Positions 1-36,011 of a DNA stretch of 36,011 nt are shown in pieces. How positions within the stretch are numbered: the first letter of the stretch is position 1; each line of letters opens with the position of its first letter. Under the pieces are notes generated by a model that did no database searches, was not told the origin of the DNA, and saw only the letters and a list, made by a program, of their open reading frames with translations. The DNA comes from a virus: positions 1 through 36,011 of the IMG/VR virus record IMGVR_UViG_3300042549_006415; one strand, 5' to 3'. The position numbers were made by a program, and so were the translations under genes.

Positions 1-2
1 GT

Positions 3-377
3 GTTGAACCCCCAACAAATTTAATAAAAACAACTTTTGAATTAGTTCCCGGTGAATCTCTAACCACTGTTGGCTGGAGTCTTGGTTATAAGAAGGTAAG
101 TAAAAAAGGTGTCATGAACTATTATGGGAGTTTGATTGAAGACAATGGTCAGATTATGAGAATGCTTGCAAATAAAGGATCAATATATTTTGGTGATTCT
201 GGTGGTGCAGTATTTGAAGATAATGGGAAGTTAGCAGGCATAATTAATTTTATGAGTATTGATACAGAAACACAATCTGTTGTGGACAATGGTGCTGCAA
301 AAATTGATTATTATTATCCATGGATAGATAGTGTTATGAAACAAGAAGTCTGTGACTGGCCTTGGTTTTCGGAATAA
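3..377 (+). CDS. Trypsin-like serine protease, C-terminal part (5' end outside window)
   Basis: The frame is open from base 3 to the TAA at 375-377, so the gene begins before the window; the ATG at 114 is internal. The visible 124 residues hold a beta-rich segment with TTVGW, then GDSGGAVF, the classic motif around the nucleophilic serine of trypsin-fold (chymotrypsin clan) proteases, followed by GKLAGIINF, the usual strand after it. The His and Asp of the catalytic triad would lie upstream and cannot be seen. Trypsin-like peptidases occur in several large phages; the substrate is unknown. The stop codon TAA is part of the late promoter box AATAAATA of the next gene. Family call is firm; role (virion maturation or host protein cleavage) is open. 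Confidence 0.8.
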   Translation, partial: VEPPTNLIKTTFELVPGESLTTVGWSLGYKKVSKKGVMNYYGSLIEDNGQIMRMLANKGSIYFGDSGGAVFEDNGKLAGIINFMSIDTETQSVVDNGAAKIDYYYPWIDSVMKQEVCDWPWFSE

Positions 378-380
378 ATA
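373..380 (+). promoter_or_regulatory. T4-type late promoter box AATAAATA
   Basis: AATAAATA overlaps the stop codon of the protease gene. With the T4 late geometry (+1 about six bases after the last A) transcription would start near 386, after the ATG at 384 but 7 nt before the ATG at 393. This favours 393 as the start of the RuvC-like gene. Confidence 0.5.
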
Positions 381-392
381 TCTATGTATCAC

Positions 393-932
393 ATGTTAAT
401 AGGAATCGATTATTCTATAACTTGCCCTTGCTTGTGTTTATTTGATGAACGCAAGACTTTTAAGTTTGATAATTGTTTTTTCTATTATCTCACCAATATT
501 AAAAAATATGCTGATAAGATTGCACCAAATATCACCGGTGAATCATTTCAAGAATATGTACAAGATGTAGATCGATTTGACACAATATCAGAATGGGCAA
601 CGAATCTTTGTATTGGTGCTGCAGACGTTGGTATGGAAGGTTATGCATATGGTGCTAAAGGTAGAGTATTCAATCTAGCGGAGAACATGGGTCTTCTCAA
701 ATACAAGCTCTACAAGCACGCCATTCCTGTAACCATCGTAGAACCAGCCAAGGTCAAGAAATGTGCCACAGGTAAAGGTAATGCTGATAAACAGGTAATG
801 TATGATACCTTCAGTAAAGAAACAAACACTGATTTGAAATCAGTGTTTGGTCAGAAAACTTTAAGCAATCCTGTTACAGATGTTATTGACAGTTACTATG
901 TTTTAAAGGCTATGATAGAATCTAAAACTTAA
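393..932 (+). CDS. RuvC-like Holliday junction resolvase
   Basis: 179 residues with the RuvC/RNase H fold pattern. The N-terminal strand MLIGIDYS carries the first catalytic Asp (D6), GMEGYAYG carries Glu (E82), GKGNADK at 127-133 is the motif typical of phage RuvC-like resolvases, and VIDSYYVL near the C-terminus carries the last Asp (D166). Enzymes of this family cut four-way DNA junctions formed in phage recombination and help debranch DNA before packaging. A start at 384 would add only three residues; 393 is preferred because the late promoter box at 373-380 would start the transcript between the two ATGs. The 3' end overlaps the convergent FmdB-like gene by four bases at a shared TTAA. 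Confident on the family. Confidence 0.85.
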   Translation: MLIGIDYSITCPCLCLFDERKTFKFDNCFFYYLTNIKKYADKIAPNITGESFQEYVQDVDRFDTISEWATNLCIGAADVGMEGYAYGAKGRVFNLAENMGLLKYKLYKHAIPVTIVEPAKVKKCATGKGNADKQVMYDTFSKETNTDLKSVFGQKTLSNPVTDVIDSYYVLKAMIESKT

Positions 933-1234
933 CGAGCAATTCTTCCAGCATTCATATTTGCACTGGCATCAAGTTTGGCATGAAATCTTTTTGGAACTTG
1001 ACCATTATTTTTAATACGATCAATTACTTCTTTAAATTGACCTCCAACAACTTTCTTTGGAGTTAAGGTAGCATCAATTGCTAAAGTTGGTGTGCTTGCC
1101 TGCCAATCTCTCTGCACCTTCTTCTTCTTACACTTTGGACATGCTTTTTTGCATGGAATTTCTCTATCAGATAGAGATAACATTTCATCAAAGGTATGGT
1201 CACATCCATTACATATAAAAGCGTAGTTGGGCAT
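929..1234 (-). CDS. FmdB-like zinc-ribbon protein
   Basis: 101 residues. The N-terminus reads MPNYAFICNGCDHTFDE, followed by KACPKCKKKKVQRDW, giving a CxxC...CxxC zinc ribbon as in FmdB-family putative regulators, which also start with M-P-x-Y-x-F/Y-x-C. The C-terminal half (after about residue 50) is basic with no recognised motif. FmdB-like ribbons are widespread in T4-like phages; their target is not established, though a transcription or late-gene role is often assumed. The start ATG shares one base with the stop of the upstream HNH gene (TAATG), which implies translational coupling in a two-gene minus-strand operon. Confidence 0.75.
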   Translation of the reverse strand: MPNYAFICNGCDHTFDEMLSLSDREIPCKKACPKCKKKKVQRDWQASTPTLAIDATLTPKKVVGGQFKEVIDRIKNNGQVPKRFHAKLDASANMNAGRIAR

Positions 1235-1722
1235 TATTTTTTCTTTCTAAAGGTAATTAGCATGTTTTCAAACAAGAATCCGTAAGAAGGTTCCTTTGGT
1301 CTACTAATGAGTTCCATATTCGCTTCTTTTACAGATCGGTTGCCTTTAAACAGATTACATGCTCTACATGCGGCTACCATATTCACCCAAGATGATGCTC
1401 CACCTTTAGAGGTAGGAACAATATGGTCAATTGTAGCATCTTTGTTATTCATCTCTTTTCCACAATATTGGCAGCAATAGAGATCTCGTCTTAAAATATT
1501 CTGCCTAGATGCAGCAGCCTTTTTAAAGGGTAATTTTACGTAATACTTTAAAATTAAAATTTTGGGAATTTTAATAGTTTTAGATACAGAGACAACTTCG
1601 ATAAATTCATCTGAGACATCCCCCCAAACTTTATCTCTAGCTATTAATTTGTATGCTTTACTAATGGTAATGATATTAAGGGGTGTACTATCTTGGTTTA
1701 ACAAGAGAACCTGTTTATTCAT
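1234..1722 (-). CDS. HNH endonuclease (McrA-like)
   Basis: About 162 residues from the start chosen here. The N-terminal part (QVLLLNQDSTPLN) and the C-terminal half with CQYCG, ATIDHIVPTSKGG, a conserved Asn and CRACN make a typical zinc-binding HNH nuclease of the kind found in bacteria and phages: two CxxC pairs plus the D-H metal and catalytic motif. The frame is open up to an ATG at 1764, but a TATAAATA box at 1733-1740 lies inside that extension and the extension would overlap the divergent gene, so the ATG at 1722 (preceded by AAAAGGT) is the better start. Possible roles are DNA processing at packaging or a free-standing homing nuclease; the sequence does not decide. Confidence 0.8.
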   Translation of the reverse strand: MNKQVLLLNQDSTPLNIITISKAYKLIARDKVWGDVSDEFIEVVSVSKTIKIPKILILKYYVKLPFKKAAASRQNILRRDLYCCQYCGKEMNNKDATIDHIVPTSKGGASSWVNMVAACRACNLFKGNRSVKEANMELISRPKEPSYGFLFENMLITFRKKK

Positions 1723-1732
1723 ACCTTTTAAG

Positions 1733-1740
1733 TATTTATA
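1733..1740 (-). promoter_or_regulatory. Late promoter box TATAAATA for the HNH gene
   Basis: A perfect T4 late box on the minus strand. Predicted +1 near 1727 gives a 5-nt leader (AAGGT) before the ATG at 1722. It lies back to back with the plus-strand CTAAATA at 1746-1752. Confidence 0.5.
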
Positions 1741-1745
1741 GAAAT

Positions 1746-1752
1746 CTAAATA
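1746..1752 (+). promoter_or_regulatory. Late promoter box CTAAATA, divergent
   Basis: CTAAATA followed by 10 nt and the ATG at 1763. Predicted +1 near 1758 leaves a 5-nt leader. It is divergent from the minus-strand box at 1733-1740, with five bases between them. Confidence 0.45.
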
Positions 1753-1762
1753 TTTCATAACC

Positions 1763-3292
1763 ATGGATAATAAACAAGATCGTAATTTTTATTGGGAAGT
1801 TAAAGATTTTATGGGGAAACCACAGGAAATTCACAAACCTGTCAAAACCCCCAATGATATGGTGTCAAGTATAAAAAACATTCTTGAACAGAATAAATTA
1901 TATAAACCATCATCATTTAATCCTAATATTAACTCAGCATCAACCATTCGTCAAGCAATTAATGCTATAGAACGAAATAACCAAAAAGGTACACCTGAGA
2001 ATATTCAGCATACCAAAAATATTCCATCAAATCCGTTTGGAGTAATTAGAGAAGGTATTTTTGATGAAACTCTAGATGCTGTTTCAAAAAAAATTAAAGG
2101 GATTGCTGGTAATATTGGAATGAGTACTGATGCAACCGCTGGAGAAGTTGGTGCACAAGTAGATAGTCAACAACTTACTCCCGGTGTTCCTTTAACTCCG
2201 GATCAAAAGGCAATGCGTGATTTGGAAGGTCAGGTTAAAGCCAAAGAAGATATGACCGCAGCCAATTTAAATACAAATACTCAACAAGCAACCACAGCAG
2301 AAGAACCAGAAGAACCAGCACCAGAAGATCGTAGTGCCGATGATAGAGAAAATAATAGAGGCAAAGCCCCTATGGCACCAGTCTCACCTCCTCCCCCACC
2401 ACCTCCACCAGAACCAGAACAAACACAAGCTCCTCAAAGTTCACCACAACCCAGTGCTTATAAAGAATCTAGTAAATTAAAAGATACTATTAATAATTTA
2501 AGAGGTGCGAGAGGAATGATGAAAGGAGACGGTGATGGTGGTGGTGCAGCCGGTGCTGCAGCAAGAACTTCAGATCGCCGTGCAAGATCAGATGCAATTC
2601 GTACTGCAACTATTGCTGCAGGTAGTGAACGAGATGAACTTAAATCAAGGTGGAATGAAGCAAGAGCAAAAGATCCAGGTAGTTCAGAAACTATTGCATT
2701 ACAAAAAGAACTTCGTGCAGCAAATGATTCAATCAATCCTGCTGGTCCACAACAAGGTAATATAAGACAATCAGATATTGCTTTACGTTATGCTAAACCA
2801 GGTCAACGTGGTGGAAGTCAACAAAGTGAAGCTGAAACTACTAGAATTGCAAATGAATTTATTGCATCACAAAAAGCATTAAAGGCTCCAGCAGAAGATC
2901 GTAGTGCTGATGATAGAGAAAATAATAGAGGTAAAGCCCCTATGGTTTCCACTACTCCAGCTGATGACGTAAAAGATGGAGACTTCTCACGTAGAGATGG
3001 TTCACGTGGAAATATCAATACCCCTGCCCCAGCTGATGATGTAAAGACTGGTGACTTTTCACGTAGAGATGGTTCACGTGGAAATATGGGAACTGGGATG
3101 CCATCCAAAACACCTACCCCATCAACTACAACACCTCTGAGTACCACCACTAATAGTGGTTCTGGATTAGGTTCTGGATTTTTAAATAGCCCAACTGAAG
3201 AAACCGCACCAAATATTTTTCCAAATATGACCTTAAGTGGAAAAGAAGTCAATAAAAAAACCAAAGATTTAAGCACAAGTTTACAAGCATAA
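1763..3292 (+). CDS. Long disordered repeat-containing phage protein 1
   Basis: 509 residues, not recognised as a known family. The first ~120 residues look partly folded (NFYWEVKDFMGKP at the N-terminus) and contain VIREGIFDE near residue 96, an L/I-x-E site like those cut by T4-type prohead proteases. The rest is low complexity: a run of eight prolines near residue 210, Glu/Pro stretches, a 19-residue block (starting PEDRSADDRENN) used twice, and a 24-residue tandem repeat (DDVKxGDFSRRDGSRGN) near the C-terminus. No membrane segment or catalytic motif is visible. It heads a run of four similar genes. A virion-internal or scaffold-like role is inference. The start is set by the ATG right after the divergent promoter pair. 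Confidence 0.7.
   Translation: MDNKQDRNFYWEVKDFMGKPQEIHKPVKTPNDMVSSIKNILEQNKLYKPSSFNPNINSASTIRQAINAIERNNQKGTPENIQHTKNIPSNPFGVIREGIFDETLDAVSKKIKGIAGNIGMSTDATAGEVGAQVDSQQLTPGVPLTPDQKAMRDLEGQVKAKEDMTAANLNTNTQQATTAEEPEEPAPEDRSADDRENNRGKAPMAPVSPPPPPPPPEPEQTQAPQSSPQPSAYKESSKLKDTINNLRGARGMMKGDGDGGGAAGAAARTSDRRARSDAIRTATIAAGSERDELKSRWNEARAKDPGSSETIALQKELRAANDSINPAGPQQGNIRQSDIALRYAKPGQRGGSQQSEAETTRIANEFIASQKALKAPAEDRSADDRENNRGKAPMVSTTPADDVKDGDFSRRDGSRGNINTPAPADDVKTGDFSRRDGSRGNMGTGMPSKTPTPSTTTPLSTTTNSGSGLGSGFLNSPTEETAPNIFPNMTLSGKEVNKKTKDLSTSLQA
2320..2945 (+). repeat. Dispersed direct repeat in the disordered gene
   Basis: A ~54-bp block encoding PEDRSADDRENNRGKAPM (with minor change) occurs at about 2322-2373 and again at about 2893-2945, nearly identical in DNA with mainly third-position changes. 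Confidence 0.75.
2957..3090 (+). repeat. 72-bp tandem repeat, two copies
   Basis: Unit of 72 bp (24 codons, core DDVKxGDFSRRDGSRGN) starting at 2957 and at 3029. The second copy is incomplete and slightly diverged. Confidence 0.8.
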
Positions 3293-3299
3293 ATAAATA
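3289..3299 (+). promoter_or_regulatory. Overlapping late promoter boxes ATAAATAAATA
   Basis: Two overlapping TAAATA boxes embed the stop codon of the previous gene. Predicted +1 near 3301-3305 leaves 20-24 nt before the ATG at 3325, with a good Shine-Dalgarno AAAGGA at 3313-3318. Of the late genes with a box here, this is the one with the most conventional leader. Confidence 0.5.
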
Positions 3300-3324
3300 G
3301 TTACACCCAATAAAGGATATTACC

Positions 3325-4662
3325 ATGGATTACATGTCTAGATTATACCAAAATAAAGCAATTCAACTTCAAGAACAAATTGATTTTTTAGAAAGAACGT
3401 TGAAGCAATTAACAGAAGCCGCAGCATGGTCTCCTTCTAGTGGTGGTCCCGCTGTTCCTGAGTCTGGTGCAGGAAATAATGAACTCAAAGATAGAATGAG
3501 AAATATTAAACAAAGTGGTGATCGTCCACAATCTAAAGAATATCTAGAAATGGAAGCTGAATTGAACCGAAGAACTGGAGGTGGCTCACCAGCTCAATCT
3601 TCATCTGCAAGCACACCAGTTTCTGCTGGACCGAGTTTTACTGCCAGTCCTGTCTTACCCGGCAATGAAAAGAGAATGCCTGTACAACCAGTTTCTGCTG
3701 GACCGAGTTTTACTGCCAGTCCTGTCTTACCCGGCAATGAAAAGAGAATGCCTGTACAACAGTCTGCTCCAAAATCAACCACTACTCAACCTGGTGTAGA
3801 TATAACTAGACAATCCCCAGATCAAATTGCTGCAATGAATGATCCAGCTAGAGGTGGACAAAGTGGTAAATTTGGTGGAGACAAAAAGGCTGTTGCTCCA
3901 AGTCCAAGCCCATCTACTACCGCAGCACCAAAATCTGGTAAATCATCAATCAGTGTAAATGCCAGTGGATTCCAAGCTCCATGGGTTGGAAAACCACAAG
4001 CAACACCAGCACCACAAACAACACCAGCTCCACAATCAACTAGACAAACTCCCGATACATTGGATTTAGTTAATCAACGTCCAAAGCAAGATAGTGGATT
4101 ACAAGGAACATTAAATAAAGGATTTGGTTTAGATTGGCTAGGAACACCTAGTGCTAAACCAGAACCAACGCCACCAGCACCAGATTGGTTTACAGGAGCT
4201 CAAGATTTTAGAAATAGATTTAAAAATCCTGGTGCATCACAACCAACAGGTGAAGCACCATTGTCACAAACAGAACCAACTCGTGTAACTCCCCCCACAG
4301 GAGTATCTCCTGAAGAATTTGAAAGATCAGCAATGGGTCCTGGAGAAACTCCAAAAGCCAAAGCTACAAATCCTAAAGTACTTCCATATCAACCAATTTT
4401 ATTCGATCTTAGTAAAATTGGACAATTAAATAGTTGGGATTCGCGTCAAGCTTGGAATAATGCAGGACAAGCAGGTGCTAAAGAAGCACGAGATAGAGAT
4501 GCAGTAGCAAATACTCCTGTAAATCAACCTGGGACTGGTTATCAAGCTGAAAGAGATGCATTTAGAGCTCGTGCTGTTAAAACAACTGCAGTTAATAATG
4601 CAGTTAATAAGCTAATGCCTTCGTTTACTAAACCCAATAGCGTTTCTCGCAAACCAAGATAA
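3325..4662 (+). CDS. Long disordered protein 2 with coiled N-terminus
   Basis: 445 residues, family unknown. Residues 1-35 form an amphipathic, probably coiled-coil helix (MDYMSRLYQNKAIQLQEQ onward) ending in QLTEAAAW, an L-x-E/A junction like a T4 prohead protease site. The same MDY-type N-terminal module starts the next gene and the gene at 31600. The remainder is Pro/Ser/Thr/Gln-rich and almost certainly disordered, with an exact 24-residue tandem duplication near residues 98-145 and PAPQTTPAPQ-type runs. A short, more ordered segment (LPYQPILFDLSKIGQLNSWDSRQAW) lies near residue 350. AAAGGA upstream supports the start. A capsid-internal or ejected protein is a reasonable guess, not shown. 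Confidence 0.7.
   Translation: MDYMSRLYQNKAIQLQEQIDFLERTLKQLTEAAAWSPSSGGPAVPESGAGNNELKDRMRNIKQSGDRPQSKEYLEMEAELNRRTGGGSPAQSSSASTPVSAGPSFTASPVLPGNEKRMPVQPVSAGPSFTASPVLPGNEKRMPVQQSAPKSTTTQPGVDITRQSPDQIAAMNDPARGGQSGKFGGDKKAVAPSPSPSTTAAPKSGKSSISVNASGFQAPWVGKPQATPAPQTTPAPQSTRQTPDTLDLVNQRPKQDSGLQGTLNKGFGLDWLGTPSAKPEPTPPAPDWFTGAQDFRNRFKNPGASQPTGEAPLSQTEPTRVTPPTGVSPEEFERSAMGPGETPKAKATNPKVLPYQPILFDLSKIGQLNSWDSRQAWNNAGQAGAKEARDRDAVANTPVNQPGTGYQAERDAFRARAVKTTAVNNAVNKLMPSFTKPNSVSRKPR
3616..3759 (+). repeat. Exact 72-bp tandem duplication
   Basis: Bases 3616-3687 and 3688-3759 read as identical copies (24 codons, starting PVSAGPSFTASP). Identity at synonymous positions suggests a recent event. The unit length equals that of the repeat at 2957 in the neighbouring gene. 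Confidence 0.9.
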
Positions 4663-4668
4663 TACAAA

Positions 4669-5853
4669 ATGGATTATTTAATTGAGTATTATAAAAATCA
4701 AATAGATAAATTAGAAGAATATAAAGCACTTCTTGAATCATTATTATTTGAATTGAGTAACTTAAATGAAGATGGTCCACCACCCCGTACAGGGTTAGAC
4801 CTTAGACATGTAAGTGATCGTACACCCACTACAAATATTAATACAATTTTAGATAGAATAAGTAGGTATGGAAAAGGAAATCTTACTCCAAAGGAACTAG
4901 AAGTATTATCAAGAGCAAGTGCGGCAAGACAAACAAGAGTTGTAGGTGGTGAACCAACTGTATCAAGTACACCATCTAGTAAACCATCCAGTCCAACATC
5001 CCGTACACCAGCTAGCACACCAACAAATCCAAAACCACCATCAACATCTTCCAATGTAGGAAGAACCGTTGCTAGAAACATACCAACAGTTATAAAAGCC
5101 GGAACCGCTTTAGGGAAAATGGTACCACAACAACTCCCAACAGCTGGACAAGTTGTAAAGGGTGGAGCTAAACAAGTTGCAAAACTTGTTACAATTCCTG
5201 CTGAAGTTGTTACAAGTACAGTAAAATCATTGAATCCAGTTAAAAAGGTACCCGGTGGTGTTGGAGTTAATTGGGGTGGAGTTCAAAGAATAGGTGGCTT
5301 CGGAGCTGGTATCGGTGGTATGATTGGAGCCGATTTAGCAATGGATGCTGCTGGTATCAAAGATCAGTCTTGGGCTAATGCTGTGCGCATACCTGTATCA
5401 TATGCAGCCGGTGGTGCGGCAGATGTAGCTGGTACAGCTTTATTTGCTGGCACATTACCATCTGCAGCAGCAGTGGGTAGTGCTGCAGCTGGAGGAGCTG
5501 CTTTAGGCGCAGTAGGGTATGGAGCATATAAACTTGGTGAATATATTGGAGATAAGACAGGCTTACAGGATGCTATTGGTAATGCTTTAGGAGGTGCCTC
5601 TGAGCTCAATACCGCTAAAACCGGATTGCGTGGTGGTGATCCCAACATAAATATTAAAAATGCTGCTGAAGATGCCGAAGAAGAAGCTAAATTAAAACGA
5701 GCAAAAGATATTGAAGCAAAAGCTAATAAAATGTCTGGTAAACCTACTGTTGTTCCTGCAGGACAAATGGAATATAATGATGCAGAGCTTCCAGATGAAT
5801 TCTTTAGTTCCCCTGAAGAAGCAGCAGCATATCGAAATCAAAGAGCAAAATAA
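4669..5853 (+). CDS. Disordered protein 3 with Gly/Ala-rich hydrophobic core
   Basis: 394 residues, family unknown. It begins with the shared helical module (MDYLIEYYKNQIDKLEEYK) that ends at LSNLNEDG, another L-x-E junction. Residues ~75-130 are Ser/Thr/Pro-rich. Residues ~200-300 are a glycine- and alanine-rich hydrophobic stretch (GGFGAGIGGMIGADLAMDAAG, then SAAAGGAALGAVGYGAYKLG) resembling the glycine-zipper helices of membrane-active proteins. The tail is charged. This is the kind of composition seen in virion proteins that insert into or cross membranes during DNA entry, but that is inference. It starts 6 nt after the preceding stop with no clear Shine-Dalgarno, so it is probably coupled to the previous gene. 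Confidence 0.65.
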   Translation: MDYLIEYYKNQIDKLEEYKALLESLLFELSNLNEDGPPPRTGLDLRHVSDRTPTTNINTILDRISRYGKGNLTPKELEVLSRASAARQTRVVGGEPTVSSTPSSKPSSPTSRTPASTPTNPKPPSTSSNVGRTVARNIPTVIKAGTALGKMVPQQLPTAGQVVKGGAKQVAKLVTIPAEVVTSTVKSLNPVKKVPGGVGVNWGGVQRIGGFGAGIGGMIGADLAMDAAGIKDQSWANAVRIPVSYAAGGAADVAGTALFAGTLPSAAAVGSAAAGGAALGAVGYGAYKLGEYIGDKTGLQDAIGNALGGASELNTAKTGLRGGDPNINIKNAAEDAEEEAKLKRAKDIEAKANKMSGKPTVVPAGQMEYNDAELPDEFFSSPEEAAAYRNQRAK

Positions 5854-5856
5854 CAT

Positions 5857-6861
5857 ATGCGTAAATTAAATCCAATAATTTCTTTTATTCTTGAAGAAAG
5901 ATATAATAATACATTAAATGGATTTGAGAATTCTGATCAAGAAACATTTATGTGTGAATTTTTAAATGTTCCAGCTGGTTTACTAGCAAAAGAGCTTATA
6001 GGTAGGATGATTGCTAAAACAGCTGCAGAAGTTTCTGCAGAAGCTGCGGCAAAAGCTGCTGCGGAGCGTTTGGCGCGAGATGCAGCTATTGCAGCCAGAA
6101 AAACTGAATTAGAATTAGCTCGTCAAGCTGCTGCTGCACGTAACTCAACAGCACTTCCACGGTCAACTGGTCCTACAACTGCACCACCCGCCACACCAGC
6201 TCCAGCTACACCAGCTCCAGCTACACCAGCTCCAGCTACACCAGCTCCAGCTCCAACTACACCTCCAGTTACACCATCTCCCGCTCCACGAAATCCATTA
6301 GAACCAGAACCAGGTGAATATTTACGACCAACTTTACCTGAAACCTTGCCCGGTGCCAATCCTGTAGTACTTCCACCCAGAGGTACTCCTGGAGCCCCAT
6401 ATCCTAGAACTGTTCCAAGGCCATCTACACGTCCTGGTGTAAAACCAACAGAAACTAAGCCAGAAACTAAGCCAGAAACTAAGCCAGAAACTAAGCCAGA
6501 AACTAAGCCAGAAACTAAGCCAGAAACTAAGCCAGAAACTAAGCCAGAAACTAAGCCAGAAACTAAGCCAAAGACTGAGCCAAAGACTGAGCCAAAGACT
6601 GAGCCAAAGACTGAGCCAAAGACTGAACTAAAGACCCAAACCAAGACTAAAAGCCAAACCAAAAATACAAAGAAAACTGGTCGAGGAACCAAAACCATGG
6701 AACCATTTAAGCCACCATTTATTCCTCCAATTTTTGGATTTGGTAGTAGTCCAGAGCGTGGATCAGAAGAATACGGATTTAAAGGACAAGCCCAGAACAT
6801 TGATTTGGGCTTAGGAGCAGAAGCAATGGGTCAATTTGCTACTCGATATAAAGCAAGATAA
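5857..6861 (+). CDS. Disordered protein 4 with ETKP/KTEP and PATPA repeats
   Basis: 334 residues, family unknown. The N-terminus [18 protein letters not shown] has an L-E-E junction like a prohead-protease site. Residues ~50-90 form an Ala-rich charged helix. Then come PATPA pentads (~residues 109-130), a Pro-rich linker, ten ETKP tetrads followed by four KTEP tetrads and degenerate copies (~199-270), and a short ordered C-terminus ([15 protein letters not shown]). The ETKP/KTEP region would be an extended, charge-alternating spacer, similar in look to TonB-like or bacterial surface spacers, though no such domain is present. It is coupled to the previous gene (3-nt gap). The stop codon overlaps an ATAAATA box. 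Confidence 0.7.
6188..6255 (+). repeat. 15-bp repeats encoding PATPA
   Basis: About four near-identical 15-bp units (core ACACCAGCTCCAGCT) in tandem inside the disordered gene. Confidence 0.85.
6451..6630 (+). repeat. 12-bp minisatellite: 10 x ETKP then 4-5 x KTEP
   Basis: Ten perfect copies of GAAACTAAGCCA (6451-6570) are followed by four perfect copies of AAGACTGAGCCA (6571-6618) and one degenerate copy. Perfect DNA identity indicates ongoing or recent slippage. The frame is kept because the unit is 12 bp. Confidence 0.95.
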
Positions 6862-6865
6862 ATAA

Positions 6866-6893
6866 TTGTATATATGTTAATTTGTTGTATACT
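6866..6893 (+). promoter_or_regulatory. Possible sigma70-type promoter for the exonuclease gene
   Basis: TTGTAT (6866-6871), a 16-nt spacer and TATACT (6888-6893) lie just before the exonuclease ATG at 6910. The same 16-nt spacing is seen at four minus-strand promoters in this window. The -35 is weak. A late-type ATAAATA box at 6859-6865 precedes it but is 44 nt from the ATG. Confidence 0.35.
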
Positions 6894-6909
6894 CATCTGG
6901 TGAAATTCT

Positions 6910-7578
6910 ATGGCTATTATATCTACTAAACAATTTGTTCATAAGCCGTTATTACTTGAAGGTTCTTTAAATGAAGTATCTAGTACTGGACCTAGAATGT
7001 ATAATACACCAGAAGGAATTTTTCCTTCTGTAACTACAGTCGTAGGGTTTCGTAAACAAGAGTTTTTTGCTGAATGGAGACGAAAGAATCCAGAAGAAAG
7101 TAAACGAGTTCTTGCTCGAGGAACTAAATTTCATAGCCTTATTGAAAAATATTTAAACAATGAAGATCTAGACTATGACAATCTTCATTCTGGAATCAAA
7201 TCTTTATTTTCAATTCTACGACCAGAAATCGATAAGATTGATAATATTGTAGCATTAGAAACTCCACTATGGTCCAAGATACTTGGGCTAGCAGGAAGAA
7301 CTGATTGCATTGCTGAATATGATGGTAAACTTTCCATTATTGATTTTAAAGCAAGTACAAAAGAAAAACGAACAAAGGATGTTGATAACTACTTTGCTCA
7401 GGCTACAGCATATTCATTGATGTTCCAAGAACGAACCGGTATTATTATTGATAATTTTGCAATAATGATTGCATGTGAAGATGGTCTTCATCAAGTATTT
7501 CAAGATAAACCCATTAACCATGTTAAACATTTAAAATTCTTGATTACAGATTATAGGAAACATCATGGCACAGTATGA
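6910..7578 (+). CDS. PD-(D/E)XK exonuclease, RecB/MGME1-like
   Basis: 222 residues. The order of motifs matches phage exonucleases related to MGME1 and the RecB nuclease domain: an N-terminal TPEGIFPSVTTVVGF, then RGTKFHSLIEKYL (H75, E79), then GRTDCIAEYDGKLSIIDFKAS giving D132 and the D145-F-K147 catalytic set, then a helix with QATAYSLMF corresponding to the QxxxY motif. Such enzymes degrade or trim single- or double-stranded DNA in replication and recombination. It differs from its virion-type neighbours in likely being an early or middle gene, in line with the sigma70-like sequence upstream. It overlaps the next gene by 14 nt. Length is near the family norm. Confident on family. Confidence 0.85.
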   Translation: MAIISTKQFVHKPLLLEGSLNEVSSTGPRMYNTPEGIFPSVTTVVGFRKQEFFAEWRRKNPEESKRVLARGTKFHSLIEKYLNNEDLDYDNLHSGIKSLFSILRPEIDKIDNIVALETPLWSKILGLAGRTDCIAEYDGKLSIIDFKASTKEKRTKDVDNYFAQATAYSLMFQERTGIIIDNFAIMIACEDGLHQVFQDKPINHVKHLKFLITDYRKHHGTV

Positions 7579-8164
7579 ATCTCGTTCATTAGAAGAAAGT
7601 GTTAATACTCGTGGAACCAAATTGTGGACACAGATGAATGATAATTCTAAATCTGTAAAAGCCAGAAATCAATTTGTTCAAGATCACGGTGGATTCTTTC
7701 GGCGAGAAGGTAGATACTGGAGATGGATTACGGATGTTGCTACAAAGAATGGCTATTGGCTAAAAAGAGTAGAAACAGAAGAAAAAGTCTTCTTTTCTAA
7801 TATGGGAGAATTCGCAACTGCCAATGGCATGACCTCAAATAAAATATGTGAACTTTTAAATGGTACTCGTAAAACTTATAAAGGTTGGACTGCAGTAGAA
7901 ATAAGACCAATTATGGAAGTTGGTCCACGGGTAAAATTAAAGGAACCAGTTAGAAAAAAGGTCATAAAGACCAAATCTACTATTCTGGTAGAGATGACAA
8001 CAAATCAAGTTATTCCGGTGACAAATTTAAAAGAATTTGCACGTAACAACAATCTCTCTTACACTGGAATTAAAAGTTTAGTAAATGGGAAGATAAAAAC
8101 CCATAAAAATTTTAAATTATACAATCCTCTGGCAGAATATAAGGATTCTTCAGAGCCTAAATAA
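7565..8164 (+). CDS. NUMOD-type DNA-binding protein without nuclease domain
   Basis: 199 residues. Two copies of the helix-turn-helix module found in homing endonucleases are visible: FSNMGEFATANGMTSNKICELLNGTRKTYKGW (~residues 78-110) and VTNLKEFARNNNLSYTGIKSLVNGKIKTHKNF (~residues 152-185), each with the pattern f-x-n-x-x-E-F-A ... L-x-N/G-G-K/R ... h-K-x-W/F. No GIY-YIG, HNH or LAGLIDADG catalytic motif is seen. The N-terminal ~70 residues (FFRREGRYWRWITDVATKNG) are of unknown type. It may be a domesticated homing-endonuclease targeting domain acting as a DNA-binding regulator, or a partner of the neighbouring exonuclease (14-nt overlap, coupled; AGGA precedes the ATG). The domain call is good; the role is inference. 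Confidence 0.7.
   Translation: MAQYESRSLEESVNTRGTKLWTQMNDNSKSVKARNQFVQDHGGFFRREGRYWRWITDVATKNGYWLKRVETEEKVFFSNMGEFATANGMTSNKICELLNGTRKTYKGWTAVEIRPIMEVGPRVKLKEPVRKKVIKTKSTILVEMTTNQVIPVTNLKEFARNNNLSYTGIKSLVNGKIKTHKNFKLYNPLAEYKDSSEPK
8157..8163 (+). promoter_or_regulatory. Late promoter box CTAAATA over the upstream stop codon
   Basis: The TAA at 8162-8164 of the previous gene overlaps CTAAATA. Predicted +1 near 8169 leaves about 2 nt before the ATG at 8171. Confidence 0.5.
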
Positions 8165-8170
8165 TTTAAG

Positions 8171-10555
8171 ATGAACTTTAAAACACTGTTATCAAAAATT
8201 TTAAACCCTTCGACACTTAATGAAGTAACTGCATCACCCAAATTGGGGGCTTCAGAACAAAAAGATAGGGCTAAATCAGGTGCAGGAAACAATCTTGCAA
8301 AGGATGCTGCGCGTAAACGCATAGAACGTGGTAAACAAGTTCCGAGAGATCGTAAACCAAAACAAGAACTTATTAAAGAAGTAATTTTGGTTGAAACCAA
8401 AAGCGGTCGTGTCCAACTAATCTTTAAAGATTCCTTTAATGCAAGTTTGCATAAAAAATTAAATAAAGATGTTTTAACCATTGAAGAAGCACAACAGGCT
8501 ACAAACTCTAAAGAGTTTGAACAAACCCGTGCATCTAAACTTTTGTTTGGTGATACTAAAGAAAAAGAAGGTAGTAAAAAACAAGGCAAAAAAGAAGAAG
8601 AGTCTAAGGGAAAACGAGAAGGAAAAGATAAAGAAGAAAGTAAATCTTCTTCTGGTGAAAAGAAAGAATCTGGGAAAGCCAAGAAACTTTCTAAAGATCA
8701 AATGTTCCAAGCAATGAGTGAAATGGAACCAGATCAATTACTGGGTATGCCACAAGAATTACGTAATGAATATTTTAAGATGATTCGTAAGCCTCCGGCA
8801 AATACGGATTTTGATCAGCTATCTTATGAAAATCTAACTGTCGAATATGGTATCAATGATACTTCTTCTACTCCATATAATCAACAAGTAATGAATGCAT
8901 TAGTGTTCATAGCAAAGTTGAAATCTGGTGCGAGTAGGCAAGAAATGTTAACATACGGAGCCATGACCGAAGATGCTAATGATTTCACACGAGCAGCATT
9001 CTTTACCGCCAGAAAGATTCTATCTCAAATTGGTGATGAATGTATTCAAAACCTATTAACCAATGTAGAAAATGGCGGTAAGCCAGTAAATGCAGAAGGT
9101 GCAAGTGATATGCAATGTGGTGAATATAGATTTAAAGTTGCAGCCGGTGGAGAGATGTCTCTATCTACAAATCAATTTGATCAATCAAATAAAAACTTTA
9201 AAGGATTTGTTGCTAGTGCATTAACGCAATCCTTATCCAATCCTAATGTAATTTCATCAGATCCAAAACTTGCAGCAGTATTCCAAAAGATGCAAAAAGG
9301 AAAAGCAGCATTTTCTGATGTTTTGATTCCAGATGAAATGTTGAGTCAGATTAAAGCTGATCCAGCAATGTTAAAAAAGTTACAATCTACACCAGTAAAA
9401 GATGAATCTGGAAATGTTACTGGTACTGTTATTGATGAAGACGGTAATATAAATCCATTAGCCTCAATGGGAAGATATATTAAAGCATGGCAAGAGGGTG
9501 CTCTTGAAATTATGCGTGGAGGTAGTAAATCAGCTTTAAAGACAAATATCATTAGTACACTTTTAAAAACTGTATTGCGTGGTGATAATATTGCTGATCC
9601 AAAAATGGCTCCCAATCATCTCATTACTGTGAATGGTATTTTTCCAATGACAGATGATTATTTTAATACTATTTCAGCTGAATCAAATTTTGATATGTCC
9701 AAAGCTAAAGATACTATGACAGCTTCCAATATATCAAATTACAAGACATCAGCTGCTGAGACGTTAAAGAAGTATACTGCCATAATTGAAGAAGCACAAC
9801 CAAAAGAAAAGAAAAAAGAAAAGGGAGATGGAATTCTAGTACCTAAAGATTCTATTGAACCTATTCAGTTGATGGTTGACTATCTGGTTAAGAATCATGA
9901 CTTCCTTTTAAATGCAAGTCTTCTTCCAGGATTTAATAATAAAGATTTAAATTCTGTACAATACAATTATGTTACAATTGGTAAGAAGACAATTAGAATT
10001 CCTGTTATGAAGGGTGAAAATATTAGTTCTGAAGTTTTAGGAGAATCTGTAATTTTCCTAAATGATCTTTTAGTAGAATCATTAAGTAATAATTTCGTTC
10101 TTGCTCATCTAGTTCGTAATCAACTCATAACCAATGTTGAAGCAGAGTTAATAGAAGATTCATCAAATCTATTAACTGAAAATGCTGAATATGTTATGTT
10201 AAACGTAAATTCAATTTACGAAAATGCAGTTGTACGAATGTATGAAAATCCTGTGTGTGTAATTGGTTTAATCAATGATCTTATTATTGAAGAATATAAG
10301 CGAGATTACAAAAAAGAATATAAAAATTATCACGGTAAGAAGAAACAAAAAAAAGAACGAGCTGCACGAGGTGCTGCAAGAGATTTGATGATTAAAAAGG
10401 GTAGAGCCAAAAAGGGTGATGGCAAAGATATTGACCATAAGAAACCACTTCGTAGCGGTGGTTCAAAAGGTATAAATAATTTAAGAGTTCGTGATAAATC
10501 AGATAACCGAGCTGATAACGGACATCATAAGGGTGAACATCAAAATAGGCACTGA
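8171..10555 (+). CDS. Large probable virion protein with C-terminal HNH-like domain
   Basis: 794 residues. The N-terminus MNFKTLLSKILNPSTLNE followed by VTAS looks like a capsid-targeting leader with an L-x-E cut site. Residues ~125-180 are very Lys/Glu/Ser-rich, probably a flexible charged linker. Residues ~180-640 are a long folded region with no motif I recognise. The last ~70 residues are basic and end with DIDHKKPLRSGG (D753-H756) and NNLRVRDKSDNR, the pattern of HNH nuclease folds that use D-H...N...H, without the CxxC zinc knuckles. It could be a virion-associated nuclease or a structural protein with a DNA-binding tail. A late promoter and the leader favour packaging. Whether the nuclease is active is not known. 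Confidence 0.65.
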   Translation: MNFKTLLSKILNPSTLNEVTASPKLGASEQKDRAKSGAGNNLAKDAARKRIERGKQVPRDRKPKQELIKEVILVETKSGRVQLIFKDSFNASLHKKLNKDVLTIEEAQQATNSKEFEQTRASKLLFGDTKEKEGSKKQGKKEEESKGKREGKDKEESKSSSGEKKESGKAKKLSKDQMFQAMSEMEPDQLLGMPQELRNEYFKMIRKPPANTDFDQLSYENLTVEYGINDTSSTPYNQQVMNALVFIAKLKSGASRQEMLTYGAMTEDANDFTRAAFFTARKILSQIGDECIQNLLTNVENGGKPVNAEGASDMQCGEYRFKVAAGGEMSLSTNQFDQSNKNFKGFVASALTQSLSNPNVISSDPKLAAVFQKMQKGKAAFSDVLIPDEMLSQIKADPAMLKKLQSTPVKDESGNVTGTVIDEDGNINPLASMGRYIKAWQEGALEIMRGGSKSALKTNIISTLLKTVLRGDNIADPKMAPNHLITVNGIFPMTDDYFNTISAESNFDMSKAKDTMTASNISNYKTSAAETLKKYTAIIEEAQPKEKKKEKGDGILVPKDSIEPIQLMVDYLVKNHDFLLNASLLPGFNNKDLNSVQYNYVTIGKKTIRIPVMKGENISSEVLGESVIFLNDLLVESLSNNFVLAHLVRNQLITNVEAELIEDSSNLLTENAEYVMLNVNSIYENAVVRMYENPVCVIGLINDLIIEEYKRDYKKEYKNYHGKKKQKKERAARGAARDLMIKKGRAKKGDGKDIDHKKPLRSGGSKGINNLRVRDKSDNRADNGHHKGEHQNRH

Positions 10556-10557
10556 TA

Positions 10558-10725
10558 ATGAAAAAGCTTACTTCTAGTAAAATTGTAAAGGAAAATCCAT
10601 CATTTAAACATAAGTGTGGATTGAACAAAATTCAAGAAAATATTGCCAAGAATACCCTTAGATCTCTCAATGAACAAGTATACAATCCAGATCTATATGG
10701 GCTAATAAGAAACAGGACTAAATAG
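10558..10725 (+). CDS. Small hypothetical protein, 55 aa
   Basis: A complete short frame fills the gap between the two flanking genes: ATG at 10558, two bases after the preceding TGA, ending TAG at 10723-10725. The product (MKKLTSSKIVKENPSF at the start, RSLNEQVYNPDLYGLI near the end) is basic with no membrane segment or known motif. Frame openness, tight spacing on both sides and gene-like composition support it. Its stop codon overlaps CTAAATA, the late promoter box of the next gene. Function unknown. Confidence 0.55.
   Translation: MKKLTSSKIVKENPSFKHKCGLNKIQENIAKNTLRSLNEQVYNPDLYGLIRNRTK
10718..10724 (+). promoter_or_regulatory. Late promoter box CTAAATA
   Basis: Overlaps the stop of the 55-residue gene. 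Predicted +1 near 10730 leaves a 5-nt leader. The Shine-Dalgarno-like GAGGA at 10725-10729 would then lie just upstream of +1 and serve only read-through transcripts. Confidence 0.4.
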
Positions 10726-10734
10726 AGGACAACC

Positions 10735-11292
10735 ATGAAATTTAAACAACTCGTATCCAGAATTACCAAACTCGTTGAAAATGCGGGTGAACACACCTTT
10801 GGTGGTGGTCTTTATATAGGTGACCCACAAGGCAAAGTTGGTCAATCTCCCCTCACAGACAAGGGAACCTTCAACCTAGCCCTCCCAAGGCAGATAGACG
10901 CTATTAACGCTATGTTGTACACCTTCTCCTCCAGAGACTACATCAATCCAGATGCTATTATGGGTGTTGTACAACAAAAATTGAATTTGGTTGGACTAGA
11001 CTTTGCAGCCCCAAAAATGCAAATTCCAGATGGTGTTAGCACCTTTGAACTCGTTCAATACGGTAGCCCACAATTGGGTGTATATGGTCAAAATCCATAC
11101 GATGATGTAAACAAGGCTGGGTTCAAGCAAGGTGACGGTATCAAAGAAAAAATTGGTCATTCTTTGGCTCTTCAAGTTACTGTAACCATGCAACCAAACC
11201 ATCTGCGTAAAGTTAGTCTGGTAATCGTTCCAACAGCAACTTCTTCATATAATATGGAACTAGATCAAAATGATTGCGGCTGCAAACACTGA
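10735..11292 (+). CDS. Probable virion protein, unknown family
   Basis: 185 residues. It starts MKFKQLVSRITKLVENAGEH, a Lys/Phe leader with an L-V-E junction similar to T4 capsid-targeting signals. The body contains GLYIGDPQGKVGQSPLTDK and an amphipathic, beta-rich region with many Pro/Gly turns; the C-terminus ends in NDCGCKH. Codon use is visibly richer in C and G at third positions (runs such as ctcccaaggcagatagacgc) than in the flanking disordered genes, which can mark high expression. Good RBS (GAGGACAACC before ATG). I do not recognise the family; a structural role is inferred from position, promoter and composition. Confidence 0.65.
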   Translation: MKFKQLVSRITKLVENAGEHTFGGGLYIGDPQGKVGQSPLTDKGTFNLALPRQIDAINAMLYTFSSRDYINPDAIMGVVQQKLNLVGLDFAAPKMQIPDGVSTFELVQYGSPQLGVYGQNPYDDVNKAGFKQGDGIKEKIGHSLALQVTVTMQPNHLRKVSLVIVPTATSSYNMELDQNDCGCKH

Positions 11293-11299
11293 GATAATA

Positions 11300-11698
11300 A
11301 TGGTTGATAAAAATACTCCCCTGACAGAAGAACTATTTCTCGAATTCTGTCAGGGCTGTTATTTCAACAGTGAATGCACAGGTAAAGCCGAGTTCATGGA
11401 TGACTTGAAGAGAATCAAATATGTAAAAAGACTTTTACAAAAGATTCACAAACATAAAACTTTAAAGTCAATACGTGAACGACTTATAATAAATCATATA
11501 ATAATTTTAAGAAATGTGTTTGGCGAAGAAAATGCCATACGCATTTTGTTTTTTAAAGTTGAACCAAGACTATATTCGTATTTAAAATCATTCACTGTAT
11601 TCTTAAATTTTAATATTAAAAATTTACCAGAAGTAAAATATTCAGAATTGAATACTGACCCAAGAGTAGATAGAAAATTACTACAGGTTGAAAAATGA
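11300..11698 (+). CDS. Conserved phage protein with N-terminal Cys motif
   Basis: About 132 residues from the ATG at 11300; an in-frame ATG at 11270 lies inside the preceding gene and is less likely. The N-terminus has FCQGCYFNSEC, a compact C-x2-C-x5-C that may bind metal, followed by RIKYVKRLLQKI and a long helical region (ERLIINHIIILRNVFGEENAIRILFFK) and a C-terminal LKSFTVFLNF. This pattern resembles a conserved hypothetical protein of T4-like aquatic phages; I know no function for it. The end overlaps the next gene at ATGA, so translation is coupled. Real gene, unknown job. Confidence 0.65.
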   Translation: MVDKNTPLTEELFLEFCQGCYFNSECTGKAEFMDDLKRIKYVKRLLQKIHKHKTLKSIRERLIINHIIILRNVFGEENAIRILFFKVEPRLYSYLKSFTVFLNFNIKNLPEVKYSELNTDPRVDRKLLQVEK

Positions 11699-13419
11699 AT
11701 ACACCACAATACATTCCATCATTTTATTTTTATAAATTTGCTCAAGGAATCTCTGCACCATATACAGAATTAGCTGCATATAGTGCTGGTGCCATTGATT
11801 CAAGTGGTAATATATTAAAGGCAGAAAGTAGTATCGATTCATTTGAATATCTGATTATTAAATTAAAGAAGATCTTTGAACAGCTACCTGCTGGATTGAC
11901 TAAAGCACAATTAACAAATTACCTTAGTACTCTTCAGTTGTTTAGTGAGGCGGTTCAAGCCTATGACATTAGTGATGCTCAATTTGCAGGATTGGTTGAA
12001 GGCTATATCGCTCTTAATAAAAATCCAAACACCAGTTATATTGCACTGTGCGAAGATATGGGTGTCGGTGGTGGAGGTGGTGGTGCTGGGACTATTGGTA
12101 CACCTGTGGTATCCAACAATCAGGGTGGTGTTGGTGGTTTTGATCCTGTTATGGCTCCAATGCAGAGACGAAAACCACCAGTAGGTCTAGACAACTGTGA
12201 AATGTTTGATGTCTGCCCAGAAGAAATGGGACAGTTTAAATTAGCTAAAGCCTGGAAACATCTTCCAGCTAGTGAAACCAAAACATATTTACAAAGATAT
12301 CAAGCTAGAAATCCAAAAGGAAAAATAGCTCTTCGTTCTGTAGATCCAGATACTGGTAAACAAGATATTCATTGGGTTGATTATTCTAAACAAAGTTTTG
12401 CTGAAGAATTTAAATTAAATTTTTTAGATATTTTGAATGAAAGTCTTGTCAAGGATTATACGGACTCTGCGAAGGATGATGAAATAAACGTGGCAACAAG
12501 AACAAATGATCGGGAAATTAAGCCTCTAGAAATAAGCGGAAAAGAATTACAAACTACCGCTGAAATAGTAAGACAAAAATATGAAGATGAAAAGCAAAAA
12601 GAAGACGAGAAGAAGAAGCAGCCTTATCTAAAAGCTGGGTCTGCAGAAAAATATGCAGCAGGAACTGAGTTAGAAAAAAGTATTCCAACTGCACTTGAGC
12701 TAATGAAAAGATTGGGAAATCAAGGAGCAGAAATTGCTCAAAGATGGCATGGCCAATTCAGACACTCAGCAGAAAAACCAATATCAACACACGAACCGGA
12801 TTACTACGGTTTAGGAAATTTAGAGGGGTTAGAAGATTTAGAAAATCCTGAAGATCTTATTAAAGTTTTTGATGCAAAAAATATAAAAGCCAGAGGACAA
12901 GTAAATATAGATCCATCAGAGTTTTTTAAAGATACACAAGTTGGTGGTCTTAAGGGATTCCCAACTGTTTCTGGAACACCGGCCCATATAGCAAGAGAAT
13001 TGGCAACAGAAGCCGGTGACACAAGCGAAGCTGAAAGAATAAAATCTAAAATTCTTGATCCGTTTTATTCAGACCCCGGAGCTCAAGAGCAACTTCGAAC
13101 CCATTACATGAGCCAAACCTTTCCACAAAATGATAAAATGTCATTAAGATTGGCAACAAAAAAAGGAAGAGAGTTAATTCCAATAGGCGTTGCGGATGCT
13201 GAAACAATCTTAAGAAAAGGAATCTCTGTAAGAACAACTAGGGGCGGCAAACAACCAGTAGAAAAATCACAATTAGGAATAAAGTCTAGGAGTGATTTTG
13301 GTATTATTGCTGTTGGAAAAGATAATCCTCTCCAGACATTGCCTAGAGAGGATCAATCTAATTTGGAAAGATTGTCGCCAGAACTAAAAAGATTTAGTTC
13401 TTGGTTAAGAACAACTTAA
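11695..13419 (+). CDS. Large hypothetical protein with Gly-rich hinge
   Basis: 574 residues. Residues 1-120 are a hydrophobic helical domain (YIPSFYFYKFAQGISAPY at the start) followed by a glycine hinge (GVGGGGGGAG near residue 123-132). The middle contains PKGKIALRSVDPDTGKQDIHWVDYS, a Lys/Glu-rich coiled segment (~residues 285-315), and a C-terminal region with HIARELATEAGDTSEAERIKSK and ESLVKDYTDSAKDDE. No catalytic motif is recognised. It is coupled to the preceding gene (ATGA), has AGGTT as a possible RBS, and ends in a TTAA shared with the convergent gene. Given its late-gene neighbours it may be virion-associated. Unknown function. Confidence 0.6.
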   Translation: MNTPQYIPSFYFYKFAQGISAPYTELAAYSAGAIDSSGNILKAESSIDSFEYLIIKLKKIFEQLPAGLTKAQLTNYLSTLQLFSEAVQAYDISDAQFAGLVEGYIALNKNPNTSYIALCEDMGVGGGGGGAGTIGTPVVSNNQGGVGGFDPVMAPMQRRKPPVGLDNCEMFDVCPEEMGQFKLAKAWKHLPASETKTYLQRYQARNPKGKIALRSVDPDTGKQDIHWVDYSKQSFAEEFKLNFLDILNESLVKDYTDSAKDDEINVATRTNDREIKPLEISGKELQTTAEIVRQKYEDEKQKEDEKKKQPYLKAGSAEKYAAGTELEKSIPTALELMKRLGNQGAEIAQRWHGQFRHSAEKPISTHEPDYYGLGNLEGLEDLENPEDLIKVFDAKNIKARGQVNIDPSEFFKDTQVGGLKGFPTVSGTPAHIARELATEAGDTSEAERIKSKILDPFYSDPGAQEQLRTHYMSQTFPQNDKMSLRLATKKGRELIPIGVADAETILRKGISVRTTRGGKQPVEKSQLGIKSRSDFGIIAVGKDNPLQTLPREDQSNLERLSPELKRFSSWLRTT

Positions 13420-13628
13420 TCCTGAATAAAGTTCTTACAACACTTAGGCTTTGAACAACCAGCATTTTGTCTGGCTTCTGTAATTACCTTAGTATTAGCA
13501 TCATCCCAACCAGTAGCCCATTCTTCCCAATATACACTGGTAGACTCATTCACATTCGATGCTCGTTCTGCACCACCCATACGGGCTGCATATCCCTTTT
13601 GATATGCTTCACCTGGAATATATGTCAT
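13416..13628 (-). CDS. Ribosome-modulation-factor-like small protein
   Basis: 70 residues. AYQKGYAARMGGAERASN followed by WEEWATGWDDA matches the Rmf-like pattern (x-G-x-x-A-x-x-G ... W-x-x-G-W-x-x-A) seen in ribosome modulation factor and in small phage or plasmid relatives. In Escherichia coli Rmf dimerises 70S ribosomes; many phage proteins with this motif have no shown role. A Cys-rich tail (GCSKPKCCKN) is unusual for Rmf and could bind metal. The AGGAG Shine-Dalgarno is well placed, and the start overlaps the stop of the upstream gene at ATGA. The fold call is moderate; the ribosome link is inference. Confidence 0.5.
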   Translation of the reverse strand: MTYIPGEAYQKGYAARMGGAERASNVNESTSVYWEEWATGWDDANTKVITEARQNAGCSKPKCCKNFIQD

Positions 13629-14077
13629 TGGAATTCTCCTGGATTATCTACTGGCTTAATTACAATCTGATTAAGCAACTTATCTAGTGCCTTGACATGA
13701 GCAAACTGTTCCTTGATAGCAAGGTATCCACGAATCTCAATAAGTTTAAAATATTCTTCTTGACTAAATGGAGTAGTCTTAGGCTTATGTCGAATAGGTC
13801 TACGAGAAGGCTTTGGTGGATTATTTGGATTAAACTTATTGTTTGGATTAAAGTGTTTCTTATTATTTTCTTTAGTCCACTCATTTAAAATGTCATCCAT
13901 GTTCAGATAGTCACGAAGACTATCTGCAGGATTCTCACCATTACGCATTTGATCCCACATCTTTTTAAACTCTGGGCTAGTATTACCAAAGAAGAAGAAT
14001 CCGTTATTTGGATTGTTCTCTTCGCCATCGTCACCATTTTGCCAATTTCTAAAATCGTTATGATCTGAATTTCCCAT
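13625..14077 (-). CDS. Hypothetical acidic, Asn-rich protein
   Basis: 150 residues. The N-terminal ~40 residues are Asn/Gly/Asp-rich with GFFFFGN, the middle has PADSLRDYLNMDDILNEW, then an Asn/Pro/Lys-rich linker, and a helical C-terminal domain (SQEEYFKLIEIRGYLAIKEQ) follows. The AAAGGA Shine-Dalgarno sits 5 nt before the ATG. It lies in a minus-strand group and is coupled to the Rmf-like gene downstream. No family recognised. Confidence 0.6.
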   Translation of the reverse strand: MGNSDHNDFRNWQNGDDGEENNPNNGFFFFGNTSPEFKKMWDQMRNGENPADSLRDYLNMDDILNEWTKENNKKHFNPNNKFNPNNPPKPSRRPIRHKPKTTPFSQEEYFKLIEIRGYLAIKEQFAHVKALDKLLNQIVIKPVDNPGEFQ

Positions 14078-14086
14078 TAGTTTCCT

Positions 14087-14383
14087 TTAGACATCAAAAA
14101 ATTGTTCGTAAACTTGCTTACCACGGTTATCGGTTACAGAGACAAAACGAACATGACGTTCGATTGAATCACTAATATTTATAGGATCTTTAGGACCAAA
14201 CTCAATGGTCTTAATCCATGCAGGACATCCACCAATGGAAATACGAACCTCAGTTCCATTGGCATCAGTGCCATAAAAATCAAAGGAAGACTTCTCTCCA
14301 TTATAATAGGTGAAAAAACAATCAATATGATCATACTTCTTTCGAAGTTCATCAAACGACATCATTGTGGCAGTTTTAGCCAT
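14087..14383 (-). CDS. Hypothetical protein, about 98 aa
   Basis: Starts MAKTATMMSFDELRKKYD and continues as a beta-rich small domain (FTYYNGEKSSFDFYGTDANG, then RHVRFVSVTDNRGKQVYEQ). The frame is open further upstream, but that extension overlaps the 57-residue gene; the ATG at 14383 overlaps the stop of that gene (ATGGCTAA), which is a normal coupled junction, so 14383 is preferred over 14455. No known family. Confidence 0.6.
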   Translation of the reverse strand: MAKTATMMSFDELRKKYDHIDCFFTYYNGEKSSFDFYGTDANGTEVRISIGGCPAWIKTIEFGPKDPINISDSIERHVRFVSVTDNRGKQVYEQFFDV

Positions 14384-14549
14384 TGGGCAGTCTCTTTTCC
14401 TTGACACATACAGGAAGTTGTCCACTCGCGTCAAGACTGCGAAGTGTACCAACACGAGCCTTCATAAGGCTCTGAATACGATTGCGCTTCATGCGTTCTT
14501 CACGCTTCTTATGAGCACGTTTAGTAAGACGTTGTTTTGAGTTAGGCAT
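14376..14549 (-). CDS. Small very basic protein, 57 aa
   Basis: A short frame that fills what would otherwise be a gap. MPNSKQRLTKRAHKKREERM is followed by MKARVGTLRSLDASGQLP; about a third of residues are Lys or Arg, in a pattern expected of a nucleic-acid-binding or ribosome-associated peptide. It is preceded by GGAG and, further up, by AATAAATA overlapping the stop of the upstream gene. It overlaps the next gene by 8 nt. Function unknown. Confidence 0.6.
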   Translation of the reverse strand: MPNSKQRLTKRAHKKREERMKRNRIQSLMKARVGTLRSLDASGQLPVCVKEKRLPNG

Positions 14550-14569
14550 AATAATAATATACTCCGGTT

Positions 14570-14577
14570 TATTTATT
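14570..14577 (-). promoter_or_regulatory. Late-type box AATAAATA on the minus strand
   Basis: Embeds the stop codon of the coiled-coil gene. Predicted +1 near 14564 would give a 14-15 nt leader that keeps only part of the GGAG ribosome site. Confidence 0.35.
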
Positions 14578-14983
14578 CGTCAAGTAAATCGATTTTAGAT
14601 TGAAGATCATCTAGTTTGTCAGTCATTTCTTCTAACTTATTAGTAAAGTCAATAAAGTTTTTAGATATAAGAATAGTTTCTAGTTGTTTGAGTCGTTGTA
14701 CTAAATGTTCATTTTTAATCTCTAATTCTTTCATTCTAGCATTGAGTGCTTGATTGATAACAACTTGGTTTGACCCAGGTTCCCGTAAACCATTTATATC
14801 TGGATCATATTCATAATGTTTAGGTGATTTATACATTTTTTTAACTTGCTTGGCTTTATCCAAGGCTTTATCTAAATTTAACATCGGATCTTTCTTATAA
14901 TATGACTTTGTTTTAATTGGATCTAAAACAATATCTTCCATAGAAAGATTAATTTTTTTAGATGAATCTGGGGGTGTTTCCAT
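14573..14983 (-). CDS. Coiled-coil hypothetical protein
   Basis: About 136 residues from the ATG at 14983 (METPPDSSKKINLSMEDIV). The C-terminal half is a clear coiled coil (NARMKELEIKNEHLVQRLKQ through NKLEEMTDKLDDLQSKIDLL). Alternative in-frame ATGs at 14989 and 14998 exist, but the latter overlaps the -10 box of the promoter at 14990-15017 and cannot be in the transcript if that promoter is used. The predicted +1 falls on or next to the ATG at 14983, so the mRNA would be leaderless. No family recognised; coiled coil suggests an oligomeric structural or adaptor protein. Confidence 0.6.
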   Translation of the reverse strand: METPPDSSKKINLSMEDIVLDPIKTKSYYKKDPMLNLDKALDKAKQVKKMYKSPKHYEYDPDINGLREPGSNQVVINQALNARMKELEIKNEHLVQRLKQLETILISKNFIDFTNKLEEMTDKLDDLQSKIDLLDE

Positions 14984-14989
14984 GCTCAT

Positions 14990-15017
14990 ATTATACACAT
15001 ATCTAATGAGAAGTCAA
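14990..15017 (-). promoter_or_regulatory. Sigma70-type promoter TTGACT-N16-TATAAT
   Basis: TTGACT (15017-15012), a 16-nt spacer and TATAAT (14995-14990) on the minus strand. Six bases separate the -10 from the ATG at 14983, placing +1 at the start codon. Confidence 0.7.
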
Positions 15018-15025
15018 ATAATAAA

Positions 15026-15108
15026 TGCAAGAGGAGGGATTCGAACCTTCGTAGAAATTAATCATCACATTTACAGTGTGACCTCGTTGACCGCTTGAGT
15101 ACTCTTGC
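15026..15108 (-). tRNA. tRNA-Tyr (anticodon GTA)
   Basis: Reverse-strand cloverleaf: acceptor GCAAGAG pairs with CTCTTGC, the D arm is CTC/GAG, the anticodon stem TCACA/TGTGA encloses CTGTAAA (anticodon GTA), a long variable arm is present as expected for class II tRNA-Tyr, and the T loop is TTCGAAT. There is one mismatch in the T stem. Discriminator A; CCA is not encoded. It lies between two minus-strand promoters and just downstream of a 44-residue gene, so it may be co-transcribed with it. The nearby giant proteins are visibly Tyr-rich, which may explain its retention (inference). Confidence 0.9.
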
Positions 15109-15113
15109 GTAGT

Positions 15114-15248
15114 TTATTTAGGTGCCTTTTTAGGCTTTTTCTTTACTGGCTTCTTTTTAAAAATTGCTTCATAATTTTTGCCATATTGTTCCAAATTTAC
15201 GTGTCTGGGGGAACTTCCCTTACCTGCACCGTTTGAACCATAAGTCAT
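15114..15248 (-). CDS. Small conserved phage-type protein, 44 aa
   Basis: A short frame from ATG 15248 to TAA 15114. The product begins MTYGSNGAGKGSSPRHVN, then EQYGKNYEAIF and a Lys/Pro tail. The pattern G-K-G-x-x-P-R ... Y-x-x-N-Y/F-x-x-I resembles small conserved phage proteins of unknown role. It has a near-perfect sigma70 promoter immediately upstream whose +1 coincides with the ATG, so no ribosome-binding leader would exist. The downstream tRNA-Tyr begins 5 nt after the stop. Confidence 0.65.
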   Translation of the reverse strand: MTYGSNGAGKGSSPRHVNLEQYGKNYEAIFKKKPVKKKPKKAPK

Positions 15249-15254
15249 AGGGGA

Positions 15255-15282
15255 AGTATAGCATATAGAACTTTTGTGTCAA
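15255..15282 (-). promoter_or_regulatory. Sigma70-type promoter TTGACA-N16-TATACT
   Basis: Consensus TTGACA (15282-15277), a 16-nt spacer ending in TGC (extended -10) and TATACT (15260-15255) on the minus strand. Six bases before the ATG at 15248. Its -35 abuts the divergent late box at 15283-15289. Confidence 0.8.
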
Positions 15283-15289
15283 CTAAATA
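15283..15289 (+). promoter_or_regulatory. Late promoter box CTAAATA, spacing 5 to ATG
   Basis: CTAAATA-N5-ATG (15295): predicted +1 is the A of the start codon. It directly abuts the -35 of the divergent early-type promoter. Confidence 0.55.
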
Positions 15290-15294
15290 ATAAT

Positions 15295-15945
15295 ATGAAG
15301 AACAAAGGTTATTACGGTTGGATTCATTCCTTAAACGAAGCTGGTATGCAAGCCCATAAAAAGGGTATTGAGATGCTTGCAGAACAACATACACGTAAAG
15401 GTGAAATGCTCAATGAAGCTAAAAAGCCTAATCGTAGCCCCGAAGGAATGGCTGCAAAAAAAGCTCGTGAAACTGCAGATACCGCAAAGCGGCGTGAAAA
15501 TAGAGAAGCTGCTGCTAAAGCGGCTGCTAATGCGGCACGTTCTGGTGAAGGCGAACTAAGTGATTTTGACTTTAGTGGATTTCAAGATAGAGTTGCAGAA
15601 GTTAGAGCTGAAAAACAAGCTGCTGGTAGTGGTGTTCAACGTGTAGAAACTGGGTTTCATGGAGCCAATGATGTTGATGATTCATATGACCCAACAGATC
15701 CAGATTCAGGTACAGAAGAAATTAGTAGACTTCCAGATTATGGTATGGATGCTGAAAGAGCAATAACTTCAAAAACAAGTATTCCTGCAGGAAATGCTAA
15801 TGCTGTTGCAATGGATGCATCAGACTATGTAATGGGTGATGAAGAAGAACCAGAAGATGAAGGAAAATACGAACTTCCTAGCAAAAACTGGAAAACGTTC
15901 AAGGAATCAGTATCACAAAAGATTTCTAGAATGTTAAGAAATTAA
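15295..15945 (+). CDS. Hypothetical protein with capsid-targeting-like leader
   Basis: 216 residues from ATG 15295 (an upstream TTG at 15274 is unlikely as it precedes the promoter). The N-terminus MKNKGYYGWIHSLNEAGM ends in an L-N-E/A junction; further L-x-E sites follow (EMLAEQ, GEMLNEAKKP). Residues ~45-85 are an Ala/Lys/Arg-rich helix; the rest is acidic and low complexity (DSYDPTDPDSGTEEIS, GDEEEPEDEGKYE), and it ends in NWKTFKESVSQKISRMLRN. This acidic, multiply cuttable composition recalls T4 internal or scaffold proteins that are processed by the prohead protease, but no homology is recognised. Confidence 0.6.
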   Translation: MKNKGYYGWIHSLNEAGMQAHKKGIEMLAEQHTRKGEMLNEAKKPNRSPEGMAAKKARETADTAKRRENREAAAKAAANAARSGEGELSDFDFSGFQDRVAEVRAEKQAAGSGVQRVETGFHGANDVDDSYDPTDPDSGTEEISRLPDYGMDAERAITSKTSIPAGNANAVAMDASDYVMGDEEEPEDEGKYELPSKNWKTFKESVSQKISRMLRN

Positions 15946-16148
15946 AGATCTGGGTTTCCGATTTCCCGAGTCCATTCCCATTCTTGCCACAACATTCTAG
16001 CAAAGTCATCGTCAGGATCATGACGGCGCATTTCTAATTCTGCTAGACCCGGTGCTGAGATAGCAGCATCCATTTCCCACGATAGCCAAAACCACTCACC
16101 CTTTTTAAGAAGGTTGTTGGTAATCAGACATCGAATGTCTTTGGACAT
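15942..16148 (-). CDS. Small Trp-rich hypothetical protein
   Basis: 68 residues: MSKDIRCLITNNLLKKGEWF, then LSWEMDAAISAPGLAELEMR and a C-terminal WQEWEWTREIGNPDL. Acidic, six Trp. It starts 1 nt after the stop of the upstream gene and its stop is nested with that of the convergent gene at TTAA. No known family or function. Confidence 0.55.
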   Translation of the reverse strand: MSKDIRCLITNNLLKKGEWFWLSWEMDAAISAPGLAELEMRRHDPDDDFARMLWQEWEWTREIGNPDL

Positions 16149-16149
16149 A

Positions 16150-16395
16150 TTAGTTGATATACCAAGCAGTCAGACCACTGGCCAATGTTGGAATAGCGTA
16201 TACTTGCATAGGTAAAATATATGGGCTTTGATTAACAATTAAACTAACTGATGCAGTTGATCCATCAAGCTTAAGCACATGTAGTGTTGATGCTGCAGTA
16301 GCAGCAACTCCTCCAGAAAACAAAATACCTTTGTGTTTTGGAAGTTTTGAAGAACCAAGTGAAAATGAATTTGCTTGAGCGTATTTGTCGTACAT
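16150..16395 (-). CDS. Small beta-rich phage protein, 81 aa
   Basis: MYDKYAQANSFSLGSSKLPK at the N-terminus, then GILFSGGVAATAASTLHVLK, LDGSTASVSLIVNQSPYILP and MQVYAIPTLASGLTAWYIN. The alternating hydrophobic pattern with G-x-x-x...I-L-P-x-x-V...T-A resembles small beta-sandwich virion-associated proteins of tailed phages. It has a minus-strand late-type box (CCTAAATA) with a predicted 3-nt leader, which suits a late virion gene. Exact family unknown. Confidence 0.55.
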   Translation of the reverse strand: MYDKYAQANSFSLGSSKLPKHKGILFSGGVAATAASTLHVLKLDGSTASVSLIVNQSPYILPMQVYAIPTLASGLTAWYIN

Positions 16396-16403
16396 GTTAC
16401 AAA

Positions 16404-16410
16404 TATTTAG
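16404..16410 (-). promoter_or_regulatory. Late promoter box CTAAATA, minus strand
   Basis: CTAAATA-N8-ATG (16395): predicted leader 3 nt. Confidence 0.45.
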
Positions 16411-16694
16411 GAATTTTTAAATGATTCACTTGTCCAAAATACTTCGAGCCATTTAGGTTCATCAACAAAACTTGCCATCCAAACACATCTGTGTACCTTA
16501 TCAATTTTTTTGAGTATTCCAACATGATATGAATTGGTTTCAGTATATTGATCAACTTTCACAACATATGGTGTTGTGGATTCAACTTTATTAATAAAAG
16601 TTTGAATATATTCAGGATATACTGGTTTTACAACAGGAGGAAGTAGTTTAGGCTTTCTTTTTCCGTATTTTGATGTTTTTCTTATTTTTGCCAT
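16407..16694 (-). CDS. Hypothetical basic protein, 95 aa
   Basis: MAKIRKTSKYGKRKPKLLPP is a basic N-terminal tail, followed by a small alpha/beta domain (YIQTFINKVESTTPYVVKV, then HRCVWMASFVDEPKWLEVFW). No known motif. The 3' end overlaps the promoter box of the next minus-strand gene. It is divergent from the 67-residue gene at 16711 across only 16 bp that hold a palindromic late box. Confidence 0.55.
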   Translation of the reverse strand: MAKIRKTSKYGKRKPKLLPPVVKPVYPEYIQTFINKVESTTPYVVKVDQYTETNSYHVGILKKIDKVHRCVWMASFVDEPKWLEVFWTSESFKNS

Positions 16695-16698
16695 TATT

Positions 16699-16709
16699 CT
16701 AAATATTTA
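16699..16709. promoter_or_regulatory. Palindromic late box cTAAATATTTA, probably bidirectional
   Basis: TAAATATTTA (16700-16709) is its own reverse complement and lies in a 16-bp gap between two divergent ATGs. To the right the spacing is TAAATA-N5-ATG (leader 0); to the left predicted +1 is near 16698 with a leader of about 4 nt. Confidence 0.55.
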
Positions 16710-16710
16710 C

Positions 16711-16914
16711 ATGAAAAAGTTGATTGAAGGTAATGTTTATAATGTTCAGCAAGTCAGTACATTGAAACCAGATTCTTCCAAAACTGGTTTAGATCAATGG
16801 ACTTCCGATATGCGTAAACATGTAATGGAAAAATTACGTGGATACGCCCCAGAAAAGGTAGATCAAATCATTAAGTCTACCTTTGGTAATGTTATGACTT
16901 CAGAAAATATTTAA
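16711..16914 (+). CDS. Small hypothetical protein, 67 aa
   Basis: MKKLIEGNVYNVQQVSTLKP, then DQWTSDMRKHVMEKLRGYAPEK and a C-terminal STFGNVMTSENI. The extreme N-terminus MKKLIE/G is a minimal L-x-E junction. It would be translated from a leaderless mRNA if the palindromic late box is used. The last 15 nt overlap the convergent gene at 16900. No family recognised. Confidence 0.55.
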   Translation: MKKLIEGNVYNVQQVSTLKPDSSKTGLDQWTSDMRKHVMEKLRGYAPEKVDQIIKSTFGNVMTSENI

Positions 16915-17097
16915 AGTTTGTGCCATTTTTGAATTATTATTAAAATGTTCATTAAATTGTTCTACCAATTTTTCCTTGTGGTCAACTAATTTGTTATATT
17001 CCTTTAAACTAGTTTTTCCATCGGTTTCAAACTTACCAATGTGCTTTAAAGTTTCACCGTAGTCATAGATCATTTCTTCCAATTTTTTGTTGGTCAT
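16900..17097 (-). CDS. Small helical hypothetical protein, 65 aa
   Basis: MTNKKLEEMIYDYGETLKHI, then KEYNKLVDHKEKLVEQFNEH: charged, helical, probably a short coiled coil. It has a sigma70-type promoter (TTGACT-N16-TATACT) with a predicted 3-nt leader, the same layout as the minus-strand genes at 14983 and 15248, so it is likely early. Function unknown. Confidence 0.6.
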   Translation of the reverse strand: MTNKKLEEMIYDYGETLKHIGKFETDGKTSLKEYNKLVDHKEKLVEQFNEHFNNNSKMAQTLNIF

Positions 17098-17099
17098 AG

Positions 17100-17107
17100 T
17101 ATAAATA
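17100..17107 (+). promoter_or_regulatory. Perfect late promoter TATAAATA for the giant gene
   Basis: TATAAATA with predicted +1 near 17113 and a 25-nt leader to the ATG at 17138. It shares base 17107 with the -10 of the opposing early-type promoter. Confidence 0.65.
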
Positions 17108-17134
17108 GTATACGAGACATTACATAAAAGTCAA
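17107..17134 (-). promoter_or_regulatory. Sigma70-type promoter TTGACT-N16-TATACT
   Basis: TTGACT (17134-17129), 16-nt spacer, TATACT (17112-17107) on the minus strand; +1 near 17100, 3 nt before the ATG at 17097. Fully interlocked with the plus-strand late promoter and leader. Confidence 0.7.
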
Positions 17135-17137
17135 ATA

Positions 17138-20100
17138 ATGCATCCATTTTTACTCAACACTAGTATTACTTACACAGTTCTGATGCCAACCCAATTGTTT
17201 GGTATTATTGAAAATCCTGTGGTTGGCTATTGGAGACAAGGTGAAACATGGGGCAATCAAGCTGGTCTGACCTATATGTGGCATTATGTTAAGTTCCCTA
17301 CTGGTATGCTTGGGCCAAAGGGTGCATGTTTAGATGCAGGTCAATATCCGAGAGCAGATGGGACAAACACACCTCCAAGCGTTGCAGAATGGCCTGCAAT
17401 TGGGGATCAGAAAATGGCTGATATTAATTGGTCTTTAAGTCCATGGAATACATCAACTGGTTATATTGGAATGACATTTGGTTCTCCTGGTTTTGTAACA
17501 AAAGCAGATATTGATGATATCATACGCAACTATTCTCATATTCCAAATAAATATAGAACATTTTATCCACCAAGATCATGGAGAGCTTTAGATGGAATTG
17601 GTGGTGGTGTAATAGGTGTTACTGGAACAGAATTTGTTACTATCGATACTGTGGGTGGTACACAAACTTATCGTACTCATTGGTTAAAACGTAAAATAAA
17701 TTTTCTTAGCACTGAATTAAATGCTGTATACAGATATATGGGTTTGTCTGGATTTACGTGTTCTGCTTTTGATATAGATGACGAATATTATAATTTTCCG
17801 GGCCCCGGTGATATGAGAGGCATAGGTACTATTGGATTACGTGATTCTGTTACTAATGGCGGCATTAGTTTTATGAGTAATTTAGTATATCCAGCAAATT
17901 CTGAAACAAGTTCCAGTTGGTATGCAAATTTTAATGGAATATGTGCTACTCCAAATTCATTAATATCGCAAGGAATTACATCCAATAGAGCTTTTCTTTT
18001 AATAAGAGGATTTACTACTGGTCGTAATCCAAATTGGAGACGTGTTGATGGTATGACGGCTCTTGGAAATTGTTCTGCTTCAGGAAATATTGCTTTAGGG
18101 GGAACTCCACTTGATGGGTGGTTTGGACAAGAATACTTTAGTTCGTGGAAAGATTGGGTTGGATATTTTATTACAGATCTTACTACAGATTTTAAACAAA
18201 TAACTGGAATTTGTGCAGACAATTCTTTATCTGCTGCATATGACTATTTTAAGTCAAATGCTGAAATACATGATTATTCTAATCCAACACCAATTAGTCC
18301 AGCAAATGCTCCAACAATTTTAACAAAATCAGCTTCTGATTATGTTCCGTTTACTAGTACACCGATTCTTCGAGACTTAAATGTACTAAATTACTATTCA
18401 TATAATGACCGTGCAAATAGTTTAGGTGGTGTATATACTGTTAATAGTTCAGTTGGTGGTGATATTTCTAGTATTCCACTATATGGTCAGGCCGAGGTTG
18501 ATGTTTGGGCTAATGCTGAATACCTAATTGATAGGACATTAGATCAAAGAGGAAATAGTTATGGATTTGCCTTTGGTGGAAACACATTTGGTAAAGTTCT
18601 TGTTTCGGCATATGATTATTATATTGGTTTAAATACTAAATTTAGTGTTTCAAATCCTTCTTTATGGAATCAAAGTGATGCTCGTAAATGGTTACCGGCA
18701 AACTATCTTGATACACCTTCTCCTGGTCAGTTGGTAACATGTTTTACATGTGCTGAAACTCTTGGTAATTGTGGATTCTTTAAATTTGATCCAACGGGTA
18801 TTAATGGGTCAAGTGCAGCAAATCAAAGTAAAGTTGGATTTGACCGAACACCATCATATATTGGTTGGCATTTTAATCCAGTATGGGGAATTAATGTTCA
18901 AACTTTTAATGGTGGTGCTACAATAGGCCCAGTAAATTATATTCCAATAAGAGGATTGGATATATTGAATGGTTTAACACTTGGTAAAGAATCAAAAAGA
19001 AAGCTGGGCAGTGGTCTAACTTGGAGTACATTAAGTGGTTCATTAGATCCATGTGGTAATCCAGTTCCAGGTAATACCTTACCAGCTGGCACAATTTATA
19101 ATAACTATTGGACACATTGGTATCCAGTAGCATATATGTCTCTTCTCGAACAAGTAAAAATAGGAAGACATGTTGCTAAAGTAAATGTTGCTGATGCAGT
19201 AAATCAAAGAACTGATCCAATAAAATATCCAGGAATAACTGGTTCTATATGGACAAAAATCCAAAAACCAATTCAAGTATGGATTAGTACTCAAAAATAT
19301 TTTACTAATGGTAGTGATGTATTTGATAATACCCCATTTGCTAATTACGTGTATATTCCACAAGGAATAACATTTAATTATACTTTAACAACATCGATGG
19401 CAACTGGTACTACATACGTCTACGGTGATATGGGACCAATGTATTATGAAAATATGAGACACCAATATTTAAATAAAGTTGGTAAGTTTGCATATTATAA
19501 TCCACCAGACCATTATACCACTACCTCGATTTCAAATACTCCACCATATTTTACACAAAGTGGTCGTTTTCCAAGATATTATCCTGAAAATAATACTCAA
19601 AATCCACCAAGAGTTGGTGGTATAACATCATTTGGTGTTTGTGGTGCCATGATGCTTTCCGATGTTAAAAAAGTTAATACTGTGATTGATGAATGCAATA
19701 CTGTTGGTAATGGTACTGTTAAAGAAACATTATATCTTGCTCCAGTAAATATGGATGAGAGATCATATTTGATATCTGGTGCACAAACAGTAAATACTCA
19801 GTTTCTTTGGCGTATTACATTTGCACACCCAGCAACAAATCCTGCACCCATTATAGTTCGTGGTATGTGCTCTGGTATTACTACAGCATACAATATTAGT
19901 GGAGTAACCGATTACATCAATAATCCAAATAATAAATTTGGTATATGGTGGAATAGTGGAATTGTAGAAATTCCAATTGTTGAAAATCCACCAATCCCTG
20001 AAGCACAAAGACTTAATACATTAAGTCTTCCAGAAAATCCAAAGTTCATGTTCAATGCAGAAACTACTGCTGAATCTAGAAACGTTGTTCCTAAAAATTA

Positions 20101-23100
20101 TGTAAACCCAGATCTTTTCTGCACACTTGGTTCACCATATGGTTTTTGGAGACAAGCAGAGCGTTGGGGAAGTCAAAATGGTTTGACATATATGTGGCCC
20201 AATGTAGAATTTATTCGTGGAAATAGCGGACCAAGTCAAACTCAATTAAATGCAGGAATATTTCCAACATTCCCAACATCATCTACTATAACAACTGAAG
20301 GATGGACTGGTGTTGGAAATAATGCTAACCCTAATATTGATATTGATATGAATCAAGCTCCGTGGAATACTGCAACAGGATATATTGGATTAACCTTTGG
20401 TGCACCTGGTTTTTATACTAAGGATGGATTAGATAGAATAATTCGAGACTATAGTTGGATTCCAAACAAATATAGAGTTGTTATGGCAAGTAGATGGTGG
20501 AGAGCAGAATCCAACAGTCCAATAGCAGATACTGAAGTTGTTGCGTTGGGTGGTAATCGTATAGGTACTACTGCCTTTAAGACTCCATGGTTAAAACGTA
20601 AAATGAATTTCTTACGTGCAGAGCAAAAAGCAATATATTCATATATGGCTGGTAAGGGCTTTACCATGTCACATTATGATTTAGATGATGAAATATATGG
20701 TTATCTAGACTATCGTGGTATTGGTGTATCGGGATCAACTTTTATAAATGGAGTAACTGTTGCAAACCGTATTGGTGATCTTAATTTTTATCTAAAATGG
20801 CTTTATCCTAGTAATGGACCAACTGGATCTAAATGGTATTCAAACTTTTATGGTGCATGTGCTGCTCCAGATTGTTTTATTACTCGTGGTATTACTTCCA
20901 TGCGAGCACATCTTTTGGCAAAGGGATTTACAACTAATACTTCAAATTGGAGATACGTTGAAGGTTTGACTGCAATAGGTGGATCTATTGATAATGTGCC
21001 CGGCAATCTTGCGGGTGATGGATCATTTGAAATTTTGGGATATGAACATCAGGCTGCAATTAAAGATTGGTATGCTGGTCACTGGACTGATATGGTAAAT
21101 GATTTTAAATTATATAATGGAATAACTGCAGATAATTCATTATCAGGTGATTATGGGTATTACAAATTAAATAATGCAGTAATTAATTTTACAAATCCAT
21201 CTTATACAAATAATTTTTATGTAAATAATACTAAAGATCATATTAGTGATGCATTAAATCGTACTAGTACTGATTATGTTCCATTTGTTACTAATAATAT
21301 TACATCAGCATCTGATAAAAGAATGCAAGATTATTATCAGTATAATGATGCATTTAGTTTAGACTCATGTCAAAATGTATATACAGAACAAGTTGGTGAT
21401 ATTGGAGTAATACATGCCTACGGTGGTAATCAAGCAGATATTGATCCAGCTAGCAATGCTGCAAGAATTATTGATAGAAATTTAGATTGGAGAGGTAATA
21501 CATACGGATTAGTAATTAATGGTATTACATATGGTAAAAATGTTGGTGGTTGGTACTCCTCTTGGGGAGCAATGAGGAGAAAATATGGAGATAATGCTCC
21601 AGAAGCAAGTACAGCATTTGCTAAAAAATGGGTACCAGCAAATTGGCTAGGAAACACTACCAATGCTCAAATAATTCAGTGTTACTCCTGTGCTGAAATA
21701 ATGGGAAGTACTGGGTTCTTTCAATATGATCCTACAGGAGTTAGTTCTAGTGCTGCAAGTATAACTAAAGTTGGTTTTGATAGAGCACCACATTATGTTT
21801 CATGGCATTTAAATCCAGTATGGGGAATTAATGTTAATAGATTCGCCTCTGGTCAGGTTTCAGGTCCAGCAAATTATATACCACTATATGGACCGGATAC
21901 ATTAAATGGATTATCATTTGGAGGCAAGACCAAATATTGGACAGGAACAAATACTACTTTTTCAGTTGATAGAATAGATCCATGTGGTAATCCATTCCCA
22001 GCAAATCCGTTACCTGCTGGAACAATTTATAATCACTATTGGACTAACTGGTATCCAATGGGATATATGGCATTGATGACAGACATTAAGTGGGGAAGAC
22101 AAGTAGCCAAGTCAAATGTAGCCAAAGCAATTTATGAAAGAAATGATCCAATAAATCATCCAAAGATACCCGGAAGTAATTGGTATGGAATACAAAAACC
22201 AATTAATACATGGGTTGCCCATCAAAGATGGACTACTGATGGTGAGCTAGACATCAGTAAGGAGGCGAACTCAAATTTGAATTCTTATTATATTCCTGAA
22301 GGATTAACATTTGGATATCGTACTGTAGTAGGTCAAGAAAGTTCATTATTAGCCGGTTTCACATTCATGTATGGTGAAGCAGGACCAATGTATTATGAAA
22401 ATATACGTCACCAGTATTTAAATAAAACTGGAAGATATTCATATTGGAATCCTAGCACATATGATATGACTTCTTCAGATGGTACACCATTATCATATAT
22501 GAATGAATCGGCATGTTTTGGTGGAAGAAGATACACTCAAGCACAAACATCTCCACAAAAAATTGGTGGTCTCACATGTATGGGTATATGTGGTGCTATT
22601 AAGATTGCACTAGCAAGAAAAATTAATAATGTTATTGGAGAATGTCAGACTATTGGTAATGGTACTGTATGGGAAACAACATATCTTGCTCCAATGAATA
22701 TGGATGATCGATCATATGTGATCTCAGGTGCACAAAAGGTTGATGGTAACTATGTTTGGCGTATTACTTTTGCTCATCCAGCAACACAATCACCAATTAT
22801 TGTAAGAGGATCTGTTAGTGGTATTACAACCGCGTATCATGTAAATGGTATTACAAATTATATTGATTCTCCAAATAATAAATTTGGTATATGGTGGACT
22901 ACAGACCGTTATGAAATTCCTGTAGTTGAAAATCCTCCAGTATCAGAAGCAGAAAGATTAGGAGTTCTTAATCTTCCTGGAGCATCGGCGTTTAGTTATA
23001 ACCCGTTAACAATGACACAGGCTGTGGAAGCTTTTAATGGTATTGAAATTGTTACTGATATTGTTAATCTATCTTTTAATGCTACAGATAGAGCCAAAAC

Positions 23101-26100
23101 AATTCCACCGATGTTGGCTAACAATATTAAGTATGGTCAAGTAATATATGAGCAAGAGGTATCTGCATCCATTGGTGCAGACTTTACAGTAAATAAAGCA
23201 TCATATCAAAATCTATTAAGAGCTTCTCTTAATCAATTTTATGGCAATACAACAGATAAAAATTACTTTGGTATAGACCCATATCATTTTGTTCTTGATT
23301 ATGAAGGTAATATGACCAATTATATTGGTGGAGATGTGGATCCAATTGCTGGCTCATCATGTGCTAAAGCAATTAATATGCTTAATAATTTATTAGTTTA
23401 TACAAAAGAAGTTTCTCCTAATTCTATAATATATCAATATAACTGCCCCTCAATGCCATATTACTTTGCATTTACTCCTGGTAATGCGTGTACATGGGCT
23501 GGAAAATCAAATGCAGTTTCACTTTTCCAATATGAAGCTGAAAAAACTAGATTAAAGAAACAACAGAAAAGTAAAATAGCACTATTTAAAGCTAACACAG
23601 ATCGTGTAGATATGGAAGCATATCCAAAATATACAGATGCATTTAAATTTGCAAAGGATACTGATGCAGCTTCGTCACAACTTATATATAATAATACTTT
23701 AAGTGCTAGTCAAGAATTATTAAACAATTATCCAAAAACAATACCAACACAAATCTTTGGTAGCTTTACTGTAGCTGACGGTAGTGAATATGTATTAACT
23801 GGAACAGCTAGTAACGCAATAACAGGATATACTGGACTACAAAATTATCAATCACTGGTAAGCTTTACTCCTCATTTAGGAACATATACTCTTAAACCAG
23901 CAACTGATGCTGGTGTTAAGAAAATGTTTATATGGTACCCATTACAATATTTTATTAATATTTCTAAATTTGCAGCAGGAAATTGTTGGGGAGTATTGCC
24001 TGGTAATTTTGATGTACCTGGTGCATACATTTACCAAGCCAGAAAAGTATTTAATGATCTTTTGTTAGATACACAAACTATAGCATATGCAATTCCAGAA
24101 ATATCAGGTATTTCAAAATTTGCATATCGATATGCACTACCTTTAAATGATGATGGTATTTGGGCTGGAACAAAGAGTGTAACACCTAGTAATATAGATC
24201 CTGGTGGAAGATTTGTAAATGTACAGAATCTAGCACTTCAAGCCGGAATATCTAAAACAGTTCAAATGGCGAGATTGTTTAAGTCTTATGCCGGAGATAG
24301 TGGACCACTGACAGAAGATTGTGCAACTGTTATTGCAAGAGGTACAACATATATTCAAGGGCTTACTGCATATACTGGAAATCTATCTTATATTCCATAT
24401 GATCCAGATATATTTACATCAACTGATGCTGACATTGTATCTTTACTGTCTGGTGCAGCAAATAATTATTTACCAAAATTACCGGACGGTCACACGGCGG
24501 CAAGATATACCAGAGTCTATACAAATGCTGATGTTCCGGCTTATAATAGATATCCCAGTACTACAAAACCTTTAGGGCATTTATCTGATTGCAGTAATCC
24601 AATGATTACACAAATTGCTGCATTAACTGGTACTGACACAATTATAGGAGATTACCTTCGTTCAAAGGGATTTAATCTTGCATTTGGTTGGAAAATTGGT
24701 AACACAAGAGTTGCTGATGGACGGTTAATATCTCCTGGTACTGCAGGCAGTCAAGCAACTGCATTAGCTACTGCAAATGCTATTTTAACTGAAGTTTCTA
24801 CTCACGTTCCATTTGAAAGATATGGTTGGACTATTAGTGAATGTGAATTTAGAGGATACACTGACGGCTATCAAGGGTTTGACCCATTAAATGATGGAAA
24901 ATATCTAGGAACTGCATGGTATATTACTGGTGTAATTTCTATGATGGAGGCATTGGGTACTGCTGGTATGACAACTGGTCTAGAAACTAAATTAAGAGGA
25001 ATAATGGAGGGTGAAGTATATGGTTTAGTTGCCAATTGGAAAGAAAAATATGGATGGTATACTAAAGGACAGTTTGCAGGAATGCCTGTTGGCTCAGGAC
25101 AGCCAAATACAAATCAATGGATTGAACCTGCTGCTTCTTTAATCAATCTTACTTTATATCTTGGTGATAAGAAGTTTTTACCAGCATATAATCTTGGAGT
25201 TGCACTCTTAGCCGAATCATTCAACTATGAAAATGCTGATGGTTCTTTTTTAGAAGGATTTGGTTACGCTCAACAATCTGTTAGTCCTATGATTAACACG
25301 GTTAATTATACTAATGCAATTGGTGATTCGCGTTTAAGTGGTAGCGGATTTTTACAAAATTATTGGCAGTGGGCACAGGATAATATGTTACCCGGAAATC
25401 ATATTATTAATTGTTCGGATAATAGAGGCAGTCAACCCCCAAATTATGTTACGTTTTATTATTGGCCTTCTATTATTGACGGTGCTTTAACGGCAGGAGC
25501 TACGGCATTAGCAAATATCAAATATCTGTATCCACCTACACTTGATCGGCTTTTAGATGGTGAACAAGCTATTAGATATGTTGCTGCTACTAAAGGTATT
25601 ACTGCGGCATTAACTATGCCAAATTATAAATTTTATTCAAATCAACAAATGACAATTTGGAGAACTGGAAGAGACAGACCTTCAGCAATTGGAAATCCGT
25701 ATAATGCTATTGATACGGGTACATTTGGTAATACTGCTACTCCCCATTATGCTATCTGGGCAAAGGGATCATCAATTAAAGAAGGACATAAGCATACTGA
25801 TCAAGGTCAAATAAGTGTTTATCAAGGATATAAAGTTATTCTTATGGATTGTGGTATTGATTATGATGAATCAAATCCAAATTTATTACCTGGTATTAAT
25901 ATAGATATGTTACAACAGGCTACTGGTCATAATATGATGCAGGTTGATGCTGTAGATAAGAGTGTTCCAGTAAATGCCCCAATGACAATGACTACACTTG
26001 GTGCAACTGGTGGCAATATTACTATTAATGGAACATGTGCATATACCAATATAAACAACTGCACAAGAAATATCATATGGAATGCAAATGGTTTCAATAA

Positions 26101-26575
26101 TCCACTAACAGTAAAAATTTCTGATACCTTTAATAAAACAACTGGAGTCTCGGCAGGAAGAGAAGTTTATAGATTCCACACAGGAAATACAAATGGAATG
26201 TCTATAACGGGAAGCGGAACTTCATGGACTGCTTCATGGGATAATGTTACAATGGGATTCACCAGTAATTTTGGTATTAATATAGTACAAACAGATTTTA
26301 ATGATTTTACACAGTTAGTTGCAAGTAATATTCAAGGAACAATTGCTGCTACTAGAGTTCATAAAATGCTTAATATAAGTACCAATTCTACTATAACTGC
26401 AGGCGTTACATTCAGCTTAACTACAACAATGGTCGTTGAACCAACGATGCCAATCAATGCATTTGCATGGCAATGGCCAAACCCATGGGTTTGGTCTGGT
26501 AATGATTGGGTTAAGTCAGATAATACCAAAAACTTAATTGCCTTTAGCCAGGATTTGGGTACACAATCTATATAA
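17138..26575 (+). CDS. Giant modular carbohydrate-active/adhesin protein with heparinase II/III-like domain
   Basis: 3145 residues. Residues ~17-990 and ~990-1960 are two diverged copies of one ~970-residue module (e.g. GxTYMWxxVxF, WNTxTGYIGxTFGxPGF, IPNKYR, WLKRKxNFL, NPVWGIN, FGIWW). Each holds D-x-DDE (D212-E216; D1181-E1185) and GPMYYEN with E771 or E1754, which look like active-site acids of a glycosidase-type barrel (inference). Residues ~1965-2440 carry another barrel-like segment with VLDYEG (near 2052). Residues ~2450-2800 resemble an alpha/alpha toroid (NQWIEPAASLINL, N2659) and ~2800-3130 a beta-sandwich with GHKHTDQGQ (H2884-G2890), together a heparinase II/III or alginate-lyase-like polysaccharide lyase. 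No signal peptide, no collagen-like stretch. Most likely a huge tail fibre or virion depolymerase. The start has no strong Shine-Dalgarno. Confidence 0.75.
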   Translation: MHPFLLNTSITYTVLMPTQLFGIIENPVVGYWRQGETWGNQAGLTYMWHYVKFPTGMLGPKGACLDAGQYPRADGTNTPPSVAEWPAIGDQKMADINWSLSPWNTSTGYIGMTFGSPGFVTKADIDDIIRNYSHIPNKYRTFYPPRSWRALDGIGGGVIGVTGTEFVTIDTVGGTQTYRTHWLKRKINFLSTELNAVYRYMGLSGFTCSAFDIDDEYYNFPGPGDMRGIGTIGLRDSVTNGGISFMSNLVYPANSETSSSWYANFNGICATPNSLISQGITSNRAFLLIRGFTTGRNPNWRRVDGMTALGNCSASGNIALGGTPLDGWFGQEYFSSWKDWVGYFITDLTTDFKQITGICADNSLSAAYDYFKSNAEIHDYSNPTPISPANAPTILTKSASDYVPFTSTPILRDLNVLNYYSYNDRANSLGGVYTVNSSVGGDISSIPLYGQAEVDVWANAEYLIDRTLDQRGNSYGFAFGGNTFGKVLVSAYDYYIGLNTKFSVSNPSLWNQSDARKWLPANYLDTPSPGQLVTCFTCAETLGNCGFFKFDPTGINGSSAANQSKVGFDRTPSYIGWHFNPVWGINVQTFNGGATIGPVNYIPIRGLDILNGLTLGKESKRKLGSGLTWSTLSGSLDPCGNPVPGNTLPAGTIYNNYWTHWYPVAYMSLLEQVKIGRHVAKVNVADAVNQRTDPIKYPGITGSIWTKIQKPIQVWISTQKYFTNGSDVFDNTPFANYVYIPQGITFNYTLTTSMATGTTYVYGDMGPMYYENMRHQYLNKVGKFAYYNPPDHYTTTSISNTPPYFTQSGRFPRYYPENNTQNPPRVGGITSFGVCGAMMLSDVKKVNTVIDECNTVGNGTVKETLYLAPVNMDERSYLISGAQTVNTQFLWRITFAHPATNPAPIIVRGMCSGITTAYNISGVTDYINNPNNKFGIWWNSGIVEIPIVENPPIPEAQRLNTLSLPENPKFMFNAETTAESRNVVPKNYVNPDLFCTLGSPYGFWRQAERWGSQNGLTYMWPNVEFIRGNSGPSQTQLNAGIFPTFPTSSTITTEGWTGVGNNANPNIDIDMNQAPWNTATGYIGLTFGAPGFYTKDGLDRIIRDYSWIPNKYRVVMASRWWRAESNSPIADTEVVALGGNRIGTTAFKTPWLKRKMNFLRAEQKAIYSYMAGKGFTMSHYDLDDEIYGYLDYRGIGVSGSTFINGVTVANRIGDLNFYLKWLYPSNGPTGSKWYSNFYGACAAPDCFITRGITSMRAHLLAKGFTTNTSNWRYVEGLTAIGGSIDNVPGNLAGDGSFEILGYEHQAAIKDWYAGHWTDMVNDFKLYNGITADNSLSGDYGYYKLNNAVINFTNPSYTNNFYVNNTKDHISDALNRTSTDYVPFVTNNITSASDKRMQDYYQYNDAFSLDSCQNVYTEQVGDIGVIHAYGGNQADIDPASNAARIIDRNLDWRGNTYGLVINGITYGKNVGGWYSSWGAMRRKYGDNAPEASTAFAKKWVPANWLGNTTNAQIIQCYSCAEIMGSTGFFQYDPTGVSSSAASITKVGFDRAPHYVSWHLNPVWGINVNRFASGQVSGPANYIPLYGPDTLNGLSFGGKTKYWTGTNTTFSVDRIDPCGNPFPANPLPAGTIYNHYWTNWYPMGYMALMTDIKWGRQVAKSNVAKAIYERNDPINHPKIPGSNWYGIQKPINTWVAHQRWTTDGELDISKEANSNLNSYYIPEGLTFGYRTVVGQESSLLAGFTFMYGEAGPMYYENIRHQYLNKTGRYSYWNPSTYDMTSSDGTPLSYMNESACFGGRRYTQAQTSPQKIGGLTCMGICGAIKIALARKINNVIGECQTIGNGTVWETTYLAPMNMDDRSYVISGAQKVDGNYVWRITFAHPATQSPIIVRGSVSGITTAYHVNGITNYIDSPNNKFGIWWTTDRYEIPVVENPPVSEAERLGVLNLPGASAFSYNPLTMTQAVEAFNGIEIVTDIVNLSFNATDRAKTIPPMLANNIKYGQVIYEQEVSASIGADFTVNKASYQNLLRASLNQFYGNTTDKNYFGIDPYHFVLDYEGNMTNYIGGDVDPIAGSSCAKAINMLNNLLVYTKEVSPNSIIYQYNCPSMPYYFAFTPGNACTWAGKSNAVSLFQYEAEKTRLKKQQKSKIALFKANTDRVDMEAYPKYTDAFKFAKDTDAASSQLIYNNTLSASQELLNNYPKTIPTQIFGSFTVADGSEYVLTGTASNAITGYTGLQNYQSLVSFTPHLGTYTLKPATDAGVKKMFIWYPLQYFINISKFAAGNCWGVLPGNFDVPGAYIYQARKVFNDLLLDTQTIAYAIPEISGISKFAYRYALPLNDDGIWAGTKSVTPSNIDPGGRFVNVQNLALQAGISKTVQMARLFKSYAGDSGPLTEDCATVIARGTTYIQGLTAYTGNLSYIPYDPDIFTSTDADIVSLLSGAANNYLPKLPDGHTAARYTRVYTNADVPAYNRYPSTTKPLGHLSDCSNPMITQIAALTGTDTIIGDYLRSKGFNLAFGWKIGNTRVADGRLISPGTAGSQATALATANAILTEVSTHVPFERYGWTISECEFRGYTDGYQGFDPLNDGKYLGTAWYITGVISMMEALGTAGMTTGLETKLRGIMEGEVYGLVANWKEKYGWYTKGQFAGMPVGSGQPNTNQWIEPAASLINLTLYLGDKKFLPAYNLGVALLAESFNYENADGSFLEGFGYAQQSVSPMINTVNYTNAIGDSRLSGSGFLQNYWQWAQDNMLPGNHIINCSDNRGSQPPNYVTFYYWPSIIDGALTAGATALANIKYLYPPTLDRLLDGEQAIRYVAATKGITAALTMPNYKFYSNQQMTIWRTGRDRPSAIGNPYNAIDTGTFGNTATPHYAIWAKGSSIKEGHKHTDQGQISVYQGYKVILMDCGIDYDESNPNLLPGINIDMLQQATGHNMMQVDAVDKSVPVNAPMTMTTLGATGGNITINGTCAYTNINNCTRNIIWNANGFNNPLTVKISDTFNKTTGVSAGREVYRFHTGNTNGMSITGSGTSWTASWDNVTMGFTSNFGINIVQTDFNDFTQLVASNIQGTIAATRVHKMLNISTNSTITAGVTFSLTTTMVVEPTMPINAFAWQWPNPWVWSGNDWVKSDNTKNLIAFSQDLGTQSI
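17188..23020 (+). repeat. Two ~2.9-kb in-gene repeats (about 970 codons each)
   Basis: Copy 1 about 17188-20107 and copy 2 about 20110-23020. Protein similarity is evident over the whole length (start FWRQ/YWRQ-x-E-x-W-G, end VENPP-x-x-E-A-x-R-L); DNA similarity is patchy, so the duplication is old. Confidence 0.85.
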
Positions 26576-26609
26576 TAATTAATAAGTATTATTAAGGAAT
26601 TTAAAAATT

Positions 26610-29600
26610 ATGGGAACGACTACTTGTTGGATATATCAAAGCATTAAATCAGTTCAATCTGGAATAACTGCACCAGATGGTTCCACAACTGCTTTTGCTT
26701 TTGGTACTATTAATGCTGGTGGTTCTTATGCTTCTATAAGACAAGAACAATACGGATTAAAACCAGGAACAACTTATACTTTTTCTTATTTTAGAAATAT
26801 AACTTTAGGTGTTACTGGTGGTTCTTTTAGATTTAGAAATATAACAGGATCTGTTGCAACTAATGATATTCAACCGGCTATTACGTTTACAGGAACTGGA
26901 TGGCAAAGATATTCACATACTTTTGCAACACAAGCAACACAAACTGCATTAGATTCTTTTATTTTAAGCAGAAATAATTCTGCATCAGAAACTGCTGGAG
27001 TAACAGTATGTTTATGGGGAGCACAATTAGAGGAAGGTTCTACTGCAACCGGATATTCAAGAAGTACCGGCTTTAGAGATTCTCGTGGTGGATGTATTGG
27101 TGCCACAGGTCCAATATATGATTATGATGAGAATAAATGGTTGAATTATGGTGTATCAAATGGAATAGACTATGTTTCTCCATTAGTTAATTTTTATAGA
27201 ATAAGTGGATGGGAAATCGATAATACTTCTGGGTGGACACAAAACTCAGAAATGACTAGAGTAATAAATCAATTAAAATACTTACCTGAATCTAAAAGAT
27301 CATTTCAACCAACATTATTTAATAGAGATGATTGGTTTAAATTAACTGGTGATAAAACTGGTGCGACTGGTGCAGAATCTAGAAAATATTATGGAAATAC
27401 ATATCCATTTACTTCTTCTAATTCTAGTAATTTTTATCCAGGACCATGGAATGATAATGGAATTAGTGCAGGGTTATCTTTTTATAATCAATTATTAAAT
27501 ATTTTATCTGCGTCATCAGTAAAGCTTGATTATGTATTTCTCGACAATGAATCAAATTATGGTCAAAATTTTTCAATTGTTCCTGTTACCGGAGGAACAA
27601 CTGGTTGGTTAAGAGATTCAAGATACACACAAACCTGGAGAGGATTGAGTTCATGGGCATCTCAAATGAGTGCAGCAGGAGTTACAATATCAAAAATTTC
27701 AGGACCAGCTGTTTCTCAATCTAATGATAAAGTAGCGTATCTGGTATGGAATAATATTACTAAACAATATCAAGCAACTGTATTGAATGAAATTGTTTCA
27801 AAACCAACTTTATCACAATATCCAAATTCAATAGTTTCAAATTATGCATATTGGAATTCTGGTACAGGTGCAACAGCCGCTGCTCCAGATGCATTTGGTC
27901 ATCCACAGTATCAGAGTGCATATGTTGGAAATGCCACATCACCTGTTTTATATGGTGAAATTACACAAATTGATGCGAATGTTTCTCCTGGAAATGTAGT
28001 TGTTAATCCTAATGATCCAACATCTTTTATTTTAGCAGTATCTGGTGCAACTGGAGCAACTTTATCAAAAGGACCATGGACAAGTTTTACTATTGCTTTA
28101 CAGGAACTCAGAAATGTAAAAAGAGCATCTCCAAACATTCCAATTACTCCTTGGATAGGATCAGTAAGATACGCAGGAATTCCATTTTATAATGTATCAT
28201 CTTTAGCACCAACAGTTGGTTTTGCTGATATCAATAAAGGGTATAGTTCAGTTATGGGTTATACTACTGGTATGGCTGGTAATTCTGCATATTATTATGA
28301 ATTGGTAAGACATATATGTTTAACTGGTGTTAAAGCTATTGGATATTGGAATAGTTCTTCATTTAGTGTATATGAAGGTGTTACTGAAACGAATGAGAGA
28401 GACTATTTTGCAAAAGGTATAACACAACATGTAAAAGACATTTCTTTATTAAATGAAACATTAAAAGAAGTTAATCTTAATACCGGTGGTTATAAATTAA
28501 ATACAGCATCATCAGATAGAATTAGTTGGTTGGCAAAACAAATTACTAGTGGAACAGCAAAATCGTGGAATAATTATATTTGGCGAACAACAATTAAACC
28601 AGGAACAATATATGAACATACAACAACAGATAATACAAATTCTATTTTAAGTGGTTCGTGTGTTGGTAAATGGTTTAATACTACAACATCAACACCACCA
28701 GATGTAAGACCACTAGAATTAAAAGATGTATTTTATTTTCCTGGAGTTTTTTCTACTGATGGTTCACCGTTTGCACATGGTACGGGAACTCCTTATGCAA
28801 ATTGGTTTGGTACAAATCGTTCAGTTGTTGCTGCATTCCAAGGAGATTTATATACCAGTAATGAGGCAACTACTAAGGTTGTAAATGGACGTGCATATGA
28901 ATTTGAAATGGATCCAGCCAATCCAACCGTTACAAGTCCATGGCACAATGCAATATACGAAAACTGTATAGACCCATATATTTGGGGAGCAAGGAGTTTC
29001 ACATTCTTCCAACCACATGGTCAAATTCCTCAAGTAGCATATCCATTCAATGAAGTAGTACGAAGAGCAGAAGGATACTATAGTAGTACTACTGATGCGT
29101 CTAAATCTCCGGCTCGTTGGAAAGGATTTACATCCGGTGTTCGTGCATTATTAGAAGGAAAATTGAATCCGGCAGGAGCATGTGCTGCAAAAACAGGATT
29201 TACGGCTATTAGTGAACCGTGCAATGTTCATGTATATCTTCCATCAACAAATGGTTATTGGGAAGATAGATTTGGTAATACTGCAGCAGGACCAGCAGGA
29301 GATACATTCTATCCAGGATCACTTGTATTCTGGGATAAGTGTTTTACAAATTCTGGTGGATCTACAACTGCTGCTAATAATTTATATTACGCTTCTGTAA
29401 ACCAATGGCTTACTGAATTTATTAGTATGAAAAGCCCAAGTATAACTGCTGGTGTTTTATCATGTTCTATTGATGCTACTACATGTTCTGCAACTCCAAA
29501 TACTGTAGGATTGTTTGCAACATTGCCAGCATACTATACTAGAGGAAATTCATATGAATTGACAGATTGGTATATTAGTCAAACATTAAGAGCAAATAAT

Positions 29601-30503
29601 ATTCCTGTATATTGTGAAGCAAGACCACAGAAAATATTTAAATTATTAAATTCTGGTATTACTTCTGGAGAAATTTCAAATATTCCTGGATTGTGTGGTG
29701 CTACTGCAATAAGTCAATGGACAAATCATTTGTGTGTTGAATATAATCTTTGGTATACTAGTCCAAATAATCCAGTATTGCCATCACCAGATATTAATTT
29801 TGCAGGAGCAATTCCAGATTCAGAAGTTCCTTCTGTTATGCGATATTCTCAAAATTCTGGACCAATACCAAACGATAGAGATCCTTATCAAATTCCACTA
29901 ATTGTTGCTACTGGTGGTACTTCATACCTATTACCATATGGATTTACATCGTATCTTGATTCACCACAAAGAGCACTATTGGATTTATATAGTGCAAACG
30001 ATGTATATCGTAAATTTAATAATCTAGCAAATACTGGGTTAACATTTAAAGGTGTAGCATATGATTATATGACAAGAGGAATGCTATTTACATCATACGG
30101 TGATTGGGCAAGAGGTTCATGTGGATGTAAAGAAATTAATCCAACTAATAATTCTGGAAGTTTGACTGGATATTATAGACCAGATACCGATAATGCAAGT
30201 GAAGGTAACAGAATTGGATATGGACCAACACAACCAAGAAAATTTGATCGTACAGCTTTTATAGCAAGTACAACAAATTATGCTAACAATGCCCAAGGCC
30301 AATCTGGATATTGGACATCTAGCGGTATCAGTTTCTGGAGAGCTAATGTTAAACAACCAACCTTTAATGGATTCTTGGAGATGTTAAAACAAGTCTCCTT
30401 AACTGGGTGTCCAAAATACGGTAATACTGCAGGGTGGACAGGTGCAACATATCCAAATGATTTCTATGGATTAGGTATATTCCCAAAATCTATGAGACCT
30501 TAA
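26610..30503 (+). CDS. Second giant fibre/glycosidase-like protein with N-terminal CBM-like domain
   Basis: 1297 residues. Residues ~1-150 are a jelly-roll of the carbohydrate-binding type seen on phage fibres and spikes (GTTYTFSYFRN, then WQRYSHTFAT, ending LWGAQLEEGSTATGYSRSTG). Residues ~160-680 are a third, more distant copy of the barrel-like module of the upstream giant: VFLDNESNYG (D312, E314) and YYYELVRHICLTGVKAIGYW (E564) match its D-x-D/E and YYEN-x-RHQYLN-x-x-G segments. Residues ~690-1240 form further hydrolase-like domains (PWHNAIYENCIDPYIWG, then GYWEDRFGN) that I cannot name. AAGGA 11 nt upstream gives a normal ribosome site. It lies 34 nt after the first giant, so both are probably one late transcript and may form a joint appendage. 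Confidence 0.7.
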   Translation: MGTTTCWIYQSIKSVQSGITAPDGSTTAFAFGTINAGGSYASIRQEQYGLKPGTTYTFSYFRNITLGVTGGSFRFRNITGSVATNDIQPAITFTGTGWQRYSHTFATQATQTALDSFILSRNNSASETAGVTVCLWGAQLEEGSTATGYSRSTGFRDSRGGCIGATGPIYDYDENKWLNYGVSNGIDYVSPLVNFYRISGWEIDNTSGWTQNSEMTRVINQLKYLPESKRSFQPTLFNRDDWFKLTGDKTGATGAESRKYYGNTYPFTSSNSSNFYPGPWNDNGISAGLSFYNQLLNILSASSVKLDYVFLDNESNYGQNFSIVPVTGGTTGWLRDSRYTQTWRGLSSWASQMSAAGVTISKISGPAVSQSNDKVAYLVWNNITKQYQATVLNEIVSKPTLSQYPNSIVSNYAYWNSGTGATAAAPDAFGHPQYQSAYVGNATSPVLYGEITQIDANVSPGNVVVNPNDPTSFILAVSGATGATLSKGPWTSFTIALQELRNVKRASPNIPITPWIGSVRYAGIPFYNVSSLAPTVGFADINKGYSSVMGYTTGMAGNSAYYYELVRHICLTGVKAIGYWNSSSFSVYEGVTETNERDYFAKGITQHVKDISLLNETLKEVNLNTGGYKLNTASSDRISWLAKQITSGTAKSWNNYIWRTTIKPGTIYEHTTTDNTNSILSGSCVGKWFNTTTSTPPDVRPLELKDVFYFPGVFSTDGSPFAHGTGTPYANWFGTNRSVVAAFQGDLYTSNEATTKVVNGRAYEFEMDPANPTVTSPWHNAIYENCIDPYIWGARSFTFFQPHGQIPQVAYPFNEVVRRAEGYYSSTTDASKSPARWKGFTSGVRALLEGKLNPAGACAAKTGFTAISEPCNVHVYLPSTNGYWEDRFGNTAAGPAGDTFYPGSLVFWDKCFTNSGGSTTAANNLYYASVNQWLTEFISMKSPSITAGVLSCSIDATTCSATPNTVGLFATLPAYYTRGNSYELTDWYISQTLRANNIPVYCEARPQKIFKLLNSGITSGEISNIPGLCGATAISQWTNHLCVEYNLWYTSPNNPVLPSPDINFAGAIPDSEVPSVMRYSQNSGPIPNDRDPYQIPLIVATGGTSYLLPYGFTSYLDSPQRALLDLYSANDVYRKFNNLANTGLTFKGVAYDYMTRGMLFTSYGDWARGSCGCKEINPTNNSGSLTGYYRPDTDNASEGNRIGYGPTQPRKFDRTAFIASTTNYANNAQGQSGYWTSSGISFWRANVKQPTFNGFLEMLKQVSLTGCPKYGNTAGWTGATYPNDFYGLGIFPKSMRP

Positions 30504-30511
30504 ACAAAATA

Positions 30512-30518
30512 CTAAATA
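30512..30518 (+). promoter_or_regulatory. Late promoter box CTAAATA, spacing 5 to ATG
   Basis: CTAAATA-N5-ATG (30524): predicted +1 at the A of the start codon. Confidence 0.5.
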
Positions 30519-30523
30519 TTTCT

Positions 30524-30739
30524 ATGAGTAACTCACAACAATTCAATTACGGTGTTTCAAAGATTGCCCAAGATATCAAGAAAAATGGTACAAGTAATTT
30601 TGTAACCATGGCTGCTAGTTATCTTGAGAATAAAAAAGTAAATACCCCAAGTAATCATATTGAAGGTAGCGAAGGATCACGTATCCAAACTCTATCTGAA
30701 AATACTGTTTATGGTGGTTTTCCAACAATTAAAAAATAA
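30524..30739 (+). CDS. Small hypothetical protein ending in YGGFP motif
   Basis: 71 residues: MSNSQQFNYGVSKIAQDIKK, then NFVTMAASYLENKKVN and a C-terminal LSENTVYGGFPTIKK. The YGGFP element recurs as TYGGFPKIL in the protein encoded at 31600, two genes downstream, also next to L-x-E sites. No known family. The gene has a leaderless-type late promoter and precedes the nucleotidyltransferase gene by 6 nt. Confidence 0.55.
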   Translation: MSNSQQFNYGVSKIAQDIKKNGTSNFVTMAASYLENKKVNTPSNHIEGSEGSRIQTLSENTVYGGFPTIKK

Positions 30740-30745
30740 TCTTTA

Positions 30746-31591
30746 ATGATATCCCATGAAGGTAAAAAATGGGTTGTAAAAGACTCTACTGGTACGAAAG
30801 TCTTGGGAACTCATGGTTCCCAACAAGAAGCCCAAGCTCAACTTGCGGCTATTGAAATTTCAAAGAAAAAGAGAAAATCATTCAAGGAACATCTTGAAGA
30901 AGGAACTTCTCTAACATTAGCATATCATACTGAACTGAACCCACAGATCTGGGATGGTATGCAATTGAAGAAAGATATTAAGAATAAACTTCTTGATATC
31001 GGACAAACTTGGGTTGAATGGGTTGGACTTCCCCAGAGTGCTGTAAAAGATTATATTCTTGTTGGTGGTAATGCAAGTTATGCATATACATCATATTCAG
31101 ATATTGATCTTCATATTCTTGTTGATAAAAGAAAAATTGATAATTGCCCAAATTTAATAGATGACTATCTTAAAGATAAGAAACAACTTTGGTCACTTAC
31201 ACACGATATAACCATTCTAGGACATGATGTTGAAGTATACGCTCAAGACATCAAAGAGCCTGTGCCACCTGACCAGGGGGCTTATAGCCTTAATAACGAC
31301 CAATGGATCACTGAGCCGAAGCATCAAGAGGTAAATTTGAATGATCCTAGTATTGAAAAGAAGGTCAATGAATATATTGAAAAAATTGATGACCTTATTG
31401 CTTCAACAGCCGAAGATGAATCTTTTGATAAATTGAAAGAAAAGATTAGAAATATGAGAAGTTCTGGACTCAAAAAGTCTGGAGAAGTGAGTATTGAGAA
31501 TATGGTATTCAAGGAACTCCGAAATAGGGGTTACCTGGATAAAATGAATGCGTACATCAAATCAACACAGGATAAACGTTTAAGTTTATAA
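30746..31591 (+). CDS. Nucleotidyltransferase with internal capsid-targeting-like leader
   Basis: 281 residues. Residues ~5-37 form a short alpha/beta module (KKWVVKDSTGTKVLGTHGSQ then EAQAQLAAI) seen at the ends of some phage proteins. Residues 44-55 read KSFKEHLEEGTS, the form of a T4 capsid-targeting peptide with a gp21-type cut after L-E-E. Residues ~56-85 hold HTELNPQIWDGMQLKKDI, a motif that precedes the catalytic domain in phage nucleotidyltransferases. The polymerase-beta fold follows: VGGNASYAYTSYSDIDLHIL with D119 and D121, and third acid E163 in VEVYAQD. The rest is helical and charged. It could transfer a nucleotide to a protein, tRNA or small molecule; substrate unknown. No clear RBS; 6 nt after the previous gene. 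Confidence 0.75.
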   Translation: MISHEGKKWVVKDSTGTKVLGTHGSQQEAQAQLAAIEISKKKRKSFKEHLEEGTSLTLAYHTELNPQIWDGMQLKKDIKNKLLDIGQTWVEWVGLPQSAVKDYILVGGNASYAYTSYSDIDLHILVDKRKIDNCPNLIDDYLKDKKQLWSLTHDITILGHDVEVYAQDIKEPVPPDQGAYSLNNDQWITEPKHQEVNLNDPSIEKKVNEYIEKIDDLIASTAEDESFDKLKEKIRNMRSSGLKKSGEVSIENMVFKELRNRGYLDKMNAYIKSTQDKRLSL

Positions 31592-31594
31592 ATA
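31587..31594 (+). promoter_or_regulatory. Perfect late promoter TATAAATA, spacing 5 to ATG
   Basis: TATAAATA contains the stop codon of the nucleotidyltransferase gene and is followed by 5 nt and the ATG at 31600, so predicted +1 is the start codon. Confidence 0.6.
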
Positions 31595-31599
31595 ATAAT

Positions 31600-32265
31600 A
31601 TGAATTACTTAGAACAATACTACAAAAATTTATGCGAACAACTTCAGTCCCAAATCGACCTTCTAGAGAAGCGATTTGATATTAGTAAATTCAAGAAATC
31701 CAAAAAGGGTGGCAAAAAGGACGAGAAAAAGGATGACAAGAAGTCTGGAAAGAAAGCCGATAAGAAGGCTAATAAAGACTACGATGGCGATGGTGAAGTA
31801 GAGTCATCAAAGGATGAATACTTTGGATCCAAGGATAAGGCTATTAAGAAGTCTATTGCCGATAAAAAGAAAAAGAAGAACCTCAAAGAAGGTAGAGAAA
31901 TTTCTGGTGGTCAATTCACTTATGGTGGATTCCCAAAAATTTTAAATGAAGCATCAAAAGGTCCATCATCTGCAGATATGCTTCAAGATTTTTTAGATAA
32001 TGATAAAGGTGGTGCAGCAGGTGGTTCAATTGATCCAGAAACACATGGTCAAATTGCTCAACATCTTAGCCAATTAATAAAAAAAGGAAGTTTAGATCAA
32101 GCTGATTCTTCGCATGTTGAAGGTCTTAAAGCAGCACATGAACTTTTAGGTGGAGGACCATTAGCTGACCATATTGAAGATGTTTTGGAACGTCTTGGTG
32201 ATCAAGCACATGCACGTGGTGTTCAGTCTGATCAAAATCAAATGTACTTTAGAGGAAACAGATAA
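31600..32265 (+). CDS. Lys-rich protein with MDY-type N-terminal module and YGGFP motif
   Basis: 221 residues. The N-terminus MNYLEQYYKNLCEQLQSQID is the same helical module as in the genes at 3325 and 4669. Residues ~27-100 are extremely Lys/Asp-rich (KKGGKKDEKKDDKKSGKK) and include DYDGDGEVE, which resembles a calcium-binding D-x-D-x-D-x-E loop. Then come NLKEGREISGGQF, TYGGFPKILNEASKG (two L-x-E sites) and a helical, His-containing C-terminal domain. A prohead-processed internal DNA-binding protein would fit a Lys-rich composition, but this is inference. Confidence 0.6.
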   Translation: MNYLEQYYKNLCEQLQSQIDLLEKRFDISKFKKSKKGGKKDEKKDDKKSGKKADKKANKDYDGDGEVESSKDEYFGSKDKAIKKSIADKKKKKNLKEGREISGGQFTYGGFPKILNEASKGPSSADMLQDFLDNDKGGAAGGSIDPETHGQIAQHLSQLIKKGSLDQADSSHVEGLKAAHELLGGGPLADHIEDVLERLGDQAHARGVQSDQNQMYFRGNR

Positions 32266-32294
32266 ATCGTACTAAAATTTGAACCTTTAGTATG

Positions 32295-32328
32295 TCAGCC
32301 CCCGAGAAGTTCGGGGGTTGTTTCTTTT
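32295..32328 (+). terminator. Rho-independent terminator
   Basis: Stem CCCCCGA (32299-32305) and TCGGGGG (32311-32317) around a 5-nt loop, followed by TTGTTTCTTTT. It closes the transcript of the 31600 gene and is followed directly by a new late box. Confidence 0.85.
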
Positions 32329-32336
32329 AATAAATA
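32329..32336 (+). promoter_or_regulatory. Late promoter box AATAAATA
   Basis: Starts at the end of the terminator T-tract. Predicted +1 near 32342, 2 nt before the ATG at 32344. Confidence 0.5.
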
Positions 32337-32343
32337 ATATAGT

Positions 32344-32637
32344 ATGAAACGATTTAAAGAATTTCTAGAAGAATCTGCTGCATGGCAACGCAAAGAAGGC
32401 AAGAATCCCGAAGGTGGATTGAATGCCAAAGGTGTTGCATCATATCGTAAAGAGAATCCTGGTTCTAAATTACAAACAGCAGTTACCACCAAACCATCTA
32501 AACTCAAGCCTGGATCAAAAGCAGCAAAAAGAAGAAAATCTTTTTGTGCAAGAATGGGTGGAATGCCCGGACCAATGAAAGATGAAAAGGGTAGACCAAC
32601 TAGAAAAGCACTATCTTTAAGAAAATGGAATTGCTAA
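32344..32637 (+). CDS. DUF6321-like phage protein with capsid-targeting-like leader
   Basis: 97 residues. The N-terminus MKRFKEFLEESAA closely resembles the T4 capsid-targeting leader MKTYQEFIAE, with a cut expected after L-E-E. The rest (AWQRKEGKNPEGGLNAKGVA, NPGSKLQTAVTT, AAKRRKSFCARMGGM, GRPTRKALSLRKWNC) is a very conserved small basic domain found in many myophages that I believe is catalogued as DUF6321. The basic, single-domain product fits a DNA-associated protein inside the head. The stop overlaps the next start (TAATG). Confidence 0.7.
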   Translation: MKRFKEFLEESAAWQRKEGKNPEGGLNAKGVASYRKENPGSKLQTAVTTKPSKLKPGSKAAKRRKSFCARMGGMPGPMKDEKGRPTRKALSLRKWNC

Positions 32638-33029
32638 TGAAATCCTTTAAACAATATTTACGTGAAGCCAATGATATCGTTCCAGCAAACACAAGTGTGA
32701 AACAAGAAGTGCACCCAGTTGCTACTATGCTTGGCTCATTAAAGAAATTTATCACAGGTCAAACAGGTGATATTCATCCGCATGATCAAAATATGGTAGC
32801 GCACATAGACACATTACTTAAACCTGAAAATAAAGAACATTTTGATTCTTTTATTGAAAAGGCAACAGTACTTGATGGACTAATGGGAGTTAGCCCTCAA
32901 GAGATATTTGATCAATTAAACATGAGTACTCTACACGCACACAATGTAGATGCTCCAAGAGAAATGAGAGATTCTCTTAGAGCACGACATGATGAGTTGA
33001 GAGATATGTTTGATGCTCAACAATCTTAA
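32637..33029 (+). CDS. Hypothetical protein with capsid-targeting-like leader
   Basis: 130 residues from ATG 32637, which overlaps the previous stop (TAATG); an in-frame ATG at 32625 is less likely because it would overlap the preceding gene by 13 nt. MKSFKQYLREAND has the K-x-F-x-x-x-L-x-E form of a prohead-targeting leader. The body is a helical His-rich domain (HPVATMLGSLKKFITGQTGD, then HPHDQNMVAHIDTL, STLHAHNVD) with no recognised family. Late operon context suggests an internal head protein. It ends at a TTAA shared with the convergent gene. Confidence 0.6.
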   Translation: MKSFKQYLREANDIVPANTSVKQEVHPVATMLGSLKKFITGQTGDIHPHDQNMVAHIDTLLKPENKEHFDSFIEKATVLDGLMGVSPQEIFDQLNMSTLHAHNVDAPREMRDSLRARHDELRDMFDAQQS

Positions 33030-33283
33030 TTGGTTGCTTGAACCCAATCTTGATGTACTAAATGGTTTCCACCATAGCCACCCTTGAGTAATGATACATC
33101 CCAAAGAATCTCATCACCAACCTTGATGTCTTCGGTTAACTTATCACCGATAGCAAGCACAGTACTCCAAATGAACTTAGACTTAGAACGCTCTTGGTAG
33201 ATGATACCAAACTCGTTGGTCTTTTCTCCACCAAAAGTAGTCTTGACCCAAATGTATTTGCCAATAGGTTTAAACTTTGCCAT
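33026..33283 (-). CDS. GroES-like co-chaperonin (gp31-like)
   Basis: 85 residues. AKFKPIGKYIWVKTTFG matches the start of GroES (K-P-L-G-D-R-V-L-V-K), GGEKTNEFGIIYQ lies where the GroES mobile loop E-E-K-T-x-G-G-I-I-L-P binds GroEL, and KSKFIWSTVLAIGD with VGDEILWD follow the GroES strand pattern. T4 gp31 and its relatives replace GroES so that host GroEL can fold the major capsid protein. The gene starts at 33283 with AAGGA upstream; a longer frame starts inside tRNA-Gln and is not used. Sequence similarity is by eye only, so a different beta-barrel is possible. Confidence 0.6.
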   Translation of the reverse strand: MAKFKPIGKYIWVKTTFGGEKTNEFGIIYQERSKSKFIWSTVLAIGDKLTEDIKVGDEILWDVSLLKGGYGGNHLVHQDWVQATN

Positions 33284-33301
33284 ATATATTTCCTTAACTA
33301 A

Positions 33302-33374
33302 CTGAGGGTGAGAGAGTCGAACTCCCGACATTGGGAACCAAAGTCCCACGTTCTACCAACTGAACTAACCCTCA
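33302..33374 (-). tRNA. tRNA-Gln (anticodon TTG)
   Basis: Reverse-strand cloverleaf: acceptor TGAGGGT pairs with ACCCTCA, the D arm is GTTC/GAAC, the anticodon stem TGGGA/TCCCA encloses CTTTGGT (anticodon TTG, reads CAA), and the T arm is GGGAG/CTCTC with loop TTCGACT. Discriminator G, no encoded CCA. Its first three bases, TGA, are also the stop codon of the upstream CDS. Confidence 0.9.
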
Positions 33375-33815
33375 AAATCTGAACGGTTCTTCCTTCATAG
33401 TTATAGCCTTCATACGAACACGTTCTTCTTCGCACAGAGTAATAACTTGGCTTCCTGCAGAACATTGTGTTCCAGGTTTTCCTGTTACCTGGCATACACT
33501 ATATGATCTCTTTTCATATTCATTGATTATATCAGTAGCCTTGCCCCACAGAGCAGTATCTTCAGTGAGAAAACTACAATAGAATCGAAGACCACCAAAC
33601 TTTTCTTTAATCTGATCAATAGTAATACCAATCATAAAGTTTTCTTCATTTGGTGGATAATTGGCATATGACTCAACAAGTAATGGAGTCAGTTTAGAAC
33701 ACAGTTCATCAACAAGATCTACCCACCCATCAGGTAGATCAGACCACATTGCTTCTGACATATTCGCAAATATGAGTGGATGCTTCTCTGCAAGTTTTTT
33801 AATATTATTACTCAT
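33372..33815 (-). CDS. Conserved phage protein with KEKFGGLRFY motif
   Basis: 147 residues. DGWVDLVDELCSKL, then IDQIKEKFGGLRFYCSF and ATDIINEYEKRSYSVCQVTG followed by a second Cys (ITLCEEER) match a family common in phages and some bacteria, with a GW-x-x-L-I/V-D-E-L-C start, the K-E-K-F-G-G-L-R-F-Y core and paired Cys. Function is not known to me. The ATG overlaps the previous gene's stop (ATGAGTAA). The UGA stop is supplied by the 5' end of tRNA-Gln, so tRNA processing would cut the mRNA at or before its stop. Confidence 0.7.
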   Translation of the reverse strand: MSNNIKKLAEKHPLIFANMSEAMWSDLPDGWVDLVDELCSKLTPLLVESYANYPPNEENFMIGITIDQIKEKFGGLRFYCSFLTEDTALWGKATDIINEYEKRSYSVCQVTGKPGTQCSAGSQVITLCEEERVRMKAITMKEEPFRF

Positions 33816-33996
33816 CTTTACCCTTTCCCCATCCTGTTCCGTGTTTGTATGCGTTGATGATATCGTCTGTATATTTACCTGATGCTTTTAATACTCGAAT
33901 TTCTTCAGCAGCATCACGACAGATATCATAAACCTCTTGGTTTACTGTGCGCCATTTGTCAGCCATATTTCGCAATCTTGTTTCTATATCATTCAT
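33808..33996 (-). CDS. Small helical hypothetical protein, 62 aa
   Basis: MNDIETRLRNMADKWRTVNQ, then EVYDICRDAAEEIRVLKASG and a Gly/Lys tail. The D-x-x-R-E/D-A-A/S-E-x-I-x-x-L core also occurs in the 88-residue protein encoded at 34435. The start at 33996 lies 2 nt after the 3' end of tRNA-Glu; longer frames start inside the tRNA and are not used. Unknown function. Confidence 0.6.
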   Translation of the reverse strand: MNDIETRLRNMADKWRTVNQEVYDICRDAAEEIRVLKASGKYTDDIINAYKHGTGWGKGKDE

Positions 33997-33998
33997 AG

Positions 33999-34073
33999 TG
34001 ATCCTAATGGGATTTGAACCCATGTACTGAGATTGAAAGTCTCAGGTCCTAAACCAGGCTAGACGATAGGACC
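33999..34073 (-). tRNA. tRNA-Glu (anticodon TTC)
   Basis: Reverse-strand cloverleaf: acceptor GGTCCTA pairs with TAGGATC (one G-T), D arm begins GTCTAGCC, anticodon stem TGAGA/TCTCA encloses CTTTCAA (anticodon TTC), T arm ATGGG/CCCAT with loop TTCAAAT. Discriminator A, no encoded CCA. It has its own promoter immediately upstream. Confidence 0.93.
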
Positions 34074-34081
34074 GTAATAGT

Positions 34082-34109
34082 ATTATACATCAAGTTGTAT
34101 GATATTCAA
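34082..34109 (-). promoter_or_regulatory. Sigma70-type promoter TTGAAT-N16-TATAAT for tRNA-Glu
   Basis: TTGAAT (34109-34104), 16-nt spacer, TATAAT (34087-34082) on the minus strand. +1 is predicted 1-2 nt before the mature tRNA 5' end at 34073. It lies inside the end of the HNH gene. Confidence 0.65.
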
Positions 34110-34430
34110 TTTGTTTTTACTACCTTTGCCTATATTTTTTTGTCCTACTGGAAGATTTTGTTTTTCTTCATAGTGAAGAATTTTATGACAATTAGAACAC
34201 AAACAATCACATTTTTGTATTTCTTCTAATACTTTTATCTTAGGATAAGCGGTAATCATTTGACCAACATTACCTATTTTAGTAGCAGGATCTCTGTGAT
34301 GAAACTCCAAAACTCTAAAATCTTTAGTTTTGCATATTATGCAATGGTATTGTTTTTTAACACTTTCATACCACAACCGCCTTGTTTCTCTTCTCAAACG
34401 AGTTACAGTTACACAAGCTTTTTTTTGCAT
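34083..34430 (-). CDS. HNH homing-type endonuclease
   Basis: 115 residues from ATG 34430. RRLWYESVKKQYHCIICKTK gives the first CxxC, LEFHHRDPATK the H-H-R-D/N-P catalytic motif, and CDCLCSNCHKILHYE the second CxxC and final His: a compact zinc-binding HNH of the type common as free-standing homing endonucleases in phages. Basic N-terminus (MQKKACVTVTRLRRETRR). AAGGA lies 8 nt before the start. A longer frame begins at 34481 but would overlap the upstream gene by 47 nt. Such genes often spread on their own and need have no other role. Confidence 0.8.
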   Translation of the reverse strand: MQKKACVTVTRLRRETRRLWYESVKKQYHCIICKTKDFRVLEFHHRDPATKIGNVGQMITAYPKIKVLEEIQKCDCLCSNCHKILHYEEKQNLPVGQKNIGKGSKNKLNIIQLDV

Positions 34431-34434
34431 TTTT

Positions 34435-34701
34435 TTATTCCTTAGAAGCACAATCAATTTCTCTTTGTGCATCCTTGGCATAGAATGTCATCTTCATCTC
34501 ATAGAAATCCCGTTCCTTTGTAAGAAACTGAATTCTCTCTGATGCTTCACGCAACAGATCACGAACTACCTTGTGAGCAAAATCTGAGTGCTCTTCAAGA
34601 CGAGCCACAAGAGTAGATGCGTCATTGATTGGTGCATTATCGTTTGTTGGTGTCATTGTCATTGCAATCTTTTCTCCAAGTGTAGGTGGTTTAATTCTCA
34701 T
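34435..34701 (-). CDS. Small helical hypothetical protein, 88 aa
   Basis: MRIKPPTLGEKIAMTMTPTN (flexible), then ARLEEHSDFAHKVVRDLLRE and ASERIQFLTKERDFYEMKM, a charged coiled helix. AAAGGA 8 nt upstream. It overlaps the upstream gene by 11 nt. Phages often carry several such short coiled-coil proteins in early accessory operons; the role is unknown. Confidence 0.6.
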   Translation of the reverse strand: MRIKPPTLGEKIAMTMTPTNDNAPINDASTLVARLEEHSDFAHKVVRDLLREASERIQFLTKERDFYEMKMTFYAKDAQREIDCASKE

Positions 34702-34927
34702 TGGTATTTTCCTTTCTAAACTTATTCATAAATTCACACTTACAATGTTGAAACTCAACGTCATCGGTATGAATGAGAAGACCATCCCATTCATCACACC
34801 AATGCCATCCATTTTTGAGTTCCTCTGCTGTGAGCATGACGATAAAATCCTCATCGTCAAATGGCTGCATCAGAAAGTCAAATCGTGCTTGAGTCATTCC
34901 GTGTTTTATAAATTCTTCATCAGCCAT
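34691..34927 (-). CDS. Conserved small phage protein, 78 aa
   Basis: ADEEFIKHGMTQARFDFLMQ, then LTAEELKNGWHWCDEWDGLL and HTDDVEFQHCKCEF. The NGWHWC-x-x-WDGLLI followed by a CxC pair is a pattern that recurs in small phage proteins of unknown function, possibly a metal site. Good operon spacing (8-nt overlap with the upstream gene). Confidence 0.65.
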   Translation of the reverse strand: MADEEFIKHGMTQARFDFLMQPFDDEDFIVMLTAEELKNGWHWCDEWDGLLIHTDDVEFQHCKCEFMNKFRKENTNEN

Positions 34928-35339
34928 TGGTCTTTTCTTTCTCTGCTAACTTCAGAAAAATATCGTGGTGTTTGTCAAGAATCTTTTGATAACTATTTTT
35001 TACAGATTCACTGCGTTGATCTAACGCTTTGAAGCAATCCCAGTCATTGTCATGGGCATAATCTTCTGCTTTCATTTGGCAACCTGTTGGTTGTGTTCGT
35101 GTATACATGTCACAAAGATTTAACCTAGCCTCATCACGTTCTTCTCGTAACTTCTTGTTCATCAATCCAACAGGTTCGCAGGCGTTGCAGCAACCCTCAA
35201 AGCCCTCTTTGAGTTCTGTGATTACATTGTTAAGTCTAACAACCTCTTGACGAAGTTGTGTAACCTCTTCCCATAGCAGATCTGACAAAGGCAAAACTTT
35301 ATCACCGTGATCATTGTCGCCTACGAAGTTAATAGCCAT
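34920..35339 (-). CDS. Hypothetical coiled-coil protein with Cys cluster
   Basis: 139 residues from ATG 35339, whose first base is the last base of the upstream stop (TAATG). The sequence has LPLSDLLWEEVTQLRQEVVR leading into a coiled coil, then GCCNACEPVGLMNKKLREER and a helical C-terminus (KILDKHHDIFLKLAEKEK). The Cys residues (GCCNAC) and another Cys at CQMK might bind metal. The nine-residue upstream extension is not needed. Unknown function. Confidence 0.6.
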   Translation of the reverse strand: MAINFVGDNDHGDKVLPLSDLLWEEVTQLRQEVVRLNNVITELKEGFEGCCNACEPVGLMNKKLREERDEARLNLCDMYTRTQPTGCQMKAEDYAHDNDWDCFKALDQRSESVKNSYQKILDKHHDIFLKLAEKEKTNG

Positions 35340-35572
35340 TAGAATTCTGATTCTTCCTCTTGCCACATTTTTTCAACTTGTTGATGAACAATATTAAAAA
35401 GTTCCATTGTCTTGTTTGCACATTCAAGACGAATTTCTCTACCAATTTCTACTTCATCTTTTGTTTTAGGATTATCAATCATATCCATGTCATCATCAAG
35501 AAGACCATCTAATAATTGATGAAGATCACTAAGTTGAGTTTCGTCAAGCGATATAGTATACCTTTTTTCCAT
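35339..35572 (-). CDS. Acidic hypothetical protein, 77 aa
   Basis: MEKRYTISLDETQLSDLHQL, then LDGLLDDDMDMIDNPKTKDE and a helical tail (VHQQVEKMWQEEESEF). Strongly acidic, helical, no known motif. Coupled to the next gene by a one-base overlap. Acidic small phage proteins sometimes mimic DNA, but nothing here proves that. Confidence 0.6.
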   Translation of the reverse strand: MEKRYTISLDETQLSDLHQLLDGLLDDDMDMIDNPKTKDEVEIGREIRLECANKTMELFNIVHQQVEKMWQEEESEF

Positions 35573-35586
35573 TATTTTACTTTTCG

Positions 35587-35700
35587 TTAGAATCCAATTT
35601 TACGGAAGAAGCACAGGCTATTAAAGATAACGCAAAAAACAATTACCTTTGCTATAAAGATTGCGGACTTGATAATGGCGGTTTCTAGTGTAATTTTCAT
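35587..35700 (-). CDS. Small membrane peptide, 37 aa
   Basis: MKITLETAIIKSAIFIAKVI continues into VFCVIFNSLCFFRKIGF: one hydrophobic helix with a basic C-terminal end. It fills the space between the flanking genes, starting 3 nt after the previous stop and ending 14 nt before the next ATG. Single-helix phage peptides can be holin- or inhibitor-like; no evidence for either. Confidence 0.5.
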   Translation of the reverse strand: MKITLETAIIKSAIFIAKVIVFCVIFNSLCFFRKIGF

Positions 35701-35703
35701 AGT

Positions 35704-35886
35704 TTATTTTCCTACAGTGATAGTGATTTTTTGACAAAGTTGCAGACTCATGAGAAACAATGTACTGGCAGCAAACGTGAGCATGGCTAAAATAGCCAAG
35801 TCAAGCAGTACAGAGAATACACCCGGTGGGGGCATTAGTGATAGAGTATAACGCTTATAAGCAGGCTTGGTAGTTTTATTTTTCAT
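35704..35886 (-). CDS. Small membrane protein, 60 aa
   Basis: From ATG 35886: MKNKTTKPAYKRYTLSLMPP, then a hydrophobic helix VFSVLLDLAILAMLTFAAST and LFLMSLQLCQKITITVGK. Positive residues before the helix suggest the N-terminus stays inside. The frame is open to 35952, but another frame carries the C-terminus of an upstream gene that stops one base before this ATG, so 35886 is preferred. Unknown role. Confidence 0.55.
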   Translation of the reverse strand: MKNKTTKPAYKRYTLSLMPPPGVFSVLLDLAILAMLTFAASTLFLMSLQLCQKITITVGK

Positions 35887-35887
35887 T

Positions 35888-36010
35888 TTAGTAGTCAATT
35901 TTATTCCTTCTGATTTTTTGAATTCTTCCATAACGGCGGCGAGCACAGGCAACGATTTTCTTGTACTCTAGAGCAGTACATTCAAAACCAAGATCAAAAC
36001 TATTCTTACC
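35888..36010 (-). CDS. C-terminal end of a basic protein (5' part outside window)
   Basis: The frame is open from the window edge to TAA at 35890-35888, ending ...FECTALEYKKIVACARRRYG and RIQKIRRNKIDY. About 40 residues are visible, basic and helical, and the stop is one base before the next ATG, as expected in this operon. Too little is seen to name it. Confidence 0.5.
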   Translation of the reverse strand, partial: GKNSFDLGFECTALEYKKIVACARRRYGRIQKIRRNKIDY

Positions 36011-36011
36011 C

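Follow-up and report, generated by a model that had tools for sequence, protein, structure and literature searches.

A giant open reading frame of a T4-like phage joins duplicated orphan modules to a lyase-like cassette and may begin a split adhesin locus

What is encoded by a phage reading frame of more than three thousand codons, and is such a frame a genuine gene? The question is raised by a linear virus record of 36 kb, whose 36,011 nucleotides are called the window here. A preliminary description of this DNA had singled out a giant protein of 3145 residues in which two modules are fused to further, enzyme-like parts. The frame, which we term g1, is indeed open exactly from 17138 to 26575, and an IMG/VR contig of 135,768 bp (L003; L004 is an identical sequence on a second contig) encodes a homologue of 3079 residues with 80% identity across window residues 1-3102. 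Because this independent contig encodes the same fusion, an assembly error joining unrelated genes, which the preliminary description had named among possible refutations, is ruled out for g1. The contigs are metagenomic, but there is next to no chance that the fusion, or the gene breaks described below, are sequencing or assembly artefacts: the fusion recurs in a contig with only 80% identity, and the same break between g1 and its downstream neighbour g2 is found in three loci whose g2 genes have diverged by 24-37%, each time between a clean stop and start signals. To judge from these divergent relatives, the artefact explanation is already refuted. Further g1 homologues cover the modules at 46-57% identity (L005, L006 and L010), and that of L011 is split. 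The N-terminal features are as follows.

17138..26575, plus strand: g1, open over 3145 codons
17138..20098, plus strand: module M1, g1 residues 1-987 (boundaries from alignment)
20099..23014, plus strand: module M2, g1 residues 988-1959 (from the 14-copy alignment)

M1 and M2 are diverged copies of one module of ~970 residues, as had been proposed, with 48-49% identity; residues 20-953 match the stretch from nucleotide 20114 with an E-value of 3.6e-264. Fourteen copies from seven distinct phages could be aligned. Most phages carry two modules per open reading frame (1966-2137 aa; 3079 aa in L003), and L012 has single modules in two adjacent frames (1247 and 1055 aa), one of which contains a carbohydrate-binding-like domain inserted into the module. 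The clean M1 and M2 clades of a single old duplication were not seen, and the M1 of the window groups with the M2 of L006; therefore module copies have been shuffled, exchanged or replaced. Searches of the modules against Pfam, PHROGs and PDB sequences returned nothing significant, and a scan of 84,980 prokaryote genomes, which needs an exact short peptide pattern, found no relative; relatives do exist in other IMG/VR contigs. On these searches the module is an orphan without a described family. An AlphaFold2 model built from the 14 sequences was poor (mean pLDDT 37.7) and yielded no meaningful or significant fold match in Foldseek. The TIM barrels anticipated in g1 were accordingly not confirmed, the cassette model described below being similarly poor. 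A TIM barrel for the modules is a guess prompted by invariant acidic residues, namely D1183, D1184 and E1185 among the invariant residues of M2 in the 14-copy alignment, and a D-x-E in relatives of g2.

Behind the modules lies a cassette with the following features.

23033..26440, plus strand: exchangeable C-terminal cassette, residues 1966-3101
24224..25582, plus strand: mainly helical, toroid-like part, about residues 2363-2815, predicted from a low-confidence model, carrying N2659 and Y2710
25112..25114, plus strand: N2659 (in TNQW), putative charge neutraliser, invariant in five relatives
25265..25267, plus strand: Y2710 (in EGFGYAQQ), putative acid/base, invariant in five relatives
25754..26437, plus strand: mainly beta part, about residues 2873-3100, a heparinase-type sandwich predicted from a low-confidence model
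25787..25801, plus strand: H2884-x-H2886-x-D2888, putative catalytic His and metal ligands, invariant in five relatives
25847..25849, plus strand: D2904, putative metal ligand 16 residues past D2888, invariant in five relatives

The preliminary description had likened this region to the toroid and beta-sandwich of heparinase II/III or alginate lyases, citing a GHKHTDQGQ motif (residues 2883-2891), and the residue pattern supports a lyase-like C-terminus. The predicted beta part carries H2884, H2886, D2888, D2904, Y2909 and H2931, all of which, together with N2659 and Y2710, are invariant in an alignment of five cassette relatives. The PL35 lyase GAGase II uses Asn192, Tyr246 and His401 for catalysis and binds Mn through His403, Asp405, Asp421 and His457 (PMC12088678). 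The putative catalytic Asn, Tyr and His of the cassette follow in the same order, with spacings of 51 and 174 as against 54 and 155. Similarly, the His/Asp/Asp/His metal-site pattern keeps the GAGase II order, with a spacing of 16 between the two Asp residues in both proteins and a last spacing of 27 in the cassette versus 36 in GAGase II. When the last 945 residues of g1 were shuffled 20,000 times, the pattern HxHxD-x15-D arose by chance in 5 cases.

Profile searches point the same way at lower strength. PF07940 matches at the motif in the window (E 0.001, 25781-25969), in L011 (9e-5) and in L034 (3e-5), and hmmscan of the latter two returned the same family with E about 0.04. The scores of 13.1-17.7 bits do not reach the curated cut-off of 24, and we therefore file the cassette as lyase-like rather than as a member of PF07940. 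As for the fold, the AlphaFold2 model (6 sequences, mean pLDDT 32.7) is poor and places helical segments before beta segments. Foldseek matches of this model are led by PL33 (8r6z, E 1.1e-4) and PL35 (8khv, 3.4e-4), followed by chondroitinase, PL15, heparinase II and PL17, with PL21 also among the leaders; the superpositions have TM values of 0.12-0.25. Because the models are poor, these Foldseek scores come from 3Di and sequence pattern and not from a close superposition. A PDB profile search and an NCBIfam scan of the cassette gave nothing, and a lyase-alignment scan of prokaryote genome contigs, which needs an exact short peptide pattern, found no relative. Profile comparison gave no homology of the cassette to the modules or to g2. 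The His that is typical of alginate lyases beside the catalytic Asn is absent (TNQW). Taken together, residue pattern, profile matches and Foldseek leads support assignment of the cassette as a remote domain of heparinase II/III or alginate-lyase type; we place it in no particular PL family.

A lyase-like fold need not cut. Phage receptor-binding proteins often retain carbohydrate-active folds purely for binding, and the large divergence of the cassette from any known lyase family would suit a domain that only binds, within a protein that is a non-enzymatic adhesin throughout. We consider this unlikely, since every catalytic and metal-site residue is retained without change in relatives of differing architecture, even where identity falls to about 45%.

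Those architectures show what kind of locus this is. The cassette is joined to M1 and M2 in the window and in L003, and in L019 (64%) and L034 (45%) it is preceded not by modules but by a propeller of RCC1 type, recognised by Pfam with E about 3e-31. Conversely, L005 has both modules and no cassette. The RCC1-type protein of L034 opens with MHPILLNSNIS, the same first residues as g1, so that the M1 start MHP[FLI]LLN[TS] is common even to a protein of that type. In L011 the cassette occupies two reading frames, the first closed by a clean stop at about residue 2200 and the second, corresponding to residues 2205-3101, opened by a start of its own; this break falls inside the segment 1965-2440 that had been called barrel-like, for which a barrel was not confirmed. 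Neighbouring genes are common to module-type and RCC1-type loci. With such combinations of cassette, propeller and modules among common neighbours, the g1 locus is a site of domain shuffling, and the cassette, on this comparison, is mobile between architectures.

The cassette does not extend to the end of g1, as the features around the stop codon illustrate.

26453..26569, plus strand: tail of g1, residues 3106-3144 (INAFAWQWPNPWVWSG...NLIAFSQDL), start of a chain continued in g2
26573..26609, plus strand: two stop codons in tandem (TAATAA) and a gap of 34 bases that contains AAGGAA (26594-26599), followed by the ATG of g2
26610..30503, plus strand: g2, an open reading frame of 1297 aa, with a 75% homologue in L005 and shorter relatives in L011, L006 and L010
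26619..27059, plus strand: g2 residues 4-150, the remainder of a phage-type carbohydrate-binding-like (CBM-like) domain that begins with a strand encoded by g1 (HMM; phrog_9884, E 7e-4)
27117..28604, plus strand: barrel-like, module-related region of g2, in which LDYVFLDNE (D-x-E) recurs in distant relatives

In the window, L005 and L011, the ~40 residues preceding g2 read INAFAWQWPN-WVWSG--W--S(D/N)N-KNLI-FSQD, and in L038 and L043 the same chain runs uninterrupted within one reading frame. An HMM of the continuous chain aligns its positions 4-42 with g1 residues 3106-3144 (E 1.8e-17) and its positions 48-311 with g2 residues 4-265 (E 1e-130); the complementary split is also found in L005 and L011, with the interruption at nearly the same residue as in the window. 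L003 has neither g2 nor a g1-type tail. By these profile matches, the last ~40 residues of g1 are not lyase and their chain continues in g2, and the preliminary description, which had run the lyase to residue 3145, needs correction here. Farther along, profile comparison relates a region of g2 to the module, of which it is a shorter version (93.7% probability, E 1.9e-7).

Given a chain that is unbroken in L038 and L043 but stops at nearly one residue in the other three loci, g1 and g2 might be made as a single polypeptide of ~4440 residues by programmed frameshifting or by translational bypassing over the gap, for which T4 gene 60 provides a precedent. We judge such recoding very improbable. 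The window, L005 and L011 all have tandem TAATAA stops, with AAGGA-type sequences ahead of the g2 start; breaks elsewhere overlap as TAATG or TGAAATG, including those of L006 and L010, where the same chain is broken at another place by TAATG; and the frame change varies by junction (0, +1 or +2), with no common take-off or landing codons seen. The tandem stops, the AAGGA-type sequences and the overlapping stop-start codons argue for separate initiation of g1 and g2.

Breaks within domains are also found in more distant relatives, where reading frames end inside Fn3 domains (L043, L047, L048, L049 and L050); the domain split in the window is a carbohydrate-binding-like domain or barrel start. 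For example, the halves of an Fn3 pair in L049 match at E 5e-5 (fn3 1-37) and 0.004 (42-80), and the joined sequence at 3e-11 (1-79); in L043 the halves give no match and 0.025, and the joined sequence 3e-6. In an L049 pair, one frame ends FLIYYRGIT and its partner starts MSSVFFNGNTYTFGATV. Profile matches of this kind show that gene boundaries cut through domains more than once and at varying points, and the halves may reassemble and hold the chain together. More tentatively, long adhesins may be built from several polypeptides joined non-covalently via domains split between neighbouring genes, the half-domain that ends one chain serving as a socket into which different distal enzymes or binders could fit. 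Our literature search, thin in its coverage of subscription journals, found no paper describing phage fibres whose Fn3 domains are naturally split.

The Fn3-break sites lie at L043:5479-6195, L047:11510-12708, L048:3344-5859, L049:8331-8918 and 11535-13393, and L050:8329-8916, and the genes concerned are tightly spaced, with gaps of a few bases or a TAATG overlap. In some loci, one upstream Fn3 half can be followed by more than one frame with a matching half (814 and 864 aa in L043; 282 and 301 aa in L049). In L012 (5887-9627), the CBM-like domain of the g1/g2 junction sits in the middle of a module and so behaves as a mobile insert.

When, and in what phage, is g1 expressed? One further feature bears on this.

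17100..17107, plus strand: TATAAATA, a T4-type late-promoter-like element (exact match), its first base 38 bp before the g1 ATG

The T4 late promoter is TATAAATA, and cyanophages use NATAAATA (PMC2984593). About 5 chance copies of TATAAATA are expected in the window, so it is the fixed position and the conservation that carry weight: the element stands at -38 also in L003, L005 and L034 and at -43 in L019, and a variant, TCTAAATA, lies upstream of the gene in L006, L010 and L011. It is absent ahead of g2, and marks only the first gene of the unit. These placements suggest that g1 is expressed late. The L003 contig encodes a T4-type Gp23 (PF07068, E 2.4e-135) about 53% identical to cyanophage Gp23, and by this marker g1 belongs to a T4-like phage. 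Among 50,697 INPHARED phage records, neither g1 (query ended at residue 2987) nor g2 has a relative; this suggests that no isolate close to the group has been sequenced, and the earlier statement that no described phage fibre has such an architecture holds in this collection.

Genes neighbouring g1 in the window match PHROGs for a RuvC-like resolvase, an HNH endonuclease and an exonuclease, and a neighbouring nucleotidyltransferase-like gene does not lie beside fibre genes in cultured cyanophages. A tail-sheath Pfam search of related contigs gave no match and was uninformative. Elsewhere on the plus strand, five proteins (3325-4662, 10735-11292, 15274-15945, 31600-32265 and 32344-33029) have N-terminal L/I-x-E segments (MKRFKEFLEES, MKSFKQYLREA) reminiscent of the T4 capsid-targeting sequences of internal head proteins. 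The minus strand, opposite to g1, carries three tRNA genes (Tyr, 15026-15108; Gln, 33301-33375; Glu, 33998-34073) and, adjoining tRNA-Gln, a 107-aa protein (33026-33349) that weakly resembles a PHROG of the co-chaperonin GroES (E 4.9e-5). A low-complexity protein at 5857-6861 has tandem PATPA and KPET/KTEP repeats.

We propose, with a probability of roughly 0.6, that g1 is the first gene of a late adhesin for host-surface glycans, of the tail-fibre or depolymerase type, in a T4-like phage, with a lyase cassette and a chain split with g2. Enzyme activity and virion location are the parts of this reading reached by inference. The RCC1-type replacement proteins match a tail-protein PHROG (E 5e-7), and the RCC1 genes of Synechococcus phage S-SRM01 lie next after one whose annotation is tail-fibre subunit. 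This arrangement in S-SRM01 speaks for an adhesin role of the locus. The comparison is based on the RCC1 propeller that S-SRM01, a T4-like phage, encodes next to its tail-fibre gene, and that has counterparts at the g1 locus of L019 and L034; the S-SRM01 proteins differ in having no lyase cassette, and the match is limited to the propeller region at about 30% identity.

The same two observations speak against head decorations or depolymerases that are secreted or act in late lysis, an explanation that we regard as rather improbable. It draws on weak PHROG matches to head or virion structural proteins, and on N-terminal adaptors of some relatives whose LLE[NA] sites resemble the VLLEN that Gp23 of this group has in its N-terminal region, but g1 itself is without an adaptor. 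The adaptor, NYNGLxYxxxxxxxMFVNQxGHxI, occurs at L038:8909, L043:5479, L048:3344, L049:8331 and 11535, and L012:5887 and 9650, often after such a site. Neither a trimerisation motif nor a domain for baseplate attachment could be recognised.

If g1 is an adhesin as proposed, the modules would be carbohydrate-active or carbohydrate-binding barrels, and the cassette would cut a uronate-containing surface polysaccharide by beta-elimination. N2659 would neutralise the carboxylate, H2884 and Y2710 would serve as base and acid, and a metal held by H2886, D2888, D2904 and H2931 would order the active-site loop. g1 and g2 would be co-produced, and their products would associate without a covalent bond by restoring the split domain; the particle would then carry M1, M2, lyase and g2 in series, and swapping of cassettes between phages would change what is bound or cut. 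The multi-enzyme fibre binding or cutting several glycans that was first envisaged is plausible on this model, with active-site residues identifiable only in the lyase part.

Compared with heparinase II/III-type lyases (PL12, PL15, PL17, PL21, PL33, PL35, PL39), the cassette shares the Asn...Tyr...His set, the HxHxD with an Asp 16 residues on, the predicted order of helical and beta parts, the weak PF07940 match at the motif and the leading Foldseek matches. Unlike them, it has no detectable global sequence similarity, falls below the Pfam cut-off, has no His beside the catalytic Asn and resides within a giant phage protein behind a segment of ~240-400 residues. With phage tail-spike depolymerases and tail fibres, the locus has in common modular, exchangeable distal parts, a late gene, and CBM-like and probable glycan-cleaving domains. 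Phage depolymerases are usually of 500-1000 residues with a beta-helix, whereas g1 and g2 comprise 3145 and 1297 residues, with a predicted toroid-type lyase and no INPHARED relative. No paper on a heparinase-type phage fibre was found in a literature search that covered subscription journals thinly.

Within a giant phage adhesin, a polysaccharide lyase of the toroid type would add to the depolymerase toolkit known from phages, and the cassette provides a testable enzyme. Moreover, the recurrent gene breaks inside single domains suggest a natural split-domain joint for swapping the tips of phage adhesins. If true, this would be a new assembly principle, useful for protein engineering.
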